Origin: Sorangium aterium
Lineage (GTDB): Bacteria > Myxococcota_A > Polyangia > Polyangiales > Polyangiaceae
Reading direction: 5' to 3'
Assembly: GCF_028368935.1 (NCBI RefSeq)
Contig: NZ_JAQNDK010000005.1
Span: 62,001 to 126,000 of the forward strand
Length of the DNA stretch: 64,000 nt
Shown here: positions 1-64,000 of the stretch, piece after piece
Layout of the letters: each line of letters begins with the position of its first letter
Numbering within the stretch: the stretch's first letter is position 1
Translations under genes and position numbers: made by a program
Notes under the pieces: model-generated
Database searches by the model: none
What the model was told of the DNA's origin: nothing
What the model saw: only the letters and a program-made list of their open reading frames with translations

Positions 1-57
1 CGGCGCGCGAGCGTCGCCGGTTGCGCCGCGCGAGCTGCTCCAGCCGCGCGGGCCGCG

Positions 58-2253
58 TCAACGGCGGCGCAGAGGCCGCCTCGCGATGAACGCCTGCCGG
101 ATGCCGGCGACGGCGCGGCGGCTCGGGCCGCCGGAGATGAACGGATCCTGGGGCGCGAGCTCGCCCAGCCGGTCGAGGAACGACTGCGCCACGACGCGCT
201 CGCCCAGCAGGCTCACGACGTCCGACTGGCTTCGCATCGTGGACGCGAGGACGGCCGCCGTCGACGTGTCCGGCACCGCGGCGATCGAGAGCGACTCCAG
301 CACGCGCCTGAGCGGCGCGATCGACTGCGCGGTCGCCAGCTTGCGATCCGAGGCGCCGAGCGGCTGCGGGGCGTACTCGAGCCAGATGCCGGCGACGTTC
401 AGGTGGCCGAGCAGCTTCTTCGACCAGCGCGGGTCGAGCTCCACGTGGAGCGGCCGGACGTCGGCCAGCGTGGAGAGGGCGAACTCGCCGGGCTCGCCCG
501 CGAGCGCGAAGTCGCGCAGCAGCGGCGCGAGCTTGCGCTCGTCGGCGAGCAGGCTCGCGGCGACGTGGCCGCGATCGAGCAGCGGGATCGGGACCACGAG
601 GACATCCGGCCGCTCGCCGCGCGTGATCCGCGCCGCCCACACCCGCCACGTGATCGCCGGCGATCGCACGAGGATCGCGGCGCCGGGATCGAGGCTCCCG
701 TACGCCTCGTCGGTCCAGACCTCGGCGGCCGTCTGCTCGCTCCGATCGGCGGCGAAGCCCGCCTCCTCGCTCGTCAGCGCGACCAGCGTCAGCTGGAAGA
801 CGACGAGCAGCGCCGCGCCGCTCCGCGAGAACGGCACGCGCGTGTGGAGCAGCGCCCGCACCGCGGCGTGCGCGCCGAGCGCCGATCCGACGGCGATCGC
901 GGCGACCGCGAGCGAGCGCAGGGGGGTGAGCGGATCCGCGGAGAGCACGCCGGCAGCCCGCGCGGGCAGGAGGGTGTCGAGCGCGAGCAGGACGAGGAAG
1001 GGGGCCACGAGCCACCGCGCGCGCGGGCGCAGGAGCGAGAGCGAGAGCCCGGCCGCGGCGATGAGCAGGGAGACGACGCCGATCTCGCGGCTCCACGCGG
1101 CGAGCGCCGTGGTGCGGGCGCTCGCGACGTCGAGGGCGGAGAGGCTGCCGGCCGTGAGCGCGCGGCCGATGTCGGCCCAGGCGCGCGGCGCGAGGGGCCT
1201 GAGCGCGAGCGGCGCGAGCAGGAGCGCGGCCGTGAGCGCCCCCGCGCCGGCGGCGGCGCCCAGCAGGCGCCGGGGCGGGCCGCCGGCCGAGGCCTCGGCG
1301 GGGCGCCCGCTCGCGTGCTGTGCGCCGCCGCGCGCGAGGAACATCGCGTACGACGCCGCGAGCGCGGCGAGGCCGGCGGGGGGGCTCTCGGCGAACGTGG
1401 CGCCGAGGAGCGCGCCGAGCGCGATCCACGCGCGCCCGGCGTGCCGCGCCTGCTCGGCGCAGGTCGACGCGAGCGCGAGCGTCACGAGCGCGCAGCAGGT
1501 GGCGACCATGGCGCCGCCGCCGACCGTCGCCTCGCGCTGCCACGTCGGCGACAGGGCCGCCGTCAGGACGGCGATCGCGGAGAGCACGGAGGCGAGCCGC
1601 GGGCTCACGGCGCCGCCGAGCGTGTCCGGCGCGGCGGGCGCGCCGGCGGGGGTCACCTCGGCTGCGCCGCCGCGGAGCCTGCGCCAGAGCGAGAGCCCGG
1701 GGAAGGGCGCCGGCCGCGCGGACTCCAGGAGGAGGCGGCGGACCATCCCGTAGAGCAGGCGCGACGCGAGCGCGAGCGCGAGCGCCGATCCGAGGGCGGT
1801 GCGGAAGGTGCGTGAGCCCAGCGGGAGCAGGCTGAGCGCCTGCGAGAGCGCCGTCGACAGGCCGCCGCCCACGCCGACCGCGACGAGGCCGAGATCCCGG
1901 ACGGCCGTGAGATCTTCCCGCCATTGCCCCGAGGAGGCGGCGCGGGCCAGCGACAGCCCGAAGGGCAGCGCGGCCGACAGCAAGGCGAGCGACCGATCGG
2001 GCCAGCAGCGTTTCTCTCCGGAGCCCACCGAGCGGCCATGCCAGATCGGCCGCGGCCGGGCCAAGTTCCGGCGCGCGCTGGTGCGCGCTTCGGCGGCGGC
2101 GCGCGGCGGCGCCTGGCCCGCGCCGCACGCCGCCCCGCCGCCCCGCGCGCCGCGCCGCCAGCGAAACGCGCGCGGGGCCGATCCGCGCGCGCAGGGCGCG
2201 GAGGATACGGAGAGGCGGTGAGCGGCGACCTGGGCTAGAGTCGCCCCTTCCAC
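58..2253 (-). CDS. DUF2723-like multi-pass membrane protein
   Basis: Large hydrophobic protein with many predicted membrane helices and a soluble C-terminal part of about 230 residues. The pattern near residues 110-175 (acidic residue, Gly-rich stretch, then SLLPLGS and a TALGSALALALASRLLY helix) resembles the start of DUF2723/TMEM260-type membrane proteins, which are related to lipid-linked sugar transferases. This is family recall, not a search. The longest frame starts at a GTG at 2253, only 20 bp from the divergent aspS start, and its first 75 residues are Arg/Ala-rich and atypical. A GTG at 2028 (VGSGEKRC) followed by a hydrophobic segment is a plausible true start. The stop is at 58-60. 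Function is not established. Confidence 0.6.
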   Translation of the reverse strand: MEGATLAQVAAHRLSVSSAPCARGSAPRAFRWRRGARGGGAACGAGQAPPRAAAEARTSARRNLARPRPIWHGRSVGSGEKRCWPDRSLALLSAALPFGLSLARAASSGQWREDLTAVRDLGLVAVGVGGGLSTALSQALSLLPLGSRTFRTALGSALALALASRLLYGMVRRLLLESARPAPFPGLSLWRRLRGGAAEVTPAGAPAAPDTLGGAVSPRLASVLSAIAVLTAALSPTWQREATVGGGAMVATCCALVTLALASTCAEQARHAGRAWIALGALLGATFAESPPAGLAALAASYAMFLARGGAQHASGRPAEASAGGPPRRLLGAAAGAGALTAALLLAPLALRPLAPRAWADIGRALTAGSLSALDVASARTTALAAWSREIGVVSLLIAAAGLSLSLLRPRARWLVAPFLVLLALDTLLPARAAGVLSADPLTPLRSLAVAAIAVGSALGAHAAVRALLHTRVPFSRSGAALLVVFQLTLVALTSEEAGFAADRSEQTAAEVWTDEAYGSLDPGAAILVRSPAITWRVWAARITRGERPDVLVVPIPLLDRGHVAASLLADERKLAPLLRDFALAGEPGEFALSTLADVRPLHVELDPRWSKKLLGHLNVAGIWLEYAPQPLGASDRKLATAQSIAPLRRVLESLSIAAVPDTSTAAVLASTMRSQSDVVSLLGERVVAQSFLDRLGELAPQDPFISGGPSRRAVAGIRQAFIARRPLRRR

Positions 2254-2273
2254 GGAAAATCGGAGGTCGTCTC

Positions 2274-4223
2274 GTGTCCCGTTTCATCGATGAGCTCAAG
2301 AGGACGCACCGCTGCGGCGATCTGCGCGAGGCGGACATCGGCAAGGAAGTCGTGCTGTTCGGCTGGGTCGCGCGGCGCCGCGATCACGGCGGCTGCATCT
2401 TCATCGACCTCCGCGACCGCACGGGCGTGACGCAGATCGTCTTCGATCGCAGCTACCTCGAGGCGATCAGGAAGCATGGCCTGAAGGCGGAGGAGAAGGA
2501 CCTCGTCGACGCGCACGCCGCCGCCGAGCGGGCCCGGTCCGAGTGGGTCGTCGGCGTCCGGGGCGTCGTGGTCAGCCGCGAAGGCAACGTGAACGACAAG
2601 ATCGACACGGGGGCCATCGAGGTCTGGGTCGCCGAAGCGACGATCTTCAACAGGGCGGAGACGCCGCCGTTCGAGATCGCGGACGAGATCGAGACGCGCG
2701 AGGAGATCCGCCTGCAGCACCGGTACCTCGACCTGCGCCGGGCCCCGCTCCAGCGGGCGCTGCGGATGCGCCACGAGATCAACCGGGCGACGCGGAATTA
2801 CCTGTCGGACAAGGGCTGCCTCGAGCTCGAGACGCCCTTCCTCGTGAAGTACACGCCGGGCGGGGCGCGCAACTTCCTCGTCCCCTCGCGGATCTCGGCC
2901 GGGAAGTTCTACGCGCTCGCCGAGAGCCCGCAGCTCTACAAGCAGCTCTTCATGGTCGCGGGCTTCGACCGCTACTTCCAGATCGTGAAGTGCTTCCGGG
3001 ACGAGGACCTGCGCATCGACCGGCAGCCGGAGTTCACCCAGATCGACGTCGAGCTGTCGTTCGTGAACCAGGACGACGTCTTCGGGCTGATGGAGGGGCT
3101 CGTCTTCGCGGTGTTCAAGGCCGCCCTCGGCAAGGACCTCACCGAGCTCTACCCGACGGGCCGCTTCCCGCGCATGCCGTACGCGGAGTCCATGCGCCGC
3201 TTCGGCAACGACAAGCCCGACCTCCGCTTCGGGATCGAGCACACCGACCTCACGGACCTCATCATCGAGCACAACGGCGGCGGGGTGCCGTTCTGGGTCG
3301 AGCTCGCCGAGAAGTTCAAGTCGGGCAAGCTGCGGCGCGACCTGCCGGCCGAGATCGTGAAGGGGCTCGTGATCCCGGCGAGCGCCAACCTGTCCCGCCA
3401 GCAGACCGAGGACCTCGAGCGCGGGCTCCGCGACGTGAAGGGCTTCCGCGGCCTCGCGCGCGCCAAGCTCGCCGAGGACGGCTCCTGGACGCAGTCGCCC
3501 CTCACGAAGTCGATCACGCCGGAGCTCCGGCAGAAGCTGAACGAGGTGCTCGGCGCCAAGCCGGGCGATGTCCTCTGCTTCCAGTTCGGCAAGGAAGCCG
3601 TTGTGCACACCGTGATGGCGAAGCTCCGCATCGACGTCGCGAAGAAGATGGGGCTCATCCCGGAGTACGGGCATGGCGACCAGTGGAGGTTCCTCTGGGT
3701 GACGAACCCACCTCTGTTCGAGTTCGACGAGGACACGGGGCGCTGGGCCGCCGCGCACCACGCGTTCACGCGGCCGATCGACGAGCACGTCCCGCTCCTC
3801 GAGAGCGATCCGGCGCGCGTCGAGTGTTACCGTTACGATCTCGTGCTGAACGGGTTCGAGATCGGCGGCGGCTCGATCCGGCTGCACGATCCCGAGGTGC
3901 AGGCGCGCGTCTTCAAGACGCTGGGCATCGACGAGAACGACGCGCGCGACAAGTTCGGCTTCCTCCTGGACGCGCTCCGCAGCGGCGCGCCCCCGCACGG
4001 CGGCATCGCGATCGGCATGGACCGGCTCGCGATGCTGCTCAGCGGCGCGCCGACGCTCAGGGACGTCATCCCGTTCCCGAAGACCAACCAGGGCACTGAT
4101 CAGATGACGGGCGCGCCCGTGATCGTCGACGCCGCGCAGCTCGCCGAGCTTCACGTGAAGACGGCGGTCGCGGCCGCGGACCCCCGGCAGGGCGCGACGG
4201 GCACCGGCAGCGCCGGCGCCTGA
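2274..4223 (+). CDS. aspS: Aspartyl-tRNA synthetase
   Basis: Charges tRNA-Asp with aspartate in the cytoplasm (class II aminoacyl-tRNA synthetase). About 649 residues, which fits the long bacterial form that carries a GAD insertion. An N-terminal OB-fold (GWVARRRDHGG, FIDLRDRTG) binds the anticodon. Class II motif 2 is seen as FRDEDLRIDRQPEFTQ, and motif 3 as GIAIGMDRLAMLL followed by DVIPFPK near the C-terminus. The HHAFTRP element and the FEIGGGSIR segment are also typical of AspRS. The start is GTG at 2274, supported by GGAGG at 2262-2266. It is a single-copy housekeeping gene, divergent from the membrane protein on its left. Confidence 0.96.
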   Translation: MSRFIDELKRTHRCGDLREADIGKEVVLFGWVARRRDHGGCIFIDLRDRTGVTQIVFDRSYLEAIRKHGLKAEEKDLVDAHAAAERARSEWVVGVRGVVVSREGNVNDKIDTGAIEVWVAEATIFNRAETPPFEIADEIETREEIRLQHRYLDLRRAPLQRALRMRHEINRATRNYLSDKGCLELETPFLVKYTPGGARNFLVPSRISAGKFYALAESPQLYKQLFMVAGFDRYFQIVKCFRDEDLRIDRQPEFTQIDVELSFVNQDDVFGLMEGLVFAVFKAALGKDLTELYPTGRFPRMPYAESMRRFGNDKPDLRFGIEHTDLTDLIIEHNGGGVPFWVELAEKFKSGKLRRDLPAEIVKGLVIPASANLSRQQTEDLERGLRDVKGFRGLARAKLAEDGSWTQSPLTKSITPELRQKLNEVLGAKPGDVLCFQFGKEAVVHTVMAKLRIDVAKKMGLIPEYGHGDQWRFLWVTNPPLFEFDEDTGRWAAAHHAFTRPIDEHVPLLESDPARVECYRYDLVLNGFEIGGGSIRLHDPEVQARVFKTLGIDENDARDKFGFLLDALRSGAPPHGGIAIGMDRLAMLLSGAPTLRDVIPFPKTNQGTDQMTGAPVIVDAAQLAELHVKTAVAAADPRQGATGTGSAGA

Positions 4224-4428
4224 TGCCGGCCCGGGGGGCACGCGCGCGATCGGATGCACCTCCGGCGGCGGCAGTGGCGCGGCGGCGCGGCGGGCCCCTC
4301 GCCGCGCTGCCACACCACCGCCGCCGCCGCGCGCGCTGTGCTCTGCCTCGCCGCGCGCGGCCGGTCGCGTTGGCCTTTATGTTTGCAGGCCGCGCACTTC
4401 TGGTAGGGTAGGGCCTGTATCCTTCGCC

Positions 4429-5814
4429 ATGGCCTCCCCGGCGCGAGTCCTCGTTGTCGATGACAGCCCGACCATCCTGAAGGTCGTCAGCGCCATCCTC
4501 GCTCGCAATGGGTTCGACCCGACCGTGGCGCGCGACGGGCTCGCGGGGATCGAGCTGGTCAAGAAGGGGCCGAAGTACGATCTCGTCCTCCTCGATTTCG
4601 TGATGCCGAGGATGAACGGCTACGCCTTCTGCCGGGAGCTCCGCTCGAACCCGTCGCACCGCAACGTGCCCGTGGTCCTGATGAGCGCCAAGGGCGACAA
4701 GCTCAGGGGGCAGTTCGTCCAGCAGACCGGCGCCGTCGACGCGATCACCAAGCCGTTCGACGCGCGCGCGCTCGTCGCGGTGATCGAGGGCGCGCTCTCG
4801 AAGGCGGCGGAGGGGCGCGCGCGGCCCGTGCCCGAGGGCGCGAAGATGCCCGACGAGGACACGATCGCCGAGAGCGTGCGGCCGAGCCTCCTCGCCAGGA
4901 GCATGCGCCAGCGCGCCGGCGCGGAGTTCGCGCAGCAGCTGTCGACGGTGATGACGCCGGCGATCATGAGCCTCTCGATCGAGGCGCGGACCAACGAGGC
5001 CGCGGTGATGCAGGCGGTCGCCCGCGTGATGACGAGCGAGGTGGTCTCCAAGCTGACCCTGACGCTCCGCGATCTCGACGACACGCCCGCGGACGCGAAG
5101 GAGGTGATGAGCGGCGACGTCTCCGCGATCCCGCTCGCCGAGATCCTCCAGCTGCTCCAGATGCAGCGGCAGACGGGCGTGCTTCGGGTGACCACGAACC
5201 GCGCGTCGGTCACGATCTCGCTCCGCCAGGGGCTCATCGATCTGGTGCAGGCGCGCAACTCGTCGGACGAGTTCAAGCTGGGGCGCTACTTCATCGAGCG
5301 CGGGCTCCTGACGCGGGAGCGGCTCGAGGCGCTGCTCCGCGCGAAGCGGCCGCACGCCCTGCTCGGCCAGGTGCTCGTGGAGGCCGGCGTCGCGACGAAC
5401 GACGACCTCATCGCCGTGCTGGAGCGGCAGTCGAGCGAGCTCATCTACGAGGTGCTGCGCTGGCCGTACGGGCGCTTCTCGTTCACGCGCGAGCCCTTCC
5501 GCCCCGAGGTCGAGCAGGCGCACCTCGGCCTCCCGGTGTCCGCGCTGGTGCTCGAGGGGTTCCGGCGCGTCGACGAGTGGCGGCTCATGGAGGGGACGAT
5601 CAACTTCGACCAGGTGGTGGTCGTGGACCAGGTCGCGCTCGACGGCGTGGGCTCCGGCAAGCTGACGCGCATCGAGCAGCTCGTGCTCGGCGCGGTCAAC
5701 GGCTCGCGCACGGTGAACGAGGTGATCAAGGAGAGCGCGGTCGGCTCGTTCGACGCGATCAAGACGATCTACCAGTTCCTTCAGTCGCGGGTGCTGAGGA
5801 CCAGGGCGGCCTGA
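4429..5814 (+). CDS. Response regulator with receiver and DUF4388 (PATAN-type) domains
   Basis: 461 residues. Residues 1-125 form a CheY-like receiver: acidic pair DD in VLVVDDSP, phospho-acceptor Asp in VLLDFVMP, Thr/Ser-equivalent in LMSAKG, and Lys in AITKPFD. The middle (about 140-215) is probably helical and has no recognised domain. From about 225 a DUF4388 region (SAIPLAEILQLLQMQRQTG, LRQGLIDLVQA, then LGRYFIERGLLT and LLGQVLVEAG) continues toward the C-terminus. There is no DNA-binding or enzymatic output domain, so it probably acts through protein contacts. This architecture is common in myxobacteria and other deltaproteobacteria. Start ATG at 4429. It stands alone, with about 200 bp of non-coding DNA on each side. 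Confidence 0.85.
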   Translation: MASPARVLVVDDSPTILKVVSAILARNGFDPTVARDGLAGIELVKKGPKYDLVLLDFVMPRMNGYAFCRELRSNPSHRNVPVVLMSAKGDKLRGQFVQQTGAVDAITKPFDARALVAVIEGALSKAAEGRARPVPEGAKMPDEDTIAESVRPSLLARSMRQRAGAEFAQQLSTVMTPAIMSLSIEARTNEAAVMQAVARVMTSEVVSKLTLTLRDLDDTPADAKEVMSGDVSAIPLAEILQLLQMQRQTGVLRVTTNRASVTISLRQGLIDLVQARNSSDEFKLGRYFIERGLLTRERLEALLRAKRPHALLGQVLVEAGVATNDDLIAVLERQSSELIYEVLRWPYGRFSFTREPFRPEVEQAHLGLPVSALVLEGFRRVDEWRLMEGTINFDQVVVVDQVALDGVGSGKLTRIEQLVLGAVNGSRTVNEVIKESAVGSFDAIKTIYQFLQSRVLRTRAA

Positions 5815-6011
5815 GCGCCGCGGCCGCGCGGGCCATGCGGTCCCGTGCGAGGCCGCGACGGCGCGATGACCGCCGACGCGTCGCGCACCGCAGCGGCACG
5901 AGCGAGCGCGGCCCGCATCGCCCGCGGGTCGTCCGTTTGTGTTCGCGTGTTTCGCGTGTTCGCGGTGCTCAGGCCGCCGCACGATGGGCGTAGCGCTGAG
6001 CGTTCTCGCAG

Positions 6012-6098
6012 CGGAGAGGGCGGGATTCGAACCCGCGGATCAGTTTCCCGATCGCACGCTTAGCAAGCGTGTGCCTTCAGCCACTCGGCCACCTCTCC
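6012..6098 (-). tRNA. tRNA-Ser (anticodon GCT)
   Basis: The minus strand folds as a class II tRNA. The acceptor stem is GGAGAGG/CCTCTCC with discriminator G, which is typical of tRNA-Ser. The anticodon stem CACGC/GCGTG encloses the loop TTGCTAA, so the anticodon is GCT and reads AGC/AGU. A long variable arm follows, then a T-arm GCGGG-TTCGAAT-CCCGC. CCA is not encoded. It lies about 330 bp from the end of the siderophore-uptake operon. Confidence 0.95.
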
Positions 6099-6431
6099 TG
6101 GTACCCAGGATGGTCCGCCCGCCCCGTGCTCAGCGCAGGAGCAGCGCGGACCTCGATGCATGACGATAGAAAGAACGCTGGCTCGTCGACGCTCGGCGCG
6201 GCGGCGAGGGAGCGGCAACATACCAAAGAGGTTGTCGCCGTGCACAAAAGATCGTGCAGGGGGATGCCGGTGGCGACGGATCTCGCGGGGGCGGGACGGA
6301 CGGCGCGGGAAGCAGGCTGTCGGGCTCGGCCCTTGGCGCTCGGATCGGCCGGGAACCGTCGAACGAACGAGGAGCGCCGAAGGCGCCGGGCCAGCTCCGG
6401 TCGCCAGGAGCTCGCCAGGAGCGCGCGTCCG
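6099..6431. other. Non-coding stretch between tRNA-Ser and the uptake operon
   Basis: About 330 bp with no convincing gene. The open frames crossing it are antisense or overlapping GC-rich shadows without ribosome binding sites or recognisable protein features. No clear terminator, repeat or operator is visible. Confidence 0.5.
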
Positions 6432-6719
6432 TCATTGCGGCACCACGTAGGCCAGGGCCAGCAACACGGCGCCGAGCGCCGCGCAGACCCCCCACGCGCG
6501 GGCCGCGCTGCGGGCCAGGAAGGCGAAGCACATCGCCGCGAGCCAGAGCGGCACCACGAGCGAAAAACCGAGGGCGGCCCGCGTGCTCTCGGCGAACGGC
6601 GCGAATCGCGCGAGACACACGCTCGCCAGGACCGCGAGCGGGAGGGTCCCGACCAGCGCCGCGAGCACGCGCAGCGCGGCGTCGAGGCGGGCGAGGCGGG
6701 CGAGGCGGCGACTAACCAT
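6432..6719 (-). CDS. DUF3649-type small membrane protein of siderophore uptake operon
   Basis: 95 residues with three predicted membrane helices: about 17-40 (LRVLAALVGTLPLAVLASV), 48-70 (ALGFSLVVPLWLAAMCFAFLA) and 75-93. Length, helix spacing and the FAFLARSAARAWG segment match my recollection of DUF3649, a family encoded beside PepSY reductases and DUF3325 proteins in siderophore loci (compare the fpvGHJK genes of Pseudomonas). It is the last gene of the operon. Its ATG at 6719 overlaps the end of the upstream DUF3325 gene by 8 bp, which implies translational coupling. The role is probably as a partner of the PepSY membrane protein in ferric-siderophore reduction or iron release; the exact function is unproven. 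Confidence 0.7.
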   Translation of the reverse strand: MVSRRLARLARLDAALRVLAALVGTLPLAVLASVCLARFAPFAESTRAALGFSLVVPLWLAAMCFAFLARSAARAWGVCAALGAVLLALAYVVPQ

Positions 6720-7059
6720 GGCGCGCTCCGAGGAGCGAGAGCGCGGCGATGGCTAGCGGACACAGGAGGGCGAGGCCCCAGACGGCGCGCGGCCAGACCG
6801 GCGCGAGCAGGACGAACGCGCTCGCGGAGCAGAGGAGCGCCGCGAAGGGGACGAGGAGCGCCGCCGCGCCCGCCTCGGCTCGGCTCCACAGCCACACCGA
6901 CAGCGAGAAGAAGGCGACGGCCAGGGCCCGAGCCGAGGCGCGCCATTCGCGCCTCGCGCGCAGCCGCGCCGCGACGCCGAACGGCAGGCGCTCCGGCCGC
7001 GCCCCGTGGAGCAGCGCGAAGGCGAGGTACGCCGAGAGGACCGACGCTGTCTCAACCAT
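6712..7059 (-). CDS. DUF3325-type small membrane protein
   Basis: 115 residues. An N-terminal helix (SVLSAYLAFALLHG) is followed by a basic segment (ARLRARREWRASAR) and two or three more hydrophobic segments. This matches the layout of DUF3325 proteins, which accompany PepSY-type iron-siderophore reductases. The ATG at 7059 overlaps the 3' end of the PepSY gene by 8 bp, and the stop overlaps the start of the DUF3649 gene, so the three are probably translationally coupled. Biochemical function is unknown; an inner-membrane accessory role in siderophore iron release is inferred from context. Confidence 0.7.
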   Translation of the reverse strand: MVETASVLSAYLAFALLHGARPERLPFGVAARLRARREWRASARALAVAFFSLSVWLWSRAEAGAAALLVPFAALLCSASAFVLLAPVWPRAVWGLALLCPLAIAALSLLGARHG

Positions 7060-8659
7060 GGGTCGCCGTCTGCCGCCGGGCCACGAGCCCTGCCCCGCCG
7101 TGAGCCAGCGAGGGCGGCGGCGCGCCCCGCGTCGGCAGGAGCCGCGCCTCGGGTCGCGAGATCGCCCGGCGAAGCGCCCACGCCGAGGCGCAGAGCGCCG
7201 CGGCCGTCAGCAGGAGCGCGACGTCGACGGCGACGACGGCGCCGAGCTTCGGCCCCGCGCCGAAGAGCCCCGCCCCCGACCAGCGCGCCGCGAGCGCGGG
7301 GACCGGCAGCAGCAAGAGCCCCGCGAGCCCGAGCTGCCGCGACCAGAGGCGCCCGCCGTCCCGCGCGGCGAGCGCCCAGGCGACGCAGAGCCCGAGCGCC
7401 ACGAAGAACGTGAGCTCCTCGGCGACGACACGGCCGCTCCAGTCGAGCGGGAATGCCCGGCTCACGAGGAACAGCGCCGCGATCGCGACGACGGTCCCCG
7501 CGCCGAACCCCACGGTGAGCCGCGCGAGGAGGCGGTTGCCGACGCGCTCTTGCCGCGCCTCCCGTCGAGCGAGCCAGATCCAGTTGCCGGTGAGGATCGT
7601 GGCGCACGTCGCCAGGGCGAGCGCGAAGAACAGGATGCGAAGCGTGACGCCGCCGAAATTCGCGAAATGGAGCCCATAGATCCAGCGAATCACGCCGCTG
7701 CGCCCGCCCTCGGCGCCCGGCGCGTCGAGCGAGAGGACCGCGCCGTCGACCGCCCGCAGGCGCACGATGCTGCGCGAGAACGGCACGCCCTCGATCGATC
7801 CACGGATATCGACGGTGCCGCTGTCGAGGCCGTGGTGCCGGACGGAGAACACCTCCGGCACGAGCCCGGGCGCGGCGGCGCGCGCGCGGGCCAGGTGCTC
7901 GTCCAGCGTCAGGCCGCGAGCGGGCGTCCCGCGCGCCGGCTCGTCCGCAAAGGACGCTCCCCAGGCCACCTGGTCCGCTCGACCAGCGTCTCCGCCGAGT
8001 ACGGGATCCGTGAACACCGGCACGAGCAACCCCAGGAACACGAAGAACGCTCCGGTGTAAGCGAAGAGGACCTGGAACGGCAGGCCCATCACGCCGAGCA
8101 CCTTGTGCATGTCCGACCACAGGACACGGCGCGTCTTGTCCGGCCGGAACTGATGAAACTGCCGGACGATGTCCTTCAGGTGGATGAGCACGCCGGTCGC
8201 GAGCGCGAGCAGGAGCGCGACACACAGGAGGCCGGCCACATAGAAGAGCCACACGCCGGTGACCCTGTGCCAGAGGTAGTGCAGCTCGAAGAGGAAGTCG
8301 GACAGCCGCTCGCGCTCGGGCACGAGCGGCTCCTCTACCCACCGCGAGACCCGCTCACCCTGAGAGAAGTAGAGGAGCCGCGCGACGCCCAGCCCGCCCT
8401 CCGGCGGATAGAGCCAGAGCTGCTCGGGCGTCGTCCCCGCGGCGGCGAGCCCCTGATCGAGCGTGGCCTGGAGCCCCACCTGCTCGATCGAGGAGCGCTG
8501 CTGGGTCAACGGCTCCTCCCACACCTCGAGTTGCCTCCGGAAGAGCGCGATCCCCCCCGACAGGAACATCACGTAGAGCAAGAGCCCACCGATCACGCCG
8601 ACCCACGCGTGTACGTCCCAGAAGGTCGTGAAGGCATGGCGGGAGAGCTTCTTGGCCAT
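7052..8659 (-). CDS. PepSY-associated transmembrane protein (FpvG-like ferric-siderophore reductase candidate)
   Basis: 535 residues. The N-terminus reads FTTFWDVHAWVGVIGG followed by a membrane helix. A periplasmic PepSY-like region comes next, then HYLWHRVTGVWLFYVAGLL and later helices containing SDMHKVLGV and YGLHFANFGG, with conserved-looking His residues near membrane faces. C-terminal hydrophobic segments complete a fold seen in PepSY-TM proteins. In Pseudomonas the related FpvG reduces ferri-pyoverdine in the periplasm. Here the gene sits between an MxcI-like lipoprotein and DUF3325/DUF3649 genes, so the same role for the local siderophore is inferred. Start ATG at 8659, with an AAGGTGA ribosome site just upstream. 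Confidence 0.82.
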   Translation of the reverse strand: MAKKLSRHAFTTFWDVHAWVGVIGGLLLYVMFLSGGIALFRRQLEVWEEPLTQQRSSIEQVGLQATLDQGLAAAGTTPEQLWLYPPEGGLGVARLLYFSQGERVSRWVEEPLVPERERLSDFLFELHYLWHRVTGVWLFYVAGLLCVALLLALATGVLIHLKDIVRQFHQFRPDKTRRVLWSDMHKVLGVMGLPFQVLFAYTGAFFVFLGLLVPVFTDPVLGGDAGRADQVAWGASFADEPARGTPARGLTLDEHLARARAAAPGLVPEVFSVRHHGLDSGTVDIRGSIEGVPFSRSIVRLRAVDGAVLSLDAPGAEGGRSGVIRWIYGLHFANFGGVTLRILFFALALATCATILTGNWIWLARREARQERVGNRLLARLTVGFGAGTVVAIAALFLVSRAFPLDWSGRVVAEELTFFVALGLCVAWALAARDGGRLWSRQLGLAGLLLLPVPALAARWSGAGLFGAGPKLGAVVAVDVALLLTAAALCASAWALRRAISRPEARLLPTRGAPPPSLAHGGAGLVARRQTATHG

Positions 8660-8707
8660 CGCGAGTCACCTTGTCCCCTCACGCGGAGCGCCGCGCGCCG
8701 CTCGATC

Positions 8708-9973
8708 TCATCGCACCTTCGCCAGACCGTGCAGGTACCCCGGCGCCGTCAGGCCGAGCTTCGGGCCGCCCTCGGCCGTGAGCTCGATCAGCGTGCTCTC
8801 CGTGGAGCCGTTCTTCTCGTCGATCGTGAAGACCCGGCCATCGACCTCGAAGAAGGAGACGTTGGCGGGCGAGGGGGCCAGATCCGGGATCTCCTTGGCC
8901 TCGTTCGTCGCTGTATCCCACCGCCACCAGCGCCACGCCGGCTGGCTCGTGATCTGAAAGGTCTTGGTCTCCTCGTCGATCGTGGCGAGACTTTCCTCGA
9001 ACACCCGGAGGAAGAGGCTGTCCCTGCCCGCGGGGATGGGATCACCCACGATCGCGCCGCCGGCCAGCTCGCCCAGGCTCAGGGCGAAGTCCGGGTCGAA
9101 GGCGTCCGCGTCCTTCAGGACGCGCAGCGCGCAGGGCTCGGTCTCCAGCCGCTCGACGTGATAGGACGCCCCCGCGAGCGCCGAGCTCACGAAGTAAGCG
9201 TCGCCGGAGGCCGTCTCGACGGACTGCGTGATCCCGGCGCACCGGTCGTCGACGTCGAAGCGCACGAGGGTGTCGGTCTCGGTGTCGATCACGACGAGCC
9301 CCGTCTCCGGGACGATGGTGTCGGTCGTCTGCCAGTCGAACCACCCCACCGAGAAGAGCAGCGTCTTGCCGCGCAGGACCGAGCCATATCCGTACACCGC
9401 CAGGTGGCCATCGCGGTGGGTGTCCGGCAGCGGGATCGTCCCTTCTACCTCCATCGTCGTGGGGTTCCACACGACGATCTGCTCGCCAGCGCGATCCGGA
9501 TGGTACGCCTTCGTCGGAGAGATGATGTAATTCGTTTGCCAGAGGTCCTGCACGCCGAAGGGCTGGAGGCTGATCGCGTCTCCCTTGACGAGCGCGTCGC
9601 CGTTGCCGAGCGTGTAATGCGAGATCGTCGGCGACTGGCCGTCACCGATGCCGAACCAGCCCTGCCCCTCGAACGCAAACAGCCTCGCCGATCCGGGGAT
9701 CTCGAGCGCCTGGGTCGGGTCGACCGGCGTGCCTGCCTCGAGCGACGACACCACGTGGAAGTAAGAGTTGGTCGCGGTGTCGTCCCAGACGCGCGTGGCG
9801 ACCACGAACGCGTCGCCGCCGTTGCCACCACCACCGGTGCCGCCCTGCTCGACGGGGCTCGACGTCTCGTCGTCCGCGCAGCCGCCGCCGAGCGCGCCGG
9901 TCAGGAGCACGAGCGCGAAGGCCGTCGCGCTCGTCCGGTTCGATGGCCGCTGCTTCCGCTGAATCACACGCAT
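8708..9973 (-). CDS. Secreted lipoprotein, MxcI-like, probably beta-propeller
   Basis: 421 residues. The N-terminal basic stretch and hydrophobic segment end in a lipobox (ALGGGC), followed by a Gly-rich linker (GGTGGGGNGG), so the protein is predicted to be lipid-anchored in the periplasm or outer membrane. The remainder is beta-rich with repeated short strand patterns (LVVIDTETDTLVRF, SLATIDEETKTFQI, RVFTIDEK), suggesting a propeller. It lies directly behind the TonB receptor gene (53-bp gap) and before the PepSY gene. That is the position of mxcI next to mxcH in myxochelin uptake loci, as I recall them. The probable role is ferric-siderophore capture or hand-over; the molecular function is not established. 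AGGAGGAG precedes the ATG at 9973. Confidence 0.65.
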   Translation of the reverse strand: MRVIQRKQRPSNRTSATAFALVLLTGALGGGCADDETSSPVEQGGTGGGGNGGDAFVVATRVWDDTATNSYFHVVSSLEAGTPVDPTQALEIPGSARLFAFEGQGWFGIGDGQSPTISHYTLGNGDALVKGDAISLQPFGVQDLWQTNYIISPTKAYHPDRAGEQIVVWNPTTMEVEGTIPLPDTHRDGHLAVYGYGSVLRGKTLLFSVGWFDWQTTDTIVPETGLVVIDTETDTLVRFDVDDRCAGITQSVETASGDAYFVSSALAGASYHVERLETEPCALRVLKDADAFDPDFALSLGELAGGAIVGDPIPAGRDSLFLRVFEESLATIDEETKTFQITSQPAWRWWRWDTATNEAKEIPDLAPSPANVSFFEVDGRVFTIDEKNGSTESTLIELTAEGGPKLGLTAPGYLHGLAKVR

Positions 9974-10026
9974 CTGAGTCTCCTCCTGTCGCGCGAGCGA
10001 GAGAGCTCACCTCGACATCGTCGTCA

Positions 10027-12816
10027 TCACATCTCCAGCGTCGCCTTGGAGAACAGCGTCCGCCCGGGTCGCTGGGTACCGTAGAAATCGAAGGCCGGTT
10101 CGTTGGTGAGGTTGTGCGCCTCGATGGTGAAGCTCACCGTGCGCGGCGCGTCGCGCGCGACGTAGGTCAGCGCGAGCGAGTGCAGGAGCTGCGAGGGCAC
10201 CCTGGCCTTGGAGTCGGGCCGCCCCCAGTTCTCGAAGCCTAGGTAGAACCCGTGCACGTAGCGCGTATCCCAGGTGAGCGAGATCGCGTCGCGCGGCGCG
10301 GCGACCTCCTGGAGCTGCAAGCGCGCCGAGCCGTTGGCGAAGAGCCACGGCCGGTTCGGCATCCGTTCGCCCTCGGAGCGAGCAAAGTTCCCCTCGTCCG
10401 ACGTCTTGCGGAAATCGTCGTAGGTGATGTTGCCGTCGAGGGCGACGTGCTCTCCCGGCGATGTCCAGCCCGCGGCGGCCTCGACGCCCAGCGACCGGGC
10501 CCCCGAGACGTGGATGTACTGGATCGAGTCCGTGCGGTTGTTCAGCACGATGAGCCGCTCGACCGCGCGGAGAAAGCCGTTCGCGTCGAGCCGCCACGCG
10601 CCCCACGCGGTGTCGCGCGCGTCGATCGTGAATCCGAGGTTTCCATTGTGGCTCGTCTCGGGCTTGAGCTCGAGGTTGGGGACGATCATCGCCCCGTCGC
10701 CGAACACCTCGACGGGCCGCGGCAGCCGCGTCGCCCACTCGTACGACGCCTTGGCGTAGAGCCACCCGGAGAAGCGATAGCGAAGGCCATCCCCGACGCC
10801 GAGGCGATGGGTGTCGCGCTCTTGCCGGTCGAAGCGCCCGTCGAGCCCCGGGAGCCGCCCCTTCATGCGGAGCAGCTGCACGTAGTCCTTCACGAAGGCG
10901 CTGTTCTCCAGGCGATCGTCGAACAGGTTGAGCTGGTGCTCGACGCCGTGCACCCAGGTGAACAGGCTGTGTCCGCCCCTGAGCTGCTCGCGGTCGTCGT
11001 TGTCCAACCTGCGCTCTTCCGCCGTGCGCGCGATGAACGTCGGAGACACGGAGAGCTGCAGCGCGTGCTCCGGGTGGGGCCGGTAGCGGAGGTTCAGGCG
11101 GCCGAGGCCGCTGTGCTCCCGGAACACCCGGTCCCGGGGGCGCGGCCCGTCCTCGCCTGGGACGGTGCGCTTGCTGATGCAGCGGCCGGACCAGGCGTAG
11201 ACGCACTCGCTGACATCGAGGAAGGTGGCGCGCCCGTACGTGTACCCGAGCAGCGCTTCGAGGGCGACGCCTCGGCCGATCCCGTGCTCGTACTGGAGCG
11301 TCGCGCCCGGCACGGTCTCGCCGTTCGTGACCTCGCCATAAGGCGTCTTCATGACGCCGAACTTGTGCTGATGCTCCTTGTCGTAGTCGGTGACGAAGGC
11401 GCGCAGGAGCAGCCGCCGCGCCCAGGGCCGATTCACGAAGCCGAGCTCGGCGCTCCCGCCCGCCGCCCTATAGGCGTCGTGGAAGCGGCGAACACGGGTG
11501 GGCTCGGAGTCCTCTCGTCCGGTCGTCTCGTTCGCCAGCACGACGTCGACCGGATAGTCGTTCTTCGCATAATCGAAGAAGCCGTTCACGCGGGTGAAGA
11601 AGCCGCTCGGCTCGTGCAGGTGCCTCGCCGTGAGGGAGAGCCGGTGGGTGTCGTAAGAGCCGACCTCGTAGGACGCCGCGCCGTGGGTGCCGCGGACGTC
11701 CCGATCGGTCACCAGGTTGACGGCTCCACCCAGCGCGTCGGCGCCGAAGCGCACCGGCACCACGCCGCGGTAGATCTCGACGCGCTCGACGAGGTTCACA
11801 GGCACGTTCGAGACGCCGAACGGGTAGCCTGCGAGATCGAGCGGCACGCCGTCGATGAAGAAGCGGATCTGTTCGTCCGTGAGGCCGTTCAGCGAGAAAC
11901 GCGCCCACGACCCGAGCCCCGCGCTCCGCCGCACGCCGACGCCCTGGGTGCGGGCGAGCACCTCGCCCAGATCGGCGGTCCTCCGCTGCGCCTGCTCGGT
12001 CTCGATGACCGTGATCGCCTGCGCGGATTGCCGGAGGCGCTCGGCCATCGCGGCGCCGCGCACGGTCACCTCGGCGGGCGCTGCAGTGTTGGCCGGGTCG
12101 GGCCCTGTGGCCGGCGGAGGAGCTGCGGTGTTGGCCGGGTCGGGCCCTGTGGCCGGCGGAGGAGCTGCGGTGTTGCTGGCCTGGTCGGGCCCTGTGGCCC
12201 GCGGGAGCGTGGTCGCCGCTATGCCCGTGGCCGCGACCGCGCTTCCGCCCGTCGCCGGGGAGGTGGGCTCGGCCGGGGCCTCCTCGGGGAGCCGGAACTC
12301 GTAGCTGTAGAGGATCCGTACAGCGATCGGCGTGCCGCCCCGGCGCGCCGGCGTGAAGCGGGATCGGAGCACCGCGGCGCGGGCGGCGTCGTCGAAGCCA
12401 TCGCCGATTGGACTCGTGACCTCGGCCTCGGTCACGCGCCCCGTCGCGTCGATCAGGAGCTTCAGCACGACCTTGCCCTCCCGTCGTGCCGCCCGGGCCT
12501 CCCGGGGGTACTCGGCCTCGACGAGCTCGAGCAGCCGCGGCGGCTCGATCCGGGGGCCTTCAGCGCCGGACGGTGAGCGCTCCGGATCGGGCGAGCCGGT
12601 GGCAGGCGCGTCCACGCGCGGCTCTCGGTCCCCCCCCGCGCGCTCGGGCGTGCCTCCGTCCTGAGCGTGCGCCGGTGCCTGCAGGCCGAGCAGCAGGAAG
12701 GTCAACACGCCTGCAAGCGGGCCTCGAAGCGCGAGAGCACCTCGCGCCACCGCGTCCACCTTGAACCTGGCCCGCGGCTCGGGGCGCGGCGGTTGGGGAA
12801 CCGAACTGACCAACAT
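10027..12816 (-). CDS. TonB-dependent siderophore receptor with fused N-terminal TonB-like domain (MxcH-like)
   Basis: 929 residues. A signal peptide ends near Ala51 (QAPAHA). Residues about 90-165 form a TonB C-terminal-like domain (VEAEYPREARAARREGKVV, IDATGRVTEA, RSRFTPARRGGTPI). A Pro/Ala repeat linker follows (about 190-235). The plug spans about 240-360 (LGEVLARTQGVGVRRS, RVEIYRGVVPVRFGADALGG). The rest is a 22-strand-type beta barrel that ends in ATLEM rather than a clear terminal Phe. It should import ferric siderophore through the outer membrane. Fusion of TonB and receptor is a feature I recall for MxcH, the myxobacterial myxochelin receptor. It is the first gene of the uptake operon, divergent from the NRPS operon, with a Fur-like box about 25-50 bp upstream. 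Confidence 0.88.
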   Translation of the reverse strand: MLVSSVPQPPRPEPRARFKVDAVARGALALRGPLAGVLTFLLLGLQAPAHAQDGGTPERAGGDREPRVDAPATGSPDPERSPSGAEGPRIEPPRLLELVEAEYPREARAARREGKVVLKLLIDATGRVTEAEVTSPIGDGFDDAARAAVLRSRFTPARRGGTPIAVRILYSYEFRLPEEAPAEPTSPATGGSAVAATGIAATTLPRATGPDQASNTAAPPPATGPDPANTAAPPPATGPDPANTAAPAEVTVRGAAMAERLRQSAQAITVIETEQAQRRTADLGEVLARTQGVGVRRSAGLGSWARFSLNGLTDEQIRFFIDGVPLDLAGYPFGVSNVPVNLVERVEIYRGVVPVRFGADALGGAVNLVTDRDVRGTHGAASYEVGSYDTHRLSLTARHLHEPSGFFTRVNGFFDYAKNDYPVDVVLANETTGREDSEPTRVRRFHDAYRAAGGSAELGFVNRPWARRLLLRAFVTDYDKEHQHKFGVMKTPYGEVTNGETVPGATLQYEHGIGRGVALEALLGYTYGRATFLDVSECVYAWSGRCISKRTVPGEDGPRPRDRVFREHSGLGRLNLRYRPHPEHALQLSVSPTFIARTAEERRLDNDDREQLRGGHSLFTWVHGVEHQLNLFDDRLENSAFVKDYVQLLRMKGRLPGLDGRFDRQERDTHRLGVGDGLRYRFSGWLYAKASYEWATRLPRPVEVFGDGAMIVPNLELKPETSHNGNLGFTIDARDTAWGAWRLDANGFLRAVERLIVLNNRTDSIQYIHVSGARSLGVEAAAGWTSPGEHVALDGNITYDDFRKTSDEGNFARSEGERMPNRPWLFANGSARLQLQEVAAPRDAISLTWDTRYVHGFYLGFENWGRPDSKARVPSQLLHSLALTYVARDAPRTVSFTIEAHNLTNEPAFDFYGTQRPGRTLFSKATLEM
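12086..12208. repeat. Tandem 42-bp repeat in receptor linker
   Basis: Two virtually identical 42-bp units begin at 12086 and 12128. A third, partly diverged unit with a 3-bp insertion begins at 12170. They encode a repeated 14-residue Pro/Ala-rich motif (PPPATGPDPANTAA) in the periplasmic linker between the TonB-like domain and the plug. The unit is a multiple of three, so copy-number change would preserve the frame and alter only linker length. Confidence 0.9.
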
Positions 12817-12838
12817 GTCCGAACGTTTCGGTACCCAA

Positions 12839-12865
12839 GATGAAAACAGAATTCAATTTCATTCG
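12839..12865. promoter_or_regulatory. Fur-like operator upstream of the TonB receptor gene
   Basis: An A/T-rich island in very GC-rich DNA, 12841-12860 reading TGAAAACAGAATTCAATTTC, with TGAAA...TTTCA symmetry. It lies 25-50 bp upstream of the receptor ATG at 12816. An almost identical element (TGAAAATAGAAATCAATTTC) sits at 58410. Assignment to Fur is inferred from base composition, symmetry and the iron-uptake context. Confidence 0.55.
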
Positions 12866-13098
12866 TTGACGGGATCGTGTCGTCCAGAATCCAAAATTCC
12901 ACCTATGATGGATTCTCCGTGCGCCTCCGGGCCGTGACCTGCTCCCTCCGAGGTGGACCCGGAGCACCCCGCTGGACCGGACCGCTCCCCGTTCGGCCAC
13001 CCCCCGCCAGCCTTCCTCGGCGCACCCGGAGCCGGACCCCGTCCGCCGCTCCGCTCGCCCTCGTTGCGCATCCTCGCAGGCCGTTGTCGGTTTTTGCC

Positions 13099-13128
13099 TT
13101 GACACCGGTCGGATCGGTATTCCATACA
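13099..13128 (+). promoter_or_regulatory. Candidate sigma-70-type promoter of the NRPS operon
   Basis: A perfect TTGACA at 13099-13104 is followed after 18 bp by CATACA (13123-13128), a weak -10. The Fur-like box at 13145-13168 lies just downstream, where a bound repressor would block transcription. Distance to the first gene is about 190 bp. Confidence 0.4.
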
Positions 13129-13144
13129 ACCGCCTCCGAGAACT

Positions 13145-13168
13145 TGATCATCATTTTCATTTTCATCA
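13145..13168. promoter_or_regulatory. Fur-like operator upstream of the NRPS operon
   Basis: The segment contains TCATCATTTTCATTTTCATC, which on the other strand reads as successive GATGAA, AATGAA, AATGAT hexamers resembling the classical Fur box built from NATAAT-like units. It is one of very few A/T-rich islands in the region and lies in the divergent control region of two iron-related operons. Confidence 0.6.
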
Positions 13169-13250
13169 GCACGTCGACAGGCGCGTGTCGCGGTCGCTGA
13201 GGGAGCCGTCAGGCATTTCGAGCTCGCGACGCTCTGCGTCAGCAGGCTCG

Positions 13251-13300
13251 AAGCCCAGGGCCTGGTGAACGCGACTGCTTTTCACCGGGCTTTCTTTTTC
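13251..13300 (+). terminator. Terminator-like hairpin (possible attenuator) before the first NRPS gene
   Basis: Arms AAGCCC (13251-13256) and GGTGAA (13264-13269), separated by a 7-nt bulge, pair with TTCACCGGGCTT (13281-13292) across an 11-nt loop. A T-rich run (TCTTTTTC, 13293-13300) follows. It lies between the candidate promoter and the FAAL start at 13315, so it could attenuate the operon or be a leftover terminator. Confidence 0.35.
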
Positions 13301-13314
13301 GGTCTGGAGCTGAG

Positions 13315-16300
13315 GTGGCGATGGAGTCGAACCGATCCCCTGGGCGTGCGATCAGCGATCGCGGCGGTGGCGCAAACGAGCCTGCGACGCTTGTCGCGCT
13401 CCTCGAGCGCCGCGCGGAGCAGCGCCCGTCAGGGCACGCGACCACCTTCCTTGTCGACGGGGAGGCGGACGCCCGCGCGATGACGTACGGCGATCTCGAT
13501 CGGCGGGCGCGCGCGCTCGCCGCGGAGCTCCAGGCCGGCGCGCGGGCGGGTGACCGCGCGCTCCTGCTGGTGCCGCCGGGGCTCGACTTCATCGCCGCCT
13601 TCTTCGGCTGCCTCTACGCGGGGCTCGTCGCGGTGCCGGTCCCGCTGCCGCAGCGCAAGAGCGGGCTGATGCGCGTGCTGGCCATCGTGCGCGACTGCCG
13701 GCCGAGCGTCGTGCTCACCACCGAGGCGTTCCTTGGCGCGGTGACGATGCTCCGCGACGACCCGAGCTTCGCCGAGCTGAGCCACCTGCGCTGCATGGCC
13801 GTCGACACGATCCGGGACGGCCAGGAAGACGCGTGGCGAGCGCCGCGCGTGACGGCCGAGACCGTGGCGTTCCTCCAGTACACATCGGGCTCGACCGGCA
13901 CGCCCAAGGGCGTGGTGCTCACGCACGGCAACCTGCTGCGCAACGAGCTGATGATCCAGCGCGCGTTCGCGCACACCGAGGAGAGCGTGATCGTCGGGTG
14001 GCTGCCGCCGCACCACGACATGGGGCTCATCGGCAACATCCTGCAGCCGCTCTACGTGGGCGTGCCGTGCATCCAGCTCGCGCCCGAGCACTTCCTGATG
14101 AGGCCGCGGCGATGGCTGGAGGCGATCTCCCGCTACCGGGCCACGACGAGCGGCGGGCCGAACTTCGCCTACGAGCTGTGCATCCGCAAGATCCCCCCGG
14201 AGCAGCGGGAAGGGCTCGATCTCGGCTCATGGAAGGTGGCCTTCAACGGGGCCGAGCCGATCCGGGCAGCGACGCTCGACCGCTTCGCCGAGGCGTTCGC
14301 GCCTGCAGGGTTCCGGCGCGGCGCGTTCTATCCCTGCTACGGGCTGGCCGAGGCGACGCTGCTCGTGACCGGCGGAGCGGCCGATGCGCCGCCCGTCGTG
14401 CGCTCCGTCGACCGCGCGGGTCTGGCGCAGGGATACGCGGCGTTCGAGCCGCGCAGGCCAGAGGACGGCGTCTCCCTCGTGGGCTGCGGGGGATCACCCG
14501 CGGGCGACGAGGTGCGGATCGTCGATCCAGAGACGCTCAGGCCCTGCAAGGACGAGCGCGTCGGGGAGATCTGGGTCGCCGGTGCGAGCGTGGCCCAGGG
14601 CTACTGGGAGCGGCCGGAGGAGACGGCGCTGACGTTCGAGGCCCGGCTCTCGACGGGAGGAGGGCCGTTCCTGCGGACCGGCGATCTCGGGTTCTTCTCG
14701 CGCGGCGAGCTGTACGTGACGGGCCGGCTCAAGGACCTGATCATCGTCCGCGGGCGGAACCTCTACCCGCAGGACATCGAGCTCACCGCGGAGGAGAGCC
14801 ACCCGGGCCTCCGCGCCGGCGGGGGCGCGGCGTTCTCGGTGGACGTCGACGGCGAGGAGCGCATCGTCATCGTCCAGGAGCTCGGGCGGCGCGCGCCCGC
14901 GTCGGGGCCGGCGGAGCCGGCGGAGCTCGGGGCGGCGATCGAGCGCGCCGTGGCCGATCGGCACGAGGTCGCGGTCCACGCGGTGGTGCTCATCAAGCCG
15001 GGGAGCCTGCCGCGGACCACGAGCGGCAAGGTGCAGCGGAGGGCGTGCCGCGGCCGGTTCCTGGAGGGATCGCTGGACGCGGTGTGGCAGTCGGCGGTCG
15101 GGGCGCACGCGGGCGCCGAGGCCGAGAGCGCGGAGCCGCCGCAAACGGCGCTGGAGACGACGCTGGCAGGCATCTGGGCCGAGGTGCTGGGGCGCGCGCG
15201 GGTCGGCCGGAGTGAGGAGTTCCTGAGCCTGGGCGGCGATTCGCTGCGGGCCATGCAGGTGAGCGGCCGGGTGAGCGAGGCGCTCGGCATCGACGTGGGG
15301 CCGGCGCAACTCTTCGAGTCGGCGACGGTCGCGGCGCTCGCGGCGTGGATCGAGGCGAAGCAGGCCGGCGCGCCCGCGGGCGGCGCGGCGGGCGGGAGCG
15401 CGCCGGTAGCGCCGATGGAGCGGCCGGAGCGGCTGCCGCTGTCCCTCGTGCAGGAGCGCCTCTGGTTCCTGGAGCAGCTGGTCGCGGGGGCGCCGGTCTA
15501 TCACATCGCGGCGGCCGTGCGGCTCGCCGGGGCCCTCGACGCGGGGGCGCTCGAGAAGGCGGTGACGGCGCTCGCGGCGCGCCACGAGGCCCTCCGCACG
15601 AGCTTTCCCTCCGTCGAAGGGAGGCCCGTCCAGAGGATCGCGCCGCCCGCGCCGGTCGCGCTGCCGCGGGAGGACATGAGCGCTCTTGCAGACGAAGCGC
15701 GGGAGTCCGCGCTGCAAAGGCGCCTGCGCGAGGAGGCGCGGCGCGCGTTCGACCTCGCCGAGGCGCCGCCCGTGCGCTGGACGCTCGTCCGCACGGGCGA
15801 CCAAGAGCACGTGCTCTCGGTCACTTGCCATCACCTCATCGCGGACGGCTGGTCGATGAACGTGCTCCTGCGGGAGCTCTCCCTGCTCTATGGCGCCTTC
15901 GCCGCAGGGCGGTCCCCGGCGCTCGCGCCGCTCGCGCTGCAGCAGGCGGATCACGCGCTGTGGCAGCGCCAGAACGAACGGGCGGCGGCGCGCGAACGGG
16001 AGCTCTCGTACTGGCGCGACCGGCTGAAGGGGCCTGTGCCTCCCCTCGAGCTCCCCACCGATCGACCGAGGCCTCCAGTCCAGACCTACGCTGGGGCGCG
16101 CGAGGAGCTCGCGCTGTCACCGGAGCTCGTGGCGCGGCTGAGCGCGCTCGGGCGGCGGACGGGCGCGACGCTGTTCACGATCGTGGCGGCGGGGCTCTTC
16201 TCGCTGCTGCACAGGTACACGGGCCAGAGCGACGTGTGCATCGGGACGCCGGTCACGGCGCGGCCGCGGGCGGCGCTGGAGGGCGTCGTCGGGTGCCTGC

Positions 16301-18684
16301 TCAACACGCTGGCGCTGCGGGTCGACCTCTCGGGGAACCCCGGCGTCACCGAGCTCCTCGCGCGCGTCCGCGCGGCGGTCCTCGAGGGGCAGGCGCACCA
16401 GGAGGCGCCGTTCGAGCGCGTCCTCGAGGCGCTCTCGCTCGAGCGGAACCTCAGCCACACGCCGCTGTTCAACGTGATGATCGCCATGGATCCCGCGCCC
16501 GAGCAGGCGCCGGAGATCCCGGGCCTGTCGATCGGCGTGCAGCGGGTGGACACAGGCACGGCCCAGTTCGATCTGACGCTCAGCCTCACCCTGGACGCGC
16601 AGGGGGGTGCGCGAGGAGCGTGGGAGTACAACAGCGATCTCTTCGATCGCGCCACGGCCGCGCGGATGGCGCGGCACCTGCTCGCGATCCTCGACGGGCT
16701 CGCCGCCGGGCCCGAGGTCCGCCTGGCCGATCTGCCGGTGATGGACGCGGCCGAGCGGGAGCAGCTCGTGATCGGGTGGAACGCCACGGACGCCGAGGCG
16801 CCGCTGGATCGCTGCGCCCATGAGCTGATCGAGGCGCAGGTCGAGAGGACGCCGGAGGCGGCGGCGGTGGTGTCCGGCGCAGAAACGCTGACCTACCGAG
16901 AGCTGAACCGGCGAGCGAACCAGCTCGCGCATCACCTCCGGTCGCTCGGCGTGGGGCCCGAGGTGCCGGTGGGGCTCTGCGTGGAGCGGTCGATCGACAT
17001 GGTGGTGGGCATGCTGGGCGTGCTCAAGGCGGGAGGCGCGTACGTGCCGCTCGACCCGAGTTACCCCGACGATCGACTCCAGTTCATTGTGGAGGACACC
17101 GGCGCGCCGGTGCTGCTCACGCAACAGCACCTCGCGGCGAGGCTGGAAGGGCGAGGGGCCAGGACGCTGTGCCTGGACACGCAGCGAGAGACCATCGAGC
17201 GAGCGCCGGGCGGCAATCCGGAGCGCCGGGGAACGCCGGAGTGCCTGGCGTACGTGATCTACACATCGGGTTCGACGGGCAAACCGAAGGGGGTGATGAT
17301 CCCGCACCGGGGCCTTGTCAATTACCTGAGCTGGTGCGTGGAGGCGTACCGGGTGTCGGAGGGGCAAGGCGCGCTCGTGCACTCGTCGATCGGGTTCGAT
17401 CTGACGATCACGGGGCTGTACGCGCCGCTGCTCGCGGGCGGCCGGGTGATCCTGGCAGGCGAGGTGGAAGGCGAGGGCCTGGCCCGGGCGCTGTGCGAGC
17501 AACAGGGCCTGAGCCTGGTGAAGCTGACGCCCGCGCACCTGGCGGTGCTCAACCACCTCGTCAGGCCGGAAGAGGCGGCGCAGCGCACACGGGCGTTCGT
17601 GATCGGAGGAGAGGCGCTGAGCGGGTCGACGCTGCAGTTCTGGCAGCAGAACGCGCCCGAGACGCGGCTGATCAACGAGTACGGGCCGACCGAGACGGTG
17701 GTCGGCTGCTGCATCCATGAGGCGGGTCGCGGCGAGGGAGACGCGGCCTCGGTGCCGATCGGCCGGCCCATCGCCAACACGCAGCTTTACGTGCTCGACC
17801 GGAAGCTCGAGCCCGTGCCCGTGGGCGTCTCCGGCGAGCTGTACATCGGAGGAGCAGGGGTGGCGCGCGGGTACCTGAACCGCCCTGCGCTGACGGCGGA
17901 GCGGTTCGTGCCAGACCCGTTCCGCGCGGAGGCGGGAGCGCGGCTGTACCGCACAGGCGACGCGTGCCGGTGGCGAGGGGACGGGACGCTGGAGTACCTG
18001 GGCCGGCTCGACCACCAGGTGAAGATCCGCGGATACCGGATCGAGCTCGGCGAGATCGAGAGCGTGCTGATGCAGCACGAGGGCGTGCGCGAGGCCGTGG
18101 TGGTGGCGCGGGAGGACTCGCCGGGCAACAGGCGACTCGTCGGCTACGTGACGGGGCGAGACGGGACGGCGCCGGAGCCGGAGGCGCTGCGGGCGTGGGC
18201 CGCAAAGGCGCTCCCGGGCTACATGGTGCCGGCGCCGATCCTCGTGCTGGAGCGATTGCCGCTCTCGCAGAACGGCAAGGTGGACCGGCGCGCGCTGCCG
18301 CCGCCGGAGGCGCTCGTCGCGACCGCCAGGGACACGACGCCGCCGCGCACCGAGCTGGAGCGCACGCTCGCGGCGATCTGGCGAGAGGTGCTGTCGGTCC
18401 CGCAGGTCGGCATTCACGACAACTTCTTCGATCTTGGCGGACACTCGCTCTTGCTGGCCAAGGTCCACAGCCGGCTGCGCGACACGGTGGACCGTGATCT
18501 GCGGCTGCTGGTCCTGTTCCAGCACCCGACGATCGCCTCGCTCGCGGCGGCGTTGAGCCGGGATCCCGGCGCCGAGGCGGCGCCGCAGGGCGGAGCGCCG
18601 GACGGCGAGCGGGCGAGGGCCGCGCAGCAGCGGCGCGGGGAGATCTTCGCGCGGCGGCGCGGCGGACTGGAGACCAAGAAATGA
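13315..18684 (+). CDS. Lipo-initiation NRPS: FAAL-ACP-C-A(Asn/Asp)-PCP
   Basis: 1789 residues. A fatty-acyl-AMP ligase (about 20-600; TSGSTGTPKGV core, WLPPHHDMGL) activates the starter acid and loads the carrier at Ser643 (GGDSL). A condensation domain (about 706-1150; HHLIADG from His839) joins the acyl group to the first residue. The adenylation domain (about 1163-1660; YTSGSTGKPKGV) has specificity residues that I read as D-L-T-K-V-G-E-V-G-K. This is an Asx-type code lying between the standard Asp and Asn signatures. The PCP serine is Ser1711 (GGHSL). The protein starts the lipopeptide. GTG 13315 and ATG 13321 are both plausible starts; GGAG lies at 13306. The stop overlaps the PKS start by ATGA. 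Confidence 0.93.
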   Translation: MAMESNRSPGRAISDRGGGANEPATLVALLERRAEQRPSGHATTFLVDGEADARAMTYGDLDRRARALAAELQAGARAGDRALLLVPPGLDFIAAFFGCLYAGLVAVPVPLPQRKSGLMRVLAIVRDCRPSVVLTTEAFLGAVTMLRDDPSFAELSHLRCMAVDTIRDGQEDAWRAPRVTAETVAFLQYTSGSTGTPKGVVLTHGNLLRNELMIQRAFAHTEESVIVGWLPPHHDMGLIGNILQPLYVGVPCIQLAPEHFLMRPRRWLEAISRYRATTSGGPNFAYELCIRKIPPEQREGLDLGSWKVAFNGAEPIRAATLDRFAEAFAPAGFRRGAFYPCYGLAEATLLVTGGAADAPPVVRSVDRAGLAQGYAAFEPRRPEDGVSLVGCGGSPAGDEVRIVDPETLRPCKDERVGEIWVAGASVAQGYWERPEETALTFEARLSTGGGPFLRTGDLGFFSRGELYVTGRLKDLIIVRGRNLYPQDIELTAEESHPGLRAGGGAAFSVDVDGEERIVIVQELGRRAPASGPAEPAELGAAIERAVADRHEVAVHAVVLIKPGSLPRTTSGKVQRRACRGRFLEGSLDAVWQSAVGAHAGAEAESAEPPQTALETTLAGIWAEVLGRARVGRSEEFLSLGGDSLRAMQVSGRVSEALGIDVGPAQLFESATVAALAAWIEAKQAGAPAGGAAGGSAPVAPMERPERLPLSLVQERLWFLEQLVAGAPVYHIAAAVRLAGALDAGALEKAVTALAARHEALRTSFPSVEGRPVQRIAPPAPVALPREDMSALADEARESALQRRLREEARRAFDLAEAPPVRWTLVRTGDQEHVLSVTCHHLIADGWSMNVLLRELSLLYGAFAAGRSPALAPLALQQADHALWQRQNERAAARERELSYWRDRLKGPVPPLELPTDRPRPPVQTYAGAREELALSPELVARLSALGRRTGATLFTIVAAGLFSLLHRYTGQSDVCIGTPVTARPRAALEGVVGCLLNTLALRVDLSGNPGVTELLARVRAAVLEGQAHQEAPFERVLEALSLERNLSHTPLFNVMIAMDPAPEQAPEIPGLSIGVQRVDTGTAQFDLTLSLTLDAQGGARGAWEYNSDLFDRATAARMARHLLAILDGLAAGPEVRLADLPVMDAAEREQLVIGWNATDAEAPLDRCAHELIEAQVERTPEAAAVVSGAETLTYRELNRRANQLAHHLRSLGVGPEVPVGLCVERSIDMVVGMLGVLKAGGAYVPLDPSYPDDRLQFIVEDTGAPVLLTQQHLAARLEGRGARTLCLDTQRETIERAPGGNPERRGTPECLAYVIYTSGSTGKPKGVMIPHRGLVNYLSWCVEAYRVSEGQGALVHSSIGFDLTITGLYAPLLAGGRVILAGEVEGEGLARALCEQQGLSLVKLTPAHLAVLNHLVRPEEAAQRTRAFVIGGEALSGSTLQFWQQNAPETRLINEYGPTETVVGCCIHEAGRGEGDAASVPIGRPIANTQLYVLDRKLEPVPVGVSGELYIGGAGVARGYLNRPALTAERFVPDPFRAEAGARLYRTGDACRWRGDGTLEYLGRLDHQVKIRGYRIELGEIESVLMQHEGVREAVVVAREDSPGNRRLVGYVTGRDGTAPEPEALRAWAAKALPGYMVPAPILVLERLPLSQNGKVDRRALPPPEALVATARDTTPPRTELERTLAAIWREVLSVPQVGIHDNFFDLGGHSLLLAKVHSRLRDTVDRDLRLLVLFQHPTIASLAAALSRDPGAEAAPQGGAPDGERARAAQQRRGEIFARRRGGLETKK

Positions 18685-21600
18685 CAGCACCGATCAGCGG
18701 CGAGCCCCGCCCGGGTCTGGACATCGCGATCATCGGCATGGCCGGGCGCTTCCCGGGCGCGCCGGACGTGGCGGCGTTCTGGCGAAACCTCTGCGCGGGG
18801 GTCGAGTCCGTCTCGATCCTCACCGACGAGGAGCTCCTCGGCGCGGGCGTGGATCCCGCGCTGATCGCGCGGCCCGAGTACGTGCGGGCGCGCGCGGTGC
18901 TCGACGACATCGAGCTGTTCGACGCGGAGCTCTTCGGGTTCACGCCGCGCGAGGCCGCGGCGCTGGATCCGCAGCACCGGCTGTTCTTGGAGTGCGCGTG
19001 GGAGGCGTTCGAGAGCGCCGGGATCGACCCCGAGCGCGCGGGCGGCCCGGTCGGCGTCTACGCCGGATCGAGCCTGAGCGGGTACCTGCCCCACCTCTTC
19101 CCCGACGGGCCGCGCCTGCAATCGGCGGCCGACATCGCGGCGCTCCTCGCGCTCGACAAGGACTTCCTCACGACCCGCGTGTCGTACAAGCTGAACCTGG
19201 AAGGGCCGAGCATCGCCGTGCAGACGGCCTGCTCCACGTCGCTCGTCGCCGTGCACCTGGCCTGCCAGGGGCTGCTCACCGGCGACTGCGATCTGGCGCT
19301 GGCGGGCGGCGCCTCCGTCAGCGTCCCGCAGAAGAGCGGGTACCTCTACCAGGAAGGCGCGATCGCGTCGCCCGACGGGCACTGCCGCGCGTTCGACGCC
19401 GGCGCCCGCGGCACCGTCGGCGGCAGCGGCGTCGGCGTGGTCCTCCTGAAGCGGCTCGACGACGCCATCGCGGATCGGGACGCGATCGTCGCGGTCATCA
19501 AGGGATCGGCCGTCAACAACGACGGCCGGGCCAAGGTCGGGTACACCGCGCCGCGCATCGACGGGCAGGCGCGCGCGATCCGCGCGGCGCACGCGGCCGC
19601 GGGCGTGGACGCGGGCTCCATCACGTACGTAGAGGCGCACGGCACCGGGACGCCGCTCGGCGATCCGATCGAGATCGCGGCGCTGACCCAGGTCTTCCGC
19701 GCGACGACCGATCGGAAGGGCTTCTGCGCGATCGGCTCGGTGAAGACCAACGTCGGGCACCTGGACGCGGCAGCGGGGGTCACCGGGCTGATCAAGGCGG
19801 CGCTCGCCGTGGCCCGCGGGCGCATCCCGCCGAGCCTGCACTTCCGCGCGCCGAACCCCGCGCTCGACCTGGAGAACAGCCCCTTCCGCGTGGCCGCCGA
19901 GCTCACGGCCTGGTCGACCCCAGGCGCCCCGCGCCGCGCCGGCGTGAGCTCCTTCGGCATCGGCGGCACGAACGCGCACGTCGTCCTCGAAGAGGCGCCG
20001 CCCCCGCCGGAGGCGGACGCGCCCCGGGCGTGCGAGCTGCTCGTGCTGTCGGCCCGGTCGAGCGCGTCGCTCGAGCGCCTGACCGACGCGCTCGCGGAGC
20101 ACCTGGAGACCCACGCCGATCTCGAGCTCGGCGACGTGGCGTTCACGCAGCAGCTCGGGCGCCGGGCGTTCGGCCACCGCCGCGCGGTGGTGTGCCGCTC
20201 GCGCGAGGAGGCAGCGCGCGCGCTGCGCGATCGCAGCGACGCGGTGCGCGCGGGCGGGCCGGCGGCCGGACCGCGGGCGATCGCGTTCCTGTTCCCCGGG
20301 CAGGGCACCCAGCGCCCCGACATGGGCCGCGATCTCTACGAGACGGAGCCCGTGTTCCGGGCCGAGGTCGACGCCTGCGCTTCGCTGCTGCAGCGCCACC
20401 TGGGCACGGACCTCCGGACGCTGCTGTTCCCGGCGCCCGCGGACGTCGAGGAGGCCGCGCGGCGCCTCGATCGGACGTCGATGACGCAGCCGGCGCTGTT
20501 CGTCGTGGAGTACGCGCTCGCCCGGCTGTGGATGGCGTGGGGCGTGACGCCCGACGCGATGCTCGGGCACAGCGTGGGCGAGTACGTGGCCGCCTGCATC
20601 GCGGGGTGCCTGTCGCTCGAGGACGCCGTGGCGCTGGTGGCGGCGCGGGGGCGGCTGATGGAGGCGACGCCGGACGGCGCGATGCTCGCTGTGTCCGCGG
20701 CCGAGGCGGAGGTCGCGGGATGGCTCGGCGACGAGGTGGCGCTGGCCGCCGTCAACGGGCCGCGGCAGTGCGTGCTGTCCGGAAGGGCGGCGGCGATCCA
20801 GCGGGTCGAGCAGGAGCTCGCGGGCCTGAGGATCGAGGCGCGCCGGCTGCGCACGGGGCGGGCCTTCCACTCGCACCTGATGGACGGCGCCCTCGCGGCG
20901 TTCCGCGAGGCAGTGGGCAGGGTCACGCTGCGGACGCCGCGCATCCCGTGGATCTCGAACGTCACCGGGACGTGGATCACGGCGGCCGACGCGCAGGACC
21001 GCGAGTACTGGGTCCGGCACCTCCGCAGCACGGTCCGCTTCGCCGATGGCGTGCGGACGCTGCGGGAGAAGTCGGAGCGGATCTTTCTGGAGGTGGGGCC
21101 GGGGCAGACGCTCACAGCGCTGAGCCGGCAGCTCGCGGGGGAGTCGCTGTCGCTCGCGTCGATGCCCATGGGGCGCGAGCCTGCACACCAGGGCGCGGCG
21201 GGGGCGGCGCTGCTCGACGCGGTGGGGCAGGTCTGGGCGGCCGGCGCTGCGGTGGACTGGGCAGGCCTGCAGGCGGGGCGGCACCGGCGGCGCGTCGCGC
21301 TGCCGGCGACGCCGTTCGAGCGAAAGCGGTACTGGCTGGAGCGCCCCGGAGCCAGGGGGGCGACCTCAACCTCGGTCGGGACCTCAACCTCGGTCGGGTC
21401 CACCTCAACCTCGGTCGGGACCTCAACCTCGGTCGGGACCTCAACCTCGGTCGGTTCGACCTCAACCTCGGTCGGGACCTCAACCTCGGTCGGGAGCTCA
21501 ACCTCGGCCGGCTCGACCTCAACCTCGGTCGGGACCTCCGCGGCCGAGGAGGTGGCCGCCGGCGCTGCCGAGCGCCTGTCGCCCGACGCGGTGACGGCGC

Positions 21601-21944
21601 AGGTGACGGCCATCTGGGCGCGGGCGTTCGGCATCGAGCGCGTCGACCCCGGGAAGAGCTTCTACGACCTCGGCGGCGAGTCGCTCCTCGCCCTGCAGAT
21701 CCTCAACCGCGTCCGCGAGACGTTCCAGGTGGAGGTGTCGCTCCGCGAGTTCCTCGAGCGGCCCACCGTGGCCGCGCTCGTGGAGCGCGTCCAGCAGGCC
21801 CGAGGGCAAGCGCCCGCGAGCCCCGAGCCGGCCCTGGTCGCGCTGCCCCGGACCGCGCGGCGGCTCCCCGGCGCCGGAGGCCCGAAGGCGCCGGCGCTCC
21901 CGGACGGCGAGCCGGGCGGCTCGAAGGCGAAGGGACGAAAGTGA
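18681..21944 (+). CDS. Type I polyketide synthase module: KS-AT(malonyl)-ACP
   Basis: 1087 residues. The ketosynthase (about 10-430) has Cys184 in TACSTSL plus the His motifs HGTGTPLGDP and GHLDAAAG. The acyltransferase (about 530-860) has Ser631 in GHSVGEY and an AFHS signature typical of malonyl-CoA selectivity. A Ser/Thr/Val/Gly repeat linker (about 895-950) leads to an ACP with Ser1001 in GGESL. There is no KR, DH or ER, so it would insert one unreduced C2 unit after the first amino acid, giving a beta-keto group. A stand-alone PKS between the FAAL-NRPS and the main NRPS recalls cupriachelin/delftibactin clusters. It starts at ATG 18681 and ends in a GTGA overlap with the transporter gene. 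Confidence 0.93.
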   Translation: MTAPISGEPRPGLDIAIIGMAGRFPGAPDVAAFWRNLCAGVESVSILTDEELLGAGVDPALIARPEYVRARAVLDDIELFDAELFGFTPREAAALDPQHRLFLECAWEAFESAGIDPERAGGPVGVYAGSSLSGYLPHLFPDGPRLQSAADIAALLALDKDFLTTRVSYKLNLEGPSIAVQTACSTSLVAVHLACQGLLTGDCDLALAGGASVSVPQKSGYLYQEGAIASPDGHCRAFDAGARGTVGGSGVGVVLLKRLDDAIADRDAIVAVIKGSAVNNDGRAKVGYTAPRIDGQARAIRAAHAAAGVDAGSITYVEAHGTGTPLGDPIEIAALTQVFRATTDRKGFCAIGSVKTNVGHLDAAAGVTGLIKAALAVARGRIPPSLHFRAPNPALDLENSPFRVAAELTAWSTPGAPRRAGVSSFGIGGTNAHVVLEEAPPPPEADAPRACELLVLSARSSASLERLTDALAEHLETHADLELGDVAFTQQLGRRAFGHRRAVVCRSREEAARALRDRSDAVRAGGPAAGPRAIAFLFPGQGTQRPDMGRDLYETEPVFRAEVDACASLLQRHLGTDLRTLLFPAPADVEEAARRLDRTSMTQPALFVVEYALARLWMAWGVTPDAMLGHSVGEYVAACIAGCLSLEDAVALVAARGRLMEATPDGAMLAVSAAEAEVAGWLGDEVALAAVNGPRQCVLSGRAAAIQRVEQELAGLRIEARRLRTGRAFHSHLMDGALAAFREAVGRVTLRTPRIPWISNVTGTWITAADAQDREYWVRHLRSTVRFADGVRTLREKSERIFLEVGPGQTLTALSRQLAGESLSLASMPMGREPAHQGAAGAALLDAVGQVWAAGAAVDWAGLQAGRHRRRVALPATPFERKRYWLERPGARGATSTSVGTSTSVGSTSTSVGTSTSVGTSTSVGSTSTSVGTSTSVGSSTSAGSTSTSVGTSAAEEVAAGAAERLSPDAVTAQVTAIWARAFGIERVDPGKSFYDLGGESLLALQILNRVRETFQVEVSLREFLERPTVAALVERVQQARGQAPASPEPALVALPRTARRLPGAGGPKAPALPDGEPGGSKAKGRK
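21365..21532. repeat. Nine-copy 15-nt repeat in the PKS AT-ACP linker
   Basis: Nine copies of CTCAACCTCGGTCGG (one with a single T-to-C change) are separated by 3 or 6 nt, giving 18- and 21-nt periods that keep the reading frame. They encode a TSTSVG-type linker. The near-identity at DNA level, including wobble positions, points to recent slippage or expansion. Confidence 0.95.
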
Positions 21945-23737
21945 GCGTGCTCGGCTTCCTCCTGCGCCGGTCCCGCCGGTCCCTCCTGCTCGCCGTCGCC
22001 GCCGGCGTGATCAGCGGCCTCGCGGCCGCGGGCGTCATCGCGCTCGTCCACGAGGCGCTCTCCGCGGACGACCGCCCCGCGGCGCAGCTCGCGTGGGCCT
22101 TCGCGGGGCTCGCCGTCGCCGGCGTGCTGAGCAGGGCCGTCTCTCAGGTGCTCCTGACCCGGCTGGGACAGGCCTTGATCGCCGAGCTCCGCGTGCAGCT
22201 CAGCCAGCGCATCCTCGAAGCGCCGCTGCGCCACATCGAGCAGGTCGGCCCCCACAGGCTGCTCGCGACGCTCAACGACGATCCGGCCGTGATCTCGCAG
22301 GCGTACATCCACCTGCCCCTCCTGTGCGTCAACCTGGCCACCGTCCTCGGTTGCCTGGCCTATATCGGGCGGATCGCGTGGTCAGCGCTGGCGATCGTGC
22401 TGGGCGCGATGGCGCTCGGCGCCCTGCTCTTCCGGACGCACCAGCGGCGCGCGATGCGCGCGTTCACGCTCGCCCGCGAGACGAGCGACGCCCTGTTCCA
22501 GCACTTCCGCGGGCTGACGGGCGGGATCAAGGAGCTCAAGATGCACCGCGGGCGCGGGAAGGCGTTCCTGTCCGATGTCCTCGGCGGCAGCGTCACGACG
22601 TACGAGCGGGCGTTCGTGGCGGGCACGACCGAATACGCCGTCGCGATGGGCTGGGGCACGCTGCTCTTCTACGCCGTCCTCGGGATCGCCCTGTTCGCCC
22701 TCCCCGTCTGGGCAGGCCTGACGACGCCGGCGCGCTCCGGCGTGGTGCTGGCGATGCTCTTCCTGATGACGCCGTTCGCGCAGATCGTCGAGCTGCTGCC
22801 GTCCGTCGGGCGCGCCAGCATCGCGCTCGACAAGGCGAGCCAGCTCGGCCTCGCGCTGACGCCCGAGGCCGCGGCGCCGCCGCGCGGAGGCGGCGCGGAG
22901 GGCGCGCGCGCGACGTGGGAGCGCATCGAGCTCGCCGGCGTCACGCACCGCTATTACCGGGAGAAGGAAGAAGGCAGCTTCCAGCTCGGGCCCATCGATC
23001 TGGCGTTCCGGCCCGGCGAGATCGTGTACCTCGTCGGCGGCAACGGCAGCGGCAAGACGACGCTGTCCCTCCTGCTGCTCGGGCTCTACGCGCCGGAGTC
23101 CGGCGAGATCCGGCTCGACGGCGCGGCCGTCGACGACGCGAGCCGCGATCGGTATCGGCAGCTCTTCTCGGTCGTCTTCGCGGACTTCCACCTCTTCGAG
23201 CACCTGCTCGGCCTGAACGGCCCCGACCTCGACGAGCGCGCCCGGCGCTACCTCGAGCGGCTGCAGCTCGATCACCGGGTGCGCGTCGAGCAGGGCGCCC
23301 TCCGCGTGACCGGGCTGTCGCAGGGGCAGCGCAAGCGCCTCGCCCTCATCACCGCCTACCTCGAGGACCGGCCGTTCTACGTGTTCGACGAGTGGGCGTC
23401 CGACCAGGATCCCCAGTTCCGGAAGTTCTTCTACACGGAGCTGCTCCCCGAGCTCCGGGCGAGGGGCAAGACCGCCCTCGTCATCACGCACGACGACCAG
23501 TACTTCGCGCTCGCGGATCGCTGCCTGCGGCTCGACTTCGGCCGCCTGTCGGAGCTGCCCGCGACCGCCGCCGAGCCGCGATCGGCGCCGAGAGAGCACG
23601 CCGCGAGCCCCCGCGCCGACGAGGGCGGTCGGGTCCGCTCGGCGCAGATCCACCGCCTCCCCGTCGAGCGGCAGGCCGCGCTGGAGCCCAGCGCCAACGG
23701 CCATGAGGCCATCAGAGCAACGGAGCATGAAGCATGA
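21941..23737 (+). CDS. Cyclic-peptide/siderophore ABC exporter (PvdE/SyrD-type, fused TMD-NBD)
   Basis: 598 residues. The N-terminal half has about six membrane helices. The C-terminal half is an ATPase: Walker A GGNGSGKTT (Lys372), signature LSQGQRKRLAL, and Walker B within YVFDEWASDQDP. The DEWASDQDP string is characteristic of the PvdE/SyrD family (cyclic peptide export ABC transporters). In pyoverdine biosynthesis PvdE moves the acylated precursor from cytoplasm to periplasm, and the same job is inferred here because an acylase gene follows immediately. The start is GTG 21941, overlapping the PKS stop (GTGA), and the end overlaps the acylase start (ATGA). A tail of about 60 residues after the NBD is unconserved-looking. 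Confidence 0.92.
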   Translation: MSVLGFLLRRSRRSLLLAVAAGVISGLAAAGVIALVHEALSADDRPAAQLAWAFAGLAVAGVLSRAVSQVLLTRLGQALIAELRVQLSQRILEAPLRHIEQVGPHRLLATLNDDPAVISQAYIHLPLLCVNLATVLGCLAYIGRIAWSALAIVLGAMALGALLFRTHQRRAMRAFTLARETSDALFQHFRGLTGGIKELKMHRGRGKAFLSDVLGGSVTTYERAFVAGTTEYAVAMGWGTLLFYAVLGIALFALPVWAGLTTPARSGVVLAMLFLMTPFAQIVELLPSVGRASIALDKASQLGLALTPEAAAPPRGGGAEGARATWERIELAGVTHRYYREKEEGSFQLGPIDLAFRPGEIVYLVGGNGSGKTTLSLLLLGLYAPESGEIRLDGAAVDDASRDRYRQLFSVVFADFHLFEHLLGLNGPDLDERARRYLERLQLDHRVRVEQGALRVTGLSQGQRKRLALITAYLEDRPFYVFDEWASDQDPQFRKFFYTELLPELRARGKTALVITHDDQYFALADRCLRLDFGRLSELPATAAEPRSAPREHAASPRADEGGRVRSAQIHRLPVERQAALEPSANGHEAIRATEHEA

Positions 23738-26118
23738 AGCGTGACATTCGATCACTCCTCGCCTCGGCGCTCGTCTCGCTGGCGGCCGCCGGCTGCGCGG
23801 AGAGAGCCCCGGGCGTGACCCGAGCCCCGGCGCAGCGCGCCGGCAACGCGACGACGCTGTCCGGCCTGGAGGACACCGTCACCGTCACGTCCGATCGGCT
23901 GGGGATCCCCACGATCCGCGCCTCCTCCCGGCAGGACGCGCTCCGCGCCCTCGGCCTGATCACGGCGCGCGACAGGATGTTCCAGATGGACCTGCTCCGC
24001 CGGAGCAGCGGCGGGCGGCTCGCGGAGATCCTCGGGCGCGGCCTGCTGGAGGCCGATACCCGGCAGCGCCAGTTCGGCGTGCCGCAGGCCGCGGCGGCGA
24101 TCCTCGCGCGCCTGCCGGAGAGCCAGCGCGCCGCGCTCGACGCGTACGCCGAGGGCGTCAACGCGTACCTCCGGAGCGCAGAGGCGCTGCCCGTCGAGTT
24201 CCAGAAGCTGGGCTATCGGCCCGAGCCGTGGCGCCCCGAGGACAGCGTCCTCGTCGTGCTGGGGATGTTCAACGCCCTCAGCGAGAGCGAGGACATCGAG
24301 CGGACGCAAACGGTCCTGACACAGAGCCTCCCGAAGGGCGTGATGCCCTTCCTGCTCGAGAGCGTCGACCCGTACACGAGGTCGCTGCTCGGCGCGCAGG
24401 CCGCCGCGCCTCCGCCGCTGCCGGCCGAGGCGCTGCGAGCGCTGGTGGCGCAGGGCCGGAATCAGCGCCCGCCGAGCCGACGCGTGCTCAGCGAGGACGC
24501 CGGCGAGGCGCCGATCGGGTCGAACGGCTGGGCGGTGGCCGGCAAGAGGACGCGGGACGGCCGCGCCATCCTCGCGAACGACATGCACCTCCAGCTCGGC
24601 GTGCCCAACATCTGGTATCGCGCCGAGCTCCGCTACGGCGAGCGCGAGGTCGCGGGCGTGGTGCTGCCCGGCGTGCCCGTGGTCATCGTGGGGACGAACC
24701 GCCATGTCGCCTGGGGGCTGACAAGCCTCCTCGGCGACGTGATGGACCTCGTGCGGATCGAGACCCTCCCCGAGCGCCCGGGCGAGTACCGGACGCCCTC
24801 CGGGTGGAGGCGGTTCGACGTCGCGCAGGAGACGATCAAGGTCCGCGGCGAGCCCGACGCGAGCGTCACCGTCCGCAGCACGATCTGGGGGCCCGTCGCG
24901 GCGCGGCCGCTCCTCGGAGCGCCTGTCGCGATCCGCTGGACGGCGCTCGATCCGGAGGGGGTCGACATCGGGCTCCTCGAGATGGATCGGGTCCGGAGCG
25001 TCGACGATGCCGTCGCCGTGATGAGCGCCGCCGGCGGGCCCGGGTGCAACGTCCTCCTGGCCGATCGAGCCGGCCGCGTGGCGTGGACGGTGACAGGGCG
25101 CATGCCCCGGCGCCGCGGGTTCGACGGCTCGGTCAGCGTCTCCTGGGCCGACGGGCGCGCCGGCTGGGACGGCTACCTGGCCCCCGCGACGTTGCCGCGC
25201 GTCGTCGATCCGCCGTCGGGGTTCATCGTCAACGCCAACCACCGCATGCCGCTCGGCGAGGGCGCGCCGGTGCTCGGCCACGACTACGTGAACGGCTACC
25301 GCGCCTACCGCATCACCGAGCGCCTGCGCGAGGCGCGCCAGGTCGCCGAGGCGGACCTGTTCCAGCTGCAGCTCGATACGCGGGCCGAGTTCTTCGCCTT
25401 CTACCGCGACCTCGCGCTGCGCGCGCTCACCGGAGAGGCCCTGTCGAAGCGGCCGGCGCTCGCCGAGGCGCGGCGCGCGGTGGCCGCGTGGGACGGCCGG
25501 GCGGACGTGTCCAGCGTCGGGCTGCCGCTCCTTGTGCGGTTCCGGCGCGTCCTGGCCGACGACGTGTTCGCCGCGTGGCTCGGCCCGAACCGCGCCGCGG
25601 AGCCGGACCTCGAGCTCGCGCTGCCCGACATCGACACGCCCCTCCAGCGCGTCCTCGACACGCACGCGCGCTCGGCCGATCTGGCGCCGGCGCCGGCGGG
25701 CGGATGGGACGCGTTCGTCCTCGCGGCGCTGGAGAAGGCCGTGACCGCCGTGAAGCAGGAGAACGGCGGGCGGCCCCTCGACCAGCTCGAGTGGGGCGCG
25801 GTGAGCCGGGTGCGGATCGCGCACCCGCTCGGCGCGAGCCCGGAGCTCGCCGCGCTCCTCAACATGCCCGACGAGCCGCTCGCGGGGTGCGGCTTCTGCG
25901 TGCGCCTGGCGGTCCACGCAGTCGCCGCGAGCGAGCGGCTCGTCGTCTCGCCGGGCCACGAGCAGGACGGCATCCTGCACATGCCGGCCGGCCAGTCAGG
26001 CGACCCGCGGTCGCCCCACTACCGCGATCAGCAGCGCGCCTGGGTCGACGGGCGCCCGCTGCCGCTCCTGGCGGGGCCGGCCGAACACACGATCACGCTC
26101 GTTCCCGAGCGCCGCTGA
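23734..26118 (+). CDS. Penicillin-acylase family Ntn-hydrolase, PvdQ-like, predicted lipoprotein
   Basis: 794 residues. The leader has a lipobox (LAAAGC, Cys about residue 20), so the enzyme should be lipid-anchored outside the cytoplasmic membrane. An alpha region and spacer precede the autocatalytic cleavage site at Ser263 (IGSNGWAV), which becomes the N-terminal nucleophile of the beta chain, followed by [14 protein letters not shown]. Family members hydrolyse amide-linked acyl chains. PvdQ removes the fatty acid from the pyoverdine precursor in the periplasm. With a FAAL at the start of the assembly line and a PvdE-type exporter next door, the inferred role is deacylation of the exported peptide. 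AHL degradation is a possible side activity. Confidence 0.9.
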
Positions 26119-26150
26119 CGTCATCAACGCATCTCGAAACGGAGGAGTCC

Positions 26151-26372
26151 ATGGCCAACGATGAACGCGAAGACAACACCATTTACAAAGTCGTCGTGAA
26201 CCACGAGGAGCAGTACTCGATATGGCCCGAGTACCGCGAAAACCCCCTCGGGTGGCGCGACGCGGGCAAGACCGGCACGAAGGCCGAGTGCCTCGAACAC
26301 ATCAAGGAGGTCTGGACCGACATGCGGCCGCTCAGCCTGCGCAAGCAGATGGACGAGGGCCGGCCGTCGTGA
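26151..26372 (+). CDS. MbtH-family NRPS chaperone
   Basis: 73 residues with the MbtH signature: [23 protein letters not shown] and [10 protein letters not shown]. These proteins bind adenylation domains and are often needed for their solubility or activity, so it probably partners with one or more A domains in this operon. Start ATG 26151, with a strong GGAGGAG at 26141-26147. It ends in a GTGA overlap with the hydroxylase gene downstream. Confidence 0.96.
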
Positions 26373-27403
26373 CCGCCTCGAGCGCTCTGTCACAGGGCGA
26401 GGCGCCCGAGGGCGCGGCGCGGAGCGAGGCGGCAGGCCTGTCGCGATCGTTCTTCCCGGGAAGCGCCCTGCCCCTCGTCGTGAGCCCGCTCGGCCGCGGC
26501 GACGCGGCGAGCGTGCCCGCGCTCGCCGCGTCCATCCGGGCGTGCGCGGAAGAGGAGCTGATCCGGCACGGCGCGGTGCTGTTCCGCGGCTTCCCTGTGC
26601 GATCGATCGCCGACTTCCACGCCTTCGTCCGGCTCGTGACGCCGGAGCTCCTCGATTACACGTTCGGGTCGACGCCGCGCTCCCACGTGCAGGACAGGAT
26701 CTACACGTCGACGGAGTACCCCGCTCACCAGCACATCCCCCTTCATAACGAGCAGTCGTACACGCTCGACTGGCCGCTCAAGATCTGGTTTCACTGCGCG
26801 CAGGCCGCGCCCGAGGGGGGGAGCACGCCTATCGCGGACAGCCGCGAGGTCTTCCGTCGCATCCCGGCCCCGATTCGGGAGCGGTTCGCGGCGAAGAAGG
26901 TGATGTACGTCCGAAACTACGGGAACGGCCTGGACCTGCCGTGGCAGAAGGTCTTTGGCACGGACGACCGGGCCGAGGTCGAGCGCTTCTGCCAGGCGGC
27001 AGGCATCGAGTGCGCGTGGAAGGCCGACGGCGAGCTGCGCACACGCCAGGTGTGCCAGGCCGTGGCCACCCACCCGCGCACCGGAGAGCAGGTGTGGTTC
27101 AACCAGGCTCACCTGTTCCACGTCTCCAACCTGGACCCGGCCGCGCGGGAGGCGCTCCTCTCGATCTTCGCCGAGGAAGACCTGCCCCGCAACGCCATGT
27201 ATGGAGACGGATCGCCCATCGAGGGCGCCGCGCTCGACGAGATCCGCGAGGTGTACAGGCAGCTCGCCGTGGAGTTCGCCTGGCGAGAGGGGGACGTGCT
27301 CCTCGCGGACAACATGCTGGTCGCCCACGGGCGCGCGCCCTACCGCGGCCCGCGCAAGGTCCTTGTAGCCATGGCCGAGCCGTACCGGGCCAAAGCCTCC
27401 TGA
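26369..27403 (+). CDS. SyrP/TauD-type Fe(II)/2-oxoglutarate aspartyl beta-hydroxylase (first copy)
   Basis: 344 residues from GTG 26369, which overlaps the MbtH stop. The longer open frame upstream runs antiparallel in logic to MbtH coding and is not credible. Iron ligands are seen as His126 and Glu128 in LHNEQSY and His320 in [10 protein letters not shown]; a basic residue in GPRKVL fits 2-oxoglutarate binding. HGAVLFRGF near the N-terminus is typical of TauD-type enzymes. SyrP homologues hydroxylate carrier-bound aspartate at the beta carbon, creating a bidentate iron ligand. Two such genes and two Asx-type A domains occur in the operon. Which enzyme serves which module cannot be told from the sequence. 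Confidence 0.88.
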
Positions 27404-27412
27404 GGTTCTTTC

Positions 27413-30400
27413 ATGCGTGAGGATGTCTTCGTTTTTCCGATGAGCTTCGTCCAGGAGCGGCTGTGGTTCCTCGCCCAGCTCGAGCCGGAGAGCGCCTCTT
27501 ACAACCTGGCGACCGCCGTGCGGCTCGCCGGGTCGCTCGACGTCTCCCTGGTGGAGCGGTGCGTCTCCGAGATCGTGCGCCGGCACGAGGTGCTGCGCAC
27601 GACGTTCGACGTCGTCGACGGCCTGCCCTCGCAGATCGTCCACGCCGACGGGGCGCCGCGGATCGAGCGGATCGACCTCGGCGCGCTGCCAGCGGCGCAG
27701 CGGGACGCCGAGGTCCGGCGGCTGATCGAGCGCGAGGCGCGGCGGCCGTTCGACACGGCGAGCGGACCGCTCCTCCGGCTCACGCTCCTGCGGCTCGGAT
27801 CGGAAGAACACATCCTCCTGTGGGTCGTGCATCACCTCGTCTTCGACGGGTGGTCCACGAGCCTCGTCCTCACGGAGTTCGCCGCGCTGTACACAGCGTT
27901 CTCCGCGGGCCGGCCCGCCGCGCTCGCCGACCTGCCGCTGCAGTACGCGGACTTCGCGCACTGGCAGCGCGAGCGCGTGGAAGGCGGGCTGCTCGAGGCC
28001 CAGGTGGCCTACTGGAAGAGGCAGCTCGATGGGCAACCTGGGCTGCTGGAGCTGCCCGCGGATCGCCCGCGGCCCGCGATCCAGCGCTTCCGGGGAGCGC
28101 GGCACTTCTTCCGGGTGCCGGGCGCGCTCGCCGGGGCGCTCGGGGCCCTCGCGCGGCGCGAGGAGACGACGCTGTTCGCGGTGCTGATGGCGGGGTTCCA
28201 GGCCCTCCTCGCCCGCCGCGCGGGGACGTTCGATATCAGCGTGGGCACGCCGGTGACGAACCGGAGCCGGGCCGAGCTGGAAGCGCTAGTCGGCTGCTTC
28301 GCCAACACCGCCGTGGTCCGCGCCGACCTCTCCGGGGATCCGCCGTTCGCGGCGCTGCTCGCCCGGGTCACGGGCGCCGTGCGCGAGGCGCAGGCGCACC
28401 AGGAGGTGCCGTTCGATCAGGTGGTGGAGGCCGTGAGCCCGGTCCGGGACCTGAGCCACGCGCCGCTCTGCCAGGTGATGTTCGCGCTCCAGCCGGCGCT
28501 GCGGCAGCCCTTCGCGATACCGGGCCTCGAGGTGCGCCTTCTCGATCTGGACGTGGGCGGCGCCCAGTTCGATCTCTCGCTCAACCTCGCGCCCGACGAG
28601 GACGGGCTGGCAGGCGCCCTCGAATACGACACGGACCTGTTCGACGCGGGCACGATCGCGCGGATGGCCGATGAGCTGCTGCGCCTGCTGGCAGGCGCGG
28701 CGGCGAGCTCCGCGACGCGCCTGTCGGAGCTGCCGCTGCTCGCGGCCGAAGAGCGGCGGCAGGTGCTCGAGTGGGGCACGGCGGGGGCGATCGGAGAGAC
28801 GCCGCGCGCCGCGCATCGGAGGTTCGAGGAGCAGGCCGCGCGGGCGCCCGAAGCGACGGCCGTCGTCCACGAGGCGCAGCAGATCACGTACGGCGAGCTG
28901 GATCGGAGGGCCAACCAGCTGGCGCAGCTCCTCCGGCGGCGCGGGGTGGGGCCGGAGGTCCGCGTGGGCATCTGCCTGCCGCGCTCGATCGGGAGGATCG
29001 CCGCCGTGCTCGGCGTGCTGAAGGCGGGCGGCGCGTTCGTCCCGCTCGACCCCGATCTCCCCCGGGAGCGGATCGCCGAGGCGATCGGCGGCGCCCGGAT
29101 CCGCATGATGATCGCGCAGGGCGACGCGGCGGCCGAGCCGCCCCCCGGCGTCGACGTGGTCCACCTGGACGCGGCCTGGACGTGCGTGCTCCACGAGCCG
29201 TCCACACCGCCGGCCGGCGAGCCGGCGCCCGAGCAGGCGGCGTGCGTGCGCACGACCTCCGGCGCGGCGGGGACGCCCGAGAGCGTCGTCGTGCCGCACC
29301 GGGCGATCGCGGGCTTCGCCGATGGCGCGGCGGCGGCCTGCGAGATCTCGCAGGGCGACCGGGTGCTGGAGCTCGCGTCGCCGGGCCTCGACGCGGGCGC
29401 GGTGGAGATGTTCGCGTGCCTCGCGCGGGGCGCGACGCTCGTGCTGCCCACAGAGGCGGCGCTCGAGTCGGCGGCCGGGCTCATTTCGGCGTGCGGAGCG
29501 TCGGGCGTGACCGTGGCGGTGCTGCCGACCCTCGTCTGGCACCGCGTCGTCGCGGGGCTCGACGAGGGCCTGGCGCTGCCGTCGTGCCTCCGGCAGGTCG
29601 TCCTCACCGGCGAGGCAGCCTTGCCCGCGCGCGTGCGCGCCTTCCGGGCGTCGCCGGGGGCCGCGCGGGTCCGGTTGCTGAACGCCTACGGCGCGACCGA
29701 GACCACGGCGACGGCGGTGGCGTGTGATCTGACGGCCGCGGACCCGCGCGACGGGTGGGCGGTCGCCGTCGGCCGGCCGCTCGCGGGCGCGCGAGCCTAC
29801 GTGCTCGACCCCGCCGGGCAGCCGGTGCCGGCCGGCGTCGTCGGAGAGCTGTACCTCGGAGGCCAGGGGCTCGCGCGCGGGTACCTGGAGCGCCCGGATC
29901 TGACCGCGGAGCGCTTCGTCCCCGATCCGTTCGCCGATCAGCCGGGAGAGCGGCTGTACCGCACCGGGGAACGGGCGCGGTGGCGGGCCGACGGGCAGCT
30001 CGAGCTCGCCGGCCGCGTGGATCACCAGGTGAACCTGCGCGGCTTCCGGATCGACCCCGGGGCGGTCGAGGCGCGCCTCGCCGAGCTGCCCGGGGTGCGC
30101 GAGGCGGTCGTGATCGCGCGGCAGGACCGGCCGGAGGAGCGACGGCTCGTGGCGTACGTCGCGGCCGGCGCGGACGCGGCGCCGGAGGAGCTCCGGCGCG
30201 CGCTGAAGGAGCGGCTGCCGGACTACATGGCGCCCTCGGCGCTCGTGGCGCTGAAGGAGCTGCCCCGCACGCCGCGCGGCAAGATCGACAGGCGCGCGCT
30301 GCCGGCGCCGATCGAGGAGAGCGGCCAGGCCACGACGCCGCGCACGGAGGCCGAAGCGACGCTCGCGGGGATCTGGGCGGAGCTCCTGGGAAGGCAGGCC

Positions 30401-33400
30401 GTCGGGGTCCAGGAGAACTTCTTCGAGCTGGGCGGCGACTCGATCCTCGCGCTCCAGGTCGTCTCACGCGCGCGGGCCGCGGGCCTCTCGCTCACGCCCC
30501 GGCAGGTCTTCCAGCACCAGACGATCGCCGGTCTGGCCTCGGTCGCCGCGTCGGGCTCGGCGCCGGCCGGGGACGCGCAGCCCGCGATGCCGCTCCCCGG
30601 CGACGCGCCGCTCACGCCCGTCCAGCGCTGGTTCTTCGAGCTCGGCGGGCCGAACCCGCACCACTGGAACCAGACGGTGCTGCTCGAGCTGCGGCGGCGG
30701 GTCTCGGTCGAGGCGCTCACGGCCGCGATCGAGGCGGCGGTCGAGCACCACGGCGCGCTCCGGCTGCGGTTCACGCGCGAGGAGGGCGGGTGGAGCCAGT
30801 ACTTCGCGGACTCGCCCCCCGCGGCCGTCGCGCGGGTCGATCTCTCGGACCTGCCCGCCGAGGCGCAGCCCGCGGCGCTGGCCCGCGCCGCAGCGGAGCA
30901 CCAGGCGCGCCTCCATCTGGCCGAGGGGCCGGTCCTCTGCGCGGTGCTGTTCGATCTGGGCCCGGAGCGCCCCGGCCGGCTCCTGCTGGTCGCCCATCAC
31001 CTCGTGATCGACGCTGTCTCCTGGCGGATCCTGATCGAGGATCTCCAGACCGCCTGCCAGCAGCACGAGCGCGGCGAAGCGATCCGGCTCCCCGAGGAGA
31101 TCGTCTCCTTCGGTGAATGGGCCTGGCGCCTGTTCACGCAGGCCCAGTCCGAGGAGGTGACCCGACAGGCGGAGGCGTGGCTCGCCGCGAGCCGCCCGGC
31201 GAGGGCGCTGCCCGCCGACGATCCGGCCGGCGCGTCGCTCGAAGCGGACACCGTGTCGCTGACCCGGTTCCTCGACGCCGAGGAGACGCGCGCGCTGCTG
31301 CAAGCCGCGCCTGCGTACCGGCTCCGCGTGGACGAGGTGCTGCTCGCGGCGTTCGCCGGAGCGCTCGCGCAGTGGACGGGCGATCCCGCGGTGCTCGTCG
31401 ATCTGGAGGGACACGGGCGCGACGCGCTCGACGACCTGGATCTCTCCCGCACCGTGGGGTGGTTCACGAGCATCTTCCCCGGCCGGCTGGAGATCCCGGC
31501 CGGCGCGGCGCCCGAGCGCGCGCTCAAGGCGCTGAAGGAGCAGCTCCGCGCGGCCCCGCAGGGCGGCGCCACGTACGGGATGCTCCGGTACCTGAGCGAG
31601 GACGCGCAGGCGGCGCGGCTCCGGGAGCGCGCCGCGGCGCAGGTGCGCTTCAACTACCTCGGGCGGTGGGACGATCTCTTCGCGTCGAGCCCGCTGTTCG
31701 CGCACGCGGAGGGCGACGTCGGGCGCAACCAGGATCCGCGCGCGCCGCGAGGCTACGAGCTGGAGGTCGACGCGGCCATCGTCGACGGGCGCCTGCGGGT
31801 GATGTGGAGCCACAGCGGCGCCCGCTATCGGCCCGAGACGGTGGCGCGCGTCTTCGAGGACTTCGCTGCGCGGCTGCGCGCCCTCGTCGCGCGCGGCGTC
31901 GCCCCCGACGCCGGCGGGTACACGCCCTCGGACTTCCCCCTCGCGCGGCTCGATCAGGCGAGGCTGGACCGCCTGCTGGGGCCTGGCCACGACGTCGAGG
32001 ACGTCTATCCCCTGAGCCCGCTCCAGCAAGGGCTGCTGTTCCACAGCCTGTGGGAGCCCGGCTCCGGCGTTTACGTCGAGCAGGTGACGTGCAGGCTGGA
32101 GGGGGCGCTCGACGTCGACGCGTTCCGCGAGGCCTGGCAGGCCGTGGCCCTGCACCACGGCGTCCTGCGCACGACCTTCGCGTGGGAAGGCGCCGACGAG
32201 CCGCTCCAGGTCGTGCGGCGCGGGGCCGCGGTGGCGGTCGAGATCGAGGACTGGCGCGACGCCGGGGCCGAGGAGCAGCGGGCGCGCCTGGAGGCCCGGA
32301 TCGAAGCGGATCGCGCGAGGGGCTTCGATCTCGCCCGGGGCCCGCTGATGCGCGTCGCCCTCCTGCGCGTGGCCGACGACGCCTACCAGTTCCTCTGGAG
32401 CCACCATCACCTCCTCCTCGACGGGTGGGCGGCGTCCCTCGTCTTGCAGGACGCCTTCGCCGCGTACGAGGCCCTCCGCGCCGGCCGGCCGGCCGCGCTG
32501 TCGCCTCGCCCGCGTTACCGCGAGTACATCGGCTGGCTGCGCGAGCGGGACGCGAGCGCCGACGAGGGGTTCTGGCGGGGCGCGCTCGCAGGCTTCAGCG
32601 CGGCGACGCCGCTCCCCCTGGAGCGCGTTCCGCCGACGGATGACGCGAGCGGCCACGGGGCGACGATCGTGTCGCTGCCGGAGCCGGTCACGGCGCGCCT
32701 CCAGCGCTTCGCGCAGCAGCACCGCGTGACGTTGAGCACGCTGGTCCAGGCCGCCTGGGCGCTCCTGCTCAGCCGAGCTGCCCGCACCGACGACGTTGTC
32801 TTCGGCGTCACGGTGGCCGGGCGGTCGGCCCCGCTCGCCGGCATCGACGCCATGGTGGGGATCTTCATCAACACGCTGCCGCTGCGCGTGGCCGTTCCGC
32901 AGGCGGCGACCGTCGCCGACTGGCTGCGCGATCTCCTGGGGACGACCACCGATCTCGGCCCGCACGAGCACACGCCGCTGGCCCAGGCGCGGGGCTTCAG
33001 CGCGGTGCCGGCGGGACAACCGCTCTTCGAGAGCCTCGTCGTCTTCGAGAACTATCCGACCGATCCTCGGACCCAGCAGGGGTTGCCCGGGCTCGCGGTC
33101 CGCGACGTCGCGTTCGCGGACCAGACGAACTACCCGCTCACCCTGGCCGCCCTGCCGGGGGCTCAGCTCCAGCTGCGCCTCTCCTACGATCGGCGGCGGT
33201 TCGACGAGGAGGTCGCCTCACGACTCCTCGGCTTCGTGGAGGTGGCGCTCCGGCAGATCGTCAGCCGCCCCGAGGCGCGGGTCGGAGAGCTGTCGCTCGT
33301 CGGCGAGCTGGAGTCGAGGCGCGTCGTGACGGCGTGGAACGCGACCGAGCGCGCGTATCCGGGCGAGCGGCACGTCCACGAGCTCTTCGAGGCGCAGGCG

Positions 33401-36400
33401 GCGCGGACGCCCGACGCGGTGGCCGTGATCTTCGGTGAGCGGCGGCTCAGCTATCGAGAGCTCAACGCGCGCGCCAACCGGGTGGCGCACGCGCTCAGGA
33501 AGCGCGGCGTGGGGCCGGACGTGCTCGTCGCCATCGCCGCGGAGCGCTCCGTCGAGCTGGTCGTCGGGCTGCTCGGTATCCTGAAGGCCGGCGGGGCGTA
33601 CGTGCCCATCGATCCCGATTACCCCGCCGATCGGATCGCCTACATGCTCGAGGACGCGGCCGCGCCGGTCCTTCTGAGCCAGTGGCCCGTGGCCTCGCGC
33701 CTGCCGCCCCACCGCGCCCAGGTGCTGTGCCTGGACGTGGATCGCGCCAAGATCGACAAGGAGCCTGCCCAGAACCCCGCGGTGGCCGTCTCGCCGGACA
33801 ACCTCGCTTACACCATCTACACATCGGGCTCGACAGGCAGGCCCAAGGGCGCCGGCAACAGCCACCGTGGCCTGCTCAACCGGCTCCAGTGGATGCAGGA
33901 GCGCTACGGCCTCACCCCGCGAGATCGGGTGTTGCAGAAGACGCCCTTCAGCTTCGATGTCTCGGTCTGGGAGTTCTTCTGGCCCTTGATGATCGGCGCC
34001 GGCCTCGTCGTCGCGAGGCCGGGCGATCACCGCGACGGCGATCGGCTCGTCGAGCTGATCACGCGCAACGGCGTCACCACGCTGCACTTCGTCCCGCCCA
34101 TGCTCCAGGCGTTCCTGGAGACGCCCGACGTGGCCTCGTGCACGTCGCTGCGCCGGGTCATCTGCAGCGGCGAGGCGCTGCCGGCGGAGCTCGCGCGGCG
34201 GTGCTTCGAGCGGCTGCCGGACGCCGAGATCCACAACCTCTACGGGCCCACCGAGGCGTCGATCGACGTCACCTTCTGGGCCTGCCAGCGAGAGGACACC
34301 TCCGCCTCGGTGCCTATCGGGTACCCCATCGCCAACACGCAGATTTACCTGCTCGACCGCCAGGGCCAGCCCGTGCCCGCCGGCGTCGCCGGCGAGCTCC
34401 ACATCGGCGGCGTCGGCCTCGCCCGCGGCTATCACCGGCGTCCTGACCTGACAGCGGAGCGCTTCGTGCCCGATCCGTTCGGCTCGGCGCCCGGAGGGCG
34501 GCTGTACAGGACAGGCGATCTCGCGCGCCACAGGCCCGACGGAGCCATCGAGTTCCTCGGCCGCCTCGATCACCAGGTCAAGATCCGCGGCCTGCGCATC
34601 GAGCTCGGCGAGATCGAGGCGCGCCTGCTCCAGTACCCCGGCGTCGGCGAGGCCGTCGTCCTCGCCCGGAGCGAGGCCCACGGCGGAAAGCGCCTCGTCG
34701 CCTACGTCGCGGGCCGCGAGGGCGCGGCGCTCGATCCGCAGTCGCTCCGGGCCTGGCTCGCCGAGGCCCTCCCGGCCTACATGGTGCCCGCGCCCATCCT
34801 CGTGCTCGAGCGGCTGCCGCTGTCGCCCAACGGCAAGGTCGACCGGCGCGCCCTCCCCTCCCCCGAGCAGCTCGAGGCGCCGGCCCATCGCCCCCACGTC
34901 GCGCCCCGGACCGAGCCGGAGCGCTTCCTCGCGGAGGTCTGGGCCGAGGTGCTGCGCCGCGAGCAGGTCGGCGTCGAGGACGACTTCTTCGAGCTCGGCG
35001 GGGACTCCATCGTCACGCTGCAGATCATCGCGCGCGCCGCGCAGCGCGGGCTGCGGCTGACGCCCAAGCAGATCTTCACGCGCCGCACGATCGCGGCGCT
35101 CGCCGGCGATCTCGCCGCGGCGCCGGCCGCGCCCCTGCCGCCCGCCCAGCCCGTCGCGATCGCGCCGTTCAGCCTCGCCCGGCTGGAGCGGGCGCAGCTC
35201 GACGCCTTGCAGGCCGACGACGGCATCGAGGACGTGGTCCCCGCGTCCCCGGTGCAGCAGGGCATGCTCTTCCACTCGCTCCTCACGCCGGAGGACAGCC
35301 CGTACTTCAACCAGATCGTCTGCCGGTTCACGCAGGGCCTGGACGTCGAGGCCTTCTCGCGGGCCTTCGATGTCCTCAGCGCGCGCCACCCCATCCTGCG
35401 GACGGGCTTCCTCACCGGCGTCGAGGAGCCGCACCAGGTCGTGCGGCGCGCGGCGCGCTTGCCCATCGAGGTCCTCGACTGGCGCGAGGTCCCGGAGGCC
35501 GAGCAGGCGGCGGCGCTCGAGCGCTTCCTCCGGGACGATCGCCGGCGGGGCCTCCGCTTCGAGGAGCCGCCGCTCCTGCGGGTCTCGGTGCTGCGCCTCT
35601 CCGAGCGCGTCGACCAGATCGTCTGGAGCGTCCACCACGCGCTGCTCGACGGCTGGTGTCAGGGGCTGATCTTGAACGAGTGGCTGACCTGCTACGACGA
35701 GGCGCGCCGCGGCGCGCTCGTCGCGCGAGAGAAGGCGCCGCCCTACTCGAGCTACGTCGCGTGGCTCGAGCGGCAGGACATGGCGGCCGCCGAGGCCTTC
35801 TTCCGGGCTCACCTGAAGGGGCTGACCGCGCCGACCCCGCTGCCGGAGCGCGACGAGGCCGAGGCGGCGCCCGGCTTCCGCGAGCGCCACGCGCGGCTCT
35901 CGCCGGACGCGACGAGGGCGCTCCAGGGCTTCGCGCAGGCGCAGGGGGTGACGCTCAACACCGCCGTGCAGGCCGCGTGGGCGCTGCTCCTGGCCCGGTA
36001 CAGCGGCGAGCCGGACGTGCTCTTCGGCGTCACCGTGGCCGGCCGCCCCGCCGACTTGCCCGAGGCCGGCTCCATCATGGGCGCGTTCATCAACTCGCTC
36101 CCGCTGCGCCTCCGCGTCGCCCCGGAGATGCGGCTCGGGGCGTGGCTCCGCCAGATCCAGGAGCTCAACCTCGAGCTGCGCCAGTTCGAGTACAGCCCGC
36201 TGGCGCAGGTGCAGCAGTGGAGCGACGTGGAGCGAGGGGCGCCGCTCTTCGAGTCGCTGCTCGTCTTCCAGAACTTCCCCATCGACGACGCCGTCGACGA
36301 GCACAGGAAGGCCCTCGGGATCGAGGTGAGCACGGCGGAGGCCTGGACGAACTACCCGCTCACCGTCTACGTGACCCCGGGGCGCGAGCTCTCGCTCTTG

Positions 36401-39400
36401 CTCTCGTTCGACGGGCGCCGCCTCGACGACGGCTCGGTCGCCCGCATGGCCGCGGCCCTGTGCGCGCTGCTCGAGCGCATGGCGGCCCAGCCCGGGGCGC
36501 GGCTCGCCGAGCTCGCGCTCCCCGACGACCCGGAGCTCCTGCCGTTCATCGCGGAGCGGAACGCGACGCGGCGGGACCATCGGTCCAGGCCGTGCCTGCC
36601 GGAGCTGCTCGCGGAGCAAGCCGCGCGGACGCCGGACGCCGTCGCGGTGACGTGCGGGCACGACCAGCTGACCTACGGCGAGCTGAACGCCCGCGCGAAC
36701 CGGCTGGCCCACCACCTGCGCCAGCAGGGGGTCGGCCCGGAGACGCTGGTGGGCCTGTGCGTCGAGCGCTCGCTGGAGATGCTCGTGGGAGCGCTGGGCA
36801 TCCTGAAGTCGGGCGGGGCGTACGTCCCGCTCGACCCGGCCTATCCGCGCGAGCGGCTCCGCGCCATGCTGGAGGACTCCCGGCTGCCGCTCCTGCTCAC
36901 ACAGGAGCGCCTGCTGCCGGCGCTGCCTGGCGCCGGCGCCGGCGCGCGCGCGATCTGCCTGGATCGGGACTGGCCCGCCATTGCCGGCGCGCCGGCTCAC
37001 GATCCGGCGCCGCGCGCGGGCGAGGAGGACCTCGCCTACGTGATCTACACGTCGGGCTCCACGGGTCGGCCCAAGGGCGTCATGGTCCGCCACGGGGGCG
37101 TCGCCAACTTCCTCCTGTCGATGCAGGAGCTGCTGGCGCCGCCGGCGGGCTTCGTGCTGCTCGCCACCACGTCCATCTCGTTCGATATCGCGGTGCTCGA
37201 GCTGTTCCTGCCGCTCCTCTCGGGCGGGCGCGTTGTGCTCGCCCACCGCGAGGACGTGGCCGACGGCGAGCGCCTCGCCGCGCTGCTCGGCGCGTCCGGC
37301 GCCACGTGGATGCAGGCCACGCCGACGGGCTGGAAGATGCTGCTCGACAGCGGCAGCCCGCGGCTCGCCGGCGTCACCGTCCTCTGCGGCGGAGAGGCCT
37401 TCCCGCGGGAGCTCGCGCGCAGGTTCCTCGACGCGGGCGTGTCGCCCTGGAACCTCTACGGACCGACGGAGACGACCGTCTGGTCGAGCCTCCACCGCGT
37501 GACGGCCGACGGGTTGATCCCGCTCGGGAGCCCGATCGCCAACACCGAGATCCACGTGCTCGATCGGCAGCTCTCGCCCGCGCCTTTCGGCGTGGCGGGC
37601 GAGGTCTACATCGGGGGCGCCGGCCTCGCGCGCGGGTACCTCGATCGGCCCGATCTGACGGCCGAGCGCTTCGTCCCGGACCCCTTCAGCCGGGAGCCCG
37701 GCCGCCGGCTCTACAGGACCGGCGACCTGGCGCGGCTCCGGCGCGACGGCGCGATCGAGTTCCTCGGGCGGGCCGATCATCAGCTCAAGATCCGCGGCCA
37801 CCGGATCGAGCCAGGCGAGATCGAGGCGCAGCTGCGGGCGCACCCGGGCGTGCGCGACGCGGTGGTCGTGGCCCTCGAGGACGCGGGGCTCCTCCGCCTC
37901 GTCGCGTACGTCGTGCCGGCGCGCGGCGCGGCGCTCACCGCGGACGGGCTGCGCTCAGCGCTCCGGGAGCGGCTGCCCGAGCCCATGGTGCCCTCGGCGT
38001 ACGTGTGGCTCGACGAGCTGCCGCTCACCCCGAACGGCAAGCTGAACCGGAAGGCCCTGCCCGCCCCGGGGCTCGCCTCCCGCGAGCAGGCCGGGAAGCC
38101 CCGCACCGCGACGGAGGAGGCCGTGGCCGCGATCTGGGCCGAGGTGCTCGGCCTCGAGGCGGTGGGCGTGGACGAGACCTTCTTCGAGATCGGCGGCAAC
38201 TCGCTCCTGGCGACGCGCGTGATCGCCCGCGTCCGCGCCGCGTTCCAGGTGGAGCTGCCGCTCAGGTCGGCCTTCGATCACCCGACCGCGGCGCGGCTCG
38301 CCCGCGCCGTGGACGACGCCGTCGGGCGGCGGCAGGGCGTGACGCTGCCGCCGATCACCCCGCAGCCCGAGGACGGCGCGCCGCCGCTCTCGTTCTCCCA
38401 GCAGCGCCTGTGGTTCCTGGCCCAGCTCGAGCCCACGGCGGCCTCGTACAACATCCCGGCGGCCGTGCGCCTCGTCGGCCCGCTCGACGTGGACCGGCTG
38501 CAGCGCGCGTTCGAGGCGGTGGTCCGCCGTCACGCGTCGATGCGCACGACGTTCGCGGAGATCGACGGCCAGCCGGCGATGATCGTCCGCACGGAGCAGC
38601 CCGTCGCGATCGCGATCGCGGACCTCCGGGCCGCGCCCGGAGCGGATCGCGAGGCGCAGGCGCAGCGCGCGCTCGAGGCGGAGGCGAGCCGCGCCTTCGA
38701 TCTGGTCGAGGGGCCGCTGTTCCGGATCACGCTGCTCCGCCTCGGCGAGCGCGAGCACGCGCTGCTCGTGGTCCTCCACCACATCGTGTCGGACGGGTGG
38801 TCCTTGAACCTCCTCGTCGACGAGGTGATGGAGCTCTACGCCGCCGACGCGGCGGGCCGCGCCGCGGCGCTCCCGTCGCTGCCGGTCCAGTACGCCGACT
38901 ACGCCCGGTGGCAGCGCGCGTGGCTCGCCGGACCGGCGCTTGACCAGCAGCTCGCGTACTGGCGGCGGCGGCTCGGCGCGGAGCCGCCGGTGCTTCGGCT
39001 GCCCACGGATCTGCCGCGGCCCCCGGCGCGCTCGTACCGGGGCGCTCGCCACGCCTTCGCGCTCCCGGGCGAGCTCTCGGCGGCGCTCGGCGCCCTCGCG
39101 CGCGGCCAGGGGGTCACCTCGTTCATGCTGCTCCTGGCCGCGTTCGAGGTGCTGATCGCGCGCTACAGCGGGCAGACGGACCTCTGCATCGGGACGCCGA
39201 TCGCGGGCCGCACCCGTGTCGAGATCGAGGGGCTCATCGGGCTCTTCGTCAACACGCTCGTCCTGCGGGCGGACGTCGGCGGAGATCCGAGCTTCCCCGA
39301 GCTGCTCGCGCGCGTCCGCGAGGAGGTGCTGGCGGCGCAGGCGCACCAGGACCTGCCGTTCGAGCAGCTCGTCCAGGCGCTCCGGCCCGCGCGGGACCTC

Positions 39401-41476
39401 GGCCACACGCCGCTGTTCCAGGTGATGTTCTCGCTCCAGGACGACCCGCGGGGCGCGCCGCCGCTCGACGGGCTCGAGATCCGACGGCTCGACGTCGATC
39501 CGGGCAGCGCCCAGTTCGACCTCTCGCTCCACATGGCGGCGACGCCGGAGGGGCTGCGCGGCTCGTTCGAGTACAGCACCGATCTCTTCGAGGAGCGCTC
39601 GATCCGCCGCATGGCGGACGACCTCCTCACGCTGCTGGCGGGGATCGCCGCCCGGCCGACCTCCCGGCTCGGCGAGCTGCCGCTGCCGGAGCCGCGCGTC
39701 CCGGCGCACCCGGAGCCGGTCGAGGCCGCGCGCCAGGACGACGCCGCCGGCGCGACCGGCGCGGACGTCGCAGCGGCGGAGGCGGCGCCTGTGACCGCCG
39801 TCGAGTCGCGGCTCGCGGAGATCTGGGCCGCGGTGCTGGGCCGCGAGCGCGTCGGCCGCCACGACAACTTCTTCGAGCTGGGAGGCGACTCGATCCTGAG
39901 CCTCCAGGTCGTCTCCCGCGCGAAGCAGGCGGGCCTGCGCCTGACCGCGCGCCAGATGTTCCAGCACCAGACCCTCGCCGCGCTCGCGGCCGCCGCGGGC
40001 CTCGCCGCGGACGCCGCTCGGGCGCCGGAGCCGGACGAGGAGGGCGCGGCGGCGGGCGACGTCCCGCTGACGCCGATCCAGCGGCGGTTCTTCGCGCGCG
40101 ACCTGCCGAACCCGCACCACTGGAACCAGGCGCTCCTGCTCGCCGTCGCCGAGCCGCTCGAGTGGCCGGCGCTGGAGGCCGCCGTGCAGGCGCTCCTCCG
40201 TCACCACGGCGCGCTGCGGCTGCGCTACGTGCCCGAGGAGCGCGGCTTCCGCCAGACGCTCGCGCCCTCCCACGAGCCCGCATCGGTCGGCGCGGTCGTC
40301 CATCGAGCAGACCTCGCCGGCGTGCCCGAGGCCGAGCAGCCGGCGGCGATCGAGGAGCACGCGTCCCGGTGGCAGGCCAGCCTGGACCTGACGGCGGGGC
40401 CGCTCCTGCGCGTGGTCGGCTTCGAGCTCGGCGCCGGCAGGCCGGGGCGGCTGCTGCTCGTCGCCCACCACCTGGTCGTCGACGGCGTGTCGTGGCGCGT
40501 CCTGCTCGAGGATCTCGAGGCCACCTACGATCAGGCCCGCCGCGGGGCGCCGCCGCGGCTGCCCGACAGGACCACCTCCTTCGCGCGGTGGGCGGCGCGC
40601 CTCGACGCGGCGGCCCGGGACGCCGCGCTCCAGGAAGAGGCGGCCTTCTGGCTCGGTCTCCCCTGGGATCGCCTCGCGCCGCTGCCTGTCGACGAGCCGG
40701 CGGGGGATCGCGCGGAGACGGCCATGGCCACGCTCAAGATGGGCCTGAGCGGGCCGGAGACGCGGTCGCTCCTGGAGGCGGTGTCCGAGGCCTACCGGAC
40801 GCGCATCGACGAGTTCTTGCTGGCCGGGCTGGCCCTCGCCCTCCACCGGTGGACCGGCCAGCCGCTCTCGGCGATCGACGTCGAGGGCCACGGGCGCGAG
40901 GCGCTCGACGGGGAGGACCTCGACCTGTCGCGCACAGTCGGCTGGTTCACGAGCGTCTACCCGGTGCTGCTCGAGATCGCGCCGGGCGCGGCGCCGGGCG
41001 CGGTGCTGAAGGCGGTGAAGGAGCAGCTCCGCCGCGTCCCGCGGCGCGGCCTCCCCTACGGCGCGGTGCGGGAGCTCGGGACCGGGGCGATCGCGGATCG
41101 GCTGCGCCGCCTGCCAGCGCCCGGGGTCGGGTTCAACTACCTGGGGCAGTGGGACCAGGTGGTCGGCGCCGGCGCGCGGTTCTCGCTCGCCGCGGAGTCG
41201 CCCGGCGCCCAGCACGACCCGCGCAGCCCGCTCGCGTACGAGATCGAGATCGACGCGGCGGTGTACGACGGCCGGCTCGAGGCGACCTTCCGCTACAGCG
41301 CCGCGCGGCACCGGGAGGAGACGATCGCGGCGGTCAGCGCGCTGTGGCGCGACGCGCTGAGAGAGCTGATCGCGCACTGCCTGTCACCCGACGCCGGCGG
41401 CTACACGCCGTCGGACTTCACCGACGTCGCGCTCGCGGCGGATGAGCTGGACTCCATCCTGGAAGCCTTGGACTGA
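27413..41476 (+). CDS. Main NRPS: C-A*-PCP-E / C-A(Ser)-PCP / C-A(Gly)-PCP / C-PCP-E
   Basis: 4687 residues. Module 1: C (HHLVFDG at 140), a degenerate A (about 455-965; A3 motif reads TTSGAAGTPES with Glu623 for Lys, and A7 has Glu853 for Asp), PCP Ser1010, and E (HHLVIDAVSW at 1195). Module 2: C (HHLLLDG at 1665), A with code DVWHISLIDK (serine), PCP Ser2532. Module 3: C (HHALLDG at 2741), A with code DILQLGLVWK (glycine), PCP Ser3597. Module 4: C (HHIVSDG at 3789), then about 80 residues of linker straight into PCP Ser4160 with no A domain, and E (HHLVVDGVSW at 4352). Codes were read by hand from the A4-A5 regions. Modules 1 and 4 must be charged in trans or skipped. ATG 27413 lies 9 bp after the hydroxylase stop. 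Confidence 0.93.
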   Translation: MREDVFVFPMSFVQERLWFLAQLEPESASYNLATAVRLAGSLDVSLVERCVSEIVRRHEVLRTTFDVVDGLPSQIVHADGAPRIERIDLGALPAAQRDAEVRRLIEREARRPFDTASGPLLRLTLLRLGSEEHILLWVVHHLVFDGWSTSLVLTEFAALYTAFSAGRPAALADLPLQYADFAHWQRERVEGGLLEAQVAYWKRQLDGQPGLLELPADRPRPAIQRFRGARHFFRVPGALAGALGALARREETTLFAVLMAGFQALLARRAGTFDISVGTPVTNRSRAELEALVGCFANTAVVRADLSGDPPFAALLARVTGAVREAQAHQEVPFDQVVEAVSPVRDLSHAPLCQVMFALQPALRQPFAIPGLEVRLLDLDVGGAQFDLSLNLAPDEDGLAGALEYDTDLFDAGTIARMADELLRLLAGAAASSATRLSELPLLAAEERRQVLEWGTAGAIGETPRAAHRRFEEQAARAPEATAVVHEAQQITYGELDRRANQLAQLLRRRGVGPEVRVGICLPRSIGRIAAVLGVLKAGGAFVPLDPDLPRERIAEAIGGARIRMMIAQGDAAAEPPPGVDVVHLDAAWTCVLHEPSTPPAGEPAPEQAACVRTTSGAAGTPESVVVPHRAIAGFADGAAAACEISQGDRVLELASPGLDAGAVEMFACLARGATLVLPTEAALESAAGLISACGASGVTVAVLPTLVWHRVVAGLDEGLALPSCLRQVVLTGEAALPARVRAFRASPGAARVRLLNAYGATETTATAVACDLTAADPRDGWAVAVGRPLAGARAYVLDPAGQPVPAGVVGELYLGGQGLARGYLERPDLTAERFVPDPFADQPGERLYRTGERARWRADGQLELAGRVDHQVNLRGFRIDPGAVEARLAELPGVREAVVIARQDRPEERRLVAYVAAGADAAPEELRRALKERLPDYMAPSALVALKELPRTPRGKIDRRALPAPIEESGQATTPRTEAEATLAGIWAELLGRQAVGVQENFFELGGDSILALQVVSRARAAGLSLTPRQVFQHQTIAGLASVAASGSAPAGDAQPAMPLPGDAPLTPVQRWFFELGGPNPHHWNQTVLLELRRRVSVEALTAAIEAAVEHHGALRLRFTREEGGWSQYFADSPPAAVARVDLSDLPAEAQPAALARAAAEHQARLHLAEGPVLCAVLFDLGPERPGRLLLVAHHLVIDAVSWRILIEDLQTACQQHERGEAIRLPEEIVSFGEWAWRLFTQAQSEEVTRQAEAWLAASRPARALPADDPAGASLEADTVSLTRFLDAEETRALLQAAPAYRLRVDEVLLAAFAGALAQWTGDPAVLVDLEGHGRDALDDLDLSRTVGWFTSIFPGRLEIPAGAAPERALKALKEQLRAAPQGGATYGMLRYLSEDAQAARLRERAAAQVRFNYLGRWDDLFASSPLFAHAEGDVGRNQDPRAPRGYELEVDAAIVDGRLRVMWSHSGARYRPETVARVFEDFAARLRALVARGVAPDAGGYTPSDFPLARLDQARLDRLLGPGHDVEDVYPLSPLQQGLLFHSLWEPGSGVYVEQVTCRLEGALDVDAFREAWQAVALHHGVLRTTFAWEGADEPLQVVRRGAAVAVEIEDWRDAGAEEQRARLEARIEADRARGFDLARGPLMRVALLRVADDAYQFLWSHHHLLLDGWAASLVLQDAFAAYEALRAGRPAALSPRPRYREYIGWLRERDASADEGFWRGALAGFSAATPLPLERVPPTDDASGHGATIVSLPEPVTARLQRFAQQHRVTLSTLVQAAWALLLSRAARTDDVVFGVTVAGRSAPLAGIDAMVGIFINTLPLRVAVPQAATVADWLRDLLGTTTDLGPHEHTPLAQARGFSAVPAGQPLFESLVVFENYPTDPRTQQGLPGLAVRDVAFADQTNYPLTLAALPGAQLQLRLSYDRRRFDEEVASRLLGFVEVALRQIVSRPEARVGELSLVGELESRRVVTAWNATERAYPGERHVHELFEAQAARTPDAVAVIFGERRLSYRELNARANRVAHALRKRGVGPDVLVAIAAERSVELVVGLLGILKAGGAYVPIDPDYPADRIAYMLEDAAAPVLLSQWPVASRLPPHRAQVLCLDVDRAKIDKEPAQNPAVAVSPDNLAYTIYTSGSTGRPKGAGNSHRGLLNRLQWMQERYGLTPRDRVLQKTPFSFDVSVWEFFWPLMIGAGLVVARPGDHRDGDRLVELITRNGVTTLHFVPPMLQAFLETPDVASCTSLRRVICSGEALPAELARRCFERLPDAEIHNLYGPTEASIDVTFWACQREDTSASVPIGYPIANTQIYLLDRQGQPVPAGVAGELHIGGVGLARGYHRRPDLTAERFVPDPFGSAPGGRLYRTGDLARHRPDGAIEFLGRLDHQVKIRGLRIELGEIEARLLQYPGVGEAVVLARSEAHGGKRLVAYVAGREGAALDPQSLRAWLAEALPAYMVPAPILVLERLPLSPNGKVDRRALPSPEQLEAPAHRPHVAPRTEPERFLAEVWAEVLRREQVGVEDDFFELGGDSIVTLQIIARAAQRGLRLTPKQIFTRRTIAALAGDLAAAPAAPLPPAQPVAIAPFSLARLERAQLDALQADDGIEDVVPASPVQQGMLFHSLLTPEDSPYFNQIVCRFTQGLDVEAFSRAFDVLSARHPILRTGFLTGVEEPHQVVRRAARLPIEVLDWREVPEAEQAAALERFLRDDRRRGLRFEEPPLLRVSVLRLSERVDQIVWSVHHALLDGWCQGLILNEWLTCYDEARRGALVAREKAPPYSSYVAWLERQDMAAAEAFFRAHLKGLTAPTPLPERDEAEAAPGFRERHARLSPDATRALQGFAQAQGVTLNTAVQAAWALLLARYSGEPDVLFGVTVAGRPADLPEAGSIMGAFINSLPLRLRVAPEMRLGAWLRQIQELNLELRQFEYSPLAQVQQWSDVERGAPLFESLLVFQNFPIDDAVDEHRKALGIEVSTAEAWTNYPLTVYVTPGRELSLLLSFDGRRLDDGSVARMAAALCALLERMAAQPGARLAELALPDDPELLPFIAERNATRRDHRSRPCLPELLAEQAARTPDAVAVTCGHDQLTYGELNARANRLAHHLRQQGVGPETLVGLCVERSLEMLVGALGILKSGGAYVPLDPAYPRERLRAMLEDSRLPLLLTQERLLPALPGAGAGARAICLDRDWPAIAGAPAHDPAPRAGEEDLAYVIYTSGSTGRPKGVMVRHGGVANFLLSMQELLAPPAGFVLLATTSISFDIAVLELFLPLLSGGRVVLAHREDVADGERLAALLGASGATWMQATPTGWKMLLDSGSPRLAGVTVLCGGEAFPRELARRFLDAGVSPWNLYGPTETTVWSSLHRVTADGLIPLGSPIANTEIHVLDRQLSPAPFGVAGEVYIGGAGLARGYLDRPDLTAERFVPDPFSREPGRRLYRTGDLARLRRDGAIEFLGRADHQLKIRGHRIEPGEIEAQLRAHPGVRDAVVVALEDAGLLRLVAYVVPARGAALTADGLRSALRERLPEPMVPSAYVWLDELPLTPNGKLNRKALPAPGLASREQAGKPRTATEEAVAAIWAEVLGLEAVGVDETFFEIGGNSLLATRVIARVRAAFQVELPLRSAFDHPTAARLARAVDDAVGRRQGVTLPPITPQPEDGAPPLSFSQQRLWFLAQLEPTAASYNIPAAVRLVGPLDVDRLQRAFEAVVRRHASMRTTFAEIDGQPAMIVRTEQPVAIAIADLRAAPGADREAQAQRALEAEASRAFDLVEGPLFRITLLRLGEREHALLVVLHHIVSDGWSLNLLVDEVMELYAADAAGRAAALPSLPVQYADYARWQRAWLAGPALDQQLAYWRRRLGAEPPVLRLPTDLPRPPARSYRGARHAFALPGELSAALGALARGQGVTSFMLLLAAFEVLIARYSGQTDLCIGTPIAGRTRVEIEGLIGLFVNTLVLRADVGGDPSFPELLARVREEVLAAQAHQDLPFEQLVQALRPARDLGHTPLFQVMFSLQDDPRGAPPLDGLEIRRLDVDPGSAQFDLSLHMAATPEGLRGSFEYSTDLFEERSIRRMADDLLTLLAGIAARPTSRLGELPLPEPRVPAHPEPVEAARQDDAAGATGADVAAAEAAPVTAVESRLAEIWAAVLGRERVGRHDNFFELGGDSILSLQVVSRAKQAGLRLTARQMFQHQTLAALAAAAGLAADAARAPEPDEEGAAAGDVPLTPIQRRFFARDLPNPHHWNQALLLAVAEPLEWPALEAAVQALLRHHGALRLRYVPEERGFRQTLAPSHEPASVGAVVHRADLAGVPEAEQPAAIEEHASRWQASLDLTAGPLLRVVGFELGAGRPGRLLLVAHHLVVDGVSWRVLLEDLEATYDQARRGAPPRLPDRTTSFARWAARLDAAARDAALQEEAAFWLGLPWDRLAPLPVDEPAGDRAETAMATLKMGLSGPETRSLLEAVSEAYRTRIDEFLLAGLALALHRWTGQPLSAIDVEGHGREALDGEDLDLSRTVGWFTSVYPVLLEIAPGAAPGAVLKAVKEQLRRVPRRGLPYGAVRELGTGAIADRLRRLPAPGVGFNYLGQWDQVVGAGARFSLAAESPGAQHDPRSPLAYEIEIDAAVYDGRLEATFRYSAARHREETIAAVSALWRDALRELIAHCLSPDAGGYTPSDFTDVALAADELDSILEALD

Positions 41477-41480
41477 CGCC

Positions 41481-44400
41481 ATGACGAACAAGAAGAAAGA
41501 CGTTGAGTCGATTCACTACCTCTCCCCGCTCCAGCAGGGATTGCTCTTTCACGCGGTCTCGGATCGCGCCGCGGACCCGTACTTCGTCCAGACGGCGTTC
41601 CTCCTGGAGGGGCGGCTCGACGTGGACGCGTTCGAGCGCGCCTGGCAGGCGCTCGCGGAGCGGCACCCGATCCTGCGCACGGCGTTCGTCTGGGAGGGCG
41701 TCGCGCGGCCCGTGCAGGTCGTCCGCCCGCGGGCGGCGATCCCGCTCTCGCGCCACGACCTCCGCGGGCTCGCCGCGCCCGAGCGGGAGCAGGCCTTCGT
41801 CGAGCTCATGGCCGCGGATCGGCGCGCCGGCTTCGACCTGCTGAAGGCGCCCCTCATGCGGCTCACGGTGGTCCAGGTCGAGGAGGAGGCGTTCTATTTC
41901 GTCAACAGCCATCACCACCTCTTGCTGGACGGGTGGAGCCTCGCCCTCCTGCTGAGAGAGGCGCTGTTCGTCTACAAGGCGCTCGCGCAGGGCGCGGCGC
42001 CCGAGCTGCCGCGGGCGCGCCCGTACCGCGAGTACCTCGCGTGGGTGCAGGCCCAGGACGAAGGGGCCGCAGAGCGCTTCTTCCGCGGCGCGCTCGCCGG
42101 GTTCCGGGCGCCCACGCCGATCCCCATGGAGGCCGCGCCGGCGGCGGCCGCGGCGGGCGACGGCGCGTTCCCCTTCGCCGAGCAGGTCCTGCGCTTCTCG
42201 CGGGCGGAGACGGAGGCGCTCGCGGCCTGCGCGCGCCGCCTGCGCGTCACGCTGAACACCCTCGTGCAGGGCGCGTGGGCCCTCCTGCTCTCCCGGCACA
42301 GCGGTGAGCCCGACGTCGTCTTCGGCGCCACGGTGTCGGGCCGGCCGCCGGAGCTCCCCGGCGCCGAGGCCATCGTCGGCGTGCTGATCAACACGCTGCC
42401 GGTGCGGGTCCGCGTGGACGAGCACGAGCCGCTCGCCCTCTGGCTCTCGCGGCTGCAGGACAGGAACAGCGAGCTGCGCCAGCACGAGTGGGCCCCGCTG
42501 TCCGACGTCCAGCGCTGGAGCGAGGTGCCGGGCGGGCGCTCCCTCTTCGACACGATCGTCGTCTTCGACAGCTACCCCGAGGAGGACGTGAGCGGCGTGC
42601 CCCTGGACGTCCGCGCCAGCGTCCTGCCGCGCCCCGGCGGCGGGCGCGTCGGCGACGCCCTGCTCACCGCCGGGCGCAACAACTACCCGGTGTCGCTCAT
42701 CGTCGATCCGTCGCGCGAGCTCGGGCTCATCCTCTGCTACGAGCGCCGCCGCCTCACGCACGAGGCCGCGGCCAGCCTGCTCGGCCAGTGCCGGGCGCTG
42801 CTCGAGGCGACTGCCGCGCGGCCGCAGGCCCGCCTGGCCGAGCTGCCCCTCGTGGGCGCCGCCGAGCGGCGCCGCCTGCTGACCGAGTGGAACGCGACGG
42901 CCACGGCTTCCCCGCCGGCGGCCTGCATCCACGAGCTCTTCGAGGCGCACGCCGCCGCGCGCCCCGACGCGCTCGCTGTCGCCTGCGAGGAGACGGCGCT
43001 GACCTACGGGGAGCTCGACCGGAGGACGAATCAGCTGGCGCGGAGGCTGCGGGCGCTCGGCGTGGGGCCCGAGGACCGGGTCGTCCTGTGCATCGAGCGC
43101 TCGGCGGAGATGATCCTCGCGCTGCTCGGCGCGCTCAAGGCCGGCGCCGCGTACGTGCCCGTCGACCCGAAGTTCCCGCGCGAGCGCCTCCGCGCCGTCG
43201 TGGAGGACAGCGGCGCGCGCGTCGTGATCACGCAGGAGCGGTGGGCCGGCGCGTTCGACGGGCCGGGGCCCGCGCTGCTCTTCCTGGACCGCGACGCGGG
43301 CGCCCTCGCGGCCGAGCCCGACGCGCCGATCGGCCGGACGGCCCGGCCCGAGAACCTCGCCTACCTCATCTACACCTCGGGCTCGACGGGGCGCCCGAAG
43401 GGCGTGGCCGTCGAGCACCGCCACCTCGTGAACTACGTGCGCGGCGTGCTCGCGCGGCTCCCCCTCGCCGAGGGCGGCGGCATGGCGCTCGTCTCGACCG
43501 TGGCCGCGGACCTCGGGCACACGTCGCTCTTCGGCGCGCTCTGCTCGGGCCGCGCGCTGCACGTCCTGTCCGAGGCGCGGATCTTCGATCCCGACGCGAC
43601 AGCCGAGTACATGAGCCGCCACGGGGTCGAGGCGCTCAAGATCGTCCCGAGCCACCTCGCCGCGCTCCTCGAAGCCGCGCGGCCCGAGCGCGTGCTGCCG
43701 GCGCGCTGCCTCGTTGTCGGCGGAGAGGCCTCGAGCTGGGAGCTCATCGAGCGGATCCGGGCGCTCGCGCCGGGCTGCACCGTCGTGAACCACTACGGCC
43801 CCACCGAGACGACCGTTGGCTCGCTCACCTGGCAGATCGACCCCGCGGGCGGCCGCTCCGGGGCGACCGTGCCCATCGGCCGTCCGCTCCCCAACACCCA
43901 GGCGTATGTCCTTGGTGTAAATTTTGAGCCGATGCCGGTGGGCGTGCCCGGGGAGCTCTACCTGGGCGGGGCTGGCGTGACGCGCGGCTACCACGCTCGC
44001 CCCGAGCTGACGGCGGAGCGCTTCGTCCCGGATCCGTTCGGCGGCGTCCCTGGGGGCCGGCTGTACCGCACCGGGGATCGGGCGCGCCTCCTCGCGAACG
44101 GCGCGATCGAGTTCCTCGGGCGCACCGATCACCAGATCAAGCTGCGCGGCCACCGCGTGGAGCTGGGCGAGATCGAGGCGCGGCTGCGGGAGCAGCCCGA
44201 GGTGCGCGAGGCGGTCGTGGCGGCGCGGGACGACGGGGGGGCCGTGCGCCTCGTGGCCTACGTGGTCGGCCGGGAGGCGGCGGCGCTCGACGCGGCGGCG
44301 CTCCGCGGCCGGCTCGCGCAGCAGCTGCCCGACCACATGGTGCCCGCCGTGATCGTGCCGCTGCCAGCGCTGCCGCTCACCGCGAACGGCAAGATCGACC

Positions 44401-47400
44401 GCGCGGCGCTGCCCGAGCCGGAGCGGGCCGGCGCGCAGGAGGCGAGCGGCTTCGTCGCGCCCCGGAACGAGGTCGAGGCCACGCTCGCGCAGATCTGGGC
44501 CGACATCCTGCGCGTGGAGCGGGTCGGCATCCACGACAACTTCTTCGCCCTCGGCGGCGACTCCATCCGGAGCCTCCAGGTCATCGCGCGCGCCAACCAG
44601 CGCGGCATCAAGCTGAGCCCGAAGGCCCTGTTCGACCACCCCACCGTGGCCGGCGCCGCGGCCGTCGCGGTCTCCACAGCGGCCCCGGTGAAGGCTGCCG
44701 CTGCCCCGGAAGAGGCGCCCGCACGCCCGGGGAACGCGGGGGGGCCGCAGGGAGAGCAGCGCGAGGCGACGCCATCCATGTCGACGTCAACGTCGCCGTC
44801 GCAGACAACCTCTCTGCCAACATCGCAGTTCCCGCTGAGCGGCCTCACCGAGGACGAGATCGCGCGCTGCCTGCCGGACGCGTCGGGCCTCGATGACGTC
44901 TACCCGCTCTCGCCGATGCAGGAGGGCATGCTCTTCCACACCCTCCTGAACCCGGGCTCCGGCATCTACCTGATGCAGCAGCACTACGTGTGGCACGGCC
45001 CGCTCGACGCCGGCCTCATCGTCGAGGCCTGGCAGCGGGTGGTGGCGCGGCACCCCATCCTGAGGACCTCCTTCGCCTGGAAGGACCTCGAGCGGCCTGT
45101 CCAGGTCGTCCACCGCCGGATCGACCTCTCCGAGGTCATCCACGTCCTCGACTGGCGCGATCAGACCGAGGCCGCGCAGGAGAAGCGCCTCGCCGAGGCG
45201 CTCGAGGCCGAGCTCGCCGCCGGGCTCGACATGACCCGCGCGCCGCTGATGCGGATCCGGCTGATCCGCATGAAGGACGACGCGTATCGCATCGTCCGGA
45301 GCTTCCACCACATCCTCACGGACGACTGGTGCTTCTCCGTGATGATGATGGAGTGCCTGTCGTATTACGAGGCCTTGAGCGAGGGCCGCTCGCTGGAGCT
45401 GCCCCAGCCGCGCCCGTACCGCGACTACATCGCCTGGCTCGCGCGACAGGACCTCTCGGCGGCCGAGCGGTTCTGGCGCGAGGAGCTCCGCGGCTTCGCG
45501 GAGCCGACGCCCCTCGGCGTGGAGCGCGCCGCCGAAGGCGGCGCGGCGCCGCTCGCGGGGGCCGGCATCAGCGACGAGCACGTCGAGCTGCCCCCGGCCG
45601 TGAGCGAGGCGCTCCTCCGCCTCTCGCACCAGCACGGGCTGACGCCCAACACCCTCGTGCAAGGGGCCTGGGCGCTCCTCCTGAGCCGCTACAGCGGCCA
45701 GCGCGACGTCGTGTTCGGCGTGACCGTGGCGGGCCGACCGACCGATCTGCCCGGCGTGGAGACGATCGTGGGGCTGTTCATCAACAGCCTTCCGCTCCGC
45801 GTCCGCGTGTCGCCCGAGCAGCCGCTCCTCCCGTGGCTCAAGGGCCTCCTCGCCCACAACTACCGTATCCGCGAGTTCGAGTATCCGCCGCTCGTGCACA
45901 TCCAGCGGTGGAGCGAGCTCCCCAAGGGACAGGCGCTGTTCAACAGCCTCCTCGTCTTCGAGAACGCGCCGAAGGATCCCCGCCTCGGGGAGCAGGTCGG
46001 CGCCGTCCGCCTCTCGTACGAGCAGGACCGGGTCCACACGAACTACCCGATGACGGTCGTGGCGTACCCGGGCGAGACGCTGGGGATCCGGCTCTCGTAC
46101 GACCGGCGCTGGTTCGAGCCCGACGCCGTCGAGCGGATGCTGGGCCACCTGGTCCAGCTGCTGTCGGAGATGGCCGCCCGCCCGGAGGCCCGGCTTGGCG
46201 ACCTCGCGCTCCTCGGCGAGCGCGAGCGCCGGCAGCTCCTGCGGGAGTGGAACGACACGACGAGCGCGGAGCCCGCCGCGCCCGGCTACGTGGCGCTCTT
46301 CGAGGCCCAGGCGCGGAGGACGCCGGACGCGGACGCTGTGACGTGCCGCGGGCGCCGGCTCACCTACGCGGCCCTGAACCGCGCCGCGAACCACGTGGCC
46401 CACGCGCTGCGGGCCCAGGGCGTCGGTCCGGACACGGTCGTCGCCGTGCTGGAGTCGCGCGACATCGAGCTGGTCGTCGCGCTGCTCGGCGTGCTCAAGG
46501 CCGGCGGCGCGTACCTCCCGCTCGACCCCCACCAGCCGGAGCAGCGCATCGCCGGCGTCGTCGAGGCCAGCCGCGCGCCCGTGGTCGTGACCTCGGACGC
46601 GTGGGTCCCGCGGCTCGGGAAGGCGCTCGCGCGCCTGCCGGAGGCGGCGCGGCCGCGGTTCGTGACCCGCGAGCGGCTCGCCGCGCAGCGCGGGCCTGCG
46701 CCCGAAGGCGATCTCCCGCAGCTCGCCGGCCCCGGTCACCTCGCGTACGTGATCTACACGAGCGGATCGACCGGCGTGCCGAAGGGCGCGATGGTCGAGC
46801 ACGCGGGGATGCTCAACAACGTGTGGGGCAAGATCCCCGCGCTGGAGCTCGGCCCCTCGGACGTCATCGGCCAGACAGCGTCCCAGTGCTTCGACATCTC
46901 GGTGTGGCAGCTCCTGACGGCGCTGCTCTGCGGCGGCCGCGTGCACATCGTCCCCGACGAGATCGTGGGCGATCCACAGCGCCTGCTGGAGGAGGCCGAG
47001 GCGCAGGGGATCACGGTCCTCGAGCTGGTCCCGTCGCTGCTCGCGGAGCTCGTCTCCGCGGACGCCGACGCGCCGCGCCTCTCGCGCCTCCGGTGGATGC
47101 TGCCCACCGGCGAGGCGCTCACGCCCGACCTCTCCCGCCGGTGGTTCGCGCGGTACCCCCGCGTCCCCCTGATGAACGCCTACGGCCCGGCCGAGTGCGC
47201 CGACGACGTGGCGCTCCACGCGATCACGGCGGCCCCCGGGCCCGAGGTCGTCCACATGCCCATCGGCCGGCCCGTGCCCAACGTGAGGCTCCACGTCGTG
47301 ACGGGCGACGATCTCGCGCCCGTCGGCGTGACCGGCGAGATCTGCGTCGCGGGCATCGGCGTGGGGCGCGGCTACCTGAACGACCCCGCCAGGACCGCCG

Positions 47401-49574
47401 AGGTCTTCGTGCCCGATCCCTTCGGCGGCGCGCCCGGCGCGCGCATGTACCGCACGGGCGATCTCGGCCGGCGCCTCGCGGACGGCGCCCTCGAGTTCTC
47501 GGGGCGGCGGGATCACCAGGTGAAGATCCGCGGCTTCCGCATCGAGCTCGGGGAGATCGAGGCGCGCCTCGCGCGGCACCCGGAGGTCCGCGAGGCCGTC
47601 GTCGCGGTCCGGGAGGAGCGCGCCTCGGGCAAGCGGCTCGTCGCCTACGTCGTCGGCGAGGGCGGCGCGACCCCCGCGCCCGAGCGCCTGCGCGAGTTCC
47701 TGAAGGAGACGCTGCCCGACTACATGGTGCCGCCCGTCTTCGTCGCCCTGCCCGCGCTGCCGCTCACCCCGAACGGCAAGGTGGACCGCAAGGCGCTGCC
47801 GGCGCCCGAGGCGCCCGCGGTCGACGCCGGCGGCGCGGCGGCCGGCGCCCCGACGACGCCGACCGAGGAGGCCCTCGCGGGCATCTGGGCGGAGGTGCTT
47901 GGGCTCGAGCGGATCCCCGTCCACGCGGGCTTCTTCGAGCTGGGCGGGCACTCGCTGCTGGCCACGCAGGTCGTGTCGCGCGTGCGCAAGGCGCTCGGCG
48001 TCGAGCTGCCGCTCCGCAGCCTGTTCGACCACCCCACGGTGGCCGAGCTCGCCCGCGACGTCGATCGGCGGCGCGATCCTGCCGGGGGCGCGCCCGCGGC
48101 CGGGGCGCCGCCGATCGTCGCGGCGCCGCGGCAGGGGCCGCTGCCGCTCTCGTTCGCGCAGCAGCGCCTGTGGTTCCTGGAGCAGCTGCAAGGACAGCGG
48201 GGCCTGCTCACGATCCCGTTCGCGCTCCGGCTCACGGGCGCGCTCGACGCCGAGGCCCTGAAGAGGAGCTTCGCGTCGGTGATCGCCCGGCACGAGGTGC
48301 TGCGCACCGCCATCGTCGTCGATCGCGGGGAGCCCTGGCAGGCCATCCTGCCCCCGCAGCCGTTCGAGCTTCCGCTCGACGATCTCTCCGCGCTGCCCGC
48401 CGAGGTCGCGGACGCGCAGCTCTCCCGGCGCATCGACGCGGTCCTCACGGCGCCCTTCGATCTCCAGCGCCCGCCGCTGCTGCGCGCCCAGCTGTTCCGC
48501 CTCGGCCAGCGAGAGCACGTCCTCGCGGTGGCGCTGCACCACATCGCGGCCGACGGATGGTCGATCGCGCTCCTCGTGGACGACCTGATGGCGGCGTACC
48601 GCGCCCTGAGCGACGGCGGCGCGGCCCCGGAGCAGCCGCCGCAGGCGCTCCAGTACGCCGACTATGCGGCCTGGCAGCGAGCCCACCTCCCGGGCGCCGT
48701 GTGGGACCAGCAGATGGCCTACTGGCGGCAGCAGCTCGCCGGCAGCGCCACGACGCTGACCCTGCCCCAGGCGCGGACCGCTCCGGCCCAGGAGCGGCGC
48801 GCCGCGCGCCTCGTGCGCGCGCTGCCGCGCTCCGCGGCGGAGGCGCTGCTGCGCGGCGCCGAGCAGCACGGCGCCACGCTGTTCATGGTGCTGTACGCCG
48901 CGCTCAACGTGGTGCTCCACCAGCAGACGGGGCGCGGCGATCTCCTGGTCGGGACGGACGTCGCCAACCGCCATGTCCGCGAGACGGAGAGCATGGTCGG
49001 CTTCTTCGTGAACCAGCTTGTGCTCCGCTGCCGCATCGACGGCGCCCTGCGCTTCACGGAGCTGCTCGCCGAGTGCAAGCGCACAGCGCTGGAGGCCTAC
49101 CAGCACCAGGATCTCCCGTTCGACGCGCTGGTCTCGGACCTCCTGCCCCGGCGCGACGCGGACGGCGCGCCGTTCTTCCAGATCAAGCTCATCCTGCAGA
49201 ACACCCCGCAGCGCGATCTCGAGCTCAAGGATCTCTCCATCTCCGAGCTCGAGCTCTCGCCGCGGGACGTCGAGGTCGACCTGCTCATCGCCGTCGACGC
49301 GCACGCCAACGGGCTGCGCGTGGCCTACGACTACCGCGCCGACGTCTACCCCGCTGCCTTCATCGAGCAGCTCGCCGCCCTGTACGAGGCGGCCCTGGGG
49401 ATGGTGAGCGAGCCGGAGACGCGCACGGTCGCGGAGCTCGTGGAGGCGCTGAGCCAGCACCAGAAGGCGCGGCAGCAGCAGGCGATGGAGGCTGGCCGGG
49501 CCGCGCGCGAGCAGCAGCGCGCGGCGCTGGGGACCGTCCAGCGCAAACCGTTGGCTGTCCAGAAACCACAGTAA
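41481..49574 (+). CDS. NRPS: C-A(Asp)-PCP / C-A(Dab-like)-PCP / C
   Basis: 2697 residues from ATG 41481, four bases after the previous stop. An upstream GTG-type start at 41442 would overlap that gene and is less likely. C1 (HHLLLDG at 145) follows the upstream epimerisation domain. A1 has specificity residues DLTKVGHVGK, the aspartate code; PCP Ser1028. C2 carries HHILTDD at 1276, so the usual Gly is replaced by Asp. A2 reads DIWELTADDK, an acidic pocket suited to a basic residue; with the diaminobutyrate aminotransferase in the operon, Dab is the likely substrate. PCP Ser2158. A terminal C (HHIAADG at 2353) and a Gln/Arg-rich tail end the protein without an A domain, which must be supplied by the next protein. 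Confidence 0.92.
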   Translation: MTNKKKDVESIHYLSPLQQGLLFHAVSDRAADPYFVQTAFLLEGRLDVDAFERAWQALAERHPILRTAFVWEGVARPVQVVRPRAAIPLSRHDLRGLAAPEREQAFVELMAADRRAGFDLLKAPLMRLTVVQVEEEAFYFVNSHHHLLLDGWSLALLLREALFVYKALAQGAAPELPRARPYREYLAWVQAQDEGAAERFFRGALAGFRAPTPIPMEAAPAAAAAGDGAFPFAEQVLRFSRAETEALAACARRLRVTLNTLVQGAWALLLSRHSGEPDVVFGATVSGRPPELPGAEAIVGVLINTLPVRVRVDEHEPLALWLSRLQDRNSELRQHEWAPLSDVQRWSEVPGGRSLFDTIVVFDSYPEEDVSGVPLDVRASVLPRPGGGRVGDALLTAGRNNYPVSLIVDPSRELGLILCYERRRLTHEAAASLLGQCRALLEATAARPQARLAELPLVGAAERRRLLTEWNATATASPPAACIHELFEAHAAARPDALAVACEETALTYGELDRRTNQLARRLRALGVGPEDRVVLCIERSAEMILALLGALKAGAAYVPVDPKFPRERLRAVVEDSGARVVITQERWAGAFDGPGPALLFLDRDAGALAAEPDAPIGRTARPENLAYLIYTSGSTGRPKGVAVEHRHLVNYVRGVLARLPLAEGGGMALVSTVAADLGHTSLFGALCSGRALHVLSEARIFDPDATAEYMSRHGVEALKIVPSHLAALLEAARPERVLPARCLVVGGEASSWELIERIRALAPGCTVVNHYGPTETTVGSLTWQIDPAGGRSGATVPIGRPLPNTQAYVLGVNFEPMPVGVPGELYLGGAGVTRGYHARPELTAERFVPDPFGGVPGGRLYRTGDRARLLANGAIEFLGRTDHQIKLRGHRVELGEIEARLREQPEVREAVVAARDDGGAVRLVAYVVGREAAALDAAALRGRLAQQLPDHMVPAVIVPLPALPLTANGKIDRAALPEPERAGAQEASGFVAPRNEVEATLAQIWADILRVERVGIHDNFFALGGDSIRSLQVIARANQRGIKLSPKALFDHPTVAGAAAVAVSTAAPVKAAAAPEEAPARPGNAGGPQGEQREATPSMSTSTSPSQTTSLPTSQFPLSGLTEDEIARCLPDASGLDDVYPLSPMQEGMLFHTLLNPGSGIYLMQQHYVWHGPLDAGLIVEAWQRVVARHPILRTSFAWKDLERPVQVVHRRIDLSEVIHVLDWRDQTEAAQEKRLAEALEAELAAGLDMTRAPLMRIRLIRMKDDAYRIVRSFHHILTDDWCFSVMMMECLSYYEALSEGRSLELPQPRPYRDYIAWLARQDLSAAERFWREELRGFAEPTPLGVERAAEGGAAPLAGAGISDEHVELPPAVSEALLRLSHQHGLTPNTLVQGAWALLLSRYSGQRDVVFGVTVAGRPTDLPGVETIVGLFINSLPLRVRVSPEQPLLPWLKGLLAHNYRIREFEYPPLVHIQRWSELPKGQALFNSLLVFENAPKDPRLGEQVGAVRLSYEQDRVHTNYPMTVVAYPGETLGIRLSYDRRWFEPDAVERMLGHLVQLLSEMAARPEARLGDLALLGERERRQLLREWNDTTSAEPAAPGYVALFEAQARRTPDADAVTCRGRRLTYAALNRAANHVAHALRAQGVGPDTVVAVLESRDIELVVALLGVLKAGGAYLPLDPHQPEQRIAGVVEASRAPVVVTSDAWVPRLGKALARLPEAARPRFVTRERLAAQRGPAPEGDLPQLAGPGHLAYVIYTSGSTGVPKGAMVEHAGMLNNVWGKIPALELGPSDVIGQTASQCFDISVWQLLTALLCGGRVHIVPDEIVGDPQRLLEEAEAQGITVLELVPSLLAELVSADADAPRLSRLRWMLPTGEALTPDLSRRWFARYPRVPLMNAYGPAECADDVALHAITAAPGPEVVHMPIGRPVPNVRLHVVTGDDLAPVGVTGEICVAGIGVGRGYLNDPARTAEVFVPDPFGGAPGARMYRTGDLGRRLADGALEFSGRRDHQVKIRGFRIELGEIEARLARHPEVREAVVAVREERASGKRLVAYVVGEGGATPAPERLREFLKETLPDYMVPPVFVALPALPLTPNGKVDRKALPAPEAPAVDAGGAAAGAPTTPTEEALAGIWAEVLGLERIPVHAGFFELGGHSLLATQVVSRVRKALGVELPLRSLFDHPTVAELARDVDRRRDPAGGAPAAGAPPIVAAPRQGPLPLSFAQQRLWFLEQLQGQRGLLTIPFALRLTGALDAEALKRSFASVIARHEVLRTAIVVDRGEPWQAILPPQPFELPLDDLSALPAEVADAQLSRRIDAVLTAPFDLQRPPLLRAQLFRLGQREHVLAVALHHIAADGWSIALLVDDLMAAYRALSDGGAAPEQPPQALQYADYAAWQRAHLPGAVWDQQMAYWRQQLAGSATTLTLPQARTAPAQERRAARLVRALPRSAAEALLRGAEQHGATLFMVLYAALNVVLHQQTGRGDLLVGTDVANRHVRETESMVGFFVNQLVLRCRIDGALRFTELLAECKRTALEAYQHQDLPFDALVSDLLPRRDADGAPFFQIKLILQNTPQRDLELKDLSISELELSPRDVEVDLLIAVDAHANGLRVAYDYRADVYPAAFIEQLAALYEAALGMVSEPETRTVAELVEALSQHQKARQQQAMEAGRAAREQQRAALGTVQRKPLAVQKPQ

Positions 49575-49624
49575 AAGGCGGACCGCTCACGGAGCGAGTC
49601 GCAGCGACAGAAAGGGAATCTCAG

Positions 49625-52600
49625 ATGTCCAGCTCAAACACGGCACGGAGCGACGCCCTCATCGAGGGATTCGAGCTCTCCCCGGAGCAGGCGCGCTCGT
49701 GGCGGTGGCAAGAGGCCCATCTGGCGAGCGCTGTCCGAGCTGCCGCGTTGTGTCTCCGCGTTCCCGCCGGCACCGACGAGGCGCGGCTCGAGCGCAGCCT
49801 GGCGGAGCTCGTCGATCGTCACGAGATCTTGCGCACGGACTACCCGCAGCTGCCAGGCATGGCGCTGCCCGTCCAGGTGATCCAGCCCTCCCCGGCGATC
49901 CTCTGGAACGCGGCGGATCAAGGCAGCCCGAGCGGCGTCGCGGTGGCCCTCTCTGGATCGCCGGACGAAGGCGCGAGCATCCGGCTGCGCCTGCCAGCGG
50001 CGCACACCGACACAGCGGGCCTGCTGCGCCTCGTGGCCGCGTGGGAGCGTGCCTATCGCGGCGAGGACCCGGGCGACGCCCCGCTGCACTATGCGGACTA
50101 CGCCGCCTGGCGCAACGAGCTCAAGGGGAGCGATCCGCAGGCCGACGCGTTCTGGGAGGAGCGCCTCGCGACCCGGGCGCCCGCGCCGGCGCTGCCGCTG
50201 CGCGGCCAGGCGCGCGGCGGCGTCGCGCGCGTGGACCTCGCCCGCGTGCGCTTGCCGGTCTCACCCGAGCTCCAGGAGCGCTGGGCGCGCCAGGCCAGCG
50301 CGCTGAGCGTTCCCCCGGCGCTGCTCGCCCTGACCGCGTGGGTGACGCTGTTTCATCAGCATGGCGACGCCGATCGCCTCACGGTGGGTCTCGACTGGCA
50401 GCAGCCCAGCCGGGACCTCGGCGACGCGATCGGCCTGTTCAGCGAGCCGGTGCCGCTCACCGTGGACGCGCTCGACGGCGCGACCGCGGAGACCCTCTGC
50501 GATGCGCTCCGCGCGCGCTGCGCGGAGCTCAGGGAGTGGCGCGATTACTTCCCGAGCACGGCGGACGAGGAGCCCTATCCGCTGGGCTTCCGCTACGTGC
50601 CGGCCGCCGGCGACAGCGCGCTCGCGGCCGCCGGCTGGCGCGTCGAGTCCGCCGACAGCCCGACAGCGCCGCACCACCTGCTGCTGGAGCACCGGGAGGG
50701 AGGCCACGGGCCGGTCCTCACCCTGCATTACAACCAGGCGCTCTACGATAGCGCCACGGCCGCGCTGCTCGGTGATCAGCTGATCGCGCTGCTGGAGGAG
50801 GTCTGCCGCCACCCTGCCCGGCAGCTCCGGGAGCTCTCTGCCCTGAGCGAGGCGGAGCGGCGCCTGGTGACCGAGGTCTATAGCCGCTCCGAGCCGCTCT
50901 CCGCGGAGCGAGAGCGGGAGTTCGCGCGCATCGCCTCATTGCCTCACCTGGCCGCCTGCTTCGCGGAGCAGATCCTGCAGCGATCCGACCAGCCGGCGGT
51001 CAGCAGCGCGACGCGCGGCCTGAGCTACGCCGAGCTGGATACACACGCCACGCGGCTCGCGCAGAGCCTCCTCGGCCGCGGCGCGGCGGCGGGCACGCGG
51101 ATCGCGCACTTCCTCCAGCGGGACGTCGACGCCATCGTCGCGATGCTCGCCATCCTGAAGGCCGGCGCGGTCTATGTCCCGATCGATCCGGACTACCCCG
51201 CGGCCCGCATCGCCTACGTGCTCGACGACTGCGGGGCTGACCTCGTCCTCACCCGCCGCGATCTCGTGGAGAGGCTGCCGGAGCCCTGGCAGGACGGGGC
51301 GAGGCTCGTGTTCACCGACGCCGCGCCGGAGGACGGGGCGGCGCTCCCGTGGCCCGAGATCCTGCCGGAGCACGTCGCGTACGTTATCTACACCTCCGGC
51401 AGCACGGGCCAGCCCAGGGGCGTGCCCATCACCCATGCGGGCGCGCTCTACTCCCTGGCTGCCCGCGTCTCGTATTACCAGGACCCTATCCGTCGCTTCC
51501 TGCTCCTGTCCTCCTTCGCGTTCGACAGCTCGATCGCCGGGCTCTTCGGGACGCTCGCGCAGGGGGGTTGCCTGCGTCTGTGCAGCGAGATCGAGCAGAA
51601 AGACGCCGAGCGGCTCGCCGAGATCATCCGCGAGGAGTCCATCACTCACCTGCTCGCCCTGCCCTCCCTCCATCACCTGCTGCTGCACCGGCTCGCCGGC
51701 CAGTCCATCGCCCTGAGCACCGCGATCGTGGCCGGAGAGCCCTGCCCGCGCGCGCTGGTCGACGCGCACCACCGCGCCCTCCCCGGCACGCGCCTTTACA
51801 ACGAGTACGGCGCCACGGAGGCATCGGTGTGGAGCACGGTCGGCGAGTGCGCAGCATCGCAGTCCGATCGCCCCGTGACCATCGGCCGCCCCATCCCTCA
51901 TGGCCATGTCCATGTGCTCGACGAGCGCGGCCAGCCGAGCGCGCGCGGGCTCAAGGGCGAGATCTGGGTGGGTGGACCGGGGCTGAGCCCCGGGTACCTG
52001 AATCGGCCCGAGCTCACGAAGGAGAAGTTCGTCGAGGTCTCGGGGGAGCGGCTCTACCGAACAGGCGACTACGCAAGCTGGGATGAGCGCGGAGAGCTCG
52101 TGTTCCTCGGGCGCGGCGACGGCCAGGTGAAGATCCGTGGTTACCGGATCGAGCTGGGCGAGGTCGACGCCGCGCTGCGCCGCGTGACGGGCGCCGAGCA
52201 GGTCGTTGTGCTCGCCGATCGAGGCGAAGACGGCGAGGTCTTCCTCCGCGGCTTCGTCGAGGCGGCACAGCCGCTGGAGGTCGCGGCGGTGCGCCACGAC
52301 CTCGCCAGGCTGCTGCCGGATCCGATGATCCCGGCCGACATCCAGGCGCTGCCCACGCTTCCTCGCACGGCCAACGGCAAATTCGATCGACAAGCGCTGC
52401 TCGCGCTCCGGCGCCACCGGCAGCGGGCACCGTACGCCGCGCCTCACACCGAGGTCGAGCGGGCGCTCGCCGCGCTGTGGGAAGAGCTGCTCGCGGTCGA
52501 GCTCATCGGCCGCGACGACGACTTCTTCGCCCTGGGTGGGCACTCGCTGCTGGCGGTCCGTCTGGTGCATCGGATCGACACCGAATTGCACGCCACGATC

Positions 52601-53581
52601 CCTGTCCGCACCGTGTTCCAGCGCCCCCGGCTCGAGGCCCTTGCGGCGTTGATCGAGGCGGAGGAACAGCCGTCTCGGCCGACCGTACCGATGGCGGCCG
52701 GATGCGTGGCGCGGGCGCCGCGCTCGAGCCTTGTGCCGCTCCGCGCCGCCGGGTCTCTCCCCCCGCTCTTCTGCGTGGATCCCTCGGGCCTGCGCGTCGG
52801 GGCGTACCAGCCGCTCGCCGACGCGCTCGGCGGGGATCGGCCCGTGTTCGGGCTCGATCTGGGCCCGGCGCTCGCGGGCGAAGGCCCCTCGTGCCGGCGC
52901 ATCGTCGATCAGCTGGCCCGCGAGATCCGGCAGCATCAGCCGCGCGGCCCGTATCACCTCCTCGGATGGTCGCTGGGCGGCGCGCTGGCGCTCGGCGTCG
53001 CCCGGGCGCTGGAGCAGCAGGAGGAGGCGGTCGCCTTCCTCGGCATCCTGGACACCCAGCCGCCCACGAGCCTTTACGCGGCGGGACCGCCGGACGTCGT
53101 GGCGGAGCTCGCGGAGTATGTCGACACCGACCGCAGGGCGGCGCTTCTCGCGCTCCCGGAGGCGGAGCTGCGGGCGCTGCGGGAGCAGCTGCAGGGCCGA
53201 GGCGACGAGGAGCGCGTGATGGCGGCGGCGGCATGGGCCCAGACTCGCGGCTTCCTGCCCGAAGGGGCGCAGACCGCCGCGCTCGCGCACCGCTACGCGC
53301 TCCTGCGAGACGCGGCCCTGTTCATGAACGAGCTGCCGCCGCGGTGCCTCCACGCGGCCATTCACGCGTGGTGGAGCGCCGAGACGCTCGAGCGCCACGG
53401 CGCCCCCCCCGTGGACTGGCAGCGGTACACGCGCGCCGCCGTGCACACCGCGACGGCCCCCGGCGATCACCTCGCGGCCCTGGAGGGGAGCGCCGTGCAC
53501 GCGCGCCTGCGCGCCATCCTGTCCGGCGCCCCGAGCGCGCTTTCGTCCGAACGCATCGATCTCACCACGGAGCGAGCATGA
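49625..53581 (+). CDS. Terminal NRPS: degenerate C-like domain-A-PCP-thioesterase
   Basis: 1318 residues. Residues 1 to about 430 have a condensation-domain layout, but the active motif reads AHTDTAG (His127) instead of HHxxxDG, so the first His and the Asp are missing. The A domain (about 440-940; YTSGSTGQPRGV) gives the hand-read code DSALIAEVWK, which I cannot assign. PCP Ser974 (GGHSL). The thioesterase (about 1030-1310) has Ser1116 in GWSLGG and His1282 in GDHLAAL, and releases the product by hydrolysis or cyclisation. Because the preceding protein already ends with a C domain, the N-terminal domain here is an extra condensation-like unit that may act in docking or hydroxylase recruitment. 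ATG 49625; ATGA overlap with the next gene. Confidence 0.9.
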   Translation: MSSSNTARSDALIEGFELSPEQARSWRWQEAHLASAVRAAALCLRVPAGTDEARLERSLAELVDRHEILRTDYPQLPGMALPVQVIQPSPAILWNAADQGSPSGVAVALSGSPDEGASIRLRLPAAHTDTAGLLRLVAAWERAYRGEDPGDAPLHYADYAAWRNELKGSDPQADAFWEERLATRAPAPALPLRGQARGGVARVDLARVRLPVSPELQERWARQASALSVPPALLALTAWVTLFHQHGDADRLTVGLDWQQPSRDLGDAIGLFSEPVPLTVDALDGATAETLCDALRARCAELREWRDYFPSTADEEPYPLGFRYVPAAGDSALAAAGWRVESADSPTAPHHLLLEHREGGHGPVLTLHYNQALYDSATAALLGDQLIALLEEVCRHPARQLRELSALSEAERRLVTEVYSRSEPLSAEREREFARIASLPHLAACFAEQILQRSDQPAVSSATRGLSYAELDTHATRLAQSLLGRGAAAGTRIAHFLQRDVDAIVAMLAILKAGAVYVPIDPDYPAARIAYVLDDCGADLVLTRRDLVERLPEPWQDGARLVFTDAAPEDGAALPWPEILPEHVAYVIYTSGSTGQPRGVPITHAGALYSLAARVSYYQDPIRRFLLLSSFAFDSSIAGLFGTLAQGGCLRLCSEIEQKDAERLAEIIREESITHLLALPSLHHLLLHRLAGQSIALSTAIVAGEPCPRALVDAHHRALPGTRLYNEYGATEASVWSTVGECAASQSDRPVTIGRPIPHGHVHVLDERGQPSARGLKGEIWVGGPGLSPGYLNRPELTKEKFVEVSGERLYRTGDYASWDERGELVFLGRGDGQVKIRGYRIELGEVDAALRRVTGAEQVVVLADRGEDGEVFLRGFVEAAQPLEVAAVRHDLARLLPDPMIPADIQALPTLPRTANGKFDRQALLALRRHRQRAPYAAPHTEVERALAALWEELLAVELIGRDDDFFALGGHSLLAVRLVHRIDTELHATIPVRTVFQRPRLEALAALIEAEEQPSRPTVPMAAGCVARAPRSSLVPLRAAGSLPPLFCVDPSGLRVGAYQPLADALGGDRPVFGLDLGPALAGEGPSCRRIVDQLAREIRQHQPRGPYHLLGWSLGGALALGVARALEQQEEAVAFLGILDTQPPTSLYAAGPPDVVAELAEYVDTDRRAALLALPEAELRALREQLQGRGDEERVMAAAAWAQTRGFLPEGAQTAALAHRYALLRDAALFMNELPPRCLHAAIHAWWSAETLERHGAPPVDWQRYTRAAVHTATAPGDHLAALEGSAVHARLRAILSGAPSALSSERIDLTTERA

Positions 53582-54630
53582 ACTCTGGCAAGACTGCACC
53601 GATCCCAGGGCCGGGCGCCCCGCACCGCAAGGCCATCACGGTGTCCGACGGCACGCTGGTCCGCGAGCGGATGTGGCACCCGGAGCGCCCGTTGCCGCTC
53701 GTGATCGAGCCGGCCGTCGCGGGCGTCGATCTCGTCGAGTGGGCCGCGAGGCACCGCGAGGCCCTGGAGCAGAAGGTCCTCCAGCACGGCGCCATCCTGT
53801 TCCGCGGGTTCACCTGCAAGACCGTCGAGCGGTTCGAGCAGACCATCGCGTCCCTCTCGCCTGGAGCCCTGGAGTACATGTTCCGCGCGTCGCCGCGCAC
53901 GCGGGTGGGGGGCAACATCTACACGTCGACCGACTACCCGGCCGACCAGAAGATCTTCCCGCACAACGAGCACTCCTACTCGCCGCGCTTCCCTCTGCGG
54001 TTGTTCTTCTACTGCCATCAGCCCTCGGAGACGGGCGGCGAGACCCCCATCGGCTCCACCCGGGAGGTCCTCCGGCACATCCGCCCCGAGATCCGGGAGA
54101 AGTTCCGCCAGAAGAGGGTCCTGTATGTCCGCAACTACGGGGACGGCTTCGGCCTGCCCTGGCAAACCGTCTTCCAGACCGAGGATCGCGGCGAGGTGGC
54201 GTCCTACTGCGCCTCGGTGGGTATCCAGATCGAGTGGAAGCCGGACAATCGCCTTCGCACGACCCAGGTAGGGCCGGCGATCGTGCGCCACCCGCGCACC
54301 GGGGAGGAAGTCTGGTTCAACCACGCCACGTTCTTCCACGTGAGCACGTTGCCCCCGGACGTCCGCGGCTCGCTCACCGCGAGCTTCGTCGACGACGAGC
54401 TGCCCACGAACACCTTTTATGGCGACGGCAGCCCGATCGAGCCCGAGGTGCTGGAGGAGCTCCGGGGAGCGTACCTCTCTTCGCTCGTGAAGTTCCTCTG
54501 GCAGCAGGGAGACATCCTGTTCATCGACAACATGCTGTGTGTCCACGGCCGTGAATCCTACGGTGGCAAGCGCGCCATCCTCACGGGGATGGCAGAGGCG
54601 TACTACGCGAAGGATCTCGAGCAGAGCTAG
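53578..54630 (+). CDS. SyrP/TauD-type Fe(II)/2-oxoglutarate aspartyl beta-hydroxylase (second copy)
   Basis: 350 residues. Iron ligands His129 and Glu131 (PHNEHSYSP) and His323 (CVHGRESYGG), with HGAILFRGF upstream and a basic GGKRAIL segment downstream. It is clearly homologous to the hydroxylase at 26369-27403 over its whole length (shared YVRNYG, LPWQ, VFxT, RHPRTGE/HPRTGE and YGDGSPIE elements) but well diverged. The two are therefore old paralogues rather than a recent duplication, and may serve different carrier proteins or give different stereochemistry. It is coupled to the terminal NRPS by ATGA overlap. The expected substrate is carrier-bound Asp or Asn. Confidence 0.87.
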   Translation: MNSGKTAPIPGPGAPHRKAITVSDGTLVRERMWHPERPLPLVIEPAVAGVDLVEWAARHREALEQKVLQHGAILFRGFTCKTVERFEQTIASLSPGALEYMFRASPRTRVGGNIYTSTDYPADQKIFPHNEHSYSPRFPLRLFFYCHQPSETGGETPIGSTREVLRHIRPEIREKFRQKRVLYVRNYGDGFGLPWQTVFQTEDRGEVASYCASVGIQIEWKPDNRLRTTQVGPAIVRHPRTGEEVWFNHATFFHVSTLPPDVRGSLTASFVDDELPTNTFYGDGSPIEPEVLEELRGAYLSSLVKFLWQQGDILFIDNMLCVHGRESYGGKRAILTGMAEAYYAKDLEQS

Positions 54631-54721
54631 CTCACGGCATCGGTCCGCGCGGGAGCGCGGCCCGCGTTCCACGGTCGAGGAGCGCGTGAATCAAGGGACG
54701 TTTCGCAACAGGGAGTACCCG

Positions 54722-56176
54722 ATGAGTCTGTCTACAGCCTCCAGTTTCTCCGCGGTGGACCCGTTGACGCCGGCCCCCAAGGCGCCCCTCCACGCGGGCC
54801 TCGCCGCGGAGCTCGGCGAGCGCCACCGGCGGCGCGCGCTGTACGAGCTCGGGGATCACCCCTTGCTCGAGCGGCAGCGGCAGCACGAGTCGAACGCCCG
54901 CTCGTACCCGCGGCGGCTGCCGCTGGCGCTCTCGCGCGCGCAGGGCGTGTATGTGGAAGACGTCGAGGGGCGCGTGTTCCTCGATTGTCTGGCCGGGGCC
55001 GGCACCCTGGCGCTCGGGCACAACCACCCGGCGGTCACCGACGTCCTTGTGCGGACGCTGCACTCCGGCCTACCGCTCCACACGCTCGACATCACCACGC
55101 CGGTCAAAGATCGCTTCACGCAGGACGTGCTCGGCGCGCTGCCGGCGCCCTTTGCCCACCATGCGCGCATCCAGTTCTGCGGCCCCACGGGCGCGGACGC
55201 CGTGGAAGCTGCGCTGAAGCTGGTCAAGCTCGCGACCGGGCGCGGCACGGTGCTGGCCTTTCAGGGCGCGTACCACGGCATGACGCAGGGCGCGCTCACC
55301 CTGATGGGCAACCTCGGGCCCAAGGCGGCGCTCGGCTCCAGCCTGAACGGCGTGCAGTTCCTGCCATATCCGTACGAGTACCGCTGCCCGTTCGGGCTCG
55401 GCGGCGGCGCCGGCATCGCGGCATCGCTCGCGTACATCGACAACCTGCTGTCCGATCCGGAAAGCGGCGTGCCCAAGCCTGCTGCCATCATCGTCGAGGC
55501 GGTGCAGGGCGAGGGGGGCATGATCCCGGCGCCGGTCGCCTGGCTGAAGGGGTTGCGGGCGCTGGCGACGCGGCATGACATCCCGCTGATCCTCGACGAG
55601 GTGCAGACGGGCTTCGGCCGCACAGGGCGCATGTTCGCGTTCGAGCACGCCGGCATCGAGCCGGACGTGCTGGTCCTGTCGAAGGCGCTTGGCGGCGGGC
55701 TGCCGCTCTCGGTCGTTGCGTACCACGAGCGCTTCGACACCTGGCGTCCGGGCGCCCACGCCGGCACGTTCCGCGGCAACCAGCTCGCGATGGCGGCGGG
55801 CTCGGTCACGCTGTCGGTGCTGCGCGCGGAGCGCCTCGACGCGGCGGCCGCGGAGCTCGGCGCGCGGCTCATGGCGCAGCTCGCCGCGCTCGCCAAGGAG
55901 CACGCGTGCATCGGCGACGTGCGCGGGCGCGGCCTGATGATCGGCGTGGAGCTCGTGGACGCGGCGGCCGCGCCCGACGCGCTCGGGGCGCGCCCTGCCC
56001 ACCGCGAGCTCGCCGGGCGCGTGCAGCGCGAGTGCCTGCGGCGGGGGATGATCGTGGAGCTCGGCGGCCGCCACGGCAGCGTGGTGCGGTTCCTGCCGCC
56101 GCTCGTCATCACGGCGGCGCAGATCGACGAGGCGGCGAGGATCTTCGGTCAGGCGCTGGTAGCGGCCCTTCCGTAG
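54722..56176 (+). CDS. Diaminobutyrate-2-oxoglutarate aminotransferase (PvdH/EctB-like)
   Basis: 484 residues. A class III PLP-dependent aminotransferase: the PLP lysine is Lys321 in VLVLSKALGGG, with FCGPTGADAVEAALKL, FQGAYHGMTQG, IILDEVQTGFGRTG-type and GTFRGNQLAM elements. It converts aspartate-4-semialdehyde to L-2,4-diaminobutyrate, the expected building block for the acidic-pocket A domain of the second NRPS. Start ATG 54722, preceded by AGGGAG. A longer in-frame extension from 54539 overlaps the hydroxylase gene and is rejected. It is the last gene of the operon. A partial, decayed copy of its 3' end lies at 58505-58690. Confidence 0.92.
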   Translation: MSLSTASSFSAVDPLTPAPKAPLHAGLAAELGERHRRRALYELGDHPLLERQRQHESNARSYPRRLPLALSRAQGVYVEDVEGRVFLDCLAGAGTLALGHNHPAVTDVLVRTLHSGLPLHTLDITTPVKDRFTQDVLGALPAPFAHHARIQFCGPTGADAVEAALKLVKLATGRGTVLAFQGAYHGMTQGALTLMGNLGPKAALGSSLNGVQFLPYPYEYRCPFGLGGGAGIAASLAYIDNLLSDPESGVPKPAAIIVEAVQGEGGMIPAPVAWLKGLRALATRHDIPLILDEVQTGFGRTGRMFAFEHAGIEPDVLVLSKALGGGLPLSVVAYHERFDTWRPGAHAGTFRGNQLAMAAGSVTLSVLRAERLDAAAAELGARLMAQLAALAKEHACIGDVRGRGLMIGVELVDAAAAPDALGARPAHRELAGRVQRECLRRGMIVELGGRHGSVVRFLPPLVITAAQIDEAARIFGQALVAALP

Positions 56177-56249
56177 CCGAGCAGGCCCAGGCCTGTCTCG
56201 CGCGTCGGTCTTCGCCCGAAGCATTCACTCGAATTGATTGGGAAGATTC

Positions 56250-56296
56250 ACAGGGAGACGGGGAGTAAAATCCCATTCATCTCCCCGCCTCCCTGT
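56250..56296. terminator. Hairpin between convergent aminotransferase and asnB genes
   Basis: Arms ACAGGGAGACGGGGAG (56250-56265) and CTCCCCGCCTCCCTGT (56281-56296) pair at 15 of 16 positions around a 15-nt loop that begins TAAAATCC. The position between two convergent stops suits a bidirectional terminator. There is no long T-run. Confidence 0.5.
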
Positions 56297-56383
56297 CTCC
56301 CTGTTCAATTTCCCGATAAAAGCGATGCGGAGACCCACCGCTTCGCAGGAGGGGAGACGACGATATCTCCCCCAGGGCTCCTC

Positions 56384-58057
56384 CTACAATGCCGCGTTAT
56401 GGACGCCCGTCACCGCGCGCCCAGACGGGTCCGCCGCGGCGGCGAAGCTGGCGTCCCAGGCGATCGCCGCGGGCGACGAGCACGCGATGGACTTGCCGCC
56501 AGGCACCGTCTCCGCGCAGGCCTGTCCCGGATAGAACTGCTCGAACAGGCTGCGGTAATGGTACGCTTCCTTGGTCCGCGGCGGATTGATGGAGAAGCGC
56601 CTCTCGGCCGCGGCCAGCTCGCGATCGCTGACCCGCGCCTCGGCGTACGCCTTCAGGCCGTCGATCCAGCCGTAGCCCACGCCGTCGCTGAACTGCTCCT
56701 TCTGCCGCCACAGGATCTCCTTCGGCAGATAGCCTTCGAACGCCTCGCGCAGCACCGCCTTCTCGATGCGGCCTTTGCCGGCCATCTTGTGCCTGGCGTC
56801 CATCCGCATCGCCACGTCCAGGAACTCCACGTCCAGGAAGGGCACCCGCGCCTCCACGCCCCAGGCCATCATCGACTTGTTGGCGCGCAGGCAGTCGTAG
56901 CTGTACAGCGCGTCCAGCTTGCGTATCAGCTCCTCGTGGAACTCGCGCGCGTTCGGCGCCTTGTGGAAGTACAGGTAGCCGCCGAAGATCTCGTCCGAGC
57001 CTTCTCCCGACAGCACCATCTTCACGCCCATGGCCTTGATGCGCCTGGCCAGCAGGTACATGGGCGTGGACGCCCGGATGGTGGTGACGTCGTAGGTCTC
57101 GATGTGGCGTATCACCTCGGGCAAGGCGTCCAGGCCTTCCTCGAAGGTGTACTCGAACCCATGGTGCACCGTGCCCAGCGCCCCGGCCGCGACGGCCGCG
57201 GCGGCCAGGTCGGGCGAGCCTCTCAGACCGATGGCGAACGAGTGCAGGCGCGGCCACCACGCCTCCGACGCGCCGTCGTCCTCCACGCGCTTGCGGGCGA
57301 AGCGCGCGGCCACCGCGGCCACCAGGGAGGAGTCCAGGCCGCCCGACAGCAGCACGCCATACGGCACGTCGGTCATCAGCTGGCGGCGCACCGCGCGCTC
57401 GAAGGCCTCGCGCAGCTCTCGCTCGTCCACGTCGACGCCTTCCACCGCTGCATAGTCGCGCCACGGCCTGCGGTAATACTGCGTGAGCTCGCGCGTTGCG
57501 CTGTCGTAGCAATGGCCCGGCGGGAACTGCGCGACATCGGCGCAAAGGCCGGAGAGCGCCTTCATCTCCGACGCGACGCACAGCCTCCCCTCGCGGTCGT
57601 GCCCCCAGTACAGCGGGCACACGCCGATGGGGTCGCGCGCGATGAGGGCGCGCTGCCGGCGCTTGTCCCACAGGGCGAAGGCGAAGATGCCGTTGATCCG
57701 GTTGAGGAACGATGTCGGTGCGTCTTCCCGGTACAGCGCGTTGATCACTTCGCAATCGGAGCCGGTCTGGAAGGAATAGGGTTGCTCCAGCTCCTTTTTC
57801 AGCTCGCGGTGGTTGTAGATCTCCCCGTTGACGGCCAGCGCCAGCTCGCCGTCGGCGGAGCGCAGCGGCTGCGAGCCGCCGGCGGGGTCGACGATGGCCA
57901 GGCGCTCGTGCACCAGGATGGCGCCCTCGTCGACGTACACGCCGCTCCAGTCGGGCCCCCGGTGGCGCTGTCGCTGAGAGAGCTCCAGCGCCTGTCGTCG
58001 CAGGGCCTGCCGGTCGTCGCGGGGATGCAGACCGAAGATGCCGAAAATGGAACACAT
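56384..58057 (-). CDS. asnB: Glutamine-dependent asparagine synthetase, AsnB type
   Basis: 557 residues. The N-terminal glutaminase has nucleophile Cys2 (MCSIFGIFG) and RHRGPDWSG, LAVNGEIYNH and FQTGSDCEV. The synthetase half has the PP-loop GVLLSGGLDSS and VLSGEGSDEIFGGYL. The whole chain resembles E. coli AsnB closely, including THE-like HIETYDVTTIRASTPMYL and WRQKEQFSDGVGY. The C-terminus carries VPGGKSIACSS. It makes Asn from Asp, Gln and ATP, and could supply Asn for the Asx-type module. ATG 58057 is preceded by CAGGAG. It is convergent with the NRPS operon. Its upstream region holds the receptor-gene relic and Fur-like box, so iron control is possible but the distance is about 350 bp. 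Confidence 0.93.
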   Translation of the reverse strand: MCSIFGIFGLHPRDDRQALRRQALELSQRQRHRGPDWSGVYVDEGAILVHERLAIVDPAGGSQPLRSADGELALAVNGEIYNHRELKKELEQPYSFQTGSDCEVINALYREDAPTSFLNRINGIFAFALWDKRRQRALIARDPIGVCPLYWGHDREGRLCVASEMKALSGLCADVAQFPPGHCYDSATRELTQYYRRPWRDYAAVEGVDVDERELREAFERAVRRQLMTDVPYGVLLSGGLDSSLVAAVAARFARKRVEDDGASEAWWPRLHSFAIGLRGSPDLAAAAVAAGALGTVHHGFEYTFEEGLDALPEVIRHIETYDVTTIRASTPMYLLARRIKAMGVKMVLSGEGSDEIFGGYLYFHKAPNAREFHEELIRKLDALYSYDCLRANKSMMAWGVEARVPFLDVEFLDVAMRMDARHKMAGKGRIEKAVLREAFEGYLPKEILWRQKEQFSDGVGYGWIDGLKAYAEARVSDRELAAAERRFSINPPRTKEAYHYRSLFEQFYPGQACAETVPGGKSIACSSPAAIAWDASFAAAADPSGRAVTGVHNAAL

Positions 58058-58191
58058 GGGTTGGCTCCTGAAGGGTTGTGAATCGGTCGCGGCGTCGCGC
58101 GTATTCTGGGCTGAAGACCGAAGAGACCCTTGTGCGTGGACGCGGGCTCCGCAGCGCGAAGGGCTCGATAGGCCGCCGATCTGGCCAGTGA

Positions 58192-58228
58192 GCCTCCCCT
58201 CGCGAGAGCCGAGCTCACGAGGGGAGGC
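58192..58228. repeat. Perfect 11-bp inverted repeat
   Basis: GCCTCCCCTCG (58192-58202) and CGAGGGGAGGC (58218-58228) are exact inverted copies around a 15-nt spacer. It could form a stable hairpin in the asnB leader region or be a remnant terminator. There is no T-run on either strand. Confidence 0.6.
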
Positions 58229-58253
58229 ATCGCCGGAGCCCAGCTGGATCGAC

Positions 58254-58385
58254 CGCGGCAGCAGGAAGGTCGACGTACGTGCAAGCGGGCGCTCGAAGCG
58301 CGAGAGGACCCCGTGGTGCCGCGTCCACCCGTGGCCGAGCCCGGGGGTCCGAGCATTGGGGTCGAGGAACCGAGCGGACGGCCAT
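58254..58385 (-). pseudogene. Relic of the TonB-receptor gene 5' end
   Basis: Translated from ATG at 58385 on the minus strand, the first 31 residues match the start of the intact receptor (gene 10027-12816) at spaced positions: M.V.SVP, PRAR, VDA, RG, then LALR.P. One inserted base after LALR shifts the frame; the DNA similarity continues for about 30 bp (GACCTTCCTGCTG in both) and then stops, and the shifted frame reaches TGA soon after. Everything downstream of the signal-peptide region is missing. The Fur-like box upstream is also shared, so this is a decayed second copy of promoter plus gene start. Confidence 0.85.
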
Positions 58386-58407
58386 GCCCGACGGCTTCGG
58401 TGGCTCA

Positions 58408-58434
58408 GATGAAAATAGAAATCAATTTCATTTC
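58408..58434. promoter_or_regulatory. Fur-like box next to the receptor relic
   Basis: 58410-58429 reads TGAAAATAGAAATCAATTTC, nearly identical to the box at 12841 and at the same distance from the homologous ATG. It may be non-functional or may have been captured by asnB, which lies 350 bp away in the right orientation. Confidence 0.5.
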
Positions 58435-58504
58435 TGAGCGAGGTACCGCGACGTATGAATATTCCAGTCGCACTTGGGGGTTGAAGGGTCGGCGGGCCGC
58501 GGAT

Positions 58505-58690
58505 CTCGGTGGTCGCGTGTCACGAGCGATTCGACACCAGGGCGCGAGTGCCTGCGGCGGGGATGATCGTGGAGCTCGGCGGCCCCCACGACAGCGTGGT
58601 GCGCTTGCGGGTGCCGCTCGTCATCACGGCGGCTCGGATCGACGAGGTGGCAAGGATCTTCGGTCAGGCGCTGGCGGCGACTTCTCTGTA
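58505..58690 (+). pseudogene. Relic of the diaminobutyrate aminotransferase 3' end, internally deleted
   Basis: 58505-58540 matches 55708-55742 of the intact gene (TCGGT..T.GCG, ACGAGCG, TTCGACACC). 58542-58690 then matches 56026-56176 through to the stop, where TAG has become TAC. About 285 bp between these blocks is missing. The translated remnant reads HERFDT then MIVELGGPHDSVVR and ARIFGQAL, plainly the aminotransferase C-terminus. No start and no active-site Lys remain. Confidence 0.9.
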
Positions 58691-58817
58691 CTTGTCGTTC
58701 GGGCGAGATAGCCGCTTCTTTCCTCGGTGTCGGCCACCCGGCACGTGCGCCGGGTCAGGAAGCGCTCATCGACGCCGCGGGCTTTGGCGTCGAGCTATCG
58801 AGGGTGGGGGCGCGTGT

Positions 58818-59705
58818 TCACGAGCCGGTCGTGGAGAGCAGCTCCCGGGCGTCGCTGATCACGGCGGCCCGGCGGATCCAGCGGTCCAGCTCGTCGAGGT
58901 CGGTGCTCGCGAGGACGCGTCCCCGCACCTCCGCGGGGACCTCGATCCCACGGGCTTCGAGGAAGGCGAGCACGGCCTGCGCCTTGGCTTCGAGGCTCCC
59001 CTCCTGCCGACCTTTCGCCACGTAGCTGCGCGCGAATTCGCTCTGAAACTGGTAACCGCTCTTCATCATCGCCTCCAACCTCCGCCTCGCCGCTGCGTTC
59101 AGCGAGGATAGCACCAGGTCCCCGTAGACGGCCCGGCGCTCCTCATCGAGCCCGTCCGCCGCCCCCGAAAAAAAGGCCACGCCGATCGCCTCCGCCGCCT
59201 CGCTCTGTCCGTGCGCCATCGCCGAGAGCACGGCCACCTCGGGCGCCGCCTTCGCTTGCTCGGCGTCGGTGACGACCGGGACGCCCTTGGGCCCGAGCAC
59301 CAGCGGCGTCAGCGTCCATCCGGGATGACCCGTATCGATCGGCCGCGCGCTCCACCGCGCCATCGCCGCGTCGATCGTCACGACCAGCAGCCCGGTTGGG
59401 CAACGATGGCGGGCGCGCGTCTGGGTGACGTACACCGGCCAGACGTAGGGCTTGTCCGGGTCCACCCCCAGCTGGACCTCGACCACGATCGCCATCGCGG
59501 GCTGCTGCTGCTCGCCGACCAGCAGCACGACAACGACATCGGCGCGGCGGTCGGAGGGCACGATCTCGGTGAAGTCGGAGGACTCGACGCGCGCCTCCGT
59601 GAACGTCGGGACCGGATGGCCGAGCGCGTCGTGCAGCATCTCGGCGGCCAGCGTCGGCCGGTTCTTGAACAGCTCCACGAGGGCTTCATGGGTCACTGAG
59701 GGCAT
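58818..59705 (-). CDS. PD-(D/E)XK nuclease-family transposase-like protein (Rpn-like)
   Basis: 295 residues. The N-terminus MPSVTHEALVELFKNRPTLAAEML resembles a family abundant in Sorangium and cyanobacteria. ADVVVVLLVG followed by IVVEVQL gives the D...E-x-Q core of a PD-(D/E)XK fold. A C-terminal FARSYVAKGRQEGSLEAKA is typical of the Rpn/PDDEXK transposase-like group. Such proteins are implicated in recombination-promoting nuclease activity; mobility of this copy is not demonstrated and no flanking inverted repeats were seen. It sits beside the relic region, so it could have contributed to the rearrangement. ATG 59705. Confidence 0.7.
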   Translation of the reverse strand: MPSVTHEALVELFKNRPTLAAEMLHDALGHPVPTFTEARVESSDFTEIVPSDRRADVVVVLLVGEQQQPAMAIVVEVQLGVDPDKPYVWPVYVTQTRARHRCPTGLLVVTIDAAMARWSARPIDTGHPGWTLTPLVLGPKGVPVVTDAEQAKAAPEVAVLSAMAHGQSEAAEAIGVAFFSGAADGLDEERRAVYGDLVLSSLNAAARRRLEAMMKSGYQFQSEFARSYVAKGRQEGSLEAKAQAVLAFLEARGIEVPAEVRGRVLASTDLDELDRWIRRAAVISDARELLSTTGS

Positions 59706-59967
59706 CGGGTGATCTCACGAGTGGTTGCAATCATGCTGGATTTGCGTGGCGCGCCAGGCTCATGCGGTAGGGCCCGCAGGAGCCGAGCAGCCACCTCCCA
59801 CTCATGAATTCCGGGCATCTCCTCGGATTCGTCACGCCGAGCGCCCTGCGTGTGCTCCGACGGTCAGGGCACGTGGGCTCCACGGGAGGGCTCGCGCGTA
59901 CACGAGCGGAACCGGGCCCTCGACGGCTTCGAGGCGCTACCGACGATGCGTGGTGTTCACGCAGCGG
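59706..59967. other. Short non-coding gap
   Basis: About 260 bp between two minus-strand genes. Overlapping short frames on the plus strand lack ribosome sites and recognisable features. No repeat or operator was seen. Confidence 0.4.
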
Positions 59968-60450
59968 TTACCGAGTTGAATCGCCGCAGCTGCGCAGGAG
60001 CGCGCCGCGCACCGCGCGCAGCCCCTCGGGCAAGCTCGCGTAGCGCGGTATCGCGTACCGCTCGCACACGACATCCACGTTGCCCTTGCGCCAGAACCCC
60101 TCCGGACAGACGACATGCATCTTCCCGGAGCGCCCGAACAGGCCGAGCTCCAGCAAGCTGATCGGCGCCTTCGAGCCCGGCGCGAAGTACATCAAGATGA
60201 CGTCCGCCTCCTCGAGCCCGCGGAGCTCCCATTGCACCTGCTCCACGAAGCTCGGGTTCTCGAGGCTCTGCGCCCAGCCCGGCTCCCAGCGCTCCCGCCG
60301 CGGGTTGAGGATCACCACGTCGAGATCCGCGAGCTCCTGCGCGACGCTCGCCTGCCACTGCTCGGCCTGGCCGTTGTCGATGGATCCGGCGAGGAACAGC
60401 TTCGGACCCGTCAATCCGTCGAACGGCCGCGGCGCCAGCACCTCGATCAT
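59968..60450 (-). CDS. Nucleoside 2-deoxyribosyltransferase-like protein
   Basis: 160 residues from ATG 60450 (MIEVLAPRPF), preceded by GAGG; a 20-residue longer frame to 60510 lacks support. Features of the Nuc_deoxyrib_tr2 group: KLFLAGSIDNG, VVILNPRRERW, VEQVQWELRGLEEAD, PISLLELGLFG, and CPEGFWRKGNVDVVCERY. The Glu in LLELG is the likely nucleophile of the family. It probably exchanges or hydrolyses nucleobases on deoxynucleosides, and is found widely as a stand-alone gene and in phage. No link with the siderophore genes is apparent. Confidence 0.8.
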   Translation of the reverse strand: MIEVLAPRPFDGLTGPKLFLAGSIDNGQAEQWQASVAQELADLDVVILNPRRERWEPGWAQSLENPSFVEQVQWELRGLEEADVILMYFAPGSKAPISLLELGLFGRSGKMHVVCPEGFWRKGNVDVVCERYAIPRYASLPEGLRAVRGALLRSCGDSTR

Positions 60451-60534
60451 GGGGAACACCTCGCGGATGAGAACACGTGAACGACGATCGCCATGCGGGC
60501 CGCTCCCCACCCCCGCCCCGTAACCCGCAAACGG

Positions 60535-61206
60535 TCAGCCCGCTCCGCCGTGCCCGTGCCCGCAGCCTCGCTTCGGCTCGGGCTCGTCCTTCGCCTGCCG
60601 CAAAGGCACCGGGGCGCACGTGCAGTCGAGGCACCCGTGCTCCGCGCAGCTCCCGCACGACGCGATCACCTGCTTGCGGAGGGCCTCGCGGGCGCGAAAG
60701 AGGCGCACCGCCGCGTTGTTCGCGGTGATCGACGCCTCCTCGGCGAAGGCCTGCACCGAGAGGCCGTCGACCTCCACGCGCTGGATCGCGGCGGCGTACT
60801 CGGGCTTCAGCGTGCCGGCCAGCGCCCGGACGCACTGGCAGACGGCGCGGTGCTCCACCTCGGGCTGGGCCGCCTCGTCGAGCTCGGCGGCCAGCGCGGC
60901 CATCGCCCGCTCCGACGCGCCCTTTCGCCGGAAATGGTCGACCACGGCGTTCCGGAGGGTTCGATAGAACCACGCCGTGGCCGACTCCTCATCGCGCAAG
61001 CTGTCGATGCGCCCTATGCCCCGCACGAAGGCGTCCTGGAGGATGTCCTCGGCGATGGCGCGATTGCCCACCTTCCGTTCCAGGAAGCGCAGGAACTCCC
61101 GGTGGCTCTCCACGAGCGTCGTGACCGCCGAAGGCCGCGCGTCCTCGGCGCCTTCCCTCGACGTCTCGGCGCCCTCCGGGCCTCTCGCTGGCTCGCTCTC
61201 GCTCAT
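60535..61206 (-). CDS. ECF sigma factor with C-terminal Cys-rich domain (CorE-like)
   Basis: 223 residues. Sigma region 2 (HREFLRFLERKVGNRAIAEDILQDAFVRG, AWFYRTLRNAVVDHFRRK) and region 4 (LKPEYAAAIQRVEVDGLSVQAFA, NNAAVRLFRAREALR) are present. A Cys-rich tail follows: CGSCAEHGCLDCTC, then a Gly/His-rich end (GCGHGHGG). In Myxococcus, CorE (ECF44) uses such a tail to sense copper or cadmium directly, without an anti-sigma factor. No anti-sigma gene is adjacent here, which agrees. Metal specificity cannot be read from sequence. It is divergent from the lipoprotein gene at 61319 across 112 bp, which may be its target promoter. Confidence 0.85.
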   Translation of the reverse strand: MSESEPARGPEGAETSREGAEDARPSAVTTLVESHREFLRFLERKVGNRAIAEDILQDAFVRGIGRIDSLRDEESATAWFYRTLRNAVVDHFRRKGASERAMAALAAELDEAAQPEVEHRAVCQCVRALAGTLKPEYAAAIQRVEVDGLSVQAFAEEASITANNAAVRLFRAREALRKQVIASCGSCAEHGCLDCTCAPVPLRQAKDEPEPKRGCGHGHGGAG

Positions 61207-61318
61207 GACGCACCAGGCTATCCACGAGGGCCGCCCTGCGCCACCGCGCCACGGTACAAAGCGATGGCCAGCGTGACCGGCCGGGTCAGAATGTCCTCCT
61301 CTTCACCGGGAGGCTTGA

Positions 61319-62482
61319 ATGACGCTTCAGAGGGTGCTCTTCCTGTCCAGCGTGGCGCTCCTGCCGGCCTGCTCGGATGCGGACGCCGAGGCCCCGGCCG
61401 CGCCGCGCTGCAGCGCATCGCCGGAGTGCGCCGCCACGCCCGCGACGCCGCTGTGCGACCAGGCGCGCGGCGAGTGCGTCGAGCTGCCGCCGGGATCTCC
61501 GATCGGCGTGAAGGATGGCAGTCCGTCCTCGGTCGCGCTCGTGTCCGTCTTCGAGCCGAACCGGCAGCGCGAGCCGACCGACCTCGCCTTCAACCCGGAG
61601 CGGCCCGAGGAGCTCTGGGTCGTCAACCGCAAGGACGACAGCGTGATCATCATCACGAAGCCCGGCGCGCCGGACGGCTCGTGGGTCCGCCTCCGCGACC
61701 CCGCCGCGGCGCACTTCATGGACAAGCCGCCCGCGATCGCCTTCGGCCACCCAGGCACGTTCGGGGTCTGCGGCGACAACGACAACGGCGGCAACTACTT
61801 CATGGGCCCGTCGCTGTTCTCGTCGGATCTCTCGATCTTCGCCACGGAGACGCCGGACGGCCTCGGATCGCACCTCGACATGCTCCACTCGAGCCCCTTC
61901 TGCAAGGGGATCGCGCACGAGCAGGCCAACGTCTACTGGGTCTTCAACGACTACGACAAGGCGCTCGACCGGTACGACTTCGCCCACGATCACGGCCCCG
62001 GCCACGACGACCACTCCGACGGCGAGATCTACCGCTATGCCGCCGGCGAGGTGCTCGGGGTCGACGCCACGTCGAGCCATATCTTCTACAGCGCCAAGGA
62101 AGAGCGCCTCTACGTCGCCGACACCGGCCACAAGCGGCTGCTCAAGCTGGATCCGACGAGCGGCGTGCCCGGCGCGAGCTTCGATGGGCAAGAGCCGGTC
62201 AAGGTGCGCAGGCACATGGACGGCGCCACGCTCATCGAGTTCGTCCCCCCGGGGACGCTCGAGGCCCCGAGCGGCCTCGAGGTCCACGAGGGCCTCGTCT
62301 ACGTCACGGATCACGCAACCAGCCGGATCTACGCCTTCGACACGGCGGGGCAGGTGGTCCGCACCCTGGACACGGGTCTTCCCGCGGGCTCGCTCGCGGG
62401 GATCACCTTCGGGCCGGACGGCAAGCTCTACCTCGTCGACACGCTGACGAGCCGCGTCTACCGCATCGATCCCATCCTCTGA
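61319..62482 (+). CDS. Secreted lipoprotein with NHL/SMP30-type beta-propeller
   Basis: 387 residues. The leader ends in a lipobox (ALLPAC), then a Cys-rich segment of about 30 residues resembling the short repeats of myxobacterial surface lipoproteins (CSASPECAATPATPLC). Propeller-type repeats follow (PTDLAFNPERPEELWVVNR, EERLYVADTGHKRLLKLD, GLVYVTDHATSRIYAFDTAG, GKLYLVDTLTSRVYRID). A His/Asp-rich segment (DFAHDHGPGHDDHSDGE) could bind metal, which would fit the divergent CorE-like sigma factor. Start ATG 61319, with GGGAGG upstream. Function is unknown. Confidence 0.75.
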   Translation: MTLQRVLFLSSVALLPACSDADAEAPAAPRCSASPECAATPATPLCDQARGECVELPPGSPIGVKDGSPSSVALVSVFEPNRQREPTDLAFNPERPEELWVVNRKDDSVIIITKPGAPDGSWVRLRDPAAAHFMDKPPAIAFGHPGTFGVCGDNDNGGNYFMGPSLFSSDLSIFATETPDGLGSHLDMLHSSPFCKGIAHEQANVYWVFNDYDKALDRYDFAHDHGPGHDDHSDGEIYRYAAGEVLGVDATSSHIFYSAKEERLYVADTGHKRLLKLDPTSGVPGASFDGQEPVKVRRHMDGATLIEFVPPGTLEAPSGLEVHEGLVYVTDHATSRIYAFDTAGQVVRTLDTGLPAGSLAGITFGPDGKLYLVDTLTSRVYRIDPIL

Positions 62483-62499
62483 GGCGGCCCATCGCGCGC

Positions 62500-62530
62500 C
62501 GCGCGCCGGCCCTGAGGGCCTCGGCCGCGC
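62500..62530. terminator. GC-rich hairpin between convergent genes
   Basis: GGCCCTGAGGGCC at 62508-62520, extended on both sides by CCG/CGG pairing, lies between the lipoprotein stop and the RND pump stop. There is no T-run, so its role as a terminator is tentative. Confidence 0.3.
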
Positions 62531-62553
62531 GGCGCCCCTACTCCCCTACTCCA

Positions 62554-64000
62554 TCACTCTCCGCCCGCCGGCGCGCTCGCTTCCGGCCCGCCGAGCAGCG
62601 CGTCCAGCTCGGCCTCGCCCTTGTCCTCCGCCGCCCTGCGCCGGCGGCGGCGGATCCACTCGGCCGCGTCGTCGAAGAGCGAGTAGGCCACCGGCACCGC
62701 GAGCAGCGTGAGGACCAGGGAGAGCGACTGGCCGCCGAGCACGATGGCCCCCGTCGTGCGGTTCTGGCCCGAGCCGACCCCGTGCGAGAGCACGAGCGGG
62801 ATCATGCCGGCCACGAAGGCGATCGTCGTCATGAGGATCGGGCGGAGCCGGTCCTTGTTCGCCTGCAGGATCGCCTGGAGCCGCGGCATCCCCTCCGCGC
62901 GCAGGTGGTTCGTGTGATCGATCTGGAGGATCGCGTTCTTCTTCACGACGCCGAAGAGGACGAGCAGCCCGAGCCCCGAGAAGAGGTTCAGCGACTGGCC
63001 GAAGAGCTTGAGCGAGAGCAGCGCGAACGGCACCGTGAGCGGCAGCGAGAGCAGGATCGTGATCGGGTGGAGCCACGACTCGAACTGCGCCGCGAGGATC
63101 AGGTACATGAACACGAACGCGAGCCCGATGACGACGACGAAGCTCGCCGCGGTGCGGGCCGTGTTCTTGGAGCTGCCCACGGGCTGCGCCGAGTAGCCCG
63201 CCGGCATCCGCTGCTCGGCGATGATCCTGTCGAGCGCCGCCTGCACGGCGGTGTCGCCGACGCCGGGGGCGGCGTTCGCGCTGATGGTGATCTGCCGGCG
63301 CCGGCCGAGGCGGCCGATCGACGAGGGGCCGCTGTCGGGCTCCATCGTGACGACGCTCTGGAGCGGGACGGCGCCGTGCTTGGACGAGGGCACCGTGAGG
63401 AACGCGAGGCTCTCGGCGTCGGCGCGGTACTTCGCGTCGGCGCGCACGCGGACGTCGTACTGCTCGCCCGCCTCCGAGTACGTCGACACCTTGAGCCCGC
63501 CGACGAAGAGCTGGAGCGCGCCGGCCACGTCGGCCACCTGCACGCCGAGATCCGCGGCGCGGTCGCGGTCGATGGTCGCGCGGAGCTCGGGCTTGCCCAC
63601 GACCAGGCTGTTGTCGACGTCCACGGCGCCGGGGACCTTCCGCAGCTCCTCGGTGATGCGCGCCGCGTACTCGCCCAGCCGGTCGAGATCCGGCCCCTGG
63701 ATCGCGACCTGGATCCTCGCCGAGGACTGGCCGCCGGACGAGATCGCCTGCACCTCGCCGGCCGTGACGCGCAGCTCCTTCGGCAGCTTCGCCAGGATCT
63801 CCTCGCGCACCCGCTGCATGATGGCGAGCTGCCCGAGCGCGCGCTGCTCCGGGTCGACGAGCATCACGTAGACCTTGGCGACGTTCGCGGCCTGCTGATC
63901 GCCCTCCCCCACGGTCAGGAGCGTCCGGGTGACGCCCGGGAGCCGGCGCACGTCGCCGGCGATCCGCTCGGCGATGAGGCGGGTCGAGGTGAGGCTCGTC
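62554..64000 (-). CDS. RND efflux transporter, AcrB/HAE1 family, C-terminal part (5' end beyond the window)
   Basis: The frame is open to the right edge (reading STRLIAERIAGDVRRLPG inward), so only about 480 C-terminal residues are visible. There are porter-domain elements (GVQVADVAGALQLFVGG, RADAKYRAD, VPSSKHGAVPLQSV) followed by the second membrane half (ILAAQFESWLHPITILLSLPL, GVVKKNAILQID, RPILMTTIAFVAGMIPLVLSHG). These are typical of proton-driven drug, solvent or metal pumps of the HAE-1 group. The substrate cannot be deduced. Partner membrane-fusion and outer-membrane genes would lie to the right, outside the window. Confidence 0.92.
   Translation of the reverse strand, partial: TSLTSTRLIAERIAGDVRRLPGVTRTLLTVGEGDQQAANVAKVYVMLVDPEQRALGQLAIMQRVREEILAKLPKELRVTAGEVQAISSGGQSSARIQVAIQGPDLDRLGEYAARITEELRKVPGAVDVDNSLVVGKPELRATIDRDRAADLGVQVADVAGALQLFVGGLKVSTYSEAGEQYDVRVRADAKYRADAESLAFLTVPSSKHGAVPLQSVVTMEPDSGPSSIGRLGRRRQITISANAAPGVGDTAVQAALDRIIAEQRMPAGYSAQPVGSSKNTARTAASFVVVIGLAFVFMYLILAAQFESWLHPITILLSLPLTVPFALLSLKLFGQSLNLFSGLGLLVLFGVVKKNAILQIDHTNHLRAEGMPRLQAILQANKDRLRPILMTTIAFVAGMIPLVLSHGVGSGQNRTTGAIVLGGQSLSLVLTLLAVPVAYSLFDDAAEWIRRRRRRAAEDKGEAELDALLGGPEASAPAGGE

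Follow-up and report, generated by a model that had tools for sequence, protein, structure and literature searches.

A predicted divergent Fur-controlled siderophore hub in Sorangium aterium and a Fur-box consensus drawn from its genus

The spacer at positions 12817-13320 of the 64-kb window (the whole stretch of Sorangium aterium DNA that was analysed) is most probably a divergent, Fur-controlled siderophore hub, a reading to which we assign a probability of roughly 0.86. Fur control of the two operons that leave the spacer, proposed in the initial annotation, is supported by motif scans, by the iron genes found beside further sites, by conservation in other strains and by a Fur-type protein encoded in the genome, all of which are sequence evidence. 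The hub looks real, ordinary and of a well-known kind; what it brings in addition is a consensus for the genus and a copied leader.

The spacer and its flanking operons

The initial annotation described two A/T-rich symmetric elements in otherwise strongly GC-rich DNA. Their location and A/T-richness were evident on direct reading, and the G+C content of the spacer was 61.7% versus 72.8% for the whole window; their symmetry, on the other hand, is imperfect. Box 1, on the minus strand (12841-12861; TGAAAACAGAATTCAATTTCA), is the predicted operator of the mxcH uptake operon, and box 2, on the plus strand (13145-13165; read on the minus strand as TGAAAATGAAAATGATGATCA), that of the NRPS operon; the gene layout agrees with the earlier statement that each element precedes one of these operons. 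Both boxes have the size and the A/T-rich hexamers of a Fur operator, box 1 being weaker than box 2. Box 2 was identical to the classical Fur 21-mer at 17 of 21 positions. Box 1 showed two mismatches to a first search pattern, which was drawn from three sites of the window, and was absent among the own-genome matches of a stricter Fur pattern.

The uptake operon runs leftwards from the spacer on the minus strand and opens with an mxcH-type TonB-dependent receptor (10027-12816), which exhibited Plug, barrel and N-terminal TonB_C domains and scored above the curated cut-off of the MxcH model (NF038079, 1224 bits, cut-off 925). Its true start is probably GTG 12750 and not ATG 12816, because three orthologues have the ATG in another frame and share the GTG. 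The second uptake gene (8708-9973, minus strand; 421 aa) is conserved in strain So0157-2 (G100), in G102 and in L008, and gave no Pfam or NCBIfam match at the cut-offs used; the third (7052-8659, minus strand) encodes a PepSY_TM protein (PF03929, 157.6 bits).

The plus strand to the right of the spacer carries the first NRPS gene (13315-18684), with a fatty acyl-AMP ligase loading module followed by C-A-T and a probable start at ATG 13321. It is followed by a PKS module on its 3' side (18681-21944; orthologues in G100 and G102), by a penicillin-amidase family protein (23734-26118), which is a distant relative of PvdQ (52.7 bits, cut-off 950), and by a TauD-family oxygenase (26222-27403), with further NRPS modules on the same strand. 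Against the MxcG model, the window NRPS reached 638.9 bits (cut-off 2300), which does not make this locus a myxochelin cluster; the mxcG gene of this genome is located on another contig (C3), outside the window locus.

The perfect TTGACA noted earlier at 13099 was read directly at 13099-13104 (plus strand) and is the likely -35 hexamer of the NRPS promoter; three orthologues keep TTGAC, with variation in the final base. A possible -10 element, CATACA (13123-13128, plus strand), follows after a spacer of 18 bases, matches TATAAT at only three of six positions, and lies in a region where CCATAC is kept in four strains. A simple sigma-70 promoter scan found nothing in 12600-13500 or in 57800-58900, so that this -10 element is a suggestion from conservation only. 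The layout at box 2 reads TTGACA, 18 bases, CATACA, 16 bases, box. For box 1, the promoter scan of the spacer gave no promoter of its own that could be named. A candidate RNA hairpin behind box 1 (CCGAA...TTCGG) was dropped, as 253 of 500 shuffles reached the covariation score observed across six leaders.

Fur-type boxes in the genome and the genus

A motif scan of the genome had been proposed in the initial annotation, and it was carried out with two patterns: the first one, mentioned above, and a second one based on the classical Fur consensus, with its A/T positions and position 14 relaxed (TGAWAATGAWAATSATTWTCA, up to three mismatches allowed). In the genome of S. aterium (13.47 Mb), the second pattern gave 11 matches in 9 places versus 0 for the reversed pattern, and the first gave 16 matches versus 1. 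Five further genomes of the genus yielded 47 matches to the second pattern versus 0 to its reverse. As expected for a Fur operator, such matches are rare by chance and are shared with iron genes.

Gene neighbours were read from open reading frames restricted to frames with a coding-like G+C pattern. Five of the 9 places in the S. aterium genome precede NRPS, isochorismate-synthase or TonB-receptor genes, one is the relic box described below, and three have other neighbours. Box 2 and the relic box represent the window. The myxochelin cluster on C3, whose MxcG (2545.9 bits, cut-off 2300) and MxcH (1095.6 bits, cut-off 925) were both recognized, has one place before mxcH and one before mxcG; another is situated between a different TonB receptor and an isochorismate synthase (DhbC model, 506.1 bits, cut-off 486), and yet another before a MatE gene that is followed by a TonB receptor. 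Of the three places with no clear iron role, one adjoins a lipoprotein with a weak likeness to cytochrome c, one an FAD/NAD oxidoreductase that neighbours a TPR protein, and one an uncharacterised 262-aa protein that precedes a gene of the ribosomal-protein-S4 family.

In the relatives, 25 loci (L092-L116) were taken from the genus scan and the proteins of 14 of them were profile-searched. Two genomes have a site ahead of feoB. One further site separates a TonB receptor from an AMP-binding gene, one lies ahead of a chorismate-binding enzyme, and another has a TauD gene on one side and a haem-oxygenase-like gene on the other. The remaining neighbours, several of them genes without an evident part in iron handling, included a phosphoesterase, a pirin, an AAA protein, a histidine kinase, an O-methyltransferase and the S4 family gene, and within the 14 searched loci some sites adjoin proteins with no family match. 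The order Fur-type box, unknown protein of 262-264 aa, ribosomal protein S4 family gene was observed in three genomes of the genus (L051:7933-9505, L096:1500-3019 and L093:1-1522); iron control of an S4 gene would be odd.

The majority sequence of 34 distinct boxes from the genus loci, in which orthologous sites were counted separately and boxes less than 60 bases from a locus end were left out, is TGAAAATGAAAATSATTTTCA; because all 34 boxes were chosen by pattern, this consensus leans towards the pattern. A G was present at position 2 in all 34, and position 14 was C in 19, G in 14 and T in 1. A perfect TTGACA was found within 60 bp upstream, on one strand, of 13 boxes, at a distance of 26 to 46 bp, versus 1% of random places taken anywhere in the same loci (spacers and other DNA); the remaining 21 boxes had no perfect TTGACA, and the independence of this count is overstated because some boxes are near-identical across genomes (L021, L104, L108 and L115).

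The motif was rejected as a general feature of receptor genes. In a survey of 22 receptor genes, with 600 bases taken at each, a convincing Fur-type 21-mer was present at 2 (window mxcH and myxochelin mxcH), and two more had a box further off; the second pattern found none at the other 18. Two of these 18 (L083 and L084) also scored above their 100 shuffles, but the sites look poor. Of the four receptors with a nearby box, three carry their own TonB_C domain on the N-terminal side (window 10027-12816, L053:1451-4186 and L055:10071-13064). In the myxochelin cluster, a 69-codon open frame (L053:4242-4451), cysteine-rich by eye and with no Pfam match, was observed between the Fur-type box and mxcH.

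A close likeness was found within the same genome: the myxochelin control region also has divergent NRPS and mxcH genes, a box before each of them and a TTGACA before the NRPS box, whereas the window NRPS is a FAAL-loaded lipopeptide/PKS line in place of MxcG. Predicted boxes also precede iron-uptake genes in another myxobacterium, Myxococcus xanthus, which belongs to a different suborder from Sorangium. According to PMC9548883 and PMC11388931, Fur boxes were predicted there before iron-uptake genes, the repressor is MXAN_3702, and a Fur pull-down is cited from a thesis (Altmeyer 2010). Predicted Fur boxes were already known for M. xanthus before the present set; as described in these two papers, they came from foreign matrices and manual search, whereas the Sorangium consensus comes from its own genus. 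Compared with the Fur operators of E. coli and Pseudomonas (19-21 bp; structures in PMC4506495), the Sorangium boxes are alike in size, in A/T-rich hexamer repeats, in TGA...TCA ends and perhaps in their place near siderophore and receptor promoters; with respect to the classical box, TGAAAATGAAAATSATTTTCA has A or T swapped at some places. Among the best matches of a literature search, at the level of titles and the beginnings of abstracts, we met no published Fur site in Sorangium, which does not establish its absence.

Candidate regulator and competing explanations

A profile search identified four Fur-family matches in the S. aterium genome. One of them, a Fur-type protein encoded on contig C2 (G000:C2:1322005-1322370), had as its best PDB match the Fur protein of MSR-1 (4raz, E 2.4e-28), which was crystallised on DNA and whose base-reading residues are assigned in PMC4506495. 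The C2 protein keeps the residues matching Thr17, Gln19, Arg20, Tyr56 and Arg57, but has an Arg where MSR-1 Fur has Lys15, a residue that, according to the same paper, matters for MSR-1 Fur. Its score against the NCBIfam model of Bacillus-type Fur was 109 bits, below the cut-off of 220; despite this score, the genome does encode a Fur protein that could serve such operators.

When iron is sufficient, metal-loaded C2 Fur would bind box 2, just downstream of TTGACA-N18-CATACA, as well as box 1, where the receptor leader begins, and the bound protein would block transcription of the lipo-NRPS and mxcH-PepSY uptake operons. When iron is short, Fur would leave both boxes, and siderophore production and re-uptake would rise together. 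We infer the binding, the repression, the transcription starts and the identity of the NRPS product as a siderophore.

Boxes of Fur-family regulators resemble each other, and the boxes might be read by another member of the family (a second Fur-like, a PerR-like or a Zur-like protein), with zinc, peroxide or something else as the signal. The four family matches would leave room for this: the L002 protein was closest to PerR in the PDB search, L003 is a second Fur-like protein, and L004 is distant from all. However, TGA...TCA ends are Fur-type and occur in most of the 34 sites, all with the G at position 2, features that the search pattern favours, and the neighbours, including feoB and siderophore genes, form a classical iron set. 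We therefore consider a different regulator improbable, and C2 Fur acting on iron genes the better reading.

The divergent arrangement, with the same receptor and the same first NRPS gene, was found in three other Sorangium strains when proteins were compared (matches above 80 bits), with identities of 67-80% for the receptor and 72-81% for the first NRPS (the L008 copy of which ends at a contig end). Box 2 was identical at 21 of 21 positions in the four strains, with far less conserved flanks, and with at most one mismatch it occurred once each in 4 of 108 genomes of the family, one of the four being S. aterium, whereas the remaining 104 had no copy. The distance from the start of box 1 to that of box 2 was 304 bp here, 109 bp in L005 and 107 bp in L008; in So0157-2, genes sit between the counterparts of the two boxes.

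Given the exclusion of box 1 from the strict-pattern matches and a promoter scan with no sigma-70-like promoter in 12600-13500, only box 2 might work; box 1 would then be a degenerate leftover, with the receptor operon driven otherwise, for example by an ECF sigma factor. Nevertheless, across six leaders of four strains, all but one letter of the 6-base arms of box 1 is conserved around a variable middle, and the three orthologous copies of box 1 scored 28.6 to 36.3 with the matrix described below. A single working box has about the same small chance of being right as a different regulator, and control through both boxes remains the preferred reading.

The scoring matrix was built from seven 21-mers at six places of the same genome, all outside the window; some circularity remains because these sites came from the first and second patterns. 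Scores were 27.7 for box 1, 38.6 for box 2 and 38.4 for the site at 58410-58430, and the next-best place of the window, at 13281, scored 13.7. The maximum was 18.8 in 100 dinucleotide shuffles of the window and 21.2 in 2000 shuffles of the spacer. The notion that the elements are chance A/T-rich stretches without a regulator, which the lower G+C content of the spacer would allow, is very improbable, since none of the 2000 spacer shuffles reached 27, the reversed second pattern had no match in six genomes, and the identity of box 2 in four strains speaks strongly against it.

In a background of 136,922 bases (22 other loci of the same genome), a single place reached 24 (24.4). This place, at L063:8143-8169 (G000:C4 near 509142), has a GAAAATGAGAATCATT core with TTTGACA upstream and lies some 0.6 kb from the gene of the second Fur-like protein; it has the look of one more genuine Fur-like site.

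The relic leader and asnB

The near copy of box 1 that had been said to mark a relic at 58410 was found there on direct reading (58410-58430, minus strand; TGAAAATAGAAATCAATTTCA), within a decayed duplicate of the operon start. It lies in a stretch (58258-58432, minus strand) that copies the leader of mxcH together with its first codons (12690-12863), with 74.9% identity over 175 columns; another local alignment extends to 58231. This leader copy directly adjoins a decayed fragment of the uptake operon's second gene (58150-58257, minus strand, corresponding to 9123-9228; 73.0% over 111 columns, E 2e-6), and most of two genes is therefore missing between the pieces. With its edges, the relic box was identical to box 1 at 23 of 25 positions, higher than the 75% overall, which is a weak sign of selection from a single case. 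The relic leader aligned with the So0157-2 PepSY leader with a score of 113, versus 92 when the window mxcH leader was aligned with that PepSY leader, over different lengths.

It had also been suggested that the three sites would help to define a consensus. This needs qualifying: the relic, a 75% copy of the mxcH leader, was rejected as a third independent site, being a duplicate of box 1 together with that leader. It descends from box 1 or from a sister, and therefore contributes little to a consensus, for which the other sites are the source.

Reading on from the relic box, asnB (56384-58057, minus strand) is the first gene to be intact; it encodes an E. coli-type asparagine synthase B (NF006949, 872.8 bits, cut-off 499) and starts at 58057, 353 bp from the box. 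This model passes in the S. aterium genome and had no match over its cut-off in G100, G101 or G102; in addition, the corresponding regions of G100 and G102 held no match to asnB above 80 bits. The asnB block is likely a horizontal insertion, flanked by duplicated pieces of neighbouring genes, among them a copy of an aminotransferase 3'-end (58542-58674, plus strand, corresponding to 56026-56159; 91%).

At the position of asnB, So0157-2 carries a different gene, cupin-type hydroxylase-like by eye. Between the relic leader and asnB, a perfect 11-bp inverted repeat, GCCTCCCCTCG...CGAGGGGAGGC, was observed at 58192-58228, with no T run by eye. In So0157-2, a displaced PepSY_TM gene has a copied mxcH-type Fur box and leader (L007:4020-4190) before it, and a 49-aa PepSY match is left at the usual downstream place.

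One reading of this region is promoter capture, in which the mxcH Fur box and leader form a portable module in the genus and asnB was put under iron control. A duplicated copy of the operon would have been stripped of most of mxcH and of the gene after it, leaving the relic box, which is closer to the consensus than box 1, 353 bp upstream of asnB, a probably acquired gene beside an NRPS that may use its amino acid. We regard this as unlikely, although less so than the alternatives weighed above for the hub itself. In two strains, copies of one operator and leader stand before other genes, a situation in which the growth of a regulon through operon decay can be tested.

For Sorangium, a Fur-box consensus can thus be obtained from sequence, with 34 distinct sites (orthologues counted separately). 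The hub itself links an uncharacterised lipo-NRPS cluster to iron, and the producer might therefore be induced by iron starvation.

Follow-up and report, generated by a model that had tools for sequence, protein, structure and literature searches.

Decayed remains of siderophore-cluster ends beside the intact cluster of Sorangium aterium WIWO2, possibly a collapsed second copy, with a promoter box facing an asparagine synthase gene

Tandem duplication activates horizontally acquired genes (PMC11111574), and in those systems the duplication junction can set a native promoter upstream of the acquired gene, an arrangement that resembles the scar described here beside a siderophore cluster of the soil bacterium Sorangium aterium WIWO2. 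In contrast with those systems, the duplication at the scar would have occurred in Sorangium and is read back from a relic, most of the duplicate having later been deleted. The second group for comparison is the relics of duplicated or lost biosynthetic clusters. Like these, the scar consists of decayed cluster ends beside an intact copy and carries internal deletions and frameshifts; unlike the usual cluster relic, it keeps an intact promoter box directed at an acquired gene. As a relic the scar is of a known kind, a product of cluster duplication and of ordinary genome evolution, and the possible re-use of its promoter is the twist.

The window, that is the whole stretch of 64,000 nucleotides that was analysed (contig NZ_JAQNDK010000005.1, positions 62,001 to 126,000), contains both the intact cluster and the scar. 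BLASTN of 58000-59200 against the window resolved ~540 bases at 58150-58690 into four pieces of the adjacent cluster, with cluster order and orientation kept. The features are as follows.

7052-8659, minus strand: PepSY_TM gene of the intact cluster
8708-9973, minus strand: intact orf8708, after the receptor gene; weak DUF4374 match, conserved in all relatives
10027-12816, minus strand: intact MxcH-like TonB-dependent receptor gene, source type of the relic (NF038079, 1224 bits, above cut-off)
54539-56176, plus strand: intact diaminobutyrate aminotransferase gene, the last cluster gene (NF005393, 749 bits)
56384-58057, minus strand: AsnB, a glutamine-hydrolysing asparagine synthase (NF006949, 873 bits)
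58150-58257, minus strand: orf8708 relic (DUF4374-like periplasmic protein), mid-gene part only; 73% identical to 9123-9228, E 7e-8
58258-58385, minus strand: relic of the receptor 5' end (MxcH-like TonB-dependent receptor); relic plus Fur-like box (58258-58432) 75% identical to 12690-12863, E 2e-27
58410-58431, unstranded: Fur-like box of the scar's receptor promoter, the top-scoring such site in the window
58433-58489, unstranded: 57 bp at the junction of the 42.8-kb gap, without match in the own or related clusters
58490-58541, plus strand: first piece of the diaminobutyrate aminotransferase relic; 83% identical to 55693-55744, E 6e-9
58542-58690, plus strand: relic of the aminotransferase 3' end; 58542-58674 is 91% identical to 56026-56159, E 1e-48

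The orf8708 piece abuts the receptor piece and the two aminotransferase pieces abut each other; the stretches skipped between matched pieces are 3,461, 42,829 and 281 bp. All BLASTN matches lie on the same strand as, and in the order of, the ends that flank the intact operon, so that the first-pass annotation, which had recognised the receptor relic with its box, the aminotransferase relic and their relative orientation, was right on all three; it was also right on the order of box and aminotransferase relic, but the distance between them is about 59 bp, not about 70 bp. That annotation nevertheless understated the scar, having overlooked the orf8708 piece and the fact that the promoter faces AsnB. 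Identity of the aligned ends is above background, the score of each scar piece being reached by 0 of 1000 dinucleotide shuffles. The orf8708 piece was also recovered against the whole genome (E 4.5e-6), and it matches the orthologues in five Sorangium genomes. Other copies of the scar pieces were absent from the rest of the genome (13,472,481 bp, 7 contigs), and further relics from the 6 kb to the left and about 22 kb to the right of the scar. Comparison of 56177-56384, 58050-58160, 58428-58495 and 58670-58822 with the own and related clusters revealed no relic of PepSY, of the following orf or of the NRPS, and the flank 58675-58840 gave nothing convincing elsewhere in the genome.

Between the ends, the intact cluster carries NRPS/PKS genes, a PvdQ-like acylase and TauD-type oxygenases; a tRNA call at 46051-46132 lies inside an NRPS gene, was not reported by Rfam and was set aside. 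Two further MxcH-type receptors of this genome score above the NCBIfam cut-off (L198, L199). WIWO2 reportedly lacks the myxochelin cluster (PMC10435759), and the siderophore cluster here may therefore be the main siderophore source of the strain. Rightward, the aminotransferase gene is followed by AsnB, the scar and a minus-strand gene at 58818-59705. A strong inverted repeat at 56250-56296, between the convergent aminotransferase and AsnB genes, is likely a two-way terminator. The 58818-59705 gene, without a Pfam match above cut-off, is one of a family that gives about 20-46 matches in each large Sorangium genome; it was considered as a mobile cause of the scar and rejected, for although the family is multi-copy, no repeat ties the gene to the scar.

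As coding sequence the scar is dead: reading frames are shifted, a stop codon is gone, and three internal deletions have removed 3.5 kb, 42.8 kb and 0.28 kb, in line with the decay described in the first-pass annotation. By alignment and translation, the receptor relic has one extra base, giving a +1 frameshift; it retains the ATG at 58385-58383, and has GCA where the intact gene has its probable downstream start, a GTG some 20 codons inside the called ORF; this GTG is likely the true start because the part resembling a signal peptide, which relatives conserve, starts at this codon. The aminotransferase relic lacks one base in addition to its 281-bp internal deletion, and reads TAC in place of the TAG stop. 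Changes found only in the relic amount to 20/106 positions (18.9%) in the orf8708 piece, 15/128 in the receptor coding piece and 15/185 (8.1%) in the aminotransferase pieces, and the orf8708 piece is more diverged than the aminotransferase pieces (p=0.009). Because of this unequal decay, a single duplication followed by uniform decay is not a neat explanation; the difference could stem from hybrid copies, from two steps or from a divergent donor.

We favour, by a modest preference, the reading that the scar is the remnant of a collapsed second copy of the cluster, the 43-kb middle of which we infer. A second copy, placed head to tail and running from inside orf8708 to the aminotransferase, would have shrunk by at least three deletions, of 3.46 kb in orf8708/receptor, of about 42.8 kb between the receptor promoter and a point within the aminotransferase, and of 281 bp within the aminotransferase, with point decay alongside. 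The receptor promoter with its Fur-like box would have survived, directed through the relics into AsnB, and the position of AsnB between the copies would mean that this gene inserted at the junction or that the second copy lost it at its far end. The pieces are colinear and on the correct strands, none is at chance level and none has another genomic copy; moreover, the newly found orf8708 piece extends this colinearity, as a collapsed tandem copy predicts. This leftmost piece begins inside orf8708, and PepSY has left no remnant; both would follow from a duplication junction within orf8708. Derived bases common to the scar and the own aminotransferase, and a promoter type shared with the own receptor, also point to the collapsed copy, and further support comes from a parallel in So0157-2, from the scar box, which is the best in the window and unaltered, and from the published duplication process (PMC11111574). 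The collapsed duplicate first proposed for this locus is supported in part, in that both ends are duplicated, colinear and decaying. What counts against it is that no piece of the 43-kb interior survives at the scar, that 57 bp between the halves are unmatched, that decay is unequal, that the tree grouping of the two aminotransferases has a support of 0.73, and that AsnB between the copies demands entry at the junction or loss from the far end; a search for two clusters in one genome likewise found none among the five related genomes, which are few.

These relatives are five Sorangium genomes including So ce26, So ceGT47, So0008-312 and So0157-2 (the genome G004, which we take to be that strain), the fifth (G002) being fragmentary. 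Close aminotransferases occur once each in So ce26, So ceGT47, So0157-2 and So0008-312, and four derived bases set the scar and the own gene apart from these four genomes; two of those bases lie at the extreme end of the gene, where the alignment is less sure. The promoters of the scar, of the own receptor and of a second copy in So0157-2 are of one type, agreeing at 12 bases that differ in the other type; the latter is found in the remaining relatives and at the So0157-2 receptor. All copies of orf8708 lie at the same distance (68-71%) from the scar piece, and among themselves they are 86-95% alike.

In So0157-2 (L041 9772-16150) a complete PepSY gene, preceded by a second-type promoter of its own, lies between receptor and NRPS, and at the old PepSY place only the first 142 and last 108 bases are left, 94% and 91% identical to the full copy. 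This collapsed copy shows that duplication of the receptor end followed by internal deletion, leaving the receptor promoter before another gene, also occurred elsewhere in the genus. Both cases have the same promoter type and one copy collapsed to its ends, and in both the receptor genes were deleted so that the promoter now stands before the next gene, PepSY in So0157-2. The So0157-2 duplication differs in lying inside the cluster, in facing a cluster gene rather than AsnB, and in having no aminotransferase piece. The So0157-2 cluster occupies the corresponding locus, bordered on one side by tRNA-Ser/response-regulator and on the other by the 58818-type gene, a sigma factor and AcrB; a JmjC/cupin-like gene (by sequence reading) lies there between the aminotransferase and the 58818-type gene. 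A short relic of this JmjC/cupin-like gene was seen in So0008-312 (L049 3200-3380), and in So ce26 (L043 9609-15300) the cluster is at the same tRNA-Ser locus, inverted, with the aminotransferase end facing the tRNA.

The ancestry of the flanks and of the cluster bears on a second explanation, in which the scar derives from the cluster that originally resided here and the intact one arrived later from another Sorangium and settled beside it, with no duplication within the genome. The left-flank genes (2274-5814) of WIWO2 are nearest to So0157-2 (94.8%), whereas its aminotransferase is 93.3% identical to that of So ceGT47 and 88.2% to that of So0157-2, and the cluster genes (7052-56176) are closest to So ceGT47 or So ce26, not So0157-2, with moderate bootstrap supports. 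This disagreement suggests that the cluster was probably exchanged in some lineage, and it keeps the resident explanation alive. The scar promoter also fits the second So0157-2 copy at least as well as the own promoter (63/76 against 57/76 positions). However, the nearest sequence to the aminotransferase relic is the intact gene of the same genome (91%), with shared derived bases, and the scar and the own receptor have promoters of one type; a resident origin is accordingly, in our judgement, unlikely but worth serious consideration.

We give still less credence to a third explanation, that only the two ends were copied, as a receptor-operon duplicate and a separate aminotransferase fragment linked by repeat-mediated rearrangement, and never the 43-kb middle. 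It would account for the differing decay of the two halves and for the 57 bp of unmatched filler between them, and the So0157-2 duplication is indeed confined to the receptor-operon end, but it requires that two independent events placed the ends next to each other in the exact order and orientation of the cluster. Chance similarity, or a conserved element common to unrelated promoters, is dismissed as next to impossible, for although high G+C inflates weak matches, the shuffles, the genome search and the colinear order rule it out.

With a matrix built from the receptor-side and NRPS-side boxes of the cluster in the own and related genomes, the scar box left out, the scar box ranks first in the window at 45.3 bits (NRPS-side box 44.6, intact receptor box 40.6), and it scores 43.4 bits when the own receptor box is left out as well. 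It carries 0/22 relic-only changes against 35/234 in the adjoining coding relics (one-sided p=0.034, for a single sequence), which is suggestive only of conservation of the box while neighbouring coding sequence decayed. The promoter is oriented toward AsnB, about 350 bases away, and its direction of transcription passes through the relics; no terminator-like site was found on the minus strand between the two, and a strong hairpin at 58192-58228 has no T run. Sigma-70-like hexamers were not found in the scar promoter, a consensus that Sorangium promoters may not fit. A role for RNA structure in the leader was rejected, the fold being no better than shuffles (z -1.2). AsnB has no close match in the five other Sorangium genomes searched, and relatives at 62-67% identity occur in 8 of 183 other genomes of the order, a distribution suggesting that it was gained here or often lost elsewhere; no AsnB upstream region common to other Polyangiales was found. 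That the scar promoter is re-used for AsnB is a tentative proposal. Equally speculative is its fuller form, in which the scar still functions: tandem duplication would have set a Fur-controlled receptor promoter before the newly acquired AsnB, selection would have retained only this promoter while the rest of the 43-kb copy was deleted, and asparagine synthesis would have joined the iron-starvation response. If it serves at all, the scar is now probably a candidate iron-responsive upstream region of AsnB.

The scar preserves a legible record of the way in which large siderophore clusters may duplicate and collapse in Sorangium. Should its promoter still be active, the scar would illustrate, in nature, how duplication and subsequent deletion can bring an acquired gene under a regulated promoter.
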